A DNA stretch of 55,178 nucleotides, from positions 1-55,178 of the forward strand of contig JAIRUQ010000067.1 of assembly GCA_031254315.1 (NCBI GenBank). The letters are read 5' to 3'. Made by a program: the position numbers and the translations under genes. Positions 1 through 55,178 of this stretch are shown one piece after another. The DNA comes from Treponema sp. (lineage in GTDB: Bacteria > Spirochaetota > Spirochaetia > Treponematales > Breznakiellaceae). The notes beneath the pieces are model-generated. The model saw nothing but the letters and a program-made list of their open reading frames with translations, did not search any database and had not been told where the DNA came from. The stretch's first letter is position 1. Every line of letters starts with the position of its first letter.

Positions 1-198
1 CGGCATAGCTGCCCTTCCGGACAAGTTTCCCCTTCACATAACGTTCGTTCCCTTCTTTGAGCAACCGCAAAGCCTCGTCCGCATCCTCAATGTGTTCCGC
101 CGGTCGGTGCATTTTCATATTGGTCTGGGCTCCGATCCGCAGGAAATAAGAACCGCTAAAATGAGAAAATAAAACACTTCCGTTATTTTGCCTTTCAT
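1..198 (-). CDS. Carbonic anhydrase, N-terminal part only; lipoprotein leader out of frame
   Basis: From the ATG at 118 downward the frame is open to the window edge. It has the N-terminal helix typical of beta-class carbonic anhydrases (ADEALRLLKEGNERYVKG), which interconvert CO2 and bicarbonate. The zinc ligands lie outside the window. Just upstream, an ATG at 198 starts a textbook lipoprotein signal peptide with a hydrophobic core and the lipobox LISCG, but that frame stops at 117 and is one base off the anhydrase frame. One extra base near 130-136 would join them into a lipoprotein reading SCGSGAQTNMKMHRP. So this is either a frameshifted (or mis-sequenced) lipoprotein or a cytoplasmic form starting at 118. 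The GGAG before 118 is 11 bases away, which is weak support for that start. Family assignment rests on about 40 residues. Confidence 0.55.
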
Positions 199-270
199 CA
201 GTTACTGCTTAATGAAAATTATATCTTTTTTCAGGATAAGGAAAGGGTAATGTGGAAAAAATAAAGCATC

Positions 271-325
271 GAAAGTAAAATATATTTAACCTTCGTCCTC
301 TTGAAAGTAAATTCTTTTTAACCTT
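271..325. repeat. Tandem pair of ~23-bp repeats, 32-bp period
   Basis: The motif GAAAGTAAA, six AT-rich bases, then TTAACCTT occurs at 271 and again at 303, three helical turns apart. It sits between the divergent carbonic anhydrase (start 198) and sensor-kinase (start 465) genes. This spacing suggests two binding sites for one regulator, but that is inference. Confidence 0.4.
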
Positions 326-342
326 TCCCTTTTTTTGCTTGA

Positions 343-381
343 ATAAAAATTATAATTTTTAAAATAAATATATAATTTTTA
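343..381. promoter_or_regulatory. AT-rich inverted repeat in divergent intergenic region
   Basis: AATAAAAATTATA is followed about 13 bases later by its exact complement TATAATTTTTATT. It lies about 85 bases before the kinase start and contains TATAAT-like hexamers. It may be part of the kinase promoter region; no convincing -35 box was identified. Confidence 0.3.
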
Positions 382-464
382 TTATATAGAGAAAAGAGCG
401 TTGGGGAACGTTAAATGATAAACTATTATACTTCATATATAACTCCTAATGAGTGGAGTTTCTT

Positions 465-3338
465 ATGACCAATAGTGAAACGAAAAAAACCGGTGTATTA
501 GCAAAACAGGTTACATTGCTCTGCCTTTCGCCTGTACTTATTATTTCGATTGTGTTTACGGTGGTTACTTTAATAAATATTGACGGTATAAGCAATCGTA
601 ATTTACAGTCAACTGCAGAACTCACCATGAACAATATTAACCTTGATATTTACAACACACTCATGCCGGCGATGGATTTATCAAGCAATGCGGCGGCAAT
701 AGTTCCCAGCATCAAATCTCAAGCGGAAATGGATAATATTTTTGCAGGTTTGCTTGATGTCGTTCCTGCAGTTTTTGAAATTTACTTCGGAACGGTAACT
801 TCCCGTTTTGACGGAGGCTCTTTTGTTACCGCTACAGATTGGGACCCTTATGGCGATAACCCCCAATGGGATCAGATAAAACGACCATGGTTTATTTCAG
901 GAATGCGAAATCCAGATAAGACGGTTGCTACAGACCCTTACAAAGATGACAGTACGGGAGAAATTTGCATAACCATGGTACGGGCGGTAAAAGATCAAGG
1001 GAACATTATAGGCGTTGTGGGAACGGATATTTTTTTTGATACCCTTACCGAAATCGTTACCAGCCGAAAGATAACAAGCGATGGTAATACCTTTGTAATA
1101 AATAAAGAAGGTTTATATCTTGTACACAAAAATTCAAATTTGGTAATGAACGCTTATTTTTCTGATAATAGAGGCATGGTTTTGGTAAAAGATATTACTG
1201 CAACATCAAACCTGCAAGTTAAGATACACGGAAATACGTATTGGGCATCTATGCCCATAGAGGGGCTGGGTTGGTACATAGTAACCACCGGTTCCACTGA
1301 CGAGTTAAGAAGTGATTTTAGGAAGGTTTTAACTTTTACCGTTATTCTTGGCATAGTTATGTCTTTAGCCGCTATTCTTATTTCTATCAGTTTTAGCAGT
1401 TTCCTTACTAAACCCTTAGTCCGGCTTTCCGGCGTACTGGAAGCCATCGCCGCGGGAGACCTTACCCAATCATTTGAAGCAAAAGGCAGAAATGAAATCG
1501 CTACAATGACAACGTTTTTTATTGAAAGTGTCCGCGCCATACTTGAAAAAATACGCAGAGTCGAGATTGCCGAAGCAAGTACAAAGGCTAAGAGTGATTT
1601 TCTCGCGGCAATGTCCCACGAAATCCGCACCCCCATGAACGCCATTACAGGAATGGCGGAACTGCTTCTGCAAAGAGAACTCCCGGACGAAGCACGGGAT
1701 GAAGTATTGGATATCAAGCAGGCGGGGAACAGTCTTATTACCATCATTAACGATATTTTGGACTTTTCTAAAATTGAAGCGGGCAAACTTGAAATTAATG
1801 CGGTCTCTTATTCACCTGCTTCCCTGATTTACGACACGGCGAACATTATCCGTATGAGGCTTGAAGAAAAACCAATTCGCTTTTCTATCAATGTCGCCCC
1901 TAATCTTCCCGACAGCCTTATAGGAGATGAAGTGCGCCTACGGCAAATTATGCTTAACCTCCTGTCCAATGCGGTAAAGTATACGAAAGAGGGACATATT
2001 GATTTTGCAATTACCTCACGGAAACAGGACAGCGCTCATATTTGGCTGAAAATCGCCGTAAGCGATACCGGCGAAGGCATAAAGCCGGAAGACCTGTCAA
2101 AACTTTTTGGTGATTTTGTCCGTCTTGACATTCAAAAGAATCAGAATATTGAAGGTACAGGTCTGGGGCTCGCCATTACAAAAAAACTCTGCGAACTAAT
2201 GGGCGGAAGTATCACAGTGGAAAGTGAATACGGCAAAGGCTCGTGTTTTACGGCGGAAATAATACAAGCTTTCTCCGATGATGCGGTTATCGGCGAAGAA
2301 ACAGCCGAAAACCTGAGAAACTTCCATTTTGCGGCGCTAACGGAAAGAAAAAAAATTGCTTATCAGAATTTTGACGGCTTGAAGGTTCTCGTGGTGGACA
2401 ACAATATGCCAAACCTGAGAGTTGCCCGCGGACTCTTAGCCCCCTACAAGTTTGGCATAGATACCGTCGAATCCGGCAAGGAGGCTGTCGAAAGAGTTCA
2501 AAGAAAAAATTACGATATGATTTTTATGGATCACATGATGCCCGAAATGGACGGCGTTGAAGCCACTAAGATCATTCGTGAATGGGAAAAAGAGCAAGAA
2601 GAAATTAAAAAGAATAAAAGTGTGGAGTTTCCGCAGGAAACTCAAAGGTCTGCTTTGCAGACCCGGATTCCAATAATAGCTCTCACCGCCAACGCCATAA
2701 GCGGAATAAAGGAGTTCTATCTGGAAAACGGTTTTGACGATTACCTTTCAAAGCCGGTTAACCCGCATTTATTGGACGAAATCATCAAAAAATGGCTCCC
2801 CAAATCCTTGCTCTCCGTTAACACCCAAACAATTCCCAATGTGCTTCTTCCCCTTGTTGAAGAACAGCGTCTTGATATGCTCAACCATTACCGTGAAACT
2901 TTTGTATCCGGCGTTTCGTCAATAGGGCTTGCGCCGGACAGCGAATACTATAAGAAGTTTACTGCGTTTATAAAATCACTCAATATAGAAGACAACGATT
3001 TGCGTGAACAGGCGGCAGTTTTAGCGGAAGCTGGTCTTCTGGAGGATGCGCACAAAATACGGGAGATACTGCCCGGCTTTTACAAAGATATGCAAAACAT
3101 ATCACAGAAACAGAATGAGAGCGGCGAAGATCAAAAAATCTTGAGTAAATTATTACCAAAGCTGGAAAATGCTATAATGAACAATGAATGGGAAACAGCG
3201 GAAGAAGTGATGAAAGAGTTAAGTGCAGAAAGCTTGAGTAACAAAGGACGTGAATTGTATTTCGCTCTTAATGATTTAATGTTTGAAGGCGATACCGAAA
3301 AAATCCTTGAATTGTTAAAAGGAGAAAATCATGGTTAA
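465..3338 (+). CDS. Hybrid sensor histidine kinase with periplasmic Cache domain and receiver domain
   Basis: A membrane sensor kinase that autophosphorylates on His and passes phosphate to its own receiver. Order from the ATG at 465: TM1 (~15-38), a periplasmic dCache-like sensor (~45-280, with PWF and [10 protein letters not shown] as in chemoreceptor Cache domains), TM2 (~289-315), HAMP (~316-357), HisKA with SHEIRTPMN (His ~385), HATPase with [16 protein letters not shown] and GTGLGLAI, and a receiver (DNNMPN; phospho-Asp ~689 in [11 protein letters not shown]; Lys in LSKPV). A ~170-residue C-terminal tail has no recognised HPt motif. ATG 465 is preferred over GTG 453 because GGAG lies six bases before it. 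It overlaps the response-regulator gene by eight bases, so the two are co-translated and probably form one relay. Confidence 0.93.
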
Positions 3339-3936
3339 GATTTTGATAGTGGAAGATCAAACCCTGTTACTTGATACGCTGAAAGACGTTATAGGTTTAC
3401 AGCCCGACATGAAAGTAGTGGGTACAGCCGATGACGCATCCCTTGCCCCGGAATTATGCAGAAAGTTAAAACCCGCTCTTGTATTAATGGACGTAATGTC
3501 CAAAAACGATTCCAACGGCATTGATTTTGCCGCGCAGATACGGAAAGAAATGCCGGAAATAAAAATTGTCATAATGACAGGGCTCCCGGAAATAACCTTT
3601 GCGGATAAAGCGAAAAAAGCCGGAGTTCACAGTTTTATGAACAAAGACAGCGGAAAAGAATATTTGCTTTTTGTAATACACAATACCATGAAGGGGAACG
3701 GCATATACCCCGGAGAGTCTGACAGCAAGCCCTTTACCGAAAAATTTACAGAAAGAGAACTTTCGGTTCTCCGCCTGATCTGTCAGGGGAAATCGAGAAA
3801 CGAAGTAGTCGATGAACTTGCAATGTCGGAATCGCTGGTAAAGAAAATTATTGCGACAATTCTGGACAAAACCTGTTTTAACAGCATAAGCAAATTCGCC
3901 GTCTATGCCGTAGGCAAGGGGTTAATTACACCGTAA
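3331..3936 (+). CDS. NarL/LuxR-family response regulator
   Basis: A two-domain transcription regulator. It has a receiver domain (residues 1-~120; acidic EDQ at 8-10, phospho-Asp 54 in VLMDVMS, Thr at VIMTG, Lys in NKDSG) and a LuxR-type helix-turn-helix (~135-200: [30 protein letters not shown], shown here only to fix the family). The start overlaps the end of the kinase gene, with AAGGAG just upstream. It is the probable output of the kinase relay. No target can be named. The HTH is slightly degenerate at its end ([19 protein letters not shown]) but looks intact. Confidence 0.9.
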
Positions 3937-3937
3937 C

Positions 3938-4020
3938 AAATGAGTAATGAGCAATTAGCAATGTAAGATAACTTCAAGAGAGATTGTCTTTTATTGCTCA
4001 CTGCTAATTACTAATTTGTA
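3938..4020. repeat. ATGAG-type heptamer array folded as an imperfect inverted repeat
   Basis: The left arm has ATGAGTA-ATGAGCA-ATTAGCA heptamers, and the right arm carries the reverse complement (TTGCTCACTGCTAATTACTAATTT). The middle is a conserved core, GTAAGATAACTTCAAGAGAG then ATTGTCTT, with a small CAAG-AGAG-ATTG hairpin. It sits between convergent genes, so the transcript could act as a two-way terminator. The same core recurs at 4905-5013. Confidence 0.6.
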
Positions 4021-4600
4021 ATGCCTTCTTCTGCTTCTCAATATACCCATTTTGTGCGGCGGTGAGGTTGGCGAGACGCTGTTTGAGCAGGACTTTCTCT
4101 ATGGAGTCTACGCCGGGGGTACGCAACATGTTTTTTATTCTTGTTTTGTGTGAACCACAGGCAATGTGGAATGAGTCTTTGGGGAAGCCTTTTACACGGT
4201 ATTCTTTACAATGGGGAATGGCTTTTTCCACCCCCTGATAAGCGGTACTATCCTCCACAACGGTAAGTGCAAGAAACGCATCATCAAAACTTTGTATGGC
4301 TTTTGTCAGACTACTGATAGAGTCTTTATCTGATTTTTCACAAAATTGCAGTTCTTGGGTTATGAAGGTATACTCGGCAAGTATCAAGGTTTGAGGGTCG
4401 GTGGTGGTTTGTGCTTCCTTGAAAGCGGTTAATGCTTCGGCTATGCCACTTTCGTAGAAAATACGTCCTTCTTCTGCTTTTCCTCTAATGGCAAAGCCTT
4501 TGCGTCCTGCATCTATATATATTACCGCATTAGTAATACTACCGGCTAAGCCAATTTGATCCAAATTCCGCCTCTGCTTCCGATAAATTCCAGCCGCCAT
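4004..4600 (-). CDS. Unknown protein of a small conserved-looking pair; start uncertain
   Basis: A soluble protein of up to 198 residues with no signal peptide and no family I can name. It is rich in Ala/Gln helices and has a C-terminal basic stretch. The reading from 4600 gives an unusual N-terminus (MAAGIYRKQRRN) that overlaps the conserved-looking end of the upstream small gene by 62 bases, and no good ribosome-binding site precedes 4600. The natural N-terminus is probably near the SITNAVIYIDAG stretch just after the upstream stop at 4539, where no ATG/GTG/TTG is in frame. That leaves a rare start (ATT) or a mutated start codon. The gene may be decaying. Its stop lies inside the heptamer inverted repeat. 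Confidence 0.6.
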   Translation of the reverse strand: MAAGIYRKQRRNLDQIGLAGSITNAVIYIDAGRKGFAIRGKAEEGRIFYESGIAEALTAFKEAQTTTDPQTLILAEYTFITQELQFCEKSDKDSISSLTKAIQSFDDAFLALTVVEDSTAYQGVEKAIPHCKEYRVKGFPKDSFHIACGSHKTRIKNMLRTPGVDSIEKVLLKQRLANLTAAQNGYIEKQKKALQISN

Positions 4601-4775
4601 TTATAAGAAAATCCGCACCCATTTTCTCTTTCATTACCTTTGCCAAATATGAGGGCATGGGTACAGACCTTGTAAGGCGGTTATACCCTTCTCTGTCTCC
4701 GGCTTCTTTTAAGGCTATAGCCTTGTGTAATATGGCATATTTTTCATCAAGGGTCATAGTTTGGGTTTGGGGCAT
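4539..4775 (-). CDS. Small unknown protein, first gene of the pair
   Basis: A 78-residue soluble protein. The start at 4775 is fixed by AGGAG seven bases upstream; a longer reading to 4976 runs through repeat sequence and is rejected. The sequence is charged and helical (LDEKYAILHKAIALKEAGD) and ends in GGWNLSEAEAEFGSNWLSR, rich in small and acidic residues. It is not assigned to a family. Its size, position and tight linkage to a larger gene resemble toxin-antitoxin or regulator/effector pairs, but no motif supports that. A CGCCATT/AATGGCG hairpin (4821-4841) lies in its 5' leader. Confidence 0.65.
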   Translation of the reverse strand: MPQTQTMTLDEKYAILHKAIALKEAGDREGYNRLTRSVPMPSYLAKVMKEKMGADFLINGGWNLSEAEAEFGSNWLSR

Positions 4776-4904
4776 ACGGTAACTCCTATTTACATCGCGT
4801 GAGCGACGAAGTAAATCGAACGCCATTACAAGACAATGGCGATTACTCCTTGATTCAAAGTATACCAGATTAAATGAAAAATGAAAAGGGAAAAATGAGG
4901 GAAG

Positions 4905-5013
4905 AAAATGAGTAATGAGCAATGAGAAGTGAGCAATGAGCAATGTAAGATGACTCCAAGAGAGCTTGTCTTTCATTGCTAATTACTAACTACTAATTAC
5001 CCTTTGCTAATTA
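4905..5013. repeat. Second copy of the heptamer inverted-repeat element
   Basis: ATGAGCA/ATGAGAA/GTGAGCA heptamers run into the core GTAAGATGACTCCAAGAGAG then CTTGTCTTTC, here with a perfect CAAG-AGAG-CTTG hairpin. Reverse-complement heptamers (TTGCTAATTACTAACTACTAATTA) follow. The core matches the copy at 3938-4020 with few changes, so this is a dispersed element rather than chance. Confidence 0.6.
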
Positions 5014-5015
5014 CA

Positions 5016-5118
5016 CCGTAGCCATTGGGGCTGTTTTTCGTAGCCATCCGGTATTAAAAATTTGTCCATATTACCCTTCTTTCTCTGAAAAAATAATACG
5101 AAAATTTCAAAAATAATT
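5016..5118 (+). promoter_or_regulatory. Duplicated ~102-bp upstream element, copy A
   Basis: Runs from CCGTAGCCATT to AAAATAATT and is about 80% identical to copy B at 7136-7237, including CCATATT, CCCTTCTTT and the exact block AATAATACGAAAATTTCAAA. Each copy starts with two GTAGCC boxes and ends 60-90 bases before a forward gene. This suggests a shared promoter or leader module. Confidence 0.5.
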
Positions 5119-5180
5119 ACACACGAGTTAAAAGAAAACATAAAAAAGGGGAAACGGTTTTTGATACCGCAAAATAGTTT

Positions 5181-6407
5181 ATGGAAGAACAATTAAATTT
5201 GGAGGTGGTCAGGTTTCAAAAAGAAGCCTGTATTGCCCTTGCGGAAGATAAACGGGTTTCCGACCGTTTTTTTATTATCCGCGAGGGGCAAGTGCGTCTC
5301 TACAAAAAAGTACAGTTTGCGGAGGAAGAAAAGGGCGATGTAATCGGTCCGGGCGATTTATTCGGCGTTATCTCGGCTATGTCCGGTCATAGCCACGTTG
5401 AGACTGCGGTAGCCTTAACCGATGTTGTGTTGATTGCTGTACGTCAGGAACAATTCTGCCGGTTTATTCAGGACAAACCTCAGATGGCAAAAAATATTCT
5501 GCTCACGTTTTCTAAGCGGATGCGCCTCCTTAACGAATTCCTTTCCACGATTACCTTAAGGGAAGAAACACAAAGCGACATCGAACATCTTTATAATGTC
5601 GCCGAATATTACACAATAGACAAACAGTACAAAAAGGCATGTTATGCCCTTGTCAAATACATCAAAAATTGCCCCGAGGGAAAGAATATACAGAAGGCGA
5701 AGGAACTGTTAAAAAAAGTCTCATCGGATGTAAAAGATATTAAGTTTGATTTCGATACAAACGAAACATTAAGAACTTATGAAAAAGACGATATGATATT
5801 TGCCGAAGGCGAACCGGCGGAAGAAATTTTTATCATCAGGAAAGGTTTTGTAAAAATAGCCAAGGTAACCCAAAAGGGCGAAATACTATTGGAAATCATA
5901 AAGCCCGGAGACATTTTCGGCGAGATGGCTCTGCTGGAAGAAAAACCCCGGAGCGCAAGCGCGGTAGCTCATGAAAAATGCGAACTTATGGTGGTGAACC
6001 AAGCCAATTTTGACCAATTAATAAAAACCCAGCCCCAACTTATCACTAGGCTGATCACATTACTGGCTGAACGGATATGGATATGTTACAGGAAGCTGAC
6101 AAACACCCGTATCGATGATCCTCTGAACCGTATGTATGACATGCTGTTGATACTGCTTGAAAAGAAACAGGTTAAGCTCAACGTTACTGGTTCTCATATA
6201 TTCGATTTTGGAACCAAGGAACTGCTTAAAATGATTGGATTTTCATCTAACGAGAGCGCCGACATGTTGAAAAAAATGCCGAAAAGCCATTTCGTAAAAA
6301 TAGTACAAGACAAGATAATCATTCAGAATGTGTTTGAGTTTTCCAAACACGTTTCTTTTATCCGCAGAAAACTGGAAAAGGATAAGGAAAAGGAAATGGC
6401 GATATGA
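5181..6407 (+). CDS. Regulator with two cyclic-nucleotide-binding domains
   Basis: A cytoplasmic protein with two CRP-type beta-roll domains. The first (~20-110) has a degraded phosphate-binding cassette (GVISAMSGHSHVETAVA, no Arg). The second (~195-310) has an intact one (FGEMALLEEKPRSASAVA, with Glu and Arg), so only the second is likely to bind cAMP or cGMP. Between them is a short TPR-like helical stretch (AEYYTIDKQYKKACYALVKYI). The C-terminal ~95 residues may be a divergent winged helix (TKELLKMIGFSSNESADMLKKM). Two-domain proteins of this kind are known in treponemes. No clear ribosome-binding site precedes ATG 5181. The duplicated element A lies upstream. Confidence 0.85.
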   Translation: MEEQLNLEVVRFQKEACIALAEDKRVSDRFFIIREGQVRLYKKVQFAEEEKGDVIGPGDLFGVISAMSGHSHVETAVALTDVVLIAVRQEQFCRFIQDKPQMAKNILLTFSKRMRLLNEFLSTITLREETQSDIEHLYNVAEYYTIDKQYKKACYALVKYIKNCPEGKNIQKAKELLKKVSSDVKDIKFDFDTNETLRTYEKDDMIFAEGEPAEEIFIIRKGFVKIAKVTQKGEILLEIIKPGDIFGEMALLEEKPRSASAVAHEKCELMVVNQANFDQLIKTQPQLITRLITLLAERIWICYRKLTNTRIDDPLNRMYDMLLILLEKKQVKLNVTGSHIFDFGTKELLKMIGFSSNESADMLKKMPKSHFVKIVQDKIIIQNVFEFSKHVSFIRRKLEKDKEKEMAI

Positions 6408-6437
6408 TAGCAATGAAAAATGAGCAGTGAGCAAAGG
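6408..6437. repeat. Short ATGAG-type heptamer run
   Basis: AGCAATGAAAAATGAGCAGTGAGCAAAGG has the same ATGAGCA/GTGAGCA units as the larger arrays, without the hairpin core. It directly follows the regulator stop and precedes the small membrane protein. Confidence 0.45.
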
Positions 6438-6445
6438 AGAGGGAA

Positions 6446-6601
6446 ATGAAATTGAACGAATCATTAAATTGTACAATGAGCGAATTAATCGTAATTTCCG
6501 TGCTGGTAATGGCATTCTTATTTGGCTTTGCGATACTGGTAATGGCAATCGTATTAGACCTTGCGCCCCACAGTTTGCCTAATCTGGGGGGAATACATTG
6601 A
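6446..6601 (+). CDS. 51-residue single-pass membrane protein
   Basis: ATG at 6446 preceded by AAAGGAG six bases upstream, a strong ribosome-binding site. The protein has a polar N-terminus (KLNESLNCTMSE) and one long hydrophobic segment (LIVISVLVMAFLFGFAILVM, ~13-33), then a short tail. It is not recognised. Its stop overlaps the TTG start of the next gene, which suggests coupled translation. It may anchor or regulate a partner, but nothing in the sequence says which. Confidence 0.6.
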   Translation: MKLNESLNCTMSELIVISVLVMAFLFGFAILVMAIVLDLAPHSLPNLGGIH

Positions 6602-7098
6602 AACTCCTAGGCAAAGTATATGTATACACAGAAAATAAACTTACCGGCGCTGTTGCTTTTCAGGAATACGATGGGAAGGAACTAACGGCTTCTGTTTGTG
6701 GTTCTAAAAAGACCGGAAAAATAATTGACGGACAGTTCTGTTTTACTATGGAAAGACCGGAAAATTTAGAAATTATAAGCGCGGAATATATTAATAAAAT
6801 TTTTGAAGTAGAATATACCGGTATAACGCTAAGTTCAAATAATGTAAGAGGTTTTGTAATTCCGTCTTTTTTCATTAACGATTCTGAAAAATACTTTTGC
6901 CTGACCAAAGAAAACTATAGAGGAACTTCATGGACTAAAGAGAGTGTGATGTACGCGTATGTTGATAAAGACATTACCGTAAGCGGGAAGACCGTAAGCC
7001 TTACGTTTAAAGCCGGCTGGAACGCGGTATACAATAATATGATTACACAAGCAATATCTCTGGCAAACCCCAAACATCTCAGATGGACGCTAAAATAG
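6598..7098 (+). CDS. Unknown 166-residue protein with TTG start
   Basis: Starts at TTG 6598, overlapping the previous stop, with GGGGGG six bases upstream. It has no signal peptide. The sequence is mostly predicted beta structure (alternating hydrophobic strands such as KVYVYTE, VSLTFKAGW), with several Asn/Tyr/Lys-rich loops. I do not recognise the family. It is probably translationally coupled to the small membrane protein. No regulatory motif of its own is visible. Confidence 0.65.
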   Translation: MKLLGKVYVYTENKLTGAVAFQEYDGKELTASVCGSKKTGKIIDGQFCFTMERPENLEIISAEYINKIFEVEYTGITLSSNNVRGFVIPSFFINDSEKYFCLTKENYRGTSWTKESVMYAYVDKDITVSGKTVSLTFKAGWNAVYNNMITQAISLANPKHLRWTLK

Positions 7099-7135
7099 CC
7101 ATAAGCGCTGTTTTTTTAAACATTGCTTATTTACC

Positions 7136-7237
7136 CCGTAGCCATTTGGCTATGAAAGGTAGCCGTTTGGTATTGAAAATATGCCCATATTGCCCTTCTT
7201 TTTCTAGTAAAATAATACGAAAATTTCAAATATAATT
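7136..7237 (+). promoter_or_regulatory. Duplicated ~102-bp upstream element, copy B
   Basis: Counterpart of 5016-5118. Copy B ends in a TATAAT hexamer (7231-7236) where copy A has AATAAT. It lies 92 bases before the lipoprotein gene. Confidence 0.5.
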
Positions 7238-7328
7238 GTAAAGAATGCGGGTGAAACGGAGTTTTTTACACCTCTCTCCGTAGATTCCGCTTTCTTACGG
7301 TTAAATCTTTTAAAAAAGGAAGTTCAAT

Positions 7329-8486
7329 ATGAAAAGGATTTTATTGCTCCTTTCGGTATTTTTTTTAATCTGCTCCCTTGTTTCTTCGTGTTTTACCCCT
7401 TGGCGGGGGGACGGCGGAGCCCTTACCGTTTCTATTGGAGGCGGCAATAGTAACAGTAGAAGTGTGTTGAAATACATTTATGAAGAAGGTACTCTCTACG
7501 AAAATACTTTCTCCGTTGATAGCGAAAAACTTACCCGCCACATAATAACAGTAACCGACAGCTCCGGTGTGGAACAAAGTTTAACAATAGAAGGGGAGAG
7601 CGGGAAAGTTTATTTTCCTTCGCTTGCCCTTGGACTTTGCTCCATTGTTGTTGAAGGATATAAAGTAGACGAACAACAAACCTTAGGTACTACCACCTTG
7701 GATATCAAATACGGTTCGAATAGCACCGCTATAGAGATGGCATTGTCCCCTCTATTTATAGCCAAAAATGTAGCCGCAAATGCCGAAATTGCAGCCGTAA
7801 AGTTGGCAGAAGATCTCATAGAAAAATATTCGTACGATGACAACGAGCTCGACGTCGAAGTAGTATATGGCAACGTCGTAACCGTAAAGGGAGGCATATC
7901 TTTTGTATCTAAATATTTTACAGATCTAGAAGATGTAGACAAAATAAAAGGACTTCAGCTTGACATACCAGCCGGCGTAACAGTACGTTGGGAGCAGAGC
8001 TTGTATACTGCTACACAGGGGGCTTATAACATTACGTTGACAGGTTCCGGAACTCTGGAAATCACGGGTAATACCAAAATAGATGGCGGCTATAGTCGCG
8101 GCGGTATACTCATTGCAAGCGGCTCTCCAACCCTCAAAATCTCTTGTGATCCTCCTTATGGTTTTCGTATTAGGACCTCAATCGTAACTGCTCCGGGCTC
8201 CAGCCCGAATATCGAGATTTCCAGCGGTTCCGTTAGTGAGATTAGGTTAGCAGGCGACGGAACTATCACCGTATCAGGCGAAGTAGAGTGCGATATAAAG
8301 CGGGTTGGCAACGCAAACGTTAAGGGCTATTACCGCAACGATATAATCAGAGACTACTTCGACGAAAGCGTATACGAGGAAGACATCGGCTGGAGTTACT
8401 TGGAAGACAAAGACAGCGGCTGGGGGTCGGGATACGTGCAATTCACCGGCTGGAAAGAAGGCGTGAATTTGTTCCCGATACCGTAG
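7329..8486 (+). CDS. Lipoprotein of unknown function
   Basis: 385 residues with a type II signal peptide (LSVFFLICSLVSSC; Cys ~21). After a Ser/Gly-rich linker comes a beta-rich body with Thr/Ser/Gly repeats (ITLTGSGTLEITGNTKIDGG, SGTVSVSG-like runs). This pattern is common in treponemal surface or periplasmic lipoproteins with beta-helix-like repeats. AAGGA precedes the start. It is followed by OmpA-like and barrel genes on the same strand, so it probably belongs to an envelope gene set. No enzymatic motif is seen. Confidence 0.75.
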   Translation: MKRILLLLSVFFLICSLVSSCFTPWRGDGGALTVSIGGGNSNSRSVLKYIYEEGTLYENTFSVDSEKLTRHIITVTDSSGVEQSLTIEGESGKVYFPSLALGLCSIVVEGYKVDEQQTLGTTTLDIKYGSNSTAIEMALSPLFIAKNVAANAEIAAVKLAEDLIEKYSYDDNELDVEVVYGNVVTVKGGISFVSKYFTDLEDVDKIKGLQLDIPAGVTVRWEQSLYTATQGAYNITLTGSGTLEITGNTKIDGGYSRGGILIASGSPTLKISCDPPYGFRIRTSIVTAPGSSPNIEISSGSVSEIRLAGDGTITVSGEVECDIKRVGNANVKGYYRNDIIRDYFDESVYEEDIGWSYLEDKDSGWGSGYVQFTGWKEGVNLFPIP

Positions 8487-8491
8487 GGTAA

Positions 8492-8532
8492 CTGACACCT
8501 GATTTGCTTGCGTACCTTGTGTCAGGGTACGC
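8492..8532 (+). terminator. Two overlapping, mutually exclusive hairpins after the lipoprotein gene
   Basis: CTGACAC (8492-8498) pairs with GTGTCAG (8519-8525), and GCGTACC (8510-8516) pairs with GGTACGC (8526-8532). Both stems are perfect 7-bp pairs but interleave, so only one can form easily. No U-run follows. It is possibly an attenuator or read-through control before the OmpA-like gene. Confidence 0.35.
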
Positions 8533-8558
8533 CGGATGGGGAAAGGATAAAAAATAAA

Positions 8559-9590
8559 GTGAAGCGAACGCCAAGAAAACCTGTTTTACATTCCTCATTC
8601 CTCATTCCTCATTGCTCATTCGCTAAAGCCTCTCTTGCTTTTTTCATTTTTCACTTTACAATTCTCTTATGTTCTGCTCAATCAACAGCCGTAGAAATAG
8701 AAACCCTGCTTGAAACAAGCGCGGTAACAAACGCGCAGGCGGCGTGGTTTTTGCTGTCAGCGTCGGAAACAATGTCAACCTCCGATCATTACGAGGCTTT
8801 CCGTTATGCGCATGAACGTCAATGGCTTCCAAAAGACGCGGTAGCGGACAGTACGGCAAGACTGGACGCGGTTTCACTCCTTTTAATGCGATCTTTTAAT
8901 ATTAACGGCGGCTTTATGTATTCACGCTTAAAAAACTCCCATTACGCCTACAGAGAATTGACGTATAAAAACATTCTTCAAGGAAGAATAGACCCTGCCA
9001 TGGACGTATCAGGCGCGTATTTACTTTTTATAACAAGCAGGCTTCTTTCCGCGCGGGAAACAGCCGCCCTTGCCGCTGAAAATGAACGGCAGAGGCTTCT
9101 CGCTCTGGAACAGGCGCGAGCCGAAGAACAGGCACGGCTGGAGGCGGAAGCCCTAGCCCGCAGAGAGGCTCTGTCTGCGGAAATTAGCGAGATAATTGAA
9201 GAACAGCAGATTGAAAATGTTACTGTGGAAGCGACAAACGAAGGAGTAATGATACGGCTTTCGGATATTCAGTTCTTGGCGAATTCATCTGAACTTCCCG
9301 ATTCCGAAAAGCGGAAACTTGATGAAATTGCCAATATTTTAAGGGACATTCCCGGAGTAAAGATACAAGTTGAGGGACATACCGCTATGGCGGGAACGCC
9401 GGAGGGGCGGCTTTTGATTTCCCGCCAGAGAGCGCAGGCTGTCGCCGACTATCTTATTTTGCTTAGGGCGGTAAGCTCTGCAAATGTAACGGTAGTTGGT
9501 CGCGGCGCGGACAGGTCGGTAGGGGATAACTCCACCATTGACGGAATGGCGGCTAACAGGCGTGTGGAAATCACGATTTTGGAAAATTAG
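8559..9590 (+). CDS. OmpA-family protein, peptidoglycan-associated
   Basis: An envelope protein with a C-terminal OmpA domain (~residues 220-343: FLANSSELPDSEKRKLDEIA, VEGHTA, LLISRQRAQAVADYL, NRRVEITI). The usual GHTD peptidoglycan Asp is Ala here (GHTAMAG). An Ala/Glu/Arg-rich coiled coil (ENERQRLLALEQARAEEQAR) precedes it. The N-terminus is odd: the reading can begin at TTG 8508 or GTG 8559 (AAAGGA ten bases upstream). It then passes through in-frame CATTCCT heptamers before a signal peptide (SLAFFIFHFTILLCSAQS). The GTG is chosen for its upstream purine run and because the TTG lies inside the hairpin region. The repeat seems to have invaded the leader. Confidence 0.78.
   Translation: MKRTPRKPVLHSSFLIPHCSFAKASLAFFIFHFTILLCSAQSTAVEIETLLETSAVTNAQAAWFLLSASETMSTSDHYEAFRYAHERQWLPKDAVADSTARLDAVSLLLMRSFNINGGFMYSRLKNSHYAYRELTYKNILQGRIDPAMDVSGAYLLFITSRLLSARETAALAAENERQRLLALEQARAEEQARLEAEALARREALSAEISEIIEEQQIENVTVEATNEGVMIRLSDIQFLANSSELPDSEKRKLDEIANILRDIPGVKIQVEGHTAMAGTPEGRLLISRQRAQAVADYLILLRAVSSANVTVVGRGADRSVGDNSTIDGMAANRRVEITILEN
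8588..8625. repeat. CATTCCT heptamer array inside the OmpA leader
   Basis: Four to five consecutive units (ATTCCTC, ATTCCTC, ATTCCTC, ATTGCTC, ATTCGCT) are translated in frame upstream of the signal peptide of the OmpA-like gene. It is the reverse complement of the ATGAG-type units elsewhere in the window. Confidence 0.55.
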
Positions 9591-9600
9591 GACGGCGGAA

Positions 9601-10833
9601 ATGTATCGTAAGTATTTTAGCTTGAGTATAGCGGTTCTGCTTTTTTTAACTCCGGTCTTTCTTAACGCCGCCGACTTCGGTTTTGTACTCAGCCAATACG
9701 CGGCGAAAGAAAACCAAGAAGGCGATTTTCTGGACGGCTTTGAGTATCGCGCCGATTTACTGCCCCGCCTCTCTTTTCTGGTAGGGGAAAGAAGCGAGTT
9801 CTTTTTGTCAGCGGGACTAACACTGGGAATAAAGGAAAGAGGTTTTATTATTATTCCCGAACTCCTGCGTACCGAATTTTCCTACCGCATTGGCAGTTGG
9901 GGAATAAACGCCGGACGCATACAGTATGCCGACCCCCTTGGTTGTATCACCACAGGACTTTTTGACGGTGTCCGTTTTACATACAGGACAAAGGGGGGAA
10001 TTTTCGGAGCCGGTTTATGGTACACCGGTTTATTGTACAAGAAGAACGCCAATATCACCATGAATGAAGGGGAGATGGCTCACTTTAACGACCCTGTTGA
10101 ATACGATAGTTTTTTCGATACCTACTTTGCCCCAAGCCATCTGCTTGCGTCTCTGGATTGGGAACACCCGTCTGTCGGGGAGTGGTTGCGCCTCAAAGCC
10201 GCGATTACAGGACAGGTAGACCTTTCGGATAACGGTGAAAAATACCACAGCCAGTATTTAACTGTAAAGGCGGTCGTACCTGTAAAAAGTTTTGTTTTTG
10301 AGCTTGGCGGCAGTTTTGAAGTAGCGGAAATTAAACCGGCTGTAAATGATGAAGATTTCAGTATCGCCTTTGCCGTGGATTTTGGTATTTTTTGGACTCT
10401 CCCTACAGCATTTCACAGCCGGCTTTCACTGACAGGGCGTTATTCGAGCGGGCAAACAGATGGTACTATAGGCGCTTTTGTTCCTGTTACAAATAAATTT
10501 TACGGGAATATACTAAAGGCACGGCTTCCGGGAATCTCAATATTTACTCTTGATTATACCGCGCGTATAAACCAATCTCTGGGAACAAGTCTGAACATAT
10601 CGTACTTTGTGCGTAATGATCTTGGGACTTACATGGCTTATCCGGTAAACATTAAAGACAATACAGGTTATTTTCTGGGACCCGAATTATTTGCGTGGCT
10701 TGTGTGGAGTCCTGTCTCAGATATACATATCAATCTTGGAGGCGGTGCGTTTCTGCCCTCTGGGGGCAACGCCGGTCAAGATGAAAATCTCAGATGGCAT
10801 GTGGAAATAAGCGCTATTTTAGCGTTATTTTAA
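9601..10833 (+). CDS. Outer-membrane beta-barrel protein
   Basis: 410 residues from ATG 9601 (GGCGGA just upstream). A signal peptide (SLSIAVLLFLTPVFLNAA) is followed by alternating amphipathic strands throughout, with aromatic girdles and a final strand ending in Leu-Phe (WHVEISAILALF), as in barrels recognised by BAM. There is no specific family motif. It follows the OmpA-like gene by ten bases and precedes the FecR-domain gene, so the three are probably one operon. The reading could extend upstream to 9538, but that overlaps the OmpA gene and lacks a signal peptide start. Confidence 0.78.
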   Translation: MYRKYFSLSIAVLLFLTPVFLNAADFGFVLSQYAAKENQEGDFLDGFEYRADLLPRLSFLVGERSEFFLSAGLTLGIKERGFIIIPELLRTEFSYRIGSWGINAGRIQYADPLGCITTGLFDGVRFTYRTKGGIFGAGLWYTGLLYKKNANITMNEGEMAHFNDPVEYDSFFDTYFAPSHLLASLDWEHPSVGEWLRLKAAITGQVDLSDNGEKYHSQYLTVKAVVPVKSFVFELGGSFEVAEIKPAVNDEDFSIAFAVDFGIFWTLPTAFHSRLSLTGRYSSGQTDGTIGAFVPVTNKFYGNILKARLPGISIFTLDYTARINQSLGTSLNISYFVRNDLGTYMAYPVNIKDNTGYFLGPELFAWLVWSPVSDIHINLGGGAFLPSGGNAGQDENLRWHVEISAILALF

Positions 10834-10857
10834 ATAGAGAAGATAAGGAAGGTTGTT

Positions 10858-11526
10858 ATGAGAAAGATTTTATTTGCTGTTTTACTGTTTACTGTAGCTG
10901 TATGCGTAATTTTCGCGCAGAACTCGTCTGCTGAAACCGGAGTAATTCGGGAATTATCCGGCGAAGTGGAATTAAAGGTATCAGGCTCTGATACTTTTGT
11001 CGTAGCAAAAGCAGGTGATGTTGTCGCGCTGAATACAATTGTATCAACAGGTTTTAGGAGTACCGCCGTTATAGCGGTAGGCAGTTCTGTAATTACCGTA
11101 AGACCTCTGACCCGTCTGTCTCTTGCGGAGATACAGAGTTCTTCAGGCACGGAAAATACCAATGTTGCTCTGCAAACCGGAAGAGTCAGGGTAGAGGTTA
11201 CTCCGCCTGCGGGGACAAGGGCAAACTTTTCGGTACAAAGCCCAAGCGCGACAGCTTCTGTTCGTGGAACAAGTTTTGACTTTGATACGGTCAATTTGAC
11301 AGTAAACGAAGGTACGGTATCTTTCAGCGGTATTTCGGGGGGACCTGCCGCAATGGTGAGCATTGGCTCGGCAAGTTTTGTCGGAATTGACGGTGAACCG
11401 GCTAACCCTGTTGTTGTCATGGATGAAGCGTTGCTTCCTTCCACGCCGGTAGGCACACCAGCCGCCGAAACGGTAACACAGCCCGCTCCTTCCGTGGTTG
11501 ACCTTAGCATTACAATCGGGTATTAG
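10858..11526 (+). CDS. Secreted FecR-domain protein
   Basis: 222 residues with a signal peptide (KILFAVLLFTVAVCVIFAQ). A FecR domain covers ~30-150: the pattern GVIRELSGEVELK, AGDVVALNTIVSTGFRSTAVIAVGSS (split here), LTRLSLAEI and SATASVRGTSFDFD is typical. A Pro/Thr/Val-rich tail follows. In spirochaetes such proteins often accompany CHASE2/adenylate-cyclase genes, but none follows here; a repeat-rich gap does. AAGGAAGG precedes the ATG. It is probably periplasmic, and its ligand is unknown. Confidence 0.82.
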   Translation: MRKILFAVLLFTVAVCVIFAQNSSAETGVIRELSGEVELKVSGSDTFVVAKAGDVVALNTIVSTGFRSTAVIAVGSSVITVRPLTRLSLAEIQSSSGTENTNVALQTGRVRVEVTPPAGTRANFSVQSPSATASVRGTSFDFDTVNLTVNEGTVSFSGISGGPAAMVSIGSASFVGIDGEPANPVVVMDEALLPSTPVGTPAAETVTQPAPSVVDLSITIGY

Positions 11527-11553
11527 TTTTTGGCTAGTTGGCATTGTTGGTCG

Positions 11554-11760
11554 CAAGGCTTACGCCTTGGAATTGTCACAGGAGCGCGCCCCGCCCAAGT
11601 CTGCACAGCGTTAAGCTGTGCGGATGAATAAGTCAGCACGGCGTGGCGCACAATAAAACTAAAACGATGAATAATGCGCGAGGGCTTTAGCCCGAGTAGC
11701 GCGCCCCTGAAGGCTTATTGTTAATGGGGAATTTATCGGGGGCACGCCGTGCCGCATTCA
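11554..11760. repeat. Cluster of nested palindromes in a gene-free stretch
   Basis: Contains CAAGGC-TTAC-GCCTTG (11554-11569), GCACAGC-GTTAA-GCTGTGC, GGGCT-TT-AGCCC nested in GCGCG/CGCGC, and a long-range pair GCACGGCGTG/CACGCCGTGC with ACAATAA/TTATTGT inside it. The first hairpin recurs almost exactly at 11982-11997. It looks like a REP/BIME-type composite. No open frame worth reporting lies here. Confidence 0.45.
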
Positions 11761-11803
11761 CCGGTAAAACACGCTCAACGTTTCGCGTGCATTATATGGG
11801 CGT

Positions 11804-11896
11804 GTTTCAAATCCTCAAATTTTCGGTTTTAAGAAAAATTTTTAATCTGGAAAATGAGCATCAGTAAAATAAAAATTCTGGGGAGTGGAGGATTTG
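11804..11896. repeat. 93-bp direct repeat, left copy, carrying 18 nt of the tRNA-Tyr 3' end
   Basis: Nearly identical to 12019-12111, offset 215 bases. Its right end reads TGGGGAGTGGAGGATTTG, the reverse complement of the tRNA-Tyr 3' end, and is a truncated tRNA copy. The repeat is bounded by TTCAAATCCTC on the left and GAGGATTTG on the right, an inverted repeat. Confidence 0.65.
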
Positions 11897-11936
11897 GGGT
11901 TCCAGTCGCAAACATCCTGTTTGCGACTGGAACCCC
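11896..11936. repeat. Perfect 19-bp hairpin with TCC loop
   Basis: Stem 11896-11914 pairs without mismatch with 11918-11936, around the loop TCC. It begins exactly where the truncated tRNA copy stops matching. A second hairpin of the same design (9-bp stem, loop TCC) follows at 11950-11970. Confidence 0.6.
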
Positions 11937-11949
11937 CGACTACGCGTTC

Positions 11950-11976
11950 TCCGGTACATCCTGTACCGGACTTTTT
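11950..11976 (+). terminator. TCC-loop hairpin followed by T-run
   Basis: TCCGGTACA-TCC-TGTACCGGA then CTTTTT: a GC-rich stem with five T residues, fitting an intrinsic terminator on the forward strand. It shares the ACATCCTGT centre with the hairpin at 11896-11936, so it may equally be part of a repeat family. Confidence 0.4.
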
Positions 11977-12018
11977 GGTCACAAGGCTTACGCCTTGGCA
12001 TAATAACAAGAACGCTTC

Positions 12019-12111
12019 GTTTCGAATCCTCAAATTTTAGGCTTTAAGAAAAATTTTTAATCTGGAAAATGAGCATCAGTAAAAAATAATTTCTGGGGAG
12101 TGGAGGATTTG
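12019..12111. repeat. 93-bp direct repeat, right copy, overlapping tRNA-Tyr
   Basis: Matches 11804-11896. Its last 18 bases are the authentic tRNA-Tyr 3' end. Its left end (TTCGAATCCTC) also equals the tRNA T-arm sequence in inverse orientation, so both ends of the unit carry T-arm-like sequence. Confidence 0.65.
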
Positions 12112-12175
12112 AACCTTCGAAGGCTGAGCCAACAGATTTACAGTCTGCCCCATTTGACCACTCTGGAAACTCCCC
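12094..12175 (-). tRNA. tRNA-Tyr (anticodon GTA)
   Basis: Class II tRNA of 82 nt. It has a 7-bp acceptor stem GGGGAGT/ACTCCCC, discriminator A, anticodon stem-loop CAGACTGTAAATCTG with GTA, a long variable arm (TTGGCTCAGCCTTCGAA region) and T-loop GGTTCGAATCC. CCA is not encoded. The 3' half is duplicated downstream. Confidence 0.93.
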
Positions 12176-12246
12176 AATAGTAACGCTATTTATTAATACA
12201 GAAAAATCAAACTTTTGGCAAGGGGGTTGAGCTGTTTTTGCGGATT

Positions 12247-13032
12247 TTATCGGCTGTTTCTTCTTATTCCGTCAATTGCCCATGAAGTAATGACAGTAAG
12301 CCGCTTGGAAATGGCGGAGTCAATGTGAATCCTTGAAGCGAAAAAATCGGAAATATCAACGCCGGCTATGCTGTAAAGTAAGATGCCTTCTTGAATCGGC
12401 TCAAAATAAAGCTGGGCTATAAATTTTTCTTCCCTAATGACCGGGACTAATAAATAACTCATACTCCTAAAATTGATCATGGTGTAACATAAGCCGTTTG
12501 CGGTTAGCGACATTTCAGCACGGTAATATGTGTTGCTAAAGTTCGCGTCTTTAAGTCTGATATAAACAGTCTCTGAGCGGGGCAGTGTGGTTGCCGCAGG
12601 AGGGTCGGGGATGGCGGATGTTTGCCTCTCGCTGACAATACGAGTCGCGTCTTCAAAGAGAGGGACGGCTTGGTTTCTGGTTGCTGAGTCGTATAACCTG
12701 CCGCGAAGGTCGCGGACATTTCTAAGAGCGTTATATACATCAAGCAGAGTTACAGAACCGGGATTCCCCGGAATTACCATGATGGACTCAATAAGATAGC
12801 CCGGACTTCTGCGTAAAACATTATTGACAATTTGAGGATCAAGCCTTGAGCCTTGTGAAGCAATGACAAAACCGCTTGTCCTTTGACTTGATCTGGCATA
12901 TCCTGAGCTACTGAACGCGGCGGTTCTAATATTAGCTCCTATGTTTGGAAAAATATCATTAAAAGTACGTGTTTGTGCGAATACATTGGTGATACACGCG
13001 AAAAAAATTACCGCTATAATTAATCTTTTCAT
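12247..13032 (-). CDS. Secreted conserved hypothetical protein
   Basis: 261 residues with a signal peptide (LIIAVIFFACITNVFAQ), so periplasmic or surface. The body has no catalytic motif I recognise. It resembles a treponemal secreted family that I believe is catalogued as a DUF (possibly DUF6675), which I cannot check. The start abuts the stop of the upstream WbaP-type gene with no gap, so the two are one transcript. This suggests a role near polysaccharide export or at the start of the pathway, but that is context only. Confidence 0.75.
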   Translation of the reverse strand: MKRLIIAVIFFACITNVFAQTRTFNDIFPNIGANIRTAAFSSSGYARSSQRTSGFVIASQGSRLDPQIVNNVLRRSPGYLIESIMVIPGNPGSVTLLDVYNALRNVRDLRGRLYDSATRNQAVPLFEDATRIVSERQTSAIPDPPAATTLPRSETVYIRLKDANFSNTYYRAEMSLTANGLCYTMINFRSMSYLLVPVIREEKFIAQLYFEPIQEGILLYSIAGVDISDFFASRIHIDSAISKRLTVITSWAIDGIRRNSR

Positions 13033-14487
13033 TTAATATGCACCCTTTCCTATAAGCACTACGCCGAATGTTTTAAATATTATCCATAAATCAAGCCATA
13101 CAGACCAGCTTTGCAGATAATATATGTCATACGCAACTCTGTCAAGATAATTCGCGTTAGACCTTCCCGATACCTGCCACAGTCCTGTTAGCCCGGGCTT
13201 AACGGAAAAAACACGGTTAAAGTCATCTCCGTATTTTTCAATTTCTTCGTCTACAATGGGACGGGGTCCTACCAATGACATTTCACCCTTTAATATATTG
13301 ATAAGCTGAGGAAATTCATCAAGGCTTGTGCGCCGTAATATTCTGCCTATTCCCGTAATTCTGGGGTCTTTATGAAGTTTATGATTTGTTTCCCATTCTT
13401 CTCTTAGCGCGGAATCTGTCTCCAGCAGTTTTTGTAGTTGTTGCTCGGCATCTACTGCCATAGTGCGAAATTTATATGTATAAAAATGTTTCCCGTTTAT
13501 GCCCAGTCTTTTTTGTTTGTAGAGTACGGGACCGCGTGAGTTTATTTTAATTAATAGCGCAATTATCAGAAGGAAGGGAAGAATTATTATACCGCCAATC
13601 AAAACTACGCAAAGATCCATAAACCTTTTAACTATCAAATTAAAACTTAAGTTGAGTTTATTGCTCGCGTCAATTCCCAGAACACCGTTAAAATCGCGGA
13701 CAGACATCCAAATACTTGATATATTGAAAAAATTGGGGATAATCACATTGTAGCGGAAAGCGCTGACCGATGTATTTAAGAGCTTTTTTAACTTTTTTGG
13801 ATCAAGTGAAGGCTTTGCGACAATCGCCATTTTTATATTGTAACGTTTTACGATTTCATGTCCGACAGAAGTATCGTGAATTATAGGGATATTTTTATAT
13901 TCGTCATCGCCCAGAGGCTTGTCATCCAAAATAAGCACTGGGACATAGCCTGTTCTTATACTGCCCAAGAGACAATCGACAACAAGTTTTCCGGTAGCGC
14001 CGGAACCGTAAATTACAGTGGGAATACCTCCAAGCCTTGTTTTGTACAAAAACCAGTGAGTTACACTTCTTATAGTCAGGAGGACTAGCGTTGAAAAAAA
14101 GCCGCTGATTAAAAACGCAGTGTTAACGGAATCCCACGTGGAGTGTTCAAGAAAACGGGACATGACTATGCCGCCATAAGCTATGAGAGAGCCGACAAAG
14201 AAGCGTCTCATTTCTTCAGATGGGGCGAGGGAAACGCCGGGGTAAAGTCTGTGAATCTGGAAGATCAGGATGAAGACAGGAAGATAAGGCCAGTAGGTGA
14301 TGAAGGACTTTGCGTTGATACTGTCGTAGTCCAGAATAAACCCGTAAATTCTTACCCAAAAGAACCCCCATGCAAAGGTCAGCATTATCGCGAAAAGATC
14401 GGAAAATATGAAGGTTGTAGTGGTTAGCGCGGAACTGGTACGGCGGTATCTGGTTCTGTACCAGACATCAAAATCGCTAAGCGTCAT
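13033..14487 (-). CDS. wbaP: WbaP-type undecaprenyl-phosphate sugar phosphotransferase
   Basis: A membrane enzyme that starts polysaccharide assembly by moving a sugar-1-phosphate from its nucleotide sugar to undecaprenyl phosphate. It has four or so N-terminal TM segments (~22-125), a Rossmann-like middle (PTVIYGSGATGKLVVDCL) and the C-terminal bacterial sugar transferase domain (~285-484). That domain has a re-entrant helix (VVLIGGIIILPFLLIIALLI), YKQKRLGINGK, KFRTM, LRRTSLDEFPQL, MSLVGPRPI and KPGLTGLWQVSGRS. The ending KGAY and the 484-residue length fit WbaP (galactose- or related-sugar-specific), though the sugar cannot be proved. It is the priming enzyme for the reverse-strand locus. 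Confidence 0.9.
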   Translation of the reverse strand: MTLSDFDVWYRTRYRRTSSALTTTTFIFSDLFAIMLTFAWGFFWVRIYGFILDYDSINAKSFITYWPYLPVFILIFQIHRLYPGVSLAPSEEMRRFFVGSLIAYGGIVMSRFLEHSTWDSVNTAFLISGFFSTLVLLTIRSVTHWFLYKTRLGGIPTVIYGSGATGKLVVDCLLGSIRTGYVPVLILDDKPLGDDEYKNIPIIHDTSVGHEIVKRYNIKMAIVAKPSLDPKKLKKLLNTSVSAFRYNVIIPNFFNISSIWMSVRDFNGVLGIDASNKLNLSFNLIVKRFMDLCVVLIGGIIILPFLLIIALLIKINSRGPVLYKQKRLGINGKHFYTYKFRTMAVDAEQQLQKLLETDSALREEWETNHKLHKDPRITGIGRILRRTSLDEFPQLINILKGEMSLVGPRPIVDEEIEKYGDDFNRVFSVKPGLTGLWQVSGRSNANYLDRVAYDIYYLQSWSVWLDLWIIFKTFGVVLIGKGAY

Positions 14488-14583
14488 TAGCCATTAATAT
14501 AGCGCAATTTTACGGGTTTTTCAAGGGTGTGCATTGACATTTTTTTTGTTTTTTGTATATTTTGATTGATATAGGAGCGATCT

Positions 14584-16461
14584 GTGTTAAAAAAAAGTTT
14601 CTTTGTATACATATTTTTTACGTTTTTTATTGTAACCATTTCTGCCCAGACCCATACATCGGTTCCTTTAGGAGAGCCGATATACTATATCCTTGAACAG
14701 GCTCATATGCGCGGATTTTGTAGCAATCTGCCTTCGGCAAAACCATATTCACGCGCCGCTATCCTCAGATACATCGAAGAGATTTTATCCCATGAAGGTT
14801 CGCGCTCGCTTTCTGAAGCTGAACGCCGTATTTTGGAAGAATATCGAACTGCCTTTTCCCCTCCTAATCAAGGGCTGAATTTAAGCCGGGGGTCATATTA
14901 TTTTGAGCATAACAAAGACGATTTTAGGTTTACCGGAAACTTTGGTATTAATTTTGATCTGCTTTTTTCAGGCGGATTTTATCCTAACGGCGGACGGAAT
15001 GTCGAAGAAAATGAATTTATTTGGTCAACAGATAACTGGCTTACTATTAACGCCGAAGGAGACATAGGCTACAATTTTTCCTATGGTCTTTTAGTTTATG
15101 GGGGCATACTAAGAGTTCCTCGTGTAGAACTGGGGCAATACAATACATATTACGCCGGGTATAAGGATGATGATCCCAATTCACAATACAAGAATCAAGA
15201 AATAACAACCTACAGTGAACCTCTTTCTTTTTTCCCATATTCGTACCGGAAAAGATGGGATGCCTATGTGTATGATGTTAATAATGTTTCCAGCAGTGGC
15301 GCTGAAAGCTGGCCTGAGAGTTTATCTATAGGGTGGGGTATGCTCGCAGAATTGTCGGGAACGCTCTTCAGCGATCATCTTTCTTACCGTATCGGGCGGT
15401 TGTCCCGTGAGTGGGGAGGTATAACAAACGGCGGCAGTCTTGTTCTGAATGAAAGTGCGCGTCCTTTTATCGCTTTTGAGGCTTCTCTTACGCCTATTGA
15501 CTGGTTTTCCTTTTCAACCATGACCGGCGTACTTGAGTATTATAAGCTTGCAGGGTCAAAAAGTTCCGCTGAATCAAGTCAAAACGCTTTTTCTGTAAAT
15601 ATGGTTGAACTTAATTATAAAAATTACTTTCACTTAGACTTTGGAAGTAGCGCGGTCTGGCCTAAGCGTTTTGAGCTGGGATATATTTTCCCGTTATTCG
15701 ATAATTTTTTATATCAGAGCAATATAGGTGATTTTGATAATATGGCGTTGTTTTTTAATTTGAGGGGACAGTATCCGGGAATCGGAAAGATATGGATTTC
15801 ATTTTTTGCTGATGAGATAAATATGGGGGATATAAAAAGAATATTTGAATTGGATAGACAGATGTTCGCTTTTCAATTGGGAGTTTCGGCTGTAATCCCA
15901 TGGATTCCTTTCAGTTCGATAAAATTTAGTTATACAAAAATAGAGCCGTACAATTACACCCACACAAGAGAATTTGTCCCATGGTACGGTACAATCGCCA
16001 TGGAAACAAACTATGTTAATAACGGCGTGAGCCTCGGCTACTATCTGCCGCCAAACTCCGATGAAATTCTTGTCCGCCTTGAGTCAGTACCGCACAACAG
16101 AAGCCTTGTCTATTTACAGTATCAGTTGATTAGACACGGCGCGGATTATGGCAGTAGGGCGGTTGACGGCAGTTCGTTTTGGTCTGAATTGGACCCGGAC
16201 AATCGAAGCAGTAATCCTATTCTTGAAAAGCATTTCTTAAAAGATGGTGCATACCAATGGATGCATATTATAAGGCTTGGCGGAGAGCTTTCAATATCCC
16301 GACCAATTAAATTATTTGGCGAAGCAGGTTTCGTATATTCTTACTTTACCGATATTAGCGGAAAAGTTAACTCCGATTATTCTACTATTAATACTTACGA
16401 ATATCCTCAATCAACTGCATTTATTGCTACATTGGGCGTCAGGATATTTCCCAATTATTAA
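14584..16461 (+). CDS. Wzi-like capsule-assembly outer-membrane protein
   Basis: 625 residues from GTG 14584, with AGGAG six bases upstream. A signal peptide (FFVYIFFTFFIVTISAQ) is followed by a helical N-terminal part (EPIYYILEQAHMRG, YSRAAILRYIEEIL) and then a large beta-barrel (RIGRLSREWGGITNGGSL; LGVRIFPNY at the end). This matches the capsule-assembly Wzi superfamily, which retains polysaccharide at the surface. It is the only forward gene in the locus and is convergent with the next barrel gene. The divergent promoter shared with wbaP lies in 14488-14583. Confidence 0.8.
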   Translation: MLKKSFFVYIFFTFFIVTISAQTHTSVPLGEPIYYILEQAHMRGFCSNLPSAKPYSRAAILRYIEEILSHEGSRSLSEAERRILEEYRTAFSPPNQGLNLSRGSYYFEHNKDDFRFTGNFGINFDLLFSGGFYPNGGRNVEENEFIWSTDNWLTINAEGDIGYNFSYGLLVYGGILRVPRVELGQYNTYYAGYKDDDPNSQYKNQEITTYSEPLSFFPYSYRKRWDAYVYDVNNVSSSGAESWPESLSIGWGMLAELSGTLFSDHLSYRIGRLSREWGGITNGGSLVLNESARPFIAFEASLTPIDWFSFSTMTGVLEYYKLAGSKSSAESSQNAFSVNMVELNYKNYFHLDFGSSAVWPKRFELGYIFPLFDNFLYQSNIGDFDNMALFFNLRGQYPGIGKIWISFFADEINMGDIKRIFELDRQMFAFQLGVSAVIPWIPFSSIKFSYTKIEPYNYTHTREFVPWYGTIAMETNYVNNGVSLGYYLPPNSDEILVRLESVPHNRSLVYLQYQLIRHGADYGSRAVDGSSFWSELDPDNRSSNPILEKHFLKDGAYQWMHIIRLGGELSISRPIKLFGEAGFVYSYFTDISGKVNSDYSTINTYEYPQSTAFIATLGVRIFPNY

Positions 16462-16472
16462 AACTTAATATT

Positions 16473-18242
16473 TTAATAATGAAATGTCGCTGAAAGTGAC
16501 GCCTGTCCTCCAAATACATCACTGTTGTTTTGTGAGAATATCCCCGTAAGATTTCCTTTTAACGTAAGATAGGAGAGAACTTTCCATTGCCCTCCAACCG
16601 ATAAAATAAAATTATTTTCCGGTATACCGGAAGGAGACGTTGCATAAAAGGCGGTATCGCTTTTTTCCCAATCCCATTCTATAGGATATCCCCCATGTTC
16701 TCCTCTGGAAACCCATGAAAAATCACAGTTAAGAATTAATTTATCGCTGTTAAAAAACTTAGCTCCTGCTGTTATGGCAAGGGTATCTCGCGGATACCCA
16801 AAATAGTAAAAATATTTACCGGAATGAAAATATTCTACGTTATGCATAAATATAATACTTGAAAAAGGAGTTTGATTCATATAAAGATATGGATAAGTAT
16901 ATATACATTCAAGATAAAATACAGAAGCCCATGTATCAAATGAATGAGAGTACTGTACTCCGCCCATGAAACCAAGTCCGTTAGGAGCTTCGGAACTTCC
17001 TTTGGATATTTCGTTGTTAATTGCCAATTCGTTCATGACAATCTGTCCATAAGCTGAAAGTGCCTTGGTAATGTTCCAGTTTATTTCAACAGAGAAGAAA
17101 GAACCAACCATGTGTCCATCGCCGCCACGTTTCTTGCTTTCAGCCCATATATCGTAATCTCTCCAGAGCATGGCGTTATGAAAAATAATTAATGGATTTA
17201 AATACCGTAATTCCAGTGAGGAATTTCCAACCATTATTCCTTCCATTAAAGCTATAGACAGAACATTAAATAAATTAAAATCTATACGGTGCAGATAAAA
17301 ATAACGCTGTATACTTGTTTTTAGACTATCTTCATCTAAACCATGCGGATAGAATTCTGTATCCTCCAGTTTCATGGGGGTATGATTTATAAGCATTGAA
17401 TATTTTACATATTTTGAAAAGAACGAAAGGCGCATAAATTCATAAAAAGGAGGGTTATCCGCAATTGCCAAATTTCCACTAATGCCGGTGCCAAACGCCA
17501 GGCGATCCCTGCCAAGCTGGAAATTCCACCAGGTACCTCCGGCGGCGACAAACGCCCTCATAGGGGAGTTTCCGTTTATATCATTTCCTAAAAATACAAT
17601 ATTGCCGGAGAGAGAATCATTATTGAAATAATCATAAGGGTCTGCGCTGATTGCGGTATCAACATAAAGCTGTAATGTATCAGCGAAAAATAACCTTATG
17701 GGCAGTGAAAGAAGAGCCGGTATTTTTGGGTACACCGGATACCAGTCAACATCGTTGTTAAACTTTGCTCTTGCCTCAAGTGTGGAGTTGATATTAAAGA
17801 AAAAGGCAAAATGCTCCCCTGTTAAAGAAAGCGGAGTCCGCGGGTTGAGCCTGTCAGCTACCCTGTTATACGCTTCTCGCGCAGGTGGTGAAAGAGTAGA
17901 TTCATCAATGCGATCCAGAAATTGTGCAATTTCATGGGGAGCTAGGGGAGCTGTGAAGGAAAGGAGCGCCTGCCCTGATTCAAGCGATAGGTAGCGAATG
18001 TCTTCAAGAATAGGGTCCCCAACAAGAATCATGTCGTAAGGTACGGCAAAAATATTAAAAGATAAAAATATAAAACAAATCAACAACCTCGCCCTAAAGG
18101 GACGAGGTATGTTGTTCTCATAAGGTATTTGTATTCGGGGTTTTATACCTTTTAAAAGCGCCCTAAAGCTCCCTCGCGTAGCGAGTTCTTGGGTATTAAA
18201 CCCCTCAACACGAATAAAAAAAATACTTTTAAGTTTTTTCAT
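16473..18242 (-). CDS. Second Wzi-like outer-membrane barrel, with repeat inserted in its signal peptide
   Basis: 589 residues. The body matches the same superfamily as the convergent neighbour (ILEDIRYLSLESGQALL; barrel strands RDRLAFGTGISGNLAI, VQYSHSFDTWASVFYLE). The N-terminus is odd: residues 1-10 and 53-66 would together make a perfect signal peptide (MKKLKSIFFI joined to LLICFIFLSFNIFA). They are split by 42 residues (RVEGFNTQELATRG to IPRPFRAR) encoded by a palindromic repeat. TTG codons just after the insert, preceded by AGGGCGAGG, could give a new start. Whether export still works is unknown. Confidence 0.75.
   Translation of the reverse strand: MKKLKSIFFIRVEGFNTQELATRGSFRALLKGIKPRIQIPYENNIPRPFRARLLICFIFLSFNIFAVPYDMILVGDPILEDIRYLSLESGQALLSFTAPLAPHEIAQFLDRIDESTLSPPAREAYNRVADRLNPRTPLSLTGEHFAFFFNINSTLEARAKFNNDVDWYPVYPKIPALLSLPIRLFFADTLQLYVDTAISADPYDYFNNDSLSGNIVFLGNDINGNSPMRAFVAAGGTWWNFQLGRDRLAFGTGISGNLAIADNPPFYEFMRLSFFSKYVKYSMLINHTPMKLEDTEFYPHGLDEDSLKTSIQRYFYLHRIDFNLFNVLSIALMEGIMVGNSSLELRYLNPLIIFHNAMLWRDYDIWAESKKRGGDGHMVGSFFSVEINWNITKALSAYGQIVMNELAINNEISKGSSEAPNGLGFMGGVQYSHSFDTWASVFYLECIYTYPYLYMNQTPFSSIIFMHNVEYFHSGKYFYYFGYPRDTLAITAGAKFFNSDKLILNCDFSWVSRGEHGGYPIEWDWEKSDTAFYATSPSGIPENNFILSVGGQWKVLSYLTLKGNLTGIFSQNNSDVFGGQASLSATFHY
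18087..18212 (-). repeat. 126-bp in-frame palindromic element inside a signal peptide
   Basis: Codes for 42 extra residues in the barrel gene. It contains hairpins CCTCG/CGAGG (with CCCTAAAGGG-like centre) and CTCGC-GTA-GCGAG. Its length is a multiple of three and it has no stop in the gene frame, as in the Rickettsia palindromic elements that insert into coding regions. Confidence 0.55.
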
Positions 18243-18266
18243 AATTTAAACCTCTATAAATAATAT

Positions 18267-19361
18267 TTATACTCTTTTTCTTTCTTCGATTACTTTTTTT
18301 ATACGCTCTATAAAAGCCGTTTTTGAGAATTGCATTACATGGTCTGTAAATACTTCGCGATGATGGAACCTTCCCTCTTTTTCAAAATAATCCATCGCGC
18401 CTATAAGGGCTTCCGGCGTTTGTTCATCAAAGAAAATTCCTGTAACATTTTCTTTTACCGTCTCAAGCGCCCCTCCGTCACGGTACGCGATTACAGGACA
18501 GCCTGCGGACTGGGCTTCAATAGGCACGAGCCCCAAGTCTTCAATGCCCGGATAGAGCAGGGCGCGCGCACCGGCAAAAAGAGCGGCGGCTTCTTCATCG
18601 GAAACTCTGCCCTTAAAGGTGATAAGACTGTTTTTTGAATATTTTTTAATTTCTTTTTTCTTTGCGCCTGCCCCTGCGATGACCAGCTTTCTTCCCGATC
18701 TGACACAGGCGTCAATCGCGATATCTGCTCTTTTATAACCTGTAAGCTGTCCAAAGAATAAATAATAATCTTGAGGTTTGCGTATAACGTTTAAGTACTG
18801 CTCGACAGGGGCAGGACCGTAAACAACTTCCGCTGTACGGTTGTAACAGCGTATTATCCTTTTTGCTACATATTGCGAGTTTGTAATAAAGCGATCTACA
18901 AGATTAGAAGAAGTAACATCCCATATTCGCAAAGAAGGAATCAGGCGTTTCATAAAAAAACGGACGAAGGAACTTGTTTCCCTAAAATATTCATGGTACA
19001 TATCCCACAGGTAACGCATAGGGCTATGGCAATAGCAGAGGTGATAGGCGTTGGGATTTGCGACAACGCCTTTTGCCGGTCCCGCCTCGCTTGAAATGAC
19101 AAGATCGTACTGCTGTAGGTTAAAGTCCATCAACGCATTAGGCATCAGCGGCATATAGAACTGATAGAGTTTTTTCGCGAACGGAAGGCGGTTTATGCGC
19201 GAAGTAAAAACGCGATGTCCGTTAATAAGAGAGGAGAGCGCTTCGCCGTTATAAACATGGGTATAAATGTCAGCTTCTGGAAACATTTCCAGCAGGGCTT
19301 CCAGCATTTTTTCTCCGCCGCGCATATTAACAAGCCAGTAGTGTATGATTGCTGTTTTCAT
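18267..19361 (-). CDS. Glycosyltransferase family 4
   Basis: A GT-B transferase of 364 residues that adds one sugar to the lipid-linked unit in the cytoplasm. The N-terminal acceptor domain begins IIHYWLVNMRGGEKMLEALL, with the Gly-Gly loop. The C-terminal nucleotide-sugar domain has GRVSDEEAAALFAGARALLYPGIEDLGLVPIEAQ (split pattern E-x7-E), the hallmark of GT4. It overlaps the next upstream gene by four bases. Donor and linkage cannot be read from sequence. Confidence 0.88.
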   Translation of the reverse strand: MKTAIIHYWLVNMRGGEKMLEALLEMFPEADIYTHVYNGEALSSLINGHRVFTSRINRLPFAKKLYQFYMPLMPNALMDFNLQQYDLVISSEAGPAKGVVANPNAYHLCYCHSPMRYLWDMYHEYFRETSSFVRFFMKRLIPSLRIWDVTSSNLVDRFITNSQYVAKRIIRCYNRTAEVVYGPAPVEQYLNVIRKPQDYYLFFGQLTGYKRADIAIDACVRSGRKLVIAGAGAKKKEIKKYSKNSLITFKGRVSDEEAAALFAGARALLYPGIEDLGLVPIEAQSAGCPVIAYRDGGALETVKENVTGIFFDEQTPEALIGAMDYFEKEGRFHHREVFTDHVMQFSKTAFIERIKKVIEERKRV

Positions 19362-20425
19362 TTTAATTCCTCTAGAATTCTTGACGTAGTTTTTTCAAAA
19401 GTATATTTTAACAATAATCCATCAGATAAGACAGGGGAAGATATTAGTCTATTTAATAATAACGCTATAATTTTTTCTTTTAAGTCTTTTGTGTCTCCGG
19501 CTCGGAAAAATGTTATAGGATAATCAGCATAAATTTCCTTAAAAACAGGAATATCCGAAATCAGCGCGTGAGTGCCTAAAACAAGAGCTTCAAGCGGCGG
19601 AAGACCGAATCCTTCATAGAGCGAAGGCTGGATTAGAAGGGCGGCGGTGGCGAGGTATGCCATGAGTTTGTCATCAGATATAAAACCAGTGAATGTTACC
19701 GCATCAACACCTGCGCAGTCAATTTTTTGCAGAATTGAATTATCAGAGGTGCGGAAATTTTCTTTTGAGCCGATAATAATTAATTTATGCGGCAGTCCTT
19801 CATTTTTTGCCAAAAGGAAGGCGTCAAGAAGATAAGCAAGACCTTTATGCTTTTTTATGTTACCGATAAAAACTACAGTTTCAGTTTTTTGCTGTGTTTG
19901 TTTACTACGACGGTACTCAAGAAACATTGGCTGAATTGCAGAATGGGTAACAACGACAGGTTTTCCTCCCCCCAAATGATGCTCTATCCTTGATTTTGAA
20001 AATTGAGATACCGTAAATATTTTTTGCGATTTTTTATACGCCCTGCGATAAAACCACATACGTGCGGACAGACCGGTTTTTGATAAAAGTTCCGGCATAT
20101 CAGGAAAGATAATGTCATGGATAGTGATAAAAACAGGGATTTTTATGCCGCAGGGAATATTGAAAAAAGGAGAGAAAAAAAGATCAAGCTTGTTAATTTG
20201 TTTTGCTAATCTGCCTGGGAAAAAGAGCAATTCCTTTAATGAAAAAGGTTTTATGTTACATTCAATTATTTTTACGTTTGTATTTGAAGAGAAAGAGATT
20301 AACCGCGCCGCATTTCCAAGAAGAAGAAAATCATTCCCCGACTGTAAGAAATAGGGCAGGCATCCCCTTAGGTATGTGCCAATACCGCTTGCGTCTATCA
20401 TACGGCAGTCAATACAGATTTTCAT
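19358..20425 (-). CDS. Glycosyltransferase family 4
   Basis: A 355-residue GT-B enzyme. The N-terminus is MKICIDCRMIDASGIGTYLR, with the short Gly loop typical of mannosyltransferase-like GT4 members. The C-terminal half has VVFIGNIKKHKGLAYLLDAF, FTGFISDDKLMAYLATAALL and PSLYEGFGLPPLEALVLGTH, with the E-x7-E pair. It is translationally coupled to both neighbours (four-base overlap downstream, one-base overlap with the YidC-fusion gene upstream). The sugar specificity is unknown. Confidence 0.88.
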   Translation of the reverse strand: MKICIDCRMIDASGIGTYLRGCLPYFLQSGNDFLLLGNAARLISFSSNTNVKIIECNIKPFSLKELLFFPGRLAKQINKLDLFFSPFFNIPCGIKIPVFITIHDIIFPDMPELLSKTGLSARMWFYRRAYKKSQKIFTVSQFSKSRIEHHLGGGKPVVVTHSAIQPMFLEYRRSKQTQQKTETVVFIGNIKKHKGLAYLLDAFLLAKNEGLPHKLIIIGSKENFRTSDNSILQKIDCAGVDAVTFTGFISDDKLMAYLATAALLIQPSLYEGFGLPPLEALVLGTHALISDIPVFKEIYADYPITFFRAGDTKDLKEKIIALLLNRLISSPVLSDGLLLKYTFEKTTSRILEELK

Positions 20426-23094
20426 TACCTATTCGAAACGGGAGTCCAATTCTCCGCAGAAAAAATATTATCATGGACATAGTAATCTTTTTCAGGGTTA
20501 AGTTTATATTGCGTACCTATCCTTCCTGAAATGTGAACAGAACCGGATATAGCAATATATAACGGCTCTCTTTTTCGTTCAACGGAAATTTTATTACCTG
20601 TAAACGGATTTACAGGATTATCAATTATATTAATTAAACTAAGATATGGTACATCGGCATTTGACATAAAAGACATATCTGTTTTAATTTCACCGTCAGC
20701 ATTAAAATCTTTGACCATTAATAATGGGTTAAAATGATCTACATTAAAAGGCAATCCAATTTTTGTGACAAAGTTTGGTGGTGGTCCGTGATCTGAAACA
20801 AGAATGATTCTGGTATTATCATATACATTTTCTCTCTTTAATAGCTCAAACCATGTTGCCAGACGTTTTAGGGACGCTATATTAATGTGATACGCAGGCT
20901 CTTTGGAAAAGCGGCCGGTGCCGTATTCAGTAACATTTTTTACCGGCACATATTCGGGGGCTTGCATATAAGAATTTTCATGTGTTGTGTTATTTGTCAT
21001 TATCAGCGCAGTATTTTTATTATCATCACTAATTTCAACCAGGCGGGAAATATAATCAAGTACCGAATACCCATTAAGCGAAAGTCTAAGACTGTTCTGA
21101 TTAGCCGGAGAATACCAGTCCCCATCCATGTAAAAAGATTGGCGAATAAAAACAGGCATTCCTTTAAGCAGACTGTACCAAAGCATATTCCGTTTGATGA
21201 TGTCACTCGTTTCCGGTAGCTTAAAATTGTGCTCACTAAGCCAAAGATCGGTATATACTGAATCGGTTAAACGGGCATTTATATCAGGATAATCATCAAA
21301 AATACTTAGATCACTTCTCCAGTTGTAGTTGGCGTAGGGAGGATCAGTAACACAAACAGAGAAATCATTTTCAGATAGTATTCGAGGAAGCATAACAAGA
21401 GCCTCGTTATGTTTTTCAACAAGCAGTGTATTTTCCCGCTTGTTAACTTCTTCAGGCGTGTAATCGTACCCGCCAAATACCGGAGGCGAACCGATTCTGG
21501 TAAAACCGTTAAACGAAACGGTATTAGGATAATATGTAAAACCGGAATATATTTCTTTTAATTCAGGAGCTTCCTCAAAAATAAACGGAACAAAAACGTT
21601 TATTCCTCGATCAAGATTAATTATGACTATGTTTTTTCCGTTTCTGGAAAGCGAAGTAATAGGGGAAATTTCCTGTACTTTTTTCTGTTCATTTACATAA
21701 TATTTTTTTAATTCAGAAAAAGAACTGTTTATTTTATAGATATTAACAGCAGAAATGCTTACAAGAGAAAAAATACAAAGGGAAATCAAGGTAAGTACAA
21801 TGTTTCTGTTTCTAGATAAATAAAGTATAACAGCGAGGGCAATCGGAACAAGCAGTACGCAAAGATTAAGCAGGATTTCCTTGTTACTAGGTTTAATACT
21901 TCCGTCAAAAATAAAATTTATTGATATCATGCCATATTTGTCGGGAAATAAAAATACATTGACCAACAAAGATAAAGAAACGGCAAGAAAAACGACAGAG
22001 AAATATTTTTTGATACTATTTGAAAAAAGAAAATAAATACAGATAGGCCAGAAAACAAACAATCCTAAAACTTGTAAAGAAGTATTAAAAATAAAAAACA
22101 GGGGATTAGTATAATTATCAATAAAAGAAAACTCTTGAGGAGATGACGCTATAAGTTGGGAAGGAATAAAGAGTCCAAAAAGAGAGAACATGAGAAAGAT
22201 TGATACAAGAAAAATGCTAAGCGATTTTTTATATTCATATTCAATCTTGATAATTTTCGTAAATTTATCTTTTAAAAAGACAAATACCCATGGAATAAAA
22301 GCGGTAAAAAAACAGACCGCTGTCAATGTTCGCGCCTTTGAAATATAACTGTATTTGGTCATACAGAAAACAGCCAAGAGAATACAAAAAAAAGAAAAAA
22401 GTACTATTAATGCATGAAATTTATACTTAAGATGTATTTTATAATATATGTTTTTAACAACAGAAAAAATATTATTCATTGTCCAATACAGAACAAGTGC
22501 GGAAGGCATATTGTACAGCAATATCAAAAATATAAACGCAATCAAGAATATTTGTATTTTATCTTTTCCGGGAAGCCCCCTAGAATATATTAAACCGGAA
22601 AGACAATTAATAAACGTCATAACAAACGGAAGCAGATTTATAGAAAAGCCGCCGATTGAAAGCAAACCGTCAGGAGAACTCAAATCCTTGATAAACAAAA
22701 AAGATACACCTTTTATAATTTCCAGATGTGAAAGAAATGAATACGCGGCAATGAAAAACGGAATTTGAATTAAAAGTCCAAAGGTGCTTCTAAGAGCATA
22801 TACGGGATGATAGTGATTCTGCTTATAAAATGTTGACAGAATCATGTACTGTTCATCGCCCTTAAAAACTTTTTTTATTTTGTCAATTTTTGATTTTAAT
22901 TTCTTTTGAATATCACGTTCAATCTGCTGCCATTTTTCAGCGACAGCATACAGTGGAAGTAAAAGTACGCTGATTACAATACTGATAAAAATGATTGAGA
23001 TGCCGCTTTCTCTGAATAACTTTTGTGAGAAAACAAACGAAAATTCAAGAATTTGCGTTATTGGATAGATGATGACGGTAAATAAAATATTCAT
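20425..23094 (-). CDS. YidC/Oxa1-like domain fused to alkaline-phosphatase/sulfatase-superfamily domain
   Basis: 889 residues. Residues ~25-220 match the Oxa1/YidC fold: TM1 with IVISVLLLPLY, a charged helical hairpin (IERDIQKKLKSKIDKIKK), LIQIPFFIAAYSFL and MPSALVLYWTMNNIF. The Arg conserved in insertases (ILIRLLILPL in Bacillus) is Ser42. Residues ~230-455 add about six more TM segments. Residues ~487-889 form an extracytoplasmic hydrolase-like domain: NLDRGINVFVPF, GFTYYPNTVSFNG, a candidate nucleophile Thr532 in GFTRIGSPP, and metal-site motif VSDHGPP (~767-773). LTA-synthase and phosphoethanolamine-transferase enzymes share this fold. It probably transfers a phospho-group to the glycan or lipid outside the membrane. 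It is neither YidC proper nor a simple sulfatase. Confidence 0.85.
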   Translation of the reverse strand: MNILFTVIIYPITQILEFSFVFSQKLFRESGISIIFISIVISVLLLPLYAVAEKWQQIERDIQKKLKSKIDKIKKVFKGDEQYMILSTFYKQNHYHPVYALRSTFGLLIQIPFFIAAYSFLSHLEIIKGVSFLFIKDLSSPDGLLSIGGFSINLLPFVMTFINCLSGLIYSRGLPGKDKIQIFLIAFIFLILLYNMPSALVLYWTMNNIFSVVKNIYYKIHLKYKFHALIVLFSFFCILLAVFCMTKYSYISKARTLTAVCFFTAFIPWVFVFLKDKFTKIIKIEYEYKKSLSIFLVSIFLMFSLFGLFIPSQLIASSPQEFSFIDNYTNPLFFIFNTSLQVLGLFVFWPICIYFLFSNSIKKYFSVVFLAVSLSLLVNVFLFPDKYGMISINFIFDGSIKPSNKEILLNLCVLLVPIALAVILYLSRNRNIVLTLISLCIFSLVSISAVNIYKINSSFSELKKYYVNEQKKVQEISPITSLSRNGKNIVIINLDRGINVFVPFIFEEAPELKEIYSGFTYYPNTVSFNGFTRIGSPPVFGGYDYTPEEVNKRENTLLVEKHNEALVMLPRILSENDFSVCVTDPPYANYNWRSDLSIFDDYPDINARLTDSVYTDLWLSEHNFKLPETSDIIKRNMLWYSLLKGMPVFIRQSFYMDGDWYSPANQNSLRLSLNGYSVLDYISRLVEISDDNKNTALIMTNNTTHENSYMQAPEYVPVKNVTEYGTGRFSKEPAYHINIASLKRLATWFELLKRENVYDNTRIILVSDHGPPPNFVTKIGLPFNVDHFNPLLMVKDFNADGEIKTDMSFMSNADVPYLSLINIIDNPVNPFTGNKISVERKREPLYIAISGSVHISGRIGTQYKLNPEKDYYVHDNIFSAENWTPVSNR

Positions 23095-23097
23095 TAG

Positions 23098-24387
23098 TTA
23101 TTCTCCATAATAAAGCCGGGGGAGAGCCGTTCCCTGCCATGTGATTATAAGGGGTTGCTTCCCGATAGAAACAGAAATGTTTTCAGGAAGTGGACGATTT
23201 TCTCCGGTAGAAATATTGTGAATCTCTGCTTGAGATGACAATTCAAGATTGACTGTTTGGGTTTTGTTTTGATCATTCCATAATACAAGGGTATTATAAC
23301 CTGAGCTACTTTCAAGGAAGCAAAAGGAAACAATATTTGCAGGTATATTTTCTCTTATAGGAAGCTCATTCGCATAACGCGCACCGGACAAATACCTTGA
23401 GCAAAGCGCGTAAGCAAATCCACCGCTCTTTAGAGTTAAATTGGGATACGCAAGCCCAAAGAAATCTTCAGAATTCAAACTGTTACTTCCGGGTTCTCCC
23501 GGATTTCTATAATCAAATAGCTGATACCATAATAATGCCCTCGCTCCACGAGCCGCCGCTCCTGTAATAGTCTTTACAACATGAGAAGGTAATTCCTGTA
23601 AAGATACTCTTGAAGGATAGAAACCTCTTGAAGGATAACCAATCTCGGTAACCCATACATCTCCTGTATAATTAATTTCCGATAAAATATTTAAAAATTT
23701 ATCGTATAATAACATCGAGCCGCGCGGGTTTAAGGCGTAGGGGTGAAATGCAATTCCATCAAGATTTTCAAGAGCTCCTGCCCTGTGCATCCTTATAATA
23801 AAATTCTTTGGAACCCTAAAAAACGCTCCGCCAATAATATAAGAGGCAGGAGCAACTTCCCGTATTCTTTGAGCGGCGGCTCTGGATAAATCATAGAATA
23901 CATTTTTTGGACCGCTCCAAAACCAAATGTTAGGTTCATTCCAAATAGACCAGACATCTACTCTGTCCTTAAAGTGTAAAACGGTTTGTTCAACAAAGTT
24001 AAGATAGTGCGGAATATTTTCCCTTGATATATATTTTTTTCTTTCGCCTGAAGGGAACAACCACGGTGTTTCGTAAGCAAGGACGGCAATAACTTTTTTT
24101 CCCTCTCTATTAGCTGTATTAACATAATCATCATAAGAAGAAAAATCGAATACGCCTCTTTCAGCTTCTATTCTCCTCCAATAAAAAGTACTAAGTATCC
24201 AGTCTACACCAAGATCATCAAGGAGCGCATATTCTTCCGTGGTTCTGGAATCCCCTGCATGAACAAAACCTAAGAAATCATCAGGTACCTTGACGGAACC
24301 GCCTGAAGGAAGAGGCGTTGACGAACAGGATATTATGAATGAAAAAGAAAGCAAGGTAATAATTAACATAAAAATATTTAACTTCAT
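23098..24387 (-). CDS. PslG-like glycoside hydrolase lipoprotein
   Basis: 429 residues with lipoprotein leader FSFIISC (Cys ~21). A (beta/alpha)8 glycosidase of the GH39/GH5-like clan A: acid-base Glu ~152 in SIWNEPN and nucleophile Glu ~249 in VWVTEIGYPS, with HPYAL and LLWYQLFDYRNPGE. A small beta-domain closes the chain (~350-429). PslG-type hydrolases in exopolysaccharide loci trim or release the polymer. Here it is likely tethered in the periplasm. Four bases separate its stop from the fusion gene start, and its start overlaps the upstream gene by four bases. The substrate is inferred to be the locus polymer. Confidence 0.85.
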   Translation of the reverse strand: MKLNIFMLIITLLSFSFIISCSSTPLPSGGSVKVPDDFLGFVHAGDSRTTEEYALLDDLGVDWILSTFYWRRIEAERGVFDFSSYDDYVNTANREGKKVIAVLAYETPWLFPSGERKKYISRENIPHYLNFVEQTVLHFKDRVDVWSIWNEPNIWFWSGPKNVFYDLSRAAAQRIREVAPASYIIGGAFFRVPKNFIIRMHRAGALENLDGIAFHPYALNPRGSMLLYDKFLNILSEINYTGDVWVTEIGYPSRGFYPSRVSLQELPSHVVKTITGAAARGARALLWYQLFDYRNPGEPGSNSLNSEDFFGLAYPNLTLKSGGFAYALCSRYLSGARYANELPIRENIPANIVSFCFLESSSGYNTLVLWNDQNKTQTVNLELSSQAEIHNISTGENRPLPENISVSIGKQPLIITWQGTALPRLYYGE

Positions 24388-25610
24388 TTTTCCCCCGTAT
24401 TTGTCATAAAAGAATATATTCGCTTTCCTGCCTCACTCTGATACTGCCATGCCGTTTTTCGTGCATTTTCGCGCCCTGCCGCAAGTGCGGCGGAATCCCC
24501 GGCATTTTTTATGACATTTGTAATTTTTGGAAAATCTTCTTCTTTCAGTTCAATTCCGGTTTCTTTTATTATTTTGAATTGCCATAATTCATGATCAAGA
24601 TCGTCAGCATCATAAGGACTTGGATCAAAATCAGAATTTACATACAGTACAGGTTTGTTGCGCAGGAACATATAATCAAAAATAATTCCTGAAAAATCAG
24701 AGATCATTATGTCTGCTTTACAAAGAGAATGTATATTTTCACGCTCTGTATCCCATTGAATATTTTTATCGTCTTCGTAGCGTTTTTGCAAACGCTCAAG
24801 CATTGCAGATTCCGATTTTTTTGATTGCGGATGCGGACGGATAATAATGCGCCACTCTGAGTCCCTCAGTGGGTCGAGTAGCTTTTCACCGTAACGGGCT
24901 AAAAGCGCGGATTGACCCCATGACGGCGATACAAGGACAGTAAAAGGATGTTCTTCTTCCGCAGGGATTTGTTTTATTTTTTCCGCATATACGTCAAGAT
25001 ATGAACAGCCAACGGTAACAAGCTGTTTTTCAGGTAGTCCGCGCTGTTTTTCAAGAATGCGAATATCATCGGCTTGATAATCTCCTGTTAAAAGTACCGA
25101 ATCAAAATAATCAAGTCCGAACAGCCGGTATGCTGTGGCATCAGAAGGGGCATGCAGTATATGAGAATAATGGTTAACTGTTTTTGAGCGTTTTAATTGA
25201 TAAACTTGCAAACCCGGAGTAGTCATTAAAATAATTTCGGCTGAAATAAAATTAAGGTGGGCAAACGCTTTATTTCCTTCGCCGATATATTCGGGTTTTA
25301 TATATTCCCATGAATTTTCAAAAACCGGATCATCTTCTGCGGAAGTTAGATACCGAAGTTCTGTTTTATTTTGTTCAAATTCCTCAACTACAGGCTTAAA
25401 AACATTCCAATACTGCTTTGCTTCACAATAAATAACATATTTCCAATTATAATTTGCGGATGAAGATATTTTCCCGCCTGAAAAAAATATTTTTAGTTTT
25501 AGAATAAGAGCGCGTACTAAAAAGTATAGCGTAGCGGCGGCTCCGACAAGCACAGAGAACAGTACACTGCCGGTTCCCGGATCAATGTAAAGCGGATATA
25601 GATTAAACAT
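24384..25610 (-). CDS. CDP-glycerol-type glycerophosphotransferase
   Basis: 408 residues, TagF/TagB family: moves glycerol-phosphate (or a similar polyol phosphate) from its CDP form to a glycan. An N-terminal TM helix (SVLFSVLVGAAATLYFLVRAL) anchors it. The catalytic half has VLVSPSWGQSALLARYG, IIRPHPQSKKSE and ADIMISDFSGIIFDYMFLRN (split across the family motif), with His and Asp/Ser in the expected places. No CDP-glycerol synthase (TagD) is in the window, so its donor is made elsewhere or is the product of the IspD-like enzyme at 36385. Confidence 0.87.
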   Translation of the reverse strand: MFNLYPLYIDPGTGSVLFSVLVGAAATLYFLVRALILKLKIFFSGGKISSSANYNWKYVIYCEAKQYWNVFKPVVEEFEQNKTELRYLTSAEDDPVFENSWEYIKPEYIGEGNKAFAHLNFISAEIILMTTPGLQVYQLKRSKTVNHYSHILHAPSDATAYRLFGLDYFDSVLLTGDYQADDIRILEKQRGLPEKQLVTVGCSYLDVYAEKIKQIPAEEEHPFTVLVSPSWGQSALLARYGEKLLDPLRDSEWRIIIRPHPQSKKSESAMLERLQKRYEDDKNIQWDTERENIHSLCKADIMISDFSGIIFDYMFLRNKPVLYVNSDFDPSPYDADDLDHELWQFKIIKETGIELKEEDFPKITNVIKNAGDSAALAAGRENARKTAWQYQSEAGKRIYSFMTNTGEK

Positions 25611-25612
25611 TA

Positions 25613-26887
25613 TTACTCCTGTATAAGCCAGTCTGCAAAATCCTGCAAACCGGCAAAAGTTTTGACGTTTGTATCTTCAAAATGTTCCTTCTTTGACAAA
25701 TATACCGGAATACATCCGGCATTAATCCCCGCCTGAATATCTCGGTTATCATCGCCTGCCATATATGAGCTTGAAAGATCGATGTTGTATTTTTGCGCCG
25801 CTTTCAATATCATTCCCGGTTTGGGCTTTCTGCAATCACAGTCAATTTTGTATTCAGGCCGCTCGCCGGGGAAACCTTTGTCGGGATGATGGGGGCAGTA
25901 AAAAAGATCATCAATGTATGCGCCTTGTTTTCCAAGATCGGTTTCCATTTTCATGTGAATAAGATCAAGCGTTTCAAAATCAACTTCGCCACGCGCAATG
26001 ACCGGCTGGTTGGTAATAACAATGGCAAGGTATCCAAGATTGTTGATTTTTTTAATAGCTTCCGCAGAACCGTCAATCAAATCAAAATCTTGCGGTTTAG
26101 TTACAAACCCGTTAAAGGTGTTAATCGTTCCGTCTCTGTCAAGGAAAACAGCTTTTTGTTTCATGCTAAGATTTTTTCCGTGTACAATACCGTTTTCAAT
26201 ATCTGCTGTAACATGGGCATAACGCTCTGGAGTACCCATGTCTTTGATGTATTCAGGAGTGTGATAGGCAAAAATTCGCCCTTTTTGAATCGAAGGTTTT
26301 AGCATATCACGGTCAAGATCGATTTTTTCTTTTGACTGCGGACAATTTTTCAAAAATTCTATTGACAGGATATGAACTCCGGCATTGACAATATTTTTAT
26401 AATAAGTACGCTCATCTTCTTTGTTTAGCCAGCCTGTAACGCGAGCGTTATTGTCGGTTATAATTAAAGAGCTGTCAAAGGGATGGCTGTTGGGATGGAC
26501 AGCAAGCGTAACTTGAGCCTTTTTTTCTTTATGAAAAGCAATCATGCGTGAAAAGTCCATGTCAAGAATGATATCGCCATTAAGTAAAATAAAATCGCCT
26601 AAAAGATTGTCAAGTTTGTACAACATTCCGGCGGTTCCAAGCGGTTCATTTTCAGTATAATATTTTATGTTACACCCAAATTTGCTACCATCGCCAAAAT
26701 AATCTTTTATATGTTGACCTAGATGTCCAACTCCAATGATAATATCCGTTAAACTGTTTCTTTTTAATACTTCAATTTGATGTTCAAGAATAGGCTTGCC
26801 GCATATTGGGATCATCGGTTTGGGAATGTCACCGGCAATGGAAGCAATTCGAGTACCTTTTCCTCCAGCCATTATTATCGTTTGCAT
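25613..26887 (-). CDS. Fused heptose-1-phosphate guanylyltransferase and heptose-bisphosphate phosphatase (HddC-GmhB)
   Basis: 424 residues with two enzymes of the GDP-D-glycero-D-manno-heptose route. Residues 1-~235: nucleotidyltransferase with IIMAGGKGTRI, KPMIPICGKPILEHQI and LNGDIILDMDF (HddC-like). Residues ~240-424: HAD phosphatase with FLDRDGTIN, ITNQPVIARGE, zinc-site CPHHPDKG...CDCRKPKPGM and AGDDNRDI, as in GmhB, which removes the 7-phosphate. It is flanked by gmhA (one-base overlap) and hddA, so the branch is complete. The two activities are often separate genes; here they are fused. Confidence 0.9.
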   Translation of the reverse strand: MQTIIMAGGKGTRIASIAGDIPKPMIPICGKPILEHQIEVLKRNSLTDIIIGVGHLGQHIKDYFGDGSKFGCNIKYYTENEPLGTAGMLYKLDNLLGDFILLNGDIILDMDFSRMIAFHKEKKAQVTLAVHPNSHPFDSSLIITDNNARVTGWLNKEDERTYYKNIVNAGVHILSIEFLKNCPQSKEKIDLDRDMLKPSIQKGRIFAYHTPEYIKDMGTPERYAHVTADIENGIVHGKNLSMKQKAVFLDRDGTINTFNGFVTKPQDFDLIDGSAEAIKKINNLGYLAIVITNQPVIARGEVDFETLDLIHMKMETDLGKQGAYIDDLFYCPHHPDKGFPGERPEYKIDCDCRKPKPGMILKAAQKYNIDLSSSYMAGDDNRDIQAGINAGCIPVYLSKKEHFEDTNVKTFAGLQDFADWLIQE

Positions 26888-27513
26888 CAGAAAAAATGAT
26901 CCTCAAGCATCATACAGATGACATGATATACAGGCAAATGTAATTCCTGAACTTTCCATGTTTCAGTTTCCGGTACGCAGATATTTACGTCAGAATATTG
27001 TTTTAATTTTCCGCCGCCTTTGCCTGTCAAAGCGATTATTTTTAATTTCTTTACACGTGCGACTGCTGTAGCATAGAGCACATTTTTTGAATTGCCTGAA
27101 GTGGAAATGGCGAGCAATACATCGCCCTCATTTCCGTAACCATAAACTTGCTGAGCAAAAGTTATGTTCCCGTCAATATCATTTATACATGCGGTATTTA
27201 AAGAAGCATGTCCTGAAAGCGCGATAGCCGGAAGACCGGGTTGCATGCGGGGGACGAGATAATCGGCAATTTCAGAATCAACTTTCTTGATTTCAGAAAT
27301 GAATGATGCGGGTAAATCCCTTTTTTTTGAAAAGGTTTTCATCAATTCACCTGCGATATGTTCAGCGTCAGACGCACTACCGCCGTTACCTGCAATTAAA
27401 AGTTTTCCGCCACCGGCATAAGATTGCAATATAATTTCAAAAGCAGAATTAATATCATCCTTAACCTGAGAAAGCTGGGGATAACGTTCGATTAATTGTT
27501 GTAAATAGTCCAT
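26887..27513 (-). CDS. gmhA: Sedoheptulose-7-phosphate isomerase
   Basis: 208 residues, SIS-domain isomerase making D-glycero-D-manno-heptose 7-phosphate from sedoheptulose 7-phosphate. Motifs: [20 protein letters not shown] (phosphate loop with catalytic Glu/His), [15 protein letters not shown] and [11 protein letters not shown]-terminal His ([17 protein letters not shown]) completes the site. GAGGAA precedes the ATG. The start overlaps the end of hddA by 22 bases. First step of the heptose branch. Confidence 0.93.
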
Positions 27514-28523
27514 GCCTGTGTTCCTCTTTCGGTAAAACTTGGGGTAAGAACCATACCGTCCTTTTCTTTGAGAGCGCGGATAAGCGAAATTCTGTTACAG
27601 GGATTACAATAGATCATCATAAAGCCGCCGCCGCCCGCGCCCGAGATTTTTGCCGATTCTGCTCCATGAGAAAGCGCGTATTGGTATAACTCATCCAAAA
27701 ATGAATTTGAAATAGAGGCGGCTACATTTCTCTTTGCAAGCCAGCCGTTCAAAAGACAATTTGAAAAACCTTTGAAGTCCCCTTTTAATAAGGCTTCTTT
27801 CATTAAGAGCGACTGGTTTTTCATTTCGTGCATACTTTCGATATTCTTATTGTCGCCTTTTTGTGTATGTTGAATCTGTTCTTTAATAATGTTCGCGCTT
27901 TCCCGTGATACTCCTGTGTAGTATAAAACCAGTGAGGCTTCAATTTCATTTCTGATCCAGCGTTTGAGCCGTAGCGGATTTACTATAACACGCTCATTTT
28001 CATAAAACTCCATAAAGTTAAAGCCGCCGAATGTAGCCGCGTATTGATCCTGCTTGCCGCCCGCGAGAGAGGCATCCTCACGCTCAATTTGATAGGCAAG
28101 GGCGGCAATATCGTATTCGCCTAACGGAAGATTCAGCCACTCTTCAAACGCTTTTATAATAGCGACAACCATAGTCGAAGAAGAGCCAAGACCGGAGCCT
28201 GCAGGCGCGTCTGAGTAAGTAGTCATCTTGAAGGATAAAGGTTTTTTGACAAAATCAGAAACAATTCTGTTATAGATGCATGTATGCAAGGGCAGGGAAG
28301 GGGAGAACGGAAGTTTTTCCCCTGCGTCGTATTCTTCTTTTTTATTTATATCGGCGGCGATAAATTCAACCTTGCCGGTCTCATTTGGTTCAATGGTACA
28401 GTAGGCGTACATGTCAACTGTTGCGTTTAACACATAGCCGCCGTAACGGTTGTAGTAGTTTGCGATGTCAGTGCCGCCACCAGCAAGACCAAGACGAAGC
28501 GGCGCTTTAGAGCGAATTATCAT
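27492..28523 (-). CDS. hddA: D-glycero-alpha-D-manno-heptose-7-phosphate kinase
   Basis: 343 residues, GHMP-kinase family, phosphorylating heptose 7-phosphate at C1. N-terminal [22 protein letters not shown] loop [17 protein letters not shown]-terminal [15 protein letters not shown]. All three GHMP motifs are intact and the length is normal. AAGGAAG precedes ATG 28523, which overlaps the end of the PntC-like gene by 17 bases. With GmhA and the HddC-GmhB fusion it makes GDP-heptose. Confidence 0.92.
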
Positions 28524-30327
28524 TTAATACTTCCTTAAGACGGGTTATAAATGTATTATTGTCTTCCGTTCCCCGTATAGCAATTCGTACATAGCTGTCA
28601 TCGGGTATTCCGGTTTTTCCGGTAAGGTCTTTGATAAATATTTCGTGTTTATCAAGTAAGATTTCAGTTAACAAGGGCGCACAAATGCCGTTAAACTTAC
28701 AAAGAAAATAGTTCGCTTGCGACGGATAAACTTCTACAGCATCAATTTTATCAAGTAATGACTTGATGCGACTGCGTTCCTTAGCTATATTTTTGCATGA
28801 TTCTTTGTAATCTTTTTGATATTTACCGATTATCTGCAAGAAATATTCCCCAAAAGAATTTATATTCCATATTGAAAGATGTTTTCTTATTTGTTTTATA
28901 AGTTCCTCATCACCGCAGGCAAGTACGCCAAGACGAATTCCCGGCACCCCGTAACTTTTGCTTAAAGACTTAACAATAATTATATTAGGAAAATTATTTA
29001 AAATATCCTGACGCAACAACGATGGGTTTTCTTCTGTATCTGAAAAATCTATAAAAGATTCATCAAGTATAAGTTTTTTTCCCTCGGACTTAAGTGTTGA
29101 AGCAAGATCAACCACATCGTTATGTAATATATAATTACCGGAAGGATTGTCAGGATTGATAAGGATAATGGTATTACAATCTTTCGACAGAGTTTTTAAC
29201 TCAGAGGCAGTATACGAAATATTCTGCGGAATATAGCGTACAACTTCTCCTCCGGCGGCGGCAAAAGATTCCTCATATTCGTTAAAAGTGGGATAAATGA
29301 CGCCAATTTTTCCCTTGATTACCAATGCAAGTGCGCGAATTAATTCTGCGGCGCCGTTGCCAATGAGTATTTGTGATTCATCTATATTGTAAAGTTTAGC
29401 GCCCAGTAAATTCTGCATATTAAGACCTGACGGATAAGATGATAAAAGTTCACGAAATGACGCTTTCATTTCTAATTCCATTTGCTTTGGAGGAAAATAA
29501 GGATTTACTAAATAGCAAAAATCCAGCATAGAAGGATAACGCCAATATCCGCCATAGGCATCTTGGATACGTTTTAGTTTTTCTTTTGGCGAGGCGCAGA
29601 ATATGGTTTCAGCTATATATTTATCCTGAGCATCATCAATCTCGTACCATTTTTGTCCTGTTAAAACAAATGCTTTTAATTCACTGTTATCAAGTGTTGT
29701 AATGACACGTAAAACCTGTTCATAATATTCGTTATTACCCATAGCGCAAGAATATGCTTCTAAAAACGGAACATAAGTATTTTTTAGAAAATCGCGGGAA
29801 AATTTATAAATATTAACTGTTTTGTAATAAGAAGAGCTTTCATCAAAATTAAACATTTTTTTTGGAATAAAAGCAGAAATATTTTTATCTTCCGTAAGTT
29901 TTACTACAGTTCCGTCCATCCAGCTTTCAAAACTTGCAACAGCCGCAATTGTCGGATTAGCGTCATTGATCATTTCTTGAATAATCCGGCTTTCAAATAT
30001 TAAGTCGCTTTCCAAAAGAAGCGTATCATCTTGCAGTAAATATTCTTTTGCAAGATATAAAGAATAAATATTGTTTGTTTTATCATATATATCGTTGGAT
30101 ACATAAATAATGTCAACATTTTTATAGCGATTTCCTAAAAATGCGATAAGATTTTCTTTTTTATATCCTACAACAATGATACATTTACGAATCCCCGCAT
30201 CGTTCAATGCGTCAAGAGCGTGTTCGGCAAGTGTTTTCCCATTTATGGGAAGCATACACTTTGTATTGTCCTTTGTGTACTTTCCTAATCTGTTACCCAT
30301 ACCTGCCGCAAGAATTATCGCCTGCAT
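28507..30327 (-). CDS. PntC-like cytidylyltransferase/aminotransferase fusion
   Basis: 606 residues from ATG 30327 (AAGGAG before it; the longer reading to 30348 lacks a site). Residues 1-~235: LicC-like nucleotidyltransferase ([43 protein letters not shown]). Residues ~240-606: fold-type I PLP enzyme of the histidinol-phosphate-aminotransferase group ([29 protein letters not shown] Lys ~457 in SLSKSYG, RIAIRG). The same two-domain order is known in PntC, the CTP:2-aminoethylphosphonate cytidylyltransferase/transaminase studied in Treponema denticola. It likely makes CMP-AEP or a related CMP-amino-alcohol for LicD. PepM and Ppd are not in the window. Confidence 0.82.
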
Positions 30328-30401
30328 GATGTTACTCCTTTTTTCCATTATTTGTCATTTTGTATATTCTCATATTATTATACACCATCAACATCATATT
30401 A

Positions 30402-31373
30402 TCATTTTTTTCTAGACAATTTACGAATAATAAAAGAATTAAGCGCCTTAAAATGCTTGGGTTTTTTCTTTCTGATACGAAGTAATAAAGAAAATAACTT
30501 GCTGTTTACAACATCAAGTTCCGCTTCACCTGAAATAATTCTGGAATTATGTTCAAATGCTGTTTTTGGATTTTTAAGCAATTCCATTATTTCGTGCGAA
30601 ATTATTCCCGATTCTTTTACAGATGACAAAACAGTATCTGATGCCGGAATAAAAGGACAGCATATAAAAGTAAACGCGGTAGCGTAATAGTGAATAATTC
30701 TCGCTTCATACAAATAGGGAAGCCCGTTATGCGTAATTTGACAGTTCCATTCATCCCCAATGCCGGTAATTATTCCGCCCATTTCATAATTTGCCTGATT
30801 TAGCGAGGGCATATCATGGTGGTTACCCTTTTTATTGCTGTAAAGCCAGAGGGAATGCCATTTAGAAAAAAAATCGTCCCCTTGCGGCGTATCACGGCAA
30901 AAAATAATTCCCCCATTGTAACGTTTTCCGGTTTCAAATGATGAGGTAAAGCCGAGTTTTTTGTCTTCTTCCTCGAAGTATACCGCCAAATGATGTTTTG
31001 CAAGCGGAACATGGGTATCAAGAATTGCGCCAATCTTTAATTCAGGGGGAAAATTACAGTCAATATTTCCGGCAATAACCGTATCACAGTCAATGTAAAG
31101 GAAATCTCCTGTTACATATTTTTTCATTGATGTCTTTATCCACCGTGAAACTTCCCTTTGGGATAACTCATTCGGCGCGTTAATTATGACCGTATCAGAA
31201 ACAACCTGCTCATATCCTACTCTTTTTCCGGTTAACCCATCCTTTGTTTTTGAGTCAATAAGTGCAACAATGCAGGCATTGGGATTATGTAGTCTGAGAG
31301 ATGTTACCGAAAGGAAAAACTGTTCATAATACAGATCGTTTTGAGAACTGGTTAAGACATAGACGTATTTCAT
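30402..31373 (-). CDS. GT-A glycosyltransferase, GT8-like
   Basis: 323 residues. The N-terminus YVYVLTSSQNDLYYEQFFLS begins a GT-A fold. The metal-binding DxD is in FLYIDCDTVIAGN, and KRYNGGIIFCRD resembles the acceptor-side motif of GT8-type galactosyl/glucosyltransferases. Lys/Arg-rich C-terminus (IRKKKPKHF, IRKLSRKK) suits inner-membrane attachment. It overlaps the upstream gene by four bases. Its sugar is unknown. The 75-base gap downstream holds an AT-rich stretch and no recognised site. Confidence 0.75.
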   Translation of the reverse strand: MKYVYVLTSSQNDLYYEQFFLSVTSLRLHNPNACIVALIDSKTKDGLTGKRVGYEQVVSDTVIINAPNELSQREVSRWIKTSMKKYVTGDFLYIDCDTVIAGNIDCNFPPELKIGAILDTHVPLAKHHLAVYFEEEDKKLGFTSSFETGKRYNGGIIFCRDTPQGDDFFSKWHSLWLYSNKKGNHHDMPSLNQANYEMGGIITGIGDEWNCQITHNGLPYLYEARIIHYYATAFTFICCPFIPASDTVLSSVKESGIISHEIMELLKNPKTAFEHNSRIISGEAELDVVNSKLFSLLLRIRKKKPKHFKALNSFIIRKLSRKK

Positions 31374-32404
31374 ATATTATTGCCTTCCAGAATATGACCG
31401 TAAATCGTAAGTTTTCCGTCTTTTGTATGAGTATTGAATTTTATTTTCCATGCTAATTTATGAAACTGCGTTGAAAAATATTTAGCGAAATTTTCTTCTG
31501 AAAATTCCGTGTTCATGTTCTTTTCAAGATCGAATTTTTCTGCATCACTGCAGGGAACATTATCAATCAATTTTTTCATAAAAGGAATGTTGTCGTAACC
31601 AAGAGCTATAGTATAGTCGTAGAGAAGATAATCTATTTGATCGTCATGATCTTTCCAATAAGCGTACAGTATTTGCCGCATGTAATCAAAAATTATGTTT
31701 CCTTTAGTTCCGGCAAAGAGAAACCCCGACCAGCGGCTTATTTGCGGATTAATCGTTTTAAGGTTAAGACGTGCCGATTTATTGCAAAGCCCTGCAAATC
31801 GATTGAGAGTAACACTAACGCTTTTTTTTGCCGGCGCTTTTAGCGTATAAAACGGCAGGTCATCAAGCGTTATATTTTTTAATGTTAAAATAGTTGAATC
31901 CATCCAAATACCGCCGTAATCAAACAAAAGATTAGCACGCAGAATATTGGAAAAATGTGTAACTGTCATTATTTTTGAATTGACTTTTTGAAGAATATGC
32001 TCCGGCAGTGAAATAAATTCGTTAAAATTATGCTTTGTAATAAGCTTGACAGGATGCGTAAGCGCATATTTTTTTATGGAGTTGTAACAAGCTTTGACGA
32101 TTTCCGGCATTGCTTCCTCTCCGTCCCACCAACATACCCAAAGTGGTGAAGAAGGTTCAATGTTGGAAACAGTATCAGTGGCTTTTCCGGCAAATTCATT
32201 AAGAATATTAATATAGCGTTTAGATAGATACTTTAAGATTGCACGATGCTTTAAACCGGCAATATGCGGCTTTAATGGTCCAAAAAAACGGTTAAAGGGA
32301 AAAAAGAGAATACAGAATGCAATTGAGAACCCGTACAAACGCCACTGTTTAAAAAAACGCGGAATCCGCGAAATATTGGATTGGAAAAAGGATTTTATTT
32401 TCAT
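31370..32404 (-). CDS. Capsular polysaccharide synthesis glycosyltransferase (GT32-like)
   Basis: 344 residues. PLWVCWWDGEEAMPEIVKAC and TVTHFSNILRANLLFDYGG-IWMDSTI match the capsule-synthesis/GT32 group; DxD is the WMDS site. An N-terminal hydrophobic/basic segment (FKQWRLYGFSIAFCILFFPFN) may bind the membrane. It is coupled to both neighbours by four-base overlaps. The linkage formed is unknown. Confidence 0.82.
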   Translation of the reverse strand: MKIKSFFQSNISRIPRFFKQWRLYGFSIAFCILFFPFNRFFGPLKPHIAGLKHRAILKYLSKRYINILNEFAGKATDTVSNIEPSSPLWVCWWDGEEAMPEIVKACYNSIKKYALTHPVKLITKHNFNEFISLPEHILQKVNSKIMTVTHFSNILRANLLFDYGGIWMDSTILTLKNITLDDLPFYTLKAPAKKSVSVTLNRFAGLCNKSARLNLKTINPQISRWSGFLFAGTKGNIIFDYMRQILYAYWKDHDDQIDYLLYDYTIALGYDNIPFMKKLIDNVPCSDAEKFDLEKNMNTEFSEENFAKYFSTQFHKLAWKIKFNTHTKDGKLTIYGHILEGNNI

Positions 32405-33363
32405 AATTTTTGTTTATCAACTACGGATAAATATTCTTTTAAGGTAATACCGGAAAAGTTACTTGAAATTTTTTCGAATAGAATTTGCAAATCAGAGTAA
32501 AGGCGTTCAATTGAATTTTCTGTTCTGAAAGTAGGACTGCCATTGGGCATTAATTCCGATGAATGAAGCATGAACATAAGATAATCATCGCCGGATTTTT
32601 TTATATGTTCAACAAGGGTAAGCATATCCTGCAAATTACTGCCTTTTGGTCTGAGCCAAACAGGTTTTCCGGTAAAGATTGCTAAAAAGTTCTTAAGAAA
32701 TGCACGTGGATGTTTAATAGAACCAAATGAAAAACGGCGAAGTTTTCGTATAGTTACAGGAACTTCAAGGATATTAGTCAAGGCAGAACTGTGTTTAACC
32801 ATATACGGATTTTCAGGACTCTGTAAATAATTTGAACCCTTACTGTCCGCAGAAAAACCCGCAGTCGATTCCCATGAAGCATGGGGTGTAACAGAACAGT
32901 CGATTTTTATACCATGATCTATAAGAATGTCAAAATAATTCTGATTCATTGCCCATCTGCCCGAACGGTGTGAAATAATCTCCGTATTAAATTTTTCGCT
33001 TAATAATTTATGTAGAACAGTAAATTTTTCCGCCATGATATGCCGGGGGTATTCAATTAAATAAGGCAGACCACAGGTTTTGCCGCCTTTTTGTAATTCA
33101 TAATACGGAGGATTATTCCATGCATGAAGATGAATGCCAATTTCACATTTATCTCTGACTAAAATTTCATTTGCAAAATTACAAAAAAAATTATCTTCTG
33201 CCATTTCGTAATTAACCAGATACACCGGCTTAAAGTTAAATTTTTCGCACAGCGTCTGAAAGCGAGGTATATACCGGGCATTTTCCGTCTTTATCGGGTC
33301 GCCCTGATTATATTCCCAAAGATTATCACCTTCAGTATCAATAGTTATAATAAAGTATTTCAA
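32401..33363 (-). CDS. Polysaccharide-deacetylase-like (WalW-type) protein
   Basis: 320 residues from TTG 33363, chosen because GGAG lies seven bases upstream and TTG overlaps the preceding TGA; a longer reading to 33399 has no site. The NodB-like fold shows DTEGD (metal Asp pair), GIHLHAW (His ligands) and SHRSGRW. These sites match carbohydrate esterase-like proteins found in glycan loci. It could deacetylate a GlcNAc-like residue or act on a lipid-linked intermediate. It has no signal peptide, so it acts in the cytoplasm. Confidence 0.75.
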   Translation of the reverse strand: MKYFIITIDTEGDNLWEYNQGDPIKTENARYIPRFQTLCEKFNFKPVYLVNYEMAEDNFFCNFANEILVRDKCEIGIHLHAWNNPPYYELQKGGKTCGLPYLIEYPRHIMAEKFTVLHKLLSEKFNTEIISHRSGRWAMNQNYFDILIDHGIKIDCSVTPHASWESTAGFSADSKGSNYLQSPENPYMVKHSSALTNILEVPVTIRKLRRFSFGSIKHPRAFLKNFLAIFTGKPVWLRPKGSNLQDMLTLVEHIKKSGDDYLMFMLHSSELMPNGSPTFRTENSIERLYSDLQILFEKISSNFSGITLKEYLSVVDKQKL

Positions 33364-34487
33364 TTTTGCGCTCCGACAAGTTCCTGATATATAGCACAAT
33401 AATTTTTAGCCATACTAAGCGATGAATAATCTTGAACCATTTCCAATGATTTTTTACCCTTGGCTAGACGAAGCTCCTTATTGTCCCTTAATTCTTTCAT
33501 TGCCGTGTAAAGTGCATTTTCATCGTTGCAGGGTATAAGAAAACCATTTTCACCGGCAAGGTCACGAACACCCCCGGCATCTGTTGATATTATTGGCAAT
33601 CCTGCCGCCATAGCTTCAAGAATCGATAAACTCAAGCCTTCACGGTTTGAGGAAGAAATATAAATATCAGAATCGGAAAGATATTGCTCAGAAGATGAGA
33701 CATACCCGGTGAAAATTACCTGAGCGCTTATACCAAGGTTTTCTGCTTCTTTAACAAGTAAATTGTGGCAATCACCGTCGCCAACAAGGTATAATTTAAA
33801 AGGGATAGATTGATTTTCACGATAAAGTCTGGAAAAAGCCCTCAGTATAAGCGACTGATTTTTGTTTTTATCCTGCCTTGAAACATTTATAAAGGTAATA
33901 GTTTCGTGGGGAATAAAGTGAAAATTACTGATATTAATACCATTATTTACATAACAAGAATTTTTACTATCAAGATGCCAATATGTTTTAATCAATTCAA
34001 GGTTATACTCGGATATTGCGGCAAAAATAATACAGTGAAAGAAAATGCAGAGCCGAAGAATTATTTTTTCTGTTATGCGGTTAAATGCCCCATCGGGTCG
34101 TGAATGAACAGTTGTAATAAGAGGAATTTTTCGCCGTATAGACCAGAAACCAGCCCAAATTCCATATTGATGGGCGTGGATAATATCAGGTTTTAATTTT
34201 GATAACTCTTTACAAAGATATGTTATAGAAACAATGTCAAAGAAAACAGAAAAAAGTTTATTTATTACTTTGCAGAAAAAACTTTTTTTCTGCAATCTTG
34301 GATTTTTTAAGAAAATAATATTAAAATTTTCATTAAGCATCTGATCTTCAAGATGAGAGCCTGTTTTTCCGTCAATACATACAATTTTTACCGTAAAAAT
34401 ATTTATGTCAATATTTTTAACAAGTTCATATACCATGCGCGCCGCACCGCCCATGTCAAGCCTGTTAATGGTAATTATTAAGTTCAT
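33360..34487 (-). CDS. Glycosyltransferase family 4
   Basis: 375 residues, GT-B fold. N-terminal INRLDMGGAARMVYELVK with the Gly loop; PDIIHAHQYGIWAG; C-terminal FINVSRQDKNKNQSLILRAF, LVGDGD, FTGYVSSSEQYLSDSDIYIS and SNREGLSLSILEAMAAGLPI with the E-x7-E pair. Length and motifs are complete. First of a run of four-base-overlap genes reading leftward. The donor sugar is unknown. Confidence 0.88.
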   Translation of the reverse strand: MNLIITINRLDMGGAARMVYELVKNIDINIFTVKIVCIDGKTGSHLEDQMLNENFNIIFLKNPRLQKKSFFCKVINKLFSVFFDIVSITYLCKELSKLKPDIIHAHQYGIWAGFWSIRRKIPLITTVHSRPDGAFNRITEKIILRLCIFFHCIIFAAISEYNLELIKTYWHLDSKNSCYVNNGINISNFHFIPHETITFINVSRQDKNKNQSLILRAFSRLYRENQSIPFKLYLVGDGDCHNLLVKEAENLGISAQVIFTGYVSSSEQYLSDSDIYISSSNREGLSLSILEAMAAGLPIISTDAGGVRDLAGENGFLIPCNDENALYTAMKELRDNKELRLAKGKKSLEMVQDYSSLSMAKNYCAIYQELVGAQN

Positions 34488-34508
34488 TTATTAATTAACC
34501 CCGGAAAA

Positions 34509-35312
34509 TTATGCATCCTGAAATTTTATATATAATGGATTATGAGTCTCTCGTTTTTCAACGGGCGGTAACTCCATATAGTTACCGTATACTTCTGTAA
34601 GGAACAAGTCAAAATTGCATGGTGCATAATATTCATTCCCCTCAAAAGAAACTTTTGAAAGAGGAAGTAATTCGCTGTATTTATGTGTTTCCTTTTTATA
34701 ACCATATCTAGCTGAAAAAAACGAAATGTGTTTTGTCTTAAATTTATTAAACAGTATATGCAGTTTAAAATGCAAGGTATTTAAAAATTTAGCAGAAAAA
34801 AAGAGGCATAATATTCCGCAGATTATGCGCTTGTATCTTTTTTTTGAAATAACAATTTTTGCTTTATAACGAAACAGCTTTAAAATAAATCTTATTAGTT
34901 TTGTTTGTACAGGTGCAAAAAAGAGTACGCAATTATCAAATGGAAAAATATCAATATATATTCCTGAATACATTGACGGATTGACAAATTTATCGGCAAA
35001 AACAGTACCTTTTTTACAAAGTTTTGCAAATTGATTGTTATGATCTACAATTTGTAGTGATCTATATGAAAGAGTATAATAATTTGAATTATTATTTTTA
35101 TCATATATATCAAGAAACTTTTCATAATCGCTTCGTGGCATCGCGACATCAATATCATCATCCCAGGGAATAAAACCTTTGTGTCTGACAGCTCCGAGCA
35201 AAGTTCCTCCTGTTAAAAAATAAATAAGATTATTTTCTTTACAAATATGGACAAATTCATTTAATATTTCAAGCATAACACCACGAAGTTTGTTCATAGT
35301 TTCCTGTTCCAT
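34509..35312 (-). CDS. licD: LicD-family phosphotransferase
   Basis: 267 residues. The LicD core is clear: YFLTGGTLLGAVRHKGFIPW followed by DDDIDVAMPRSDYEKF, a nucleotidyltransferase-fold active site with the DxD pair. LicD enzymes move phosphocholine, or with PntC partners aminoethylphosphonate, from the CDP/CMP form to a sugar. It is close in sequence to the second copy at 37099, so the two are duplicates, separated by the SDR and IspD-like genes. Confidence 0.87.
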   Translation of the reverse strand: MEQETMNKLRGVMLEILNEFVHICKENNLIYFLTGGTLLGAVRHKGFIPWDDDIDVAMPRSDYEKFLDIYDKNNNSNYYTLSYRSLQIVDHNNQFAKLCKKGTVFADKFVNPSMYSGIYIDIFPFDNCVLFFAPVQTKLIRFILKLFRYKAKIVISKKRYKRIICGILCLFFSAKFLNTLHFKLHILFNKFKTKHISFFSARYGYKKETHKYSELLPLSKVSFEGNEYYAPCNFDLFLTEVYGNYMELPPVEKRETHNPLYIKFQDA

Positions 35313-35321
35313 TTTTTCTCC

Positions 35322-36374
35322 TTATTGATTATAATGCAAAATATCTATAGTTCTTATGATGCCGTCTTTTATCGGATACAATGCTTCCCATCCAAGCCTG
35401 TAAATTTTTGAATTGTCCAATAAGGCTTTAGTCGCTTTTGAATAACCGGAGGATTCCAGTGAAGACGGAATATCAAAGACAATTTTCTTGCCTGTATAAT
35501 CAGAAAAAATATCAGCAATTTGTAACAATGATAAATTACAATCAGGTTCACAAACATTATATGCTTCGCCTTTTTTTCCGTTTAGTAGCAAAGTAAGCAA
35601 AGCGGAACAAGCGTCAGCTACATAACAGTATGAATATTGTTGATCGCCTTTACTTTTTAACGTGATATTTTCACCCATTACTGCATTTTTAATAAACTGA
35701 GCAATTACCTTACTGTCATCATCTCCCATAGTTGGACCATAGATACGGCAACATCTTGCAATTACAATGTCAATATTTTTTTCTTTTATATATGCCTGGC
35801 ATAATGCTTCGGCGGTGCGTTTACCTTCGGGATAACCGGCACGCAATGTATTACAATTTATATAGCCGCAATAATCTTCATTAAAAGATTCAACGTCTCC
35901 GCGATTTTCTCCGTAAATCTCAACAGTAGAAAGAAACAGCGTGCGTTCTACATTCTGAATTGAAGCAAAATCAAGAACGGATTTTGTTCCGAGCACGGAA
36001 AGCAAAATTGTGTTTATTGGTTCAGTCGCATAGGCGATAGGGTGTGTATTGCTAGCCCCATGAATGATATAATCAATAGGAGCATTTAAATTTATTTCTT
36101 TTTGTATATCATGTTCAATAAAAAAAAAGCAATCAGAATCAAAATATTCATTAAACCGTGTAAAAGCTTTTTCTTTATTTCTCCCCATTGCGTATATTAT
36201 GATGCCATCATTATAATTAATATTTCGATACATCAATAAATCAACTAAAAAAGTACCGATAAGTCCTGTTGCACCGGTAACAAGTATTTTCTTGTTCTTC
36301 AGTTTATTCCAGTCAATGTTGCCGGATGCGATTAGGTGAATATCTTTTTTGTAGAAATCATTGGCTTTGAACAT
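35322..36374 (-). CDS. NAD-dependent epimerase/dehydratase (extended SDR)
   Basis: 350 residues. Nucleotide loop ILVTGATGLIGTFL; catalytic Tyr/Lys in AGYPEGKRTAE (YxxxK); FLSTVEIYGENRG supplies the Ser/Thr; ARCCRIYGP follows. The fold fits UDP-sugar epimerases or decarboxylases. Its place between LicD and an IspD-like cytidylyltransferase matches loci making CDP-activated polyols or sugars, so a reductase or epimerase acting on that substrate is likely. The exact substrate is unknown. Confidence 0.8.
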   Translation of the reverse strand: MFKANDFYKKDIHLIASGNIDWNKLKNKKILVTGATGLIGTFLVDLLMYRNINYNDGIIIYAMGRNKEKAFTRFNEYFDSDCFFFIEHDIQKEINLNAPIDYIIHGASNTHPIAYATEPINTILLSVLGTKSVLDFASIQNVERTLFLSTVEIYGENRGDVESFNEDYCGYINCNTLRAGYPEGKRTAEALCQAYIKEKNIDIVIARCCRIYGPTMGDDDSKVIAQFIKNAVMGENITLKSKGDQQYSYCYVADACSALLTLLLNGKKGEAYNVCEPDCNLSLLQIADIFSDYTGKKIVFDIPSSLESSGYSKATKALLDNSKIYRLGWEALYPIKDGIIRTIDILHYNQ

Positions 36375-36384
36375 CGTTTATTTC

Positions 36385-37095
36385 TTATCTATATGATTTT
36401 GAATGTTTCATCATGGCTCTGAAAATTTCAATATCATCGGCAGTGGTAATCTTAATGTTTCTATCAGAACCGGAGGCAAAATATAATATTTCACCAAGTT
36501 CAACCATCATTGTATTGGTATAAGATGATCCAAAAATGCCAATTTCGTTTTCAAAAGCTTTTTTATAACAATCATACAATTTTCCCAGTTTATATGCCTG
36601 CGGCGTTTGGACACGGCGTAGTGTTTCCCTTGGTATGTATTCAGTGCTGGTTAATCCGTCGTTTGTTCTAAATATTTGTTCATTGTATGGAAGGCTGGAA
36701 ACTGCGTTTCCAAATTTACTGCATACCTTAATACAATCGGAAACAACAGACTCTTCTATAACCGGGCGTATTCCATCATGGATAATGACAATGTCATCTT
36801 TATTGCAATGTTTGTATAAATCATAGACTCCGTTGCGAATTGATTCTTGACCGGTCTCTCCGCCGGTTGTAATCCATTTTAATTTCGATATGCCGAATTT
36901 CTGAGCATAAGCGGTTACTGTTTCCTGCCATCCGTCAAGGCATACCAGTTCTATGGCATGTATATCAGGGTGTACCTCGAAACTTTCCAGTGTATACACA
37001 AGAATAGGTTTACCGTCAATATCGACAAACTGTTTGGGAATTTCCTGTTGTGCTCGTTTGCCGGTTCCTCCGGCGATTATTAGTGCTATGTTCAT
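36385..37095 (-). CDS. IspD/TarI-like cytidylyltransferase
   Basis: 236 residues. ALIIAGGTGKRAQQEIPKQF (CTP loop with Lys), DIVIIHDGIRPVIEESVV and PRETLRRVQTPQAYKLGKLY are all family motifs, and the length is normal. In a polysaccharide locus beside an SDR and LicD genes it more likely makes a CDP-polyol (as TarI, or the pneumococcal CDP-polyol enzymes) than the isoprenoid precursor. It can feed the LicD or glycerophosphotransferase enzymes. Confidence 0.82.
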   Translation of the reverse strand: MNIALIIAGGTGKRAQQEIPKQFVDIDGKPILVYTLESFEVHPDIHAIELVCLDGWQETVTAYAQKFGISKLKWITTGGETGQESIRNGVYDLYKHCNKDDIVIIHDGIRPVIEESVVSDCIKVCSKFGNAVSSLPYNEQIFRTNDGLTSTEYIPRETLRRVQTPQAYKLGKLYDCYKKAFENEIGIFGSSYTNTMMVELGEILYFASGSDRNIKITTADDIEIFRAMMKHSKSYR

Positions 37096-37098
37096 AAA

Positions 37099-37986
37099 TT
37101 ATTTAGGGATATTATCTTCTACATTCTCAAAAATAATATAGAAAGGCTTATGTGTTACTCGTTGTTCAATAGGCGGTAATTCCATATAATTTCCATAATA
37201 ATGTGTTAAATAGATATCCCAGTTACCCGGAACACAATACTGTTTTCCCTCAAATTCAAGTTTTGTAAGCGGAAATATTGTATCGTATCGGTGAGTTTCT
37301 TTCTTATAGCCACATAAACCAGAAAAAGAGGATATATAACGAGTATTAAATTTATTAAACAGAGTAAAAAACTTATTACTTAAGATAAAAAGTAATTGTT
37401 TAGGGAAAATAAAAAATATTAATCTAATAATAACTTTTTTAATTTTTGCCTTTGGAATATCTATATTATTTCGTAAAATATATGCCTGCCGTGTAAAAGA
37501 AATTAGTTTTCTTTGAGGAACAAGAAGAGAGCGTATGCAATTATCAAAAGGCTTAATATCAATCCATATTCCTGTATAAGCGTCAGGATTTTTTTCACTC
37601 TCAGCAAATACAGTATCTTTTTTGCAGAATTTTGCAAAAGTTCTATAGTGATGGGGTGAAGTAATCGAACATCTGTTTGAGAGCAAATAATATTTAGTGT
37701 TATTTATTTTATCGTAAATGTCTACAAATTTTTCATAATCATTTCTCAACATCATAACATCTATATCATCATCCCAAGGGATAAATCCTTTATGTCTGAC
37801 AGCTCCAAGCAATGTCCCATATACTAAAAAATAGGTAAGATTATTTTCTTCACATACACGGACAAATTCATCCAATAACTCAAGTAGAACTGTACGAAGT
37901 TTGATGGTAGTTTCTTGATCCAATTCTTTTGTTACTTTTTCTTTTAAAGTTTCTGTTTTATTTTGGTCGTTTGTATTTTTCTCCAT
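37099..37986 (-). CDS. licD: LicD-family phosphotransferase, second copy
   Basis: 295 residues. YFLVYGTLLGAVRHKGFIPW then DDDIDVMMLRNDYEKFVDIY, plus the C-terminal YGNYMELPPIEQRVTHKPFY, match the copy at 34509. A ~20-residue charged N-terminal extension (NTNDQNKTETLKEKV) is extra. It is the first intact polysaccharide gene after the defence island, and its start lies inside the end of a broken gene. This makes it the boundary of the island. Confidence 0.87.
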   Translation of the reverse strand: MEKNTNDQNKTETLKEKVTKELDQETTIKLRTVLLELLDEFVRVCEENNLTYFLVYGTLLGAVRHKGFIPWDDDIDVMMLRNDYEKFVDIYDKINNTKYYLLSNRCSITSPHHYRTFAKFCKKDTVFAESEKNPDAYTGIWIDIKPFDNCIRSLLVPQRKLISFTRQAYILRNNIDIPKAKIKKVIIRLIFFIFPKQLLFILSNKFFTLFNKFNTRYISSFSGLCGYKKETHRYDTIFPLTKLEFEGKQYCVPGNWDIYLTHYYGNYMELPPIEQRVTHKPFYIIFENVEDNIPK

Positions 37987-38363
37987 TTAATATCCTTTTT
38001 GTGTAATTTATGCGCGATTAAATTTCGCAGTTCGATCTGATTAATAACTATAATACCTTCAATAACCGTTTTTTTCCCCTCGCCAGCTTCTCGCCTTTGT
38101 TCAGAACTTAATTTTCCAGTAGTTATAAATATAACTTCTTCAATATGTCTTACAAAACAACCGGCAAGAAATTTTAACCATTCTTCCTTTGTTGGTGCAG
38201 ATGTTTCTTTATGATTTTTACTAAAAATATACTATATTTACAGATAGATAATGTTGTGTAATATTTCCCCAAATGTTCCGGTTGTATATGACGCTTTAGT
38301 GGCAACGCGTATATAATCCTGTTGAAGCGACATATTGGCATTTGTTACATTATTTTTAATCAT
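37944..38363 (-). pseudogene. Broken gene with two in-frame stops, possibly restriction-endonuclease-like
   Basis: One frame runs from ATG 38363 to the stop at 37944 (140 codons) but contains TAA at 38238-38240 and TAG at 38232-38234. The first part reads SLQQDYIRVATKASYTTGTF. After the stops comes TKEEWLKFLAGCFVRHIEE, VIFITTGKLSSEQRREAGEG and IEGIIVINQIELRNLIAHK. The strand pattern with FITTGKLS and a late INQIELRNLI resembles the end of Mrr-type nuclease domains, weakly. ATG overlaps the stop of the HNH gene (ATGA), as in an operon. It is probably decayed. Confidence 0.5.
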
Positions 38364-39069
38364 TTTTTTCCGAAATGATTTTTGTAATTAATATTTTTTT
38401 TATAGTTTTTCCATCACATTCAAAAGTACCATCTCCAGAAATATTTTTTTTCTGTAAAACTTCTATATTTTTATTTTCTTCGTTAATATATTTTTTAATT
38501 GAAATTATAACATTATTAAACTTAAATTTTCTATAACAGAAATCATAGACTATATTTTCTCTTAAAATATTGATAATTATATTTCCTGTAATATTGTCAA
38601 ATAATAAATTACTCCAATCTATTTTCTTAAATTCATTTACCAATAAATTATTCAAAAAAATATAAGGTTCTATTTCTCCATGTTGTTCTTTCGTTACATA
38701 TATTAAATTAGCCGCACGATTATCTAGAGCATTTCCGGATATATGATGAACTTCAGAATCTTTTAAATTTATTTTTTCAAAAAATGCCTCTGCTACTAAT
38801 CTATAAACATAACCATAATATTTTTTTGGAATTGTAACATGAAAACTAGTTTGTTCCCATTCATTATTTGGATTATCTCTCATTTCCTTTTGTGATACTA
38901 TCTCATTATTGTTTTTAACTCTACCATAATTACTAACAAAAATATCTTTATTTTCTATATACAGATATTCTTCGTCTTTTATAATATTAAAGTCAATTTC
39001 TGGTGGATTATATTTTTTAGGTTTAAATGGAGCAGAAGATGGCGTTTCAATAAGATTTTGAAGTTCCAC
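38356..39069 (-). CDS. HNH endonuclease with NUMOD4-like N-terminus
   Basis: At least 237 residues. IFVSNYGRVKNNNEIV resembles NUMOD4 modules of homing endonucleases. The HNH_3-type motif VHHISGNALDNRAANLIYVT supplies the His-His-Asn metal site. It resembles phage/homing nucleases or restriction enzymes. GTG 39069 has no ribosome-binding site. The frame stays open to 39129, and TAGGAGG (39126-39132) is followed by in-frame ATT and ATA codons rather than ATG, so the real start may be non-standard or lost. AT-rich codon use sets it apart from the polysaccharide genes. Confidence 0.75.
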   Translation of the reverse strand: MELQNLIETPSSAPFKPKKYNPPEIDFNIIKDEEYLYIENKDIFVSNYGRVKNNNEIVSQKEMRDNPNNEWEQTSFHVTIPKKYYGYVYRLVAEAFFEKINLKDSEVHHISGNALDNRAANLIYVTKEQHGEIEPYIFLNNLLVNEFKKIDWSNLLFDNITGNIIINILRENIVYDFCYRKFKFNNVIISIKKYINEENKNIEVLQKKNISGDGTFECDGKTIKKILITKIISEKND

Positions 39070-39345
39070 TATACTGAAAATTTCTTCCTTACCGTTTTTC
39101 CATTTTCTTATTACTTGTATAATAACCTCCTATATTTAGGATAATACTCATTTATAATTTGAAATAGTTTCAACTAATATTTTGTCAATATGTCGCCTAA
39201 CTTTTAACTTACACAACCCCAGAGAATCTGCAATTCCCAGTTTTTCGGTATTGTCCACTATGTTTCATGACATGGTATACGCATTGGTATAATATTTTAC
39301 TGGATAAACTTGCATTATATACATGTCTACAAGCTTCTATATAAG
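39070..39345. other. Gene-free AT-rich gap of the defence island
   Basis: Holds the Shine-Dalgarno-like TAGGAGG of the HNH gene near 39129 and no other recognisable site. No open frame of note, no hairpin terminator seen. Confidence 0.4.
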
Positions 39346-40191
39346 CTAACCAAAATCACTGTATTTATGTTCTAAATCAAAAACGATGATGTGAAAAACA
39401 TCCTGTTCAACATAACCAAAACAACGGTATCTCCGTGAAATTCTAAATTTATGAATTTTCTTGCCATAAGATTTAAAATATTTTTGTGTGGCATTGTACT
39501 CTTTGTAATCAAGTCCGTTATCCACATTTATCTGGGACCAGGTTAGTTCAGTAAATTTTCTAAAACCGTCAATGAACAGTTTCTCATCTTCCTTTTTTAG
39601 AATTGAAAAACCCTCATTAGGATCAATTGTTGAGAAGTCTAATTTGGTATCCTTGAATTTTCTTATGCAATATTTCTCACAGGTGATAAGATTTCGTTCC
39701 CGCGCTACTTCAATGTAGTCAGTCTCACCGGATAAATTATCAAGCGTTATTTCGGTGTTTTCTCTCAAAATTGAAAGACAGCAGGAAGAAAAATCACGAT
39801 GGAAAAAAGAAATAACAATTCTATCCCGCTCGCAGGCTTCGGCAATGGATTGACCTGTGACGCAGTTATTATTGAACAGATAGAGGACATCTGGCGAATG
39901 TTTTTGACCGTTTTCCCAATATGACTCTTCAAATAGGCAAGAAAGGCTTGTTTTCATTTTTCGTATTTCATCATACTGCCTGGATATTGTTCCAACAAGA
40001 ATATCATGTATGGATATACCATCTGTTGTCATGGACTCAAAAAATTGATAATTTTTGTAAAGCAGTACATCCGGACCCTTAATTTCATTGAGGATGGCAT
40101 TAAATTTTAATAAAGCGCCGCCGGTTATGAATTCGTCTACAGAATTAAATTGCCCGGTTAATGACAACTCATTAATGAGTACTTCTGTCAT
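39346..40191 (-). CDS. Unknown third gene of the DUF262/AAA operon
   Basis: 281 residues, no signal peptide and no TM. The family is not recognised. The last ~40 residues (KIHKFRISRRYRCFGYVEQD then VFHIIVFDLEHKYSDFG) resemble the closing strands of RelE-like RNases, but catalytic residues cannot be assigned. It overlaps the ATPase gene by four bases, so it belongs to one operon and is the likely effector or accessory protein. Confidence 0.65.
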   Translation of the reverse strand: MTEVLINELSLTGQFNSVDEFITGGALLKFNAILNEIKGPDVLLYKNYQFFESMTTDGISIHDILVGTISRQYDEIRKMKTSLSCLFEESYWENGQKHSPDVLYLFNNNCVTGQSIAEACERDRIVISFFHRDFSSCCLSILRENTEITLDNLSGETDYIEVARERNLITCEKYCIRKFKDTKLDFSTIDPNEGFSILKKEDEKLFIDGFRKFTELTWSQINVDNGLDYKEYNATQKYFKSYGKKIHKFRISRRYRCFGYVEQDVFHIIVFDLEHKYSDFG

Positions 40192-41339
40192 TGTAATCCC
40201 AATAAAGCGTCAAGATCATCATCAAACTGATCAAAGAGACCATTCTTGTAAGTCAATATACGACCTTTATCAGATAATTTTATTTCTGTTGCCATTGAAG
40301 AATTATCAAGTAATTCAAAAAAATGGATAGCGACATTTTCTTTTTCTATTTTATTAAACGCTACAGCCTTACGAATTCCATTGAAGATATGATCGCTGTG
40401 GGTTTCAACAACAATTTGTACGCCGGTTTGAGCCGCTAATGATATTAACTCTGCCAGTTTTGACTGTCCTTTAGGATGAAGATGCGCTTCTGGATTTTCA
40501 ATTAACAACAACGAATTCGTTTCTGCAGATAAAATTGCCGTTATAACAGGAAGGACATATGTCAAGCCATAAGCCGCATTTTCAGTTCTAAATTCATCGG
40601 TTGGTCCGAGACTTCCTGCTCTGTTAAAAGAATAACAAATCGTAAAGGCTTCTCCCGATTTTTTTGGAATAATATTAACATTAGGACTTATCTCCCGTTC
40701 CCACGCTGTAACTTGACTTAAAAGATCGTTAAAATCAGAATTACTGTTTTTTAACTTTGGATTTATTTTTGTTTTTCCCCAATAATCAAGGTACTGCGCA
40801 ACCAATTCACCGTAACCGTTCTTAAATGATATTTGACGCTCATTCTCTACAGCCAGATCGTTACGTTCGTACTTTAATTCTGGTAGCCGCCCTGCGCTTA
40901 GATATTGAAAATTATTGGTAAACAATTGTAACCCATCAAAATCACCGTGGGGAGAAATGTTACTATATTTCAATGGAAAAAAGTCTTTGTTTTCCAGGGC
41001 TGAGAATTGCCATGAACAAGACAAAGCATCTGTTTTTAAGCTGAATTGCAAAAAATCATCTTTTGATGATTGGTAAATAGCATCCTTCCCAATCCCAATA
41101 CTGCAAAGAGAATCATTAAGTACCAATGCCTGATTGCTCAAAAGGGGAAAGTTTACTTCTTTATCCGTAGCGATTAATCGCTGTTTTTTGAATGATTGCC
41201 GCAGAAGTAACAGACTTTGAATAACGGAAGATTTTCCGCTTCCATTCAATCCTGTCAATACTGTTAAAGGTTTTAAAGACAATAGTGTATCGGCATGAGA
41301 TTTAAAATTTTTAATGTGTAGTTCATTTATCATTTTCAT
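40188..41339 (-). CDS. AAA ATPase of the DUF3696/OLD-like type
   Basis: 383 residues. Walker A is in LTGLNGSGKSSVIQSLLLLR, the ABC-type signature region is loose, and Walker B is SLLLIENPEAHLHPKGQSKL with the switch ETHSDHI. The C-terminal NGLFDQFDDDLDALLGL matches the DUF3696 tail found in some defence ATPases. It is the central gene of the trio, overlapping the DUF262 gene by 17 bases. SMC/OLD-like ATPases often sense DNA ends or invader proteins, but the trigger here is unknown. Confidence 0.8.
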   Translation of the reverse strand: MKMINELHIKNFKSHADTLLSLKPLTVLTGLNGSGKSSVIQSLLLLRQSFKKQRLIATDKEVNFPLLSNQALVLNDSLCSIGIGKDAIYQSSKDDFLQFSLKTDALSCSWQFSALENKDFFPLKYSNISPHGDFDGLQLFTNNFQYLSAGRLPELKYERNDLAVENERQISFKNGYGELVAQYLDYWGKTKINPKLKNSNSDFNDLLSQVTAWEREISPNVNIIPKKSGEAFTICYSFNRAGSLGPTDEFRTENAAYGLTYVLPVITAILSAETNSLLLIENPEAHLHPKGQSKLAELISLAAQTGVQIVVETHSDHIFNGIRKAVAFNKIEKENVAIHFFELLDNSSMATEIKLSDKGRILTYKNGLFDQFDDDLDALLGLQ

Positions 41340-42522
41340 TAAGTGTTTCCTCTATTATCTTTTTTATTTCTGTAAAACGTTGCAGGACATTCGCTTTAAG
41401 AGCTGTTCCCTGTGTTAAAGAACGCAAAAACTTTTTATCTTCTTTGTTATGCAAAGCAATAAGCTTGTTCTTAAATACATCTTTTTTACCAATTAGTTTA
41501 TTGCATTGCTCTTGCGGCAAGTTAGCAAAATTTACACTTAATGAATCAAACAAAGCCTTGTTAATTGGTTTCCTGGGCTCATCCAGATTATATCGTTTTC
41601 GAAAAGCATCTTTTCCAAATATTCCCCATGCAGTATTCAGAGCCTTGGTATAGTCTGTTTTTAATTGGTTTATTTGATTATCTGTAAGACATTCAATTTT
41701 TTTCATACCTTTACTCATGAAAGAGTCCATATCGGGTGTATAATCATTATAATCAATTAGGTAAAAAGAGACAAAACGAGTAGCAAAATCACGGTCTTCC
41801 ATTCGTCTGGTAGGAATACAGCCCATAGTTACTTTTACGAACAATTTCCCTTCTGGGGTAGCAACTTTTATATCAGTTCCATGTTCATTTTCCTGATTAT
41901 ATTCCTCGTTTTTGTCACGTACCAAATCTGCAATTAAGTTTGCCGGTTTGCCTTGATGCAGGGCATTTCGGAGTTCCTGTGGCGTTAACACCAACCCCCC
42001 CTGATTAAGACGGCTAAATATATTATATTTTACCTCATCAGGCGTTCCTTTTTCCAATATATAAACAGTAACAGGGAAGGTTTTTATTCTTCGCTGTAAT
42101 TCACGGGGTAATTTATCATAAGTTAATCCGTTATATTCTTTTAAGAATTCAAGATTCTCAAGAACAAGAATATTCTGAATAACAAAACTTTTTAATGTAC
42201 TTATTCTTTGCAATCCATCAATTACTTCCCATTTATTATCATCTTTACCATCAAAATAAAATGTTGGAATAGGCAACCTTAAAAGTATCGTTTCGATCAG
42301 ACGGCTTTTCTTTGTATTATTCCACAAGTTGGGCAAACGTTGAAAATCACTATGTAGCTTGATTTCCTTATACTCAAGGCGCTCTATTAAATCACCTAAA
42401 GTGAGCGGTTGCGTTGTTACTTTAATATCAGCCGGATTAAAAGGCACTTCAATAACAATATTGTCATCGTTCTCCTCGCGTTCTATGGCTTCATTTTCAT
42501 CAGGTTTATCTTCTTTAATCAT
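41323..42522 (-). CDS. DUF262-domain protein
   Basis: 399 residues. The ParB/Srx-like DUF262 domain is at ~35-190: PLTLGDLIERLEYKEIKLHS, KWEVIDGLQRISTLKSFV (the DGxQR site) and SRLNQGGLVLTPQELRNALH. DUF262 is the N-terminal half of GmrSD-type nucleases, but the DUF1524 HNH half is missing. No HxxP or HNH motif is in the C-terminus, so the second activity may be carried by the neighbours. GGAG precedes ATG 42522. It follows a truncated HEPN gene. Confidence 0.82.
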   Translation of the reverse strand: MIKEDKPDENEAIEREENDDNIVIEVPFNPADIKVTTQPLTLGDLIERLEYKEIKLHSDFQRLPNLWNNTKKSRLIETILLRLPIPTFYFDGKDDNKWEVIDGLQRISTLKSFVIQNILVLENLEFLKEYNGLTYDKLPRELQRRIKTFPVTVYILEKGTPDEVKYNIFSRLNQGGLVLTPQELRNALHQGKPANLIADLVRDKNEEYNQENEHGTDIKVATPEGKLFVKVTMGCIPTRRMEDRDFATRFVSFYLIDYNDYTPDMDSFMSKGMKKIECLTDNQINQLKTDYTKALNTAWGIFGKDAFRKRYNLDEPRKPINKALFDSLSVNFANLPQEQCNKLIGKKDVFKNKLIALHNKEDKKFLRSLTQGTALKANVLQRFTEIKKIIEETLNENDK

Positions 42523-42545
42523 GCTATTTCTCCGCTTTTATATTT

Positions 42546-42674
42546 TCATTGCTGACTATGATAACAAACAAACTCTGTTTCTTTTGGATAAACATCTTCC
42601 AGCATATGCCTTGCTGTAGTTAAATCACTTTTAGAATACTTTAACCACTCTTTTGCAAGATCAACTGCGTTCAT
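42546..42674 (-). pseudogene. Truncated HEPN-domain protein, partner of MNT
   Basis: 42 codons: MNAVDLAKEWLKYSKSDLTT, then ARHMLED and EFVCYHSQQ, and a TGA. In HEPN toxins CYHSQQ is followed by the AEKxLKA helix and the R-x4-6-H site; both are missing. It overlaps the MNT gene by 14 bases as usual for MNT/HEPN pairs. The break lies just before the DUF262 ribosome-binding site. Confidence 0.7.
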
Positions 42675-42987
42675 ATAGAACAACTCCTTTCTGTGCAATT
42701 GTTCGTTCTATAGCAGGCAGATTACTTTTTTCATCAAAAACCGTCTTATAACTTGCAAGCACATCAACGGGTACATAATTTTTATTTTTTGCTAAATTAC
42801 AGTAAATATTTTGTAGAACTAAAATAGGTTTTTCAGTGCCATCCCTTAAAACCACAAAAAAATCATAGTCGCTCTCTTTGTCCGGTGTACCATAAGCGTA
42901 GGAACCAAATAAAATAATCTTTTCACAATCTTTACCAACTGTGTGCAGGATACAATCTTTGATCGAAATTATGGCATCATTTAACAT
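42661..42987 (-). CDS. MNT-family nucleotidyltransferase antitoxin
   Basis: 108 residues with the minimal nucleotidyltransferase motif ILFGSYAYGTPDKESDYDFF (GS-x10-DxD). MNT antitoxins AMPylate or otherwise neutralise HEPN RNase partners. The partner just downstream is truncated, so the antitoxin may now be an orphan. It overlaps the end of the AbiEii-like gene by seven bases. Confidence 0.85.
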   Translation of the reverse strand: MLNDAIISIKDCILHTVGKDCEKIILFGSYAYGTPDKESDYDFFVVLRDGTEKPILVLQNIYCNLAKNKNYVPVDVLASYKTVFDEKSNLPAIERTIAQKGVVLYERS

Positions 42988-43664
42988 ATTTTTTCTCCAC
43001 TCATCATTTCGTATGCAATACGGTCTATGTCGTTACGGAATTCCTGCCAATCAGGCTTTTTTGTCCAGGCTATTGTTTCAAATATACTTTGAGGAATACT
43101 AGTTAAGATATCGGCAATATAAGTAAAGTCAAGACCGGCTTCTTTCTGTCGTGCTTCTCTTATAATTGTTGACCAGTCTATAGTTTCATGGAGGGTAATC
43201 TCCCTGATATCCGCGACATCTTTTCCTTCTAAACGGGTTAATGCGGTTAATTTATTTGAAAGTATATTTCGTATTGAATCTGTCCGGTAAAACAGGTCTG
43301 TTTTGGTAATTTTTCCAAATAGGGGAACCAAATCGTTTACAAAATCCAACTTTAACACAAAATCAGAATTCTTTCCTACCTTAAAGGTGGTAAAATCTTT
43401 TGCTCTGGTAAATTCAATTTCGGTACTCCAGATAAATCCATTCTCACGGAGCAGGGCAAAAACCTTGTCCAACTGTTCATCGTAAGTCTGTGATTGGTTT
43501 AAGAAAAAATCAAGATCATCAGAATAACGATGATGGTAATAAGCACGGCTAAGCGCCGTGCCCCCGGTTAGAAAAAAATCTGTGTCGCTGTGACTTAAAA
43601 TATCCATCACCCCATCCTGTACGGGGTAAAGGTTCTCTTCGTAATACTGCGAGGGCAAAATCAA
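42981..43664 (-). CDS. AbiEii-type nucleotidyltransferase toxin
   Basis: 227 residues. FFLTGGTALSRAYYHHRYSD then DLDFFL is the AbiEii/DUF1814 active site. The start at TTG 43664 is supported by GGAGG seven bases upstream. AbiEii toxins of type IV systems modify tRNA or other targets and are paired with an AbiEi-like antitoxin. Here the preceding gene overlaps it by 116 bases and lacks an AbiEi helix-turn-helix that I can see. Confidence 0.82.
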   Translation of the reverse strand: MILPSQYYEENLYPVQDGVMDILSHSDTDFFLTGGTALSRAYYHHRYSDDLDFFLNQSQTYDEQLDKVFALLRENGFIWSTEIEFTRAKDFTTFKVGKNSDFVLKLDFVNDLVPLFGKITKTDLFYRTDSIRNILSNKLTALTRLEGKDVADIREITLHETIDWSTIIREARQKEAGLDFTYIADILTSIPQSIFETIAWTKKPDWQEFRNDIDRIAYEMMSGEKIC

Positions 43665-43926
43665 AATGATACCTCCTCTCCTTTGGCCAGATACGTTTTG
43701 CTATTTCTGGTGTGTATAACTCTTTTATTTTTTCTATTCCCCAAAGGGCGGTAACATAGTGCCAGGGAAGGCGTTCAAGTGAGCGGACAAAAAGTTTGTC
43801 CTGGGTAAATGCGCCGGAAGTTTCAAGGCGCCCCTCAATCACCGCAAGCATATCCTCATGCGTGTCCAGATAATCCCAGTTGAGGTTGCGCATTAATTTT
43901 AATTTTTCTTCATGGGTTAGGAGCAT
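43549..43926 (-). CDS. Unknown gene overlapping AbiEii
   Basis: 125 residues, soluble, not recognised as AbiEi. Pieces such as DKLFVRSLERLPWHYVTALW and YTPEIAKRIWPKERRYHF look like a real protein. The last ~38 residues are read from the same DNA as the AbiEii N-terminus in another frame. Either the overlap is genuine or a frameshift has extended the end. Its end may serve as translational coupler. Confidence 0.55.
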   Translation of the reverse strand: MLLTHEEKLKLMRNLNWDYLDTHEDMLAVIEGRLETSGAFTQDKLFVRSLERLPWHYVTALWGIEKIKELYTPEIAKRIWPKERRYHFDFALAVLRREPLPRTGWGDGYFKSQRHRFFSNRGHGA

Positions 43927-44126
43927 CTTTTTCCTATGAATAAATTTATATCATCTGCAATTGCTCTGCCGCTCATTGTATGTAATGCCGGATAGTTTTG
44001 CGTAATATAATTGAATATGTTGTATTCTATAAATAATTTTATTATGTCTTTTGCCGTTTTATTTTCTAAAAATTTGTATTCTTCGATAACATAAACCAGA
44101 AAATCATTTACAATATTGGTTTTCAT
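43917..44126 (-). CDS. DUF3791 small protein, probable antitoxin
   Basis: 69 residues: DFLVYVIEEYKFLENKTAKD, ALHTMSGRAIADDINLFI. The pattern matches DUF3791, which is commonly found next to DUF3990 toxins. It overlaps the following gene by ten bases. Confidence 0.75.
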   Translation of the reverse strand: MKTNIVNDFLVYVIEEYKFLENKTAKDIIKLFIEYNIFNYITQNYPALHTMSGRAIADDINLFIGKRCS

Positions 44127-44129
44127 ATA

Positions 44130-44369
44130 TTATGCTTCTGTTGGGAAAACTATTTTTCCTGTTTGAAGTTCCATTTCCAGCAATTCATATAAGGCAAGCG
44201 GACTTAAATGCCATAGTTTAGTACTCTCTATTTCCAGTTTTTGATACAATCCGGAAAAATACAATAATTTAATGGAATCAATAACGGATGTATCTTTTTT
44301 TTCCATTATCGTCTGTATTATCATTGGGATAAGCATTTGTAAAGTTGCTTTAAATTCTATTGCAGTCAT
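44130..44369 (-). CDS. Small unknown gene between DUF3990 and DUF3791
   Basis: 79 residues from ATG 44369, overlapping the previous TAA (TAATG), with CGGAG ten bases upstream. A helical small protein (FKATLQMLIPMIIQTIMEKK, LALYELLEMELQTGK). No family recognised. Likely the second antitoxin or a DNA-binding helper in the three-gene unit. Confidence 0.65.
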   Translation of the reverse strand: MTAIEFKATLQMLIPMIIQTIMEKKDTSVIDSIKLLYFSGLYQKLEIESTKLWHLSPLALYELLEMELQTGKIVFPTEA

Positions 44370-44893
44370 TATAGTAATTCTCCGGAAAAAAGCAAACACC
44401 TTAACGCTTCTTCATTCGTGAAAACCAATTGATTATACAGTCTGCGTATTTTCAACCGCGTTAAAGTTTCTTTTTCGCTTAATATTCCGTTTTGGTATGC
44501 TATGAATGTTTTAAAAATCGTATCATTGGCGACGGGTCCATAAATAATGTCATAGATTTGACCGTTGTAAGTTCCGTTTCTATTGGCAGATACAAAATCC
44601 AGCCATTTTTTATCCGGTTTGTCGAAGGAAAGTATATTTTGTTTTTTTAGCAAATCTATGTTTAAAACAAAAATACTTATATGAGTTTGAGAAGAGCCAT
44701 TTCTATCTTGGACTTTTTTTGCAAAACTTTTTGCCTGCTCAATGTTTGTTGTTGTATAAAAACCATGACCAAAATCCAGCGCTCTAACCGGCTGCATTAT
44801 TTTAGGTTCTTTTACAAGAATATCACTGCCGTGGTATACCTGTAAACTTTTTAATTTGAGTATTTCTTTAAATAAAATATTTTTATTCTTCAT
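44369..44893 (-). CDS. DUF3990 toxin (ADP-ribosyltransferase-like)
   Basis: 174 residues. LQVYHGSDILVKEPKI and LDFGHGFYTTTNIEQAKSFA match DUF3990, an ADP-ribosyltransferase-like fold (YHGS / FYTT / a final GPVAND with acidic partner). Such proteins can be toxins modifying a host target. It leads the three-gene unit with the 79-residue protein and DUF3791. Confidence 0.78.
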   Translation of the reverse strand: MKNKNILFKEILKLKSLQVYHGSDILVKEPKIMQPVRALDFGHGFYTTTNIEQAKSFAKKVQDRNGSSQTHISIFVLNIDLLKKQNILSFDKPDKKWLDFVSANRNGTYNGQIYDIIYGPVANDTIFKTFIAYQNGILSEKETLTRLKIRRLYNQLVFTNEEALRCLLFSGELL

Positions 44894-44928
44894 GAGTTAG
44901 GAGTATAATTATTTATTATAACTATTTT

Positions 44929-46158
44929 TCACTTTATGTATTTCCATGCGGGGAAAACTTCAATTTTTTTTCTTTTAGTTTGGATTATGTCTTCTGTGTC
45001 ATAAGTAATAATTGTTCCGCGATTCAGCTCGAAAAAATCCATAGCTTCCAGTAATCCATTGATTTCACGATCCTGATTATCATTCGTTAATTCCCAGCAA
45101 ACCTGGACGCAGAATGGTTTTCCTTGCGGGCTAACGATAAAATCACATTCACCGCCATTTTTGCCGGTAAAGTAATAGATGTCCCGCTCAGCGTATGAAC
45201 CGAAAACTCCGGCTTTGCTCCGTAGGCTGTTAAACACACAATTTTCAAGTAACGCTCCGTAGTTAGCGCTGAAAGAAACGGCTCCTGTTTTTATTAACCC
45301 CGTATCAGCTATATATACTTTTTTGGGCGCAAGGCTCTGCGCTTTGACAGACCAAGCAAAACAGGGCAAAAGATAAATAAGATAGGCTGCTTCAAAAAAA
45401 GAAATATATTCCAGAACTGTAGTAGGCGATTTAACGCCTATAACATTCGTCAGTCTGCTGGGTGAAAAAAGCTGAGACGGATTGGATATTAAATATACAA
45501 ACAGCCTTCGTAGCGGAGCCGCATCACGTATCCCGTATCGTACCGCAATATCACGATACAATATGTCTGATTGAAGCTGAGCCAGAACATCCGTATTTTC
45601 TGTTTTTAGATATTCCGGGAAACCGCCTTTTTCAAGATAATCCGAAAACGATTTCGCTCCAATACTTAACCCGGCAAAAGTACAAAATTCATTATAAGAA
45701 AAAGGGAAAAGCTCCCTTGAGATATGCCGCCCTGTTAAACGACTTCCAAGTTCCCTGCTTAAAAGGGAAGCGTTTGAACCTGTTATGGCAAGCTGAAAAC
45801 CCTCATCCAGTTTCTGCCTGACGTATAGTTCCCAACGTTCCGCCGATTGAATCTCATCAAAAAAAATAAATTGTGCACCGGAGTCCGCGATTGCCCTGTC
45901 AATTAGTTTGAAATCCCTGTGAGAAAAGGATGCAAGGCGTATATCGTCAAAATTAAAATAAAAAAAGGGACGCCGTAGCTTTTTTACAAACTGGTGGAGC
46001 AGGGTACTCTTTCCACACCGCCTAATTCCGCTGACAACCAGTGCATGACTTTGAATATTGGGCAGTTTCGCCAGAAGATTACGCCGCACCCCCTGTTCCT
46101 GTTTATCAAGCGCCAATTTCTGGGTAGTACTGACATCCTGAATTTCTGATAGTTTCAT
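44929..46158 (-). CDS. DUF4143 AAA ATPase
   Basis: 409 residues. Walker A SGIRRCGKSTLL, Walker B FIFFDEIQ, sensor AITGSNASLLSRELGSRL, then the C-terminal DUF4143 nuclease-like half (LENCVFNSLRSKAG, GGECDFIVSPQGKPFCVQVC). This family is common in genomic islands, of unclear function. Three palindromic sites lie just before its start, so it is probably regulated there. It is the outermost gene of the island. Confidence 0.85.
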   Translation of the reverse strand: MKLSEIQDVSTTQKLALDKQEQGVRRNLLAKLPNIQSHALVVSGIRRCGKSTLLHQFVKKLRRPFFYFNFDDIRLASFSHRDFKLIDRAIADSGAQFIFFDEIQSAERWELYVRQKLDEGFQLAITGSNASLLSRELGSRLTGRHISRELFPFSYNEFCTFAGLSIGAKSFSDYLEKGGFPEYLKTENTDVLAQLQSDILYRDIAVRYGIRDAAPLRRLFVYLISNPSQLFSPSRLTNVIGVKSPTTVLEYISFFEAAYLIYLLPCFAWSVKAQSLAPKKVYIADTGLIKTGAVSFSANYGALLENCVFNSLRSKAGVFGSYAERDIYYFTGKNGGECDFIVSPQGKPFCVQVCWELTNDNQDREINGLLEAMDFFELNRGTIITYDTEDIIQTKRKKIEVFPAWKYIK

Positions 46159-46186
46159 ACTACCATTATAGACTAAAATAAGTTAT

Positions 46187-46253
46187 TATTCCAGTACAAA
46201 TGGAATAAATATTACAGTATAAATGAAATATATATTCCAGTAGGAATTGAATA
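46187..46253. promoter_or_regulatory. Three palindromic sites spaced 23 bp
   Basis: 21-bp sites at 46187, 46210 and 46233. Each is an inverted repeat TATTCCA-n7-TGGAATA (perfect in site 1, one mismatch in sites 2 and 3), with shared CAGTA/AAAT in the spacer. Upstream of the DUF4143 gene (start 46158, reading left). Two helical turns plus 2 bp apart: a likely operator array. Confidence 0.6.
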
Positions 46254-46314
46254 TATGACCAAATTTAGCCGCTTTTTTACCCGTATTCTCCCCTCAATAC
46301 ACCCCTATTCTCGC

Positions 46315-48033
46315 CTATTCAACAATCTTTCCATTGACAATGCGTATTCTTCTTTCGCAATGTTCTACAGTACTAAGGCGATGGGCGATAATTATCAATG
46401 TTTTGTTTTTGCTTACGTTGTAAATCTCGTCCATTATTTTTTGTTCTGTTTCGTTGTCCAAGGCGGATGTCGCTTCGTCAAGCACGAGGACATCGGGGTC
46501 GTCATAAATGGCGCGCGCTATGCAGATGCGCTGTTGCTGTCCTCCGCTTAACTGAATACCGCCGTCCCCAACGCGAGTGTTTATTCCTTCCTTTTGCGAA
46601 AGAAAATCCCAGATATTCGCTTTTATAAGAGCCGCCTTTATTTTTTCCTCATCGTACACTGAACCGAATGAAACATTTTCCGCTACAGTACCGTCAAACA
46701 GATAAATATTTTGAGGGATGTAGCCTATTTTTTTTCGCCAACTGCGGATGTTATCGTTGGTTAGTTGAATATCATCAATAGAAACAATTCCCAAAAGCGG
46801 CTTATGAATGCCTATGATAATATCGACAAGCGTGGATTTTCCGCCGCCGCTCTCACCTGTAAAGGCGATCTTTTCACCTTTTTTTATTTCGAGAGAAATA
46901 TCTGAAATTACCTGCGCACCTGTCAAATATTGAAAAGAAATATTTTCAAGACGAATGGATTTTTCAAAATTTATAGGTAAGTTTCCTTCGTCTTCTACAG
47001 GCTGAATAAGGTTGTCGTAAACATTTTTTAGTATTTCTTCTGAATAAACAACTCCATTAATCTCCTGCAATGATTTTATTATTGACGGAAGAATTTTGTA
47101 CAGGGCAAGAGCGTACATCGATATTACAGGAATAATCATGGAGGTATTATTGTTAAACATAATAATTAATACTACAACAGCTATAAGAAATGAAAAGCCA
47201 ATGCTTTCTAAAACACCTCTTGGCATAGCGCCAAGAACATGGGTAATCAATTCAGACTTGGCTTTAGCTTCCAATGCGTTATTATAGGTAGTTATAATTT
47301 CTTCTTCATTTCCTTTTAATTTAACATATTTCATGTTACTAAGCGATTCTTTTACAGTGCGGCTCATTGTTCTTCCGGTTGAAAAAGATATTTTTCCCTG
47401 TACAGAATTAATTCTTGTTATAATTGACATCAATATTATAACAATAGTAAATAATGCAAAAGTTAGGACAAGTGTCATTTTCCAGTTTAATATAACTATT
47501 ACCGTATAAACTAAAATTATAGTGAACATCTCTGAGCATAAGGTCAAAAGATGAAGTACTACTTTGCCTACTTCAACCGTTTCAACTTGTATAGCCCGTA
47601 TCAATTCTCCTGTGTTTCTTTGAGTGTGAACTTTGTAAGGTATTTTTAAATTGACAGTTAATGCTTTTCTGGTAAAGTATTTATACATACTTAAGGAAAA
47701 GCGTTTTATTAAATATGCCAGCATGACACAATATCCGCCCCTAAGGAAATAAAAGATTACAATGCAAAGACCAAAGAAAATCATAAACTTTTCAGGAGAG
47801 GCAAAAGCAAAAAAGTCATACGCCATTTTATAATAACCGCTTTCAAGCAGTGAAGGCTGTGACACTATCGAGATAAAAGGCATTATTGCGGTAATCCCGA
47901 TTGTTTCAACAAGTGAAAAACCAATGGTAAAAACCAGCATAATGACAAGGAAAAATTTTTGTCTTGATGTCATTAGTCTGGTCAGTCTTGAAATGACAGG
48001 TTTTAGGAATAAAAATTTTTCAAGTAATGTCAT
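46315..48033 (-). CDS. ABC transporter, MsbA-like, fused permease and ATPase
   Basis: 573 residues from ATG 48033, chosen because AAGGA sits just upstream. Six TM segments (~20-300), then an ATPase: FTGESGGGKSTLVDIIIG, QLSGGQQQRICIARAI, LVLDEATSAL and IIAHRLST. The half-transporter flips or exports a lipid-linked glycan or lipid across the inner membrane. It overlaps the epimerase gene by 14 bases. Probable exporter of the locus product, since no Wzx/Wzy was seen in the window. Confidence 0.88.
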   Translation of the reverse strand: MTLLEKFLFLKPVISRLTRLMTSRQKFFLVIMLVFTIGFSLVETIGITAIMPFISIVSQPSLLESGYYKMAYDFFAFASPEKFMIFFGLCIVIFYFLRGGYCVMLAYLIKRFSLSMYKYFTRKALTVNLKIPYKVHTQRNTGELIRAIQVETVEVGKVVLHLLTLCSEMFTIILVYTVIVILNWKMTLVLTFALFTIVIILMSIITRINSVQGKISFSTGRTMSRTVKESLSNMKYVKLKGNEEEIITTYNNALEAKAKSELITHVLGAMPRGVLESIGFSFLIAVVVLIIMFNNNTSMIIPVISMYALALYKILPSIIKSLQEINGVVYSEEILKNVYDNLIQPVEDEGNLPINFEKSIRLENISFQYLTGAQVISDISLEIKKGEKIAFTGESGGGKSTLVDIIIGIHKPLLGIVSIDDIQLTNDNIRSWRKKIGYIPQNIYLFDGTVAENVSFGSVYDEEKIKAALIKANIWDFLSQKEGINTRVGDGGIQLSGGQQQRICIARAIYDDPDVLVLDEATSALDNETEQKIMDEIYNVSKNKTLIIIAHRLSTVEHCERRIRIVNGKIVE

Positions 48034-49036
48034 TGTATTCCTTAAACCACTGCGCAAATAATTTTAATCCGTCATCAATGGTTGTTTTTGGCTCCCAGCC
48101 AAGAGATGATCTTGTGCTGTCAATGTCCGCCATTGTTACGGGCACATCACCGGCTTGCATCCCAAGATATTTTTTTTCTGCCTTGCGTCCAAGATGTTTT
48201 TCAATAGTTTCTATAAACTCCGTTAATTTTTTGGGCTTGTTATTGCCAAGGTTGTACAACACAAAAGGAACAGGAGCGCTCTGTGGAATATGAGAGAGTA
48301 CAGAAACAATGCAATCTGTTATATCATCAATATATGTAAAATCGCGTAACATATCGCCGTGGTTGTAAACCTCAATAGGAATATTTTTCATTATGGAGCT
48401 TGCGAATTTGTAATACGCCATATCAGGTCGTCCCCATGGACCGTAAACTGTAAAGAAACGCAAGCCTGTAGCCGGTATCTTAAAAAGATGGGCATAAGTA
48501 TGAGCCATTAGTTCGTTTGATTTTTTTGTAGCGGCATAGAGACTTACAGGTCTATCCGTCATATCTGTAACGGAAAAAGGAGTTTTTTCATTGATTCCGT
48601 AAACAGAAGAGCTTGAAGCAAAAATTAAATGTTTTATTTTATAATTTCTGCATGCTTCAAGAATATTAATAAAACCGTTAATGTTACTGTCAATGTAAGT
48701 GTAGGGGTTTTCAAGACTGTAACGCACTCCTGCTTGAGCGGCAAGATTGCAAACGCAGTCAAATTGTTCTTGCGCAAAAAGGGAGAAAAGTTTTTCCCTG
48801 TCTGTAATGTCGATTTTGATAAAATTGTAGTTGGGCAGGGTAGTACTTTGTATTTTTTTCCCATATTCAATTTTTTGCCTGTCTATACCTGATTTTTCAA
48901 GACGGGCGTATTTAAGGTTGACATCGTAATAGTCATTTATATTATCTATTCCGGTTACAGAATGTCCAATGGCGGACAGTTTATTAACAAGATGAAAACC
49001 GATAAAACCCGCAGTCCCTGTAACAAGAATCTTCAA
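48020..49036 (-). CDS. UDP-glucuronate 4-epimerase-like
   Basis: 338 residues, extended SDR. GTAGFIGFHLVNKL, NLAAQAGVRYSLENPYTYID, catalytic Tyr/Lys in SLYAATKKSNELMAHTYAHL and RFFTVYGPWGRPDMAYYKF are the signature of UDP-GlcA 4-epimerases (Gla/LpsL), making UDP-galacturonate. Next to ugd, which makes the substrate. Coupled to the ABC gene. Substrate inferred from similarity and neighbour. Confidence 0.83.
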   Translation of the reverse strand: MKILVTGTAGFIGFHLVNKLSAIGHSVTGIDNINDYYDVNLKYARLEKSGIDRQKIEYGKKIQSTTLPNYNFIKIDITDREKLFSLFAQEQFDCVCNLAAQAGVRYSLENPYTYIDSNINGFINILEACRNYKIKHLIFASSSSVYGINEKTPFSVTDMTDRPVSLYAATKKSNELMAHTYAHLFKIPATGLRFFTVYGPWGRPDMAYYKFASSIMKNIPIEVYNHGDMLRDFTYIDDITDCIVSVLSHIPQSAPVPFVLYNLGNNKPKKLTEFIETIEKHLGRKAEKKYLGMQAGDVPVTMADIDSTRSSLGWEPKTTIDDGLKLFAQWFKEYNDIT

Positions 49037-49076
49037 ACTGTTTTCCTTATATAAAAATGTTTTAACATGGGTCTTT

Positions 49077-50393
49077 TCAAATACAAAAATATTTTAATCC
49101 AGAAGATGTAACTTCATCCGGTTTATATATATTGCGAAGATCAAAAAAGTATGTTGATGTCATCAATTCTTTTGCTTTCAATAAATCAATATTTCTAAAC
49201 TGGTTCCATTCCGTTACAATTACAAGCGCGTCCGCCCCTTTTATAGCATCGTATTCATCATTTGCATAATACACGCTATTTTTTATCACTTCCAGCCGCC
49301 ACTGCGCTTCCTTCATTGCGGCTGGATCAAAGACGCGTAATTTTGCGCCGCAGGAACAAAGATATTCGCAAATAGTGATTGCAGGGGATTCGCGCATATC
49401 GTCTGTATTTGGCTTGAATGCAAGTCCAAGGACGCAAATAGTTTTTCCTGCCAGAGAGCCAAAAGCGGCTTCAATTTTTTTTGCGGCGCGCAATTTTTGC
49501 TTTTCATTTTTTTCAATCGCAGTTTCTACAATGTCTTGTATTTCGCCTTTGTCTCTGCCTATTTTCGCGAGCGCCCTTGTGTCCTTTGGGAAACAGGAAC
49601 CGCCGTAACCGGGACCGGGATGCAAAAACTTTGCTCCGATTCTTCCGTCCTTGCCCATCGCTTTTGAGACAGCGCGGATGTCCGCGCCGGTTTTTTCGCA
49701 AAGGTTGGCGATCTCGTTAATGAATGTGATTTTAACGGCGAGAAAAGCGTTTGAAGCGTACTTGATCATCTCTGCGGATTCAAGGTTTGTTTCGATAAAG
49801 GGAGTTTCATTCAGGTATAGGGAGCGGTAAACATCTTTCATTATGTCGAGGGCGCGTTTACTTTCAGCGCCGATAACAACACGATCAGGATGGGTAAAGT
49901 CGTATACGGCGGAACCTTCACGCAAAAACTCAGGATTAGAGACAACGTCAAAATCAACATTTGCGTTTCGCTTTTCAAGTTCTTCTTTTATCCAGAGCGT
50001 AACTTTTCTTCCGGTTCCGATAGGTACAGTGCTTTTATCTACAATCACCGTATATTGAGAAATTAATTGTCCTATTTGGCGAGCGGCGGCTTCCACATAG
50101 ACAAGGTCTGCACTGCCGTCATCTGCGGGCGGAGTGCCGACCGCTATAAAAACAACATTGCACTCTTTAATCGCAGACGCAATATCGGTTGTAAAAGAAA
50201 GCCGTGTACTTTTACTGTTTTTTTCTACGATTACATCAAGCCCCGGTTCATAGATAGGGATAATTCCTTTCTTCAAGGACTCGATTTTTTCCGTATTGGT
50301 ATCTACGCAGATAACATGGTTGCCAAAATCGGCAAGGCATGCCCCTGAGACAGAACCTACATAACCTGTTCCAATAACAGCGATTTTTGCCAT
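49077..50393 (-). CDS. ugd: UDP-glucose 6-dehydrogenase
   Basis: 438 residues. N-terminal NAD loop AVIGTGYVGSVSGACLADFG; VAVGTPPADDGSADL; NPEFLREGSA; catalytic Cys in GYGGSCFPKDTRALA; GLAFKPNTDDMRESPAI. Oxidises UDP-glucose to UDP-glucuronate, which feeds the next gene's epimerase. Length and motifs complete. Forty bases separate it from the epimerase. Confidence 0.92.
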   Translation of the reverse strand: MAKIAVIGTGYVGSVSGACLADFGNHVICVDTNTEKIESLKKGIIPIYEPGLDVIVEKNSKSTRLSFTTDIASAIKECNVVFIAVGTPPADDGSADLVYVEAAARQIGQLISQYTVIVDKSTVPIGTGRKVTLWIKEELEKRNANVDFDVVSNPEFLREGSAVYDFTHPDRVVIGAESKRALDIMKDVYRSLYLNETPFIETNLESAEMIKYASNAFLAVKITFINEIANLCEKTGADIRAVSKAMGKDGRIGAKFLHPGPGYGGSCFPKDTRALAKIGRDKGEIQDIVETAIEKNEKQKLRAAKKIEAAFGSLAGKTICVLGLAFKPNTDDMRESPAITICEYLCSCGAKLRVFDPAAMKEAQWRLEVIKNSVYYANDEYDAIKGADALVIVTEWNQFRNIDLLKAKELMTSTYFFDLRNIYKPDEVTSSGLKYFCI

Positions 50394-50402
50394 AATTTAC
50401 CT

Positions 50403-51953
50403 CTAATAGTGAAGTTCAGTGCCAATAAATATTTCGTTGCTTAATCCTCTGCTTAATCTTGCGGCTTCAATGCCTACCGCCACGGAAACACGCAGGAATA
50501 AACTGCGGAATCTAAGCGGGAAAATGACAACTTCCAATCCGGCTCCAATAAGCATATTTTCCAAGCCAAACGGTCTTTGATTTACATGGTCATTGTAGAA
50601 CGCTACGTCAAGAAAAGGCGTTACATGAAAGTCAAAATCAATTATACGTGCTTTTTCGTTACCCGACCAAACGGAAGGCAGGAATCTTAACACCTTAAAT
50701 GTAAAATCCATATTTAACGAAAGCATATAATTTGCCGTAATGTCATTGTCCAAAACTCCGCGTATAACATCACCGCCTGAATCCGTGTAATCGTCAAAAA
50801 ACCATTGGCGGTACATAAGGCGGCTTGAAAAGTTAAAATAACTGTTAATAATCTTATACCCGGAGCCTGTAAGACTGAAACTGCCGCCCCATGGCTGGTC
50901 ATCATTATTAAATTTATAAAGATCATAACTAAAGGAATTATTTATACTTGCGGAAAAACCTTTAAGGAAATTATCTATCCAATCAATCCTGCCAAAACTT
51001 AGATTATGAGAAAAATTAAAAAAAGGTCCTTTTCTGTGATCATCAAGGGGTGATTGTTCTAATTCATGGTTAAAAGTAGCTGATAATTTTGGAGTATAAT
51101 TAATTTCGCCCAGATCGTAGTAATAAAGTCCTGTTGGTATTTTCCATGAAATGTACGGATTACTGGATAAATAGAATCCTTCCTGAAATCTCCCGTATTT
51201 CTTCCGGTACCTTCTTGCGTTTTCCTCGTTAAGTATAAAAGACTCGTTAAAACCAACAGTAAAGATTGTATTATTAAAGGGAAGTTCTACGGATATGCCG
51301 GTTGTGTTTTTATAATAATAAGATTCACTCAGATTTGGACGATATGAAAAATCATGATCAAAATTAAAACTCCAGTTAAGATCAAAGAGCCTGAACGGAA
51401 TATCGGTATCCAGCATAAGGTCAAAAGAGTTGTTTCCTTCCTCATCGTAACTGTATCCGATATCCAGTCTTAAAGGACTCATAGTACCCAGAAAATTGTA
51501 ATCGCGCGCTTTAATTGTTATGTCAAAACCGGAATTGGAGCTGTACTGCGGACGCGGAATCGCTATAATATTCCATGTATCTGTTACATGAATTAAAAGG
51601 TCAACCGGATATTTTCCGTCCTGCCGTACCTCTGAGATAGTATACTCAATATCGACACTTTCTAAAACTCTTTCATTATAAAGCAGTTGGCGTTTTTCAT
51701 TTATATATTTTTCAAGATTTTCAAACCCTATTATTTCTTCTCCGACGGCAAGTTCCGCTTTATAAATTAACGCGAAAGGACGTGTATAACCTTTTATATT
51801 AAAAGAAAAAGAGTTAATTACATATATTGTTCCATTTGATCCCTGTAATTCGCCTGAGGATGTGTTTCCCGCTGTTTCATTATTCAACTCCTGTGAAAAG
51901 AGCTTAAAACAAATAAATAGGAATAATATAAAAATTAATAAATAGCGCTTCAT
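50403..51953 (-). CDS. Omp85-like outer-membrane protein with POTRA-like N-terminus
   Basis: 516 residues from ATG 51953 (TTG 51974 is possible; neither has a strong site). Signal peptide RYLLIFILFLFICFKLFSQ. Residues ~35-125 resemble a POTRA repeat (SFNIKGYTRPFALIYKAELA, VLESVDIEYTIS, LLIHVTDTW). The rest is a beta-barrel ending in an aromatic (EIFIGTELHY). It may export or insert surface components. The gene is nine bases from ugd, so co-transcribed with the sugar genes. Confidence 0.7.
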   Translation of the reverse strand: MKRYLLIFILFLFICFKLFSQELNNETAGNTSSGELQGSNGTIYVINSFSFNIKGYTRPFALIYKAELAVGEEIIGFENLEKYINEKRQLLYNERVLESVDIEYTISEVRQDGKYPVDLLIHVTDTWNIIAIPRPQYSSNSGFDITIKARDYNFLGTMSPLRLDIGYSYDEEGNNSFDLMLDTDIPFRLFDLNWSFNFDHDFSYRPNLSESYYYKNTTGISVELPFNNTIFTVGFNESFILNEENARRYRKKYGRFQEGFYLSSNPYISWKIPTGLYYYDLGEINYTPKLSATFNHELEQSPLDDHRKGPFFNFSHNLSFGRIDWIDNFLKGFSASINNSFSYDLYKFNNDDQPWGGSFSLTGSGYKIINSYFNFSSRLMYRQWFFDDYTDSGGDVIRGVLDNDITANYMLSLNMDFTFKVLRFLPSVWSGNEKARIIDFDFHVTPFLDVAFYNDHVNQRPFGLENMLIGAGLEVVIFPLRFRSLFLRVSVAVGIEAARLSRGLSNEIFIGTELHY

Positions 51954-51974
51954 GTTAAAAATAAATTTGGGCAA

Positions 51975-52146
51975 AATTATCCATTCCGGTATAAAACCGG
52001 AAAAAAAATGAGGTGAAATAGCCTGTCCGAGTACTCAGACGGACGGCAAATGTATTGGCGGCCGAAACACGCTCAATAAATTCGACGATTTCCATAATTA
52101 TATCACAATTTTTTGGGCTTTTCAAGTGGTTTTGGGGGATTATTCA
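51975..52146. other. Intergenic region between polysaccharide and hydroxylase operons
   Basis: Contains mixed AT-rich sequence and no convincing hairpin terminator or promoter in my reading. The molybdenum hydroxylase operon ends at 52147 on the same strand. Confidence 0.4.
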
Positions 52147-52980
52147 TTACTCGGAGAGGTTGTAGAGGTTCTCTTCTATGCTGTTTATGATGGAATTCAC
52201 GGACAATTCCGGTACTTCATTCATTTCCGCAAGAAAATATACCCAATTTCCGACAAATTCAGCGGCTGTTTTACGGCTCAAAGGCAGAGATTTCCCATTT
52301 AGAATGTCTTCGGCGTCCTTATTTCGTAAAATTGAGTCGCCTTTGTAGACAACTCTTATCTCGGAGAGGATATTTTTTTGGGTTTTTACCAAAAAGGCGA
52401 GCGTTTCATTGTTAAAATAGCCTTCGCAGTAGAATTTTTTGTAAACCGCATAATCCCATTGGAGCAAGGGCAGTTTGATTCTGGTAAGAAGCTCATGTTC
52501 ATTCAAAATAGTATGATCTTTTGAATGAAAACGCGGGGCAGAGACCCATCGCGTGGCATTTGAAGCGCCGCGAAACTCATATTGGGCGTCCAGAGCGGTA
52601 AGAATCGCAGGTAAATCTAGGAGGCGGGAAACACTGCATATATTGCCGCCTATTGTAGCGATATTTCTTACCTGAGGACCGGCTATATTTTCAAGGCAGG
52701 CGCACAGGATTTCAGGCACAATTTTCCCTAAGCCGGTGAGTCTATTTAAGTTTACCATCGCGCCGATTTCAAGATATTGCTCTGTCCTTGTTATACGTTG
52801 CAATTCTTCGATTTTATCCAGACATATAAATACAGGCGGCAGACTAATGATATTTTTTGACTGTTTACCGATTAGATTGGTTCCTCCGGCATAAAGGACA
52901 GCGTCGGGGAAACGGTTCCATGCGGCAAAAAGTTCCTGAAATGAAACGGGGAAAATCACCTGATTAAGAGGAGCCGCCAT
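52147..52980 (-). CDS. FAD-binding subunit of a molybdenum hydroxylase
   Basis: 277 residues, CoxM/XdhB-type. FAD motifs VLYAGGTNLIGKQ and IATIGGNICSVSRLLDLPAI. Passes electrons from the 2Fe-2S subunit to FAD. It overlaps the 2Fe-2S gene by 17 bases. Slightly shorter than many family members. Substrate (xanthine, another purine or other heterocycle) is not shown by this subunit. Confidence 0.87.
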   Translation of the reverse strand: MAAPLNQVIFPVSFQELFAAWNRFPDAVLYAGGTNLIGKQSKNIISLPPVFICLDKIEELQRITRTEQYLEIGAMVNLNRLTGLGKIVPEILCACLENIAGPQVRNIATIGGNICSVSRLLDLPAILTALDAQYEFRGASNATRWVSAPRFHSKDHTILNEHELLTRIKLPLLQWDYAVYKKFYCEGYFNNETLAFLVKTQKNILSEIRVVYKGDSILRNKDAEDILNGKSLPLSRKTAAEFVGNWVYFLAEMNEVPELSVNSIINSIEENLYNLSE

Positions 52981-53449
52981 ACAGCCTCCTTTGTCTGATT
53001 GCCGCGATTGAATCTACAGCCCTTACAAGCCTTTCTACATTTGTACAGCGGCACTTAATGCCTGAAAACCCCATAAGAATTTCTTTTTTAGTAGGGGAGG
53101 GGATTTGCTCAAGAAGCGCTTCCGTACACAGAACTTTGCCCGCTTCACAGTAACCGCAGTTTCCAAGATGTGCATTAGCAAAAGCGGTCATTATTTCCTG
53201 ATATTCAATTGTTTGGGAAAAGCCTTCTATGGTGATAATTTCGCTGTCCTGTATCTTAAATGCCGGTATTAGACAGGCGGGGCTTACACGGTCGTTAAAA
53301 ATTATCGTACACGCGCCGCATTGTCCTGCAAGGCAACCGGGTTTTGCCCCGAACAAACCAAAATTACTGCGCAGTATGTCGATTAACCTGACACCGGCTT
53401 CGCCATTAAAGACAACATCTTCACCGTTCAAAATAAAACTAATTTTCAT
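52964..53449 (-). CDS. 2Fe-2S subunit of a molybdenum hydroxylase
   Basis: 161 residues. First cluster: GCLAGQCGACTIIF. Second cluster: GNCGYCEAGKVLCTEAL and GIKCRCTN. All eight Cys for two [2Fe-2S] centres are present. Links the Mo subunit to the FAD subunit. Overlaps the Mo-subunit gene by four bases. Confidence 0.9.
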   Translation of the reverse strand: MKISFILNGEDVVFNGEAGVRLIDILRSNFGLFGAKPGCLAGQCGACTIIFNDRVSPACLIPAFKIQDSEIITIEGFSQTIEYQEIMTAFANAHLGNCGYCEAGKVLCTEALLEQIPSPTKKEILMGFSGIKCRCTNVERLVRAVDSIAAIRQRRLYGGSS

Positions 53450-55178
53450 TTTACCGCCTGCGATGAATAATCAATATTTCTTACCCGTATCTTTTCCCAA
53501 ATATCTTTTCTTTTTAACGGGATCGACTTAAAGCTGTAATCCATTGCCTGAGAGACAGCTTGTAAAAAAGCCGCCGGTATGCATGTAAAGGGAAGGTCTC
53601 CGATTCCCTTTGGCTCTGTACCGCCGCCTGAAATAAAATCTATGTGTATTGGCGGAATTTCTACAGGTGAAAAAATAGTGAAATTATCATACTGAGTTCT
53701 GGGTAGCGCCCCGTTGATGTAGTCAATGTTTTCCGTGAACGCCCAGCCCAGCGCCTGTGTAGCGGATCGGTTTAAGGTTCGTTTTGCCCTGTTTTTTGAA
53801 ATTATTTTGCCGCCGTCAACCGCAAGCCAAACGCTACGGATAACGGGTATACATTCAACTAAATCTATTGTTACCTCGACAACTGCGGCGGCAAGAGCGG
53901 GTTTTGAAAAAGGGCTGGCATCCATAACTTTCCAGCTTCCGTTTCGCAAAGAGCCGCTTTGAGGCTTTACGGAACGGCGTACGGTTATGGGGAGCGGGTC
54001 ATGGGCGCGTTGTTTACGGATAGCCAGACAGCATTTTTCTACCAGTTTTGTAACGGCGGTAATATTTCTTGACGCGCATGAGGGTCCGCAGTCGGGGGCG
54101 TTTGCGGAAGAAATGCGAACCATTTCCGGTTGTATGGACATAATTTCTGCGGCGAGCCTTTCCCAGATTTTATTGTAATCCTCAGAGGTTACTATGCTGG
54201 TTTTAATTTCTAAAATACTCTCTTTGTTTAACGTAACCTCTACACTGTAAGCTCCGTTATCCTCACCGTAGTAGAGAAGTCCGTTCCCCTGAAATCCAAC
54301 CGCTATTCCAATGCCCCTTGGGTTCTCTCCCTTCTCAGGTAGTTTTCCCTTTCTGCTGTCTCTGAGCAATTCATAGGAAACCCATTTACGGAAATAATCG
54401 CTCGCCTTTGCAACGGACTTTATTAACTCCTCACTTGAAAGGTTGTTCTTGGACGAAGCAGACGGAAGTAATAAACCGGGGCAGGCGCGTTCCATGCGCC
54501 AAATAGCAGGGTCTTGATTTGTTATATCTGAAATTATAGAAATATGACGCTCCATGGCAAAAAGCCCCTGCGCAAGCCCAAAGCCGCAAAACGGTCCCTG
54601 CGGCGGGATATTAGTCTTTTTTGCCCTCGCGGTGAGTTTTAGGTTCTCAAAACCGTAAAAACTGAGGCTCCCAAGGCATATATGATCCAAAATTTCTTCG
54701 CCGTTAACCACGTACGCGCCGAGGTTAACAGAAATATCTATCTCCGCCGCGTTTATTTTGCCTTTATCATCGATTATGCTCGCTATATCCATGTTGACAT
54801 TGCACCTTTTGGGCGTAAAAAGGAAATCTTCTTCCCTGCTTAAAATAAGGCGTACCGGCTTTTTGGTAATAAATGTTCCAAGCGCCGCGTGGCAGGCGAT
54901 AAGGGAGGGATACCACAATTTCCCGTCCATGTGCATATTCAGGGCGGTTGGAAGGACAGAAACGGCAGTTTGCTCAATAATTCCCAAGGCTCGAATTACG
55001 GAGCGTTTTACATGATAAGGCCATTGGGTCGCTGTCCTTACAATGACGGTATTTGCCTTCTTTGCTTTCGCGCCCTTGCCTCCCTGTTCATTTATTAGCC
55101 AACAGACAGCGCCTACAGGCTCCGCGTACCAATGCTCCTGTATTCCCGTGCTGTAACTTCCTGTAACGATTTTTCCCG
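53446..55178 (-). CDS. Molybdopterin-binding subunit of a molybdenum hydroxylase (5' end cut by window)
   Basis: Open from the window edge; an internal TTG at 54987 is not the true start, because EHWYAEPVGAV upstream in the same frame is a family motif. Contains HMDGKLWYPSLIACHAALGT, PVRLILSREEDF, PQGPFCGFGLAQGLFAMERH and C-terminal PKGIGDLPFTCIPAAFLQAV. The end motif in xanthine-oxidase-type enzymes is GVGEPP with the catalytic Glu; here it is GIGDLP, with Asp. It catalyses hydroxylation of an unknown substrate, with the other two subunits, in the order Mo-FeS-FAD. Confidence 0.85.
   Translation of the reverse strand, partial: GKIVTGSYSTGIQEHWYAEPVGAVCWLINEQGGKGAKAKKANTVIVRTATQWPYHVKRSVIRALGIIEQTAVSVLPTALNMHMDGKLWYPSLIACHAALGTFITKKPVRLILSREEDFLFTPKRCNVNMDIASIIDDKGKINAAEIDISVNLGAYVVNGEEILDHICLGSLSFYGFENLKLTARAKKTNIPPQGPFCGFGLAQGLFAMERHISIISDITNQDPAIWRMERACPGLLLPSASSKNNLSSEELIKSVAKASDYFRKWVSYELLRDSRKGKLPEKGENPRGIGIAVGFQGNGLLYYGEDNGAYSVEVTLNKESILEIKTSIVTSEDYNKIWERLAAEIMSIQPEMVRISSANAPDCGPSCASRNITAVTKLVEKCCLAIRKQRAHDPLPITVRRSVKPQSGSLRNGSWKVMDASPFSKPALAAAVVEVTIDLVECIPVIRSVWLAVDGGKIISKNRAKRTLNRSATQALGWAFTENIDYINGALPRTQYDNFTIFSPVEIPPIHIDFISGGGTEPKGIGDLPFTCIPAAFLQAVSQAMDYSFKSIPLKRKDIWEKIRVRNIDYSSQAVK

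Follow-up and report, generated by a model that had tools for sequence, protein, structure and literature searches.

YidC, which occurs universally, is regarded as an insertase of proteins, although in vitro it also scrambles lipids. In the window, the 55,178-nucleotide stretch of Treponema sp. DNA analysed here, one gene joins a YidC/Oxa1 fold to an enzyme of the alkaline phosphatase superfamily, as an earlier note on the DNA had observed and as is confirmed below. The question is what the two might do together. No paper on such a fusion was found in the open-licence portion of PMC. The protein is laid out as follows.

20425..23094, minus strand: YidC-phosphatase fusion gene, 889 aa
22432..23094, minus strand: YidC/Oxa1-fold half, residues 1-221
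22969..22971, minus strand: codon of Ser42, at the groove-charge position
21685..22422, minus strand: seven-TM-helix linker, residues 225-470
20428..21657, minus strand: alkaline-phosphatase-superfamily half, residues 480-889, predicted periplasmic
21499..21501, minus strand: codon of Thr532, presumed nucleophile, invariant in 50/50

Chance fusion and frame artefact were considered and rejected. The same domain order, a check suggested in the earlier note, is common to 48 aligned homologues, the protein is predicted as a confident single model, and a relative is encoded in 582 of 592 pattern-matched stretches among the matches listed, some of them possibly of one half only. We therefore regard a chance union or annotation artefact as extremely improbable, even though the phosphatase half of the window protein, taken alone, gives Pfam scores under the cut-offs. 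The fusion recurs in spirochaetes and some Bacillota, with up to four copies per locus; in the phylum of a Butyrivibrio record, three of 398 genomes were positive at E<=1e-30, two of them among the positives known before. In two genomes the halves are separate genes, with YidC-like, partner (see below) and phosphatase genes consecutive in one cluster; the YidC-like protein of locus L048 is a natural separate example. In the tree, the unfused YidC proteins of these genomes fall next to the fusions of one family with weak support (82), so that the ancestral state may have been either.

The N-terminal half retains the YidC fold and profile and lacks the positive charge of the insertase groove. 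The replacement of the groove Arg by Ser42, noted earlier for this protein, proves to be family-wide: the position holds S, T or N in 149/149 distinct fusion domains (K/R in 0/149), compared with K/R in 24/24 housekeeping YidC proteins. Among GTDB loci, this comparison and later analyses used fusion ORFs of at least 840 aa, and the housekeeping YidC of locus L134 was dropped since its longest ORF encoded a different protein. In a tree of 72 rows, every second of the first 36 family rows being left out, the YidC halves do not group with the housekeeping YidC of their hosts and form their own clade (SH-aLRT 100). The family thus differs from the YidC/Oxa1/Alb3 insertases, such as B. halodurans YidC2 and E. 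coli YidC, in the uncharged groove, the separate clade, a start directly at the core domain, the fusion to an enzyme and residues of its own (R102, T160, N207, S211 and K214). We rejected the idea that the fusion replaces the host insertase: PF02096 matched in 25 of the 26 genomes searched, and each of the 20 system-bearing ones among them keeps a housekeeping YidC besides the fusion.

In the phosphatase half, D495, T532, H705, D768 and H769 are invariant (T532, D495, D768 and H769 in 50/50); a further alignment of phosphatase halves took in 35 of the 50. We assume a nucleophilic role for Thr532 from LtaS and EptA and presume metal-site roles for the invariant Asp and His residues from enzymes of the same type. 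The outer-domain fold matches LtaP (19.7), LtaS (18.7), MCR-1 (18.4) and EptC (18.3), an assignment at superfamily level only since sulfatases score alike.

The gene setting is that of a glycan locus, as the earlier note had suggested, pointing to a CDP-glycerol-type transferase and a PslG-like hydrolase beside the fusion.

13033..14487, minus strand: WbaP-type polyprenyl-phosphate sugar transferase (TIGR03022, 436.1 bits, cut-off 403)
18267-19361 and 19358-20425, minus strand: two GT4 glycosyltransferase genes, directly downstream of the fusion
23098..24387, minus strand: PslG-like glycoside hydrolase, accessory (PslG 4zn2, E 6.2e-10)
24384..25610, minus strand: TagF-like CDP-alcohol phosphotransferase (GlyphosT), the usual partner, with an N-terminal TM helix and a YxDPGxGS motif (PF04464, 35.3 bits, cut-off 22.1)
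25613-26887, minus strand: nucleotidyltransferase-HAD fusion gene (Pfam)
26887-27513, minus strand: presumably sugar isomerase-like
27492-28523, minus strand: presumably sugar kinase-like
28507..30348, minus strand: LicC/PntC-like cytidylyltransferase fused to a CobD-like phospho-amino-acid decarboxylase
34509-35312 and 37099-37986, minus strand: two LicD genes
35322-36374, minus strand: SDR gene
36385-37095, minus strand: IspD-like cytidylyltransferase

The near-constant pairing of the fusion with the TagF-like transferase is the strongest clue to its role. Across 296 genomes of the phylum, both were found in 65, the fusion without a detected partner in three, the partner alone in one and neither in 227 (Fisher p 1.3e-60, a value that ignores shared ancestry); the 68 system-bearing genomes were selected manually by a lowest E < ~1e-40 (weakest 1.2e-46) and include the two with unfused halves. 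Leaving out G222, G291 and some second copies, the nearest fusion-partner pair of 64 genomes is no more than 200 bp apart in 40 and no more than 10 kb apart in 57, the remainder lying on different contigs (six) or 12 kb apart (one). No partner was seen near the fusion in 20/77 loci, several of them on short contigs. The partner, aligned over 41 of 71 sequences, also carries RPHP and SDFSG-type motifs and resembles the TagF-like Cps3D (E 2e-7). Copy numbers are uneven: in the 34 of the 68 genomes whose copies could be counted unambiguously there are 54 fusions and 39 partners, and 11 of these genomes combine several fusions with one partner. So steady a companion suggests a new task for the YidC part, that of ferrying a lipid-borne building block through the membrane for the decoration of sugar chains on the cell surface.

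What that building block might be is indicated by the donor genes. Neighbours were labelled by best BLAST matches to reference proteins (E<=1e-8 and coverage of no less than half the reference) and not by curated names. On this basis 29/77 loci contain a phosphonate or cytidylyl-activation gene, with nearby genes predicted to synthesise CMP-aminoethylphosphonate or, probably, CDP-ethanolamine, which lends support to an earlier guess of phosphoethanolamine or phosphonate. As in PntC phosphonyl tailoring clusters, relatives of PEP mutase, Ppd or PntC-aminotransferase occur, here in 15/77 loci and beside the gene clusters of both split genomes; unlike in those clusters, the window has a CobD-like half in place of the class V aminotransferase half. 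The enzyme at 28507..30348 probably makes CDP-ethanolamine (or CDP-aminopropanol), a product for whose CobD-type synthesis our literature search returned only unrelated papers. Locus L062 of Treponema bryantii combines two fusions with the partner and a cytidylyltransferase of this CobD type. Genes of the 25613..28523 interval have relatives adjoining the fusion in other genomes. Donor genes of the kinds sought were not found in 48/77 loci, and four loci of family f24 in three genomes (L045, L046, L047 and L052) have neither partner nor donor genes nearby. Given these four loci and the partnerless ones, the fusion is not invariably placed in a glycan locus that can be recognised as such, although the glycan setting itself gains support. 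Overall, the earlier interpretation is supported in part: for its two folds, with the YidC fold kept in the model and the outer domain matched as above, its loss of groove charge, its glycan setting and its guess at the head group; the lipid that it placed in the YidC groove is still conjecture.

Donor type is tracked best by the tree of the partner. In a matched set of 33 loci, donor labels change five times on the partner tree, eight on that of the YidC half and nine on that of the phosphatase half, only loci with a single donor type having been used in the donor-label trees; of 500 shuffles, 0-1, 21-27 and 68-70, respectively, were as low. Donor type is partly reflected in the fusion halves as well: with 48 rows, a larger set that was not matched, 10-15/500 shuffles were as low for the YidC half and 4-7/500 for the phosphatase half.

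These observations are best explained, with a probability that we put at about 45%, by a decoration system in which a lipid is charged, flipped and then relieved of its head group. In the cytoplasm, enzymes would first activate a head group with CMP, giving CMP-aminoethylphosphonate in some genomes and probably CDP-ethanolamine here; the membrane-anchored TagF-like partner would move this phospho- or phosphono-group off CMP and onto a lipid of the inner leaflet; the YidC half, with no groove charge and not the general insertase of its host, would take that lipid through its polar groove to the outer leaflet; and the outer domain, with its LtaS/EptA-like Thr and metal site, would transfer the group to a sugar in the exported glycan. 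A single charging enzyme could then serve several fusion paralogues differing in the acceptor of their outer domains. It is from the pairing and the gene context that we infer a lipid-linked intermediate flipped across the membrane. That a branch of YidC/Oxa1 has turned into a dedicated lipid flippase, its uncharged groove handing the TagF-charged lipid to the fused transferase, is a tentative proposal, a little short of even odds; the seven-helix linker could alternatively be the lipid-handling part. According to PMC10491306, E. coli YidC acts as a lipid scramblase in liposomes.

Retention of the fold might instead reflect continued work as a protein insertase or chaperone, dedicated to the protein's own outer domain or to the partner with its single TM helix. 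Consistent with this, the core of the YidC half is at least as conserved as housekeeping YidC (mean identity 52.5 vs 47.7%, 18 genomes). However, the family-wide loss of the groove charge, the housekeeping YidC alongside and the separate YidC copy kept by each tandem paralogue make an insertase improbable. We similarly doubt that the outer domain acts by hydrolysis, as a phosphodiesterase, phosphonate monoesterase or sulfatase trimming or recycling glycan or lipid, since the formylglycine-type motif [CS]xPxR of S1 sulfatases is absent from the nucleophile region in 50/50 halves (it occurs elsewhere in one of the 50) and Thr532 is invariant, as in transferases.

A weightier competitor, though still unlikely in our judgement, is that the outer domain draws phosphoglycerol or phosphoethanolamine straight from phospholipid, the YidC half being a dock for a partner that decorates the glycan separately in the cytoplasm. 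The fold matches to LtaP, LtaS, MCR-1 and EptC agree with this. As to supply, PF02666 (PS decarboxylase) has no match in the genome of the window (G000) and the single PF01066 match there is PgsA, so that this genome seems to lack PE, the donor used by EptA enzymes, a point in favour of the charging model; PG should be available, and the outer domain could draw its donor from it in the manner of S. mutans SccH, said in the accessible part of PMC11754754 to use phosphatidylglycerol. What direct use of phospholipid leaves unexplained is the partner in 65 of the 68 fusion genomes and the position of the YidC half as the most conserved part. The fusion is not generally confined to genomes lacking PE synthesis, a rule that was discarded on finding PS decarboxylase in 19/68 system-bearing genomes.

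The conservation just mentioned is consistent: identity is higher in the YidC half than in the phosphatase half in 1225/1225 pairs from 50 members. In one tandem pair it reaches 94% in the former and 51% in the latter, with 41/75 and 31/64 fourfold sites alike, respectively, which argues mainly for selection. Across six tandem pairs fourfold sites agree at 31-59% for YidC halves and 23-48% for phosphatase halves, and recent gene conversion was rejected as the main cause of the near-identical YidC halves; five of the six pairs show somewhat higher agreement in the YidC half, so some old conversion is possible.

Compared with LtaS/LtaP, EptA/MCR, OpgB/OpgE and GacH/SccH, the fusion adds the N-terminal YidC half and the seven-helix linker, has a TagF-like partner and occurs in genomes of which 49/68 lack a PS decarboxylase match. 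Charging, flipping and transfer in that order are known from Gtr and Arn. The available text of PMC11754754 describes the same general logic for SccN/flippase/SccM, with lipid charged in the cytoplasm, flipped and then used by an outer transferase. The proposed system would share the cytoplasmic charging, flipping and outer transferase of all three and would differ in moving a phospho or phosphono head group rather than a sugar, in its TagF-like charger and in a flipping part that is a YidC fold fused to the transferase. In the accessible part of PMC6697681 the steps after PEP mutase are called enigmatic and the word sulfatase is not used; the fusion and its partner are candidates for the transfer steps that follow CMP-aminoethylphosphonate in surface phosphonate synthesis and, if the proposal is right, the fusion supplies the missing last steps by which gut spirochaetes and some Bacillota carry out aminoethylphosphonate and phosphoethanolamine tailoring. 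In this natural family the groove charge has gone, strong selection has preserved the fold, and an enzyme of a type that uses lipids has become attached to it; the family thereby also offers a test of whether lipids can travel along the groove of an insertase in living cells. Finally, the accessory PslG-like hydrolase of the window has relatives in three of the 77 GTDB loci (L054, L066 and L089).

The fusion protein (window 20425-23094, minus strand, 889 amino acids) joins a YidC/Oxa1-fold half, through a transmembrane linker, to a phosphatase half of the alkaline phosphatase superfamily. As the earlier note had claimed, the groove Arg is replaced: Ser42 aligns with an Arg of BhYidC2 that we take to be the groove residue. 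The 149 distinct fusion YidC domains have Ser (65), Thr (59) or Asn (25) here and in no case Lys or Arg, whereas housekeeping YidC, the general insertase, has Lys (21) or Arg (3) in all 24 sequences of the same phylum, a mis-extracted 25th row having been dropped. Asn is found in both unfused YidC-like relatives, and R102, T160, N207, S211 and K214 are among the other residues distinguishing the family's YidC half. In a 72-row tree the fusion and unfused forms are split from housekeeping YidC with an SH-aLRT of 100. Of 26 genomes searched, 25 matched PF02096; 20 of the 26 are system-bearing (those holding the fusion or unfused relatives), and each of these also encodes a housekeeping YidC, in the window's genome a 625-residue open frame on contig C111. 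Given the groove residues, the tree split and these separate copies, the YidC half is a sister branch of housekeeping YidC. A role as the host's insertase was ruled out by the separate clade and the housekeeping copy in all 20 genomes.

Family-averaged hydropathy and charge distribution give seven more transmembrane helices after the YidC half and predict that the phosphatase domain lies outside; in the predicted model the linker helices span residues 225-248, 252-281, 288-317, 332-356, 359-382, 404-426 and 430-470.

Full or partial matches to the fusion occur in 68 of 296 genomes of the window's phylum, two of them unfused, system-bearing genomes being defined by a best E value below about 1e-40, a threshold we chose on the match table. 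A GTDB scan yielded at least 582 relatives, some perhaps matching one half only, among at least 592 pattern-matched stretches. The best 77 loci of these, used as the GTDB locus set, come mainly from records named Treponema or other spirochaetes and include Schwartzia succinivorans, Butyrivibrio, Lachnospiraceae and Oscillospiraceae records; among 398 genomes from the Butyrivibrio record's phylum three scored positive, and two of those were already known. The nearest relatives among the matches listed are from Treponema and Spirochaetaceae assemblies (no more than 64% identity in the best segment), and we infer the window's host to be a gut spirochaete. In loci L059 and L106 a YidC-like frame precedes a shortened fusion frame (725 and 747 residues, respectively), reflecting either split genes or assembly frame errors.

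The fusion has a regular partner, a TagF-like CDP-alcohol phosphotransferase gene:

24384-25610, minus strand: TagF-like partner (PF04464, 35.3 bits, cut-off 22.1)

Its profile matches the TagF-like capsule polymerase Cps3D (E 2e-7). In the 296 genomes, 65 have both genes, three the fusion only (G159, G171, G175), one the partner only (G222, 66% complete) and 227 neither (Fisher p 1.3e-60, uncorrected for shared ancestry). Where positions were compared, the closest pair lay within 200 bp in 40 of 64 genomes and within 10 kb in 57, with one pair 12 kb apart and six on separate contigs. The partner was clustered in 16 of the first 21 loci (the window and 20 others) and found in 57 of the best 77 GTDB loci (50 of the 61 that reach 12 kb or more), and in 45 of the 77 its immediate neighbour is a same-strand fusion. 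Copy numbers differ: 34 of the 68 system-bearing genomes, picked for clear copies, hold 54 fusions and 39 partners, 11 having several fusions and a single partner. At locus L037 one TagF-like gene is surrounded by four fusion copies, and the flanking sugar genes there match those of the window.

In two genomes (loci L048 and L049) the components are consecutive separate genes: YidC-like (238 or 286 residues), partner, then a membrane sulfatase-fold gene (607 or 594 residues). We regard this arrangement as good evidence of joint action by the three. Both trios are adjacent to genes for PEP mutase, phosphonopyruvate decarboxylase and PntC-aminotransferase; the Pfam search, which covered L048, returned PEP_mutase, CTP_transf_like, TPP enzyme, Aminotran_5 with NTP_transf_3, 60KD_IMP, Glyphos_transf and Sulfatase. 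With the parts separate, these phosphonate clusters offer good material for biochemistry.

The partner has an N-terminal hydrophobic stretch headed directly by a YxDPGxGS motif and followed by basic residues, on account of which the motif is suggested to lie at the outer face, where it perhaps contacts the fusion. Neither YxDPGxGS nor RPHPQ varies across 41 aligned partners, of 71 found.

Among 50 fusion members mean identity is 56.2% in the YidC half, 28.5% in the linker and 37.3% in the phosphatase half, the YidC half being the more alike in all 1225 pairs. In one tandem pair the figures are 94% versus 51%, with fourfold-site matches of 41/75 and 31/64. Over six tandem pairs the YidC half agrees at 31-59% of fourfold sites and the phosphatase half at 23-48%, the YidC half being slightly higher in five of six. 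The identity contrast is accordingly attributed mainly to selection, with some possible contribution from old gene conversion. The YidC core of the family is conserved at least as well as that of housekeeping YidC (52.5% versus 47.7%, with the family core ahead in 123 of 153 pairs from 18 genomes, two with the unfused form).

The putative donor genes, predicted makers of a CMP-activated head group, vary. The protein of window 28507-30348 resembles LicC and the nucleotidyltransferase/class V aminotransferase 6pd1, presumably PntC, over its first half; its second half matches a threonine-phosphate-decarboxylase-like enzyme. Its product may be CDP-ethanolamine or CDP-aminopropanol. This joining of a LicC/PntC-like cytidylyltransferase to a CobD-like decarboxylase recurs beside the YidC-phosphatase fusion. 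It occurs in 15 of the best 77 GTDB loci and phosphonate gene relatives in 15, with both in one locus and neither in 48. Donor type is tracked best by the partner and less by the fusion. On trees of 33 matched loci the donor label changes five times for the partner (0-1 of 500 shuffles as low), eight for the YidC half (21-27) and nine for the phosphatase half (68-70); in the larger, unmatched set the changes number five (35 partners; 0 of 500), 12 (48 YidC halves; 10-15) and 11 (48 phosphatase halves; 4-7).

These features fit a charge-flip-transfer system, in which the partner would charge a putative lipid with the head group from a CMP-activated donor, the YidC half would carry the charged lipid and the outer phosphatase domain would hand the head group to a putative glycan acceptor. 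A preprint describes lipid scrambling by E. coli YidC in liposomes (PMC10491306). For S. mutans a system of the same logic that moves sugars has been described, with the flippases given as unknown and SccH said to use phosphatidylglycerol (PMC11754754). Phosphatidylethanolamine, the usual donor of EptA-type enzymes, is not general in these genomes unless made by another route, since 49 of the 68 system-bearing genomes gave no phosphatidylserine decarboxylase match and the window's genome (127 contigs) none to PF02666; its sole PF01066 match is PgsA (TIGR00560, 135.3 bits, cut-off 109.1). Phosphatidylglycerol is a possible lipid donor.

The component parts are of known kinds. Titles and opening lines of abstracts in the open-licence PMC literature yielded no paper on a YidC-phosphatase fusion and, as far as these go, the combination and the proposed use of the YidC fold are undescribed. 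Elsewhere in the window, a DUF6675 protein (12247-13032), to which no function was assigned, adjoins a WbaP gene, and closely spaced AAA ATPase, GmrSD-type and AbiEii-type genes (40188-43664) form a possible defence or toxin-antitoxin island.
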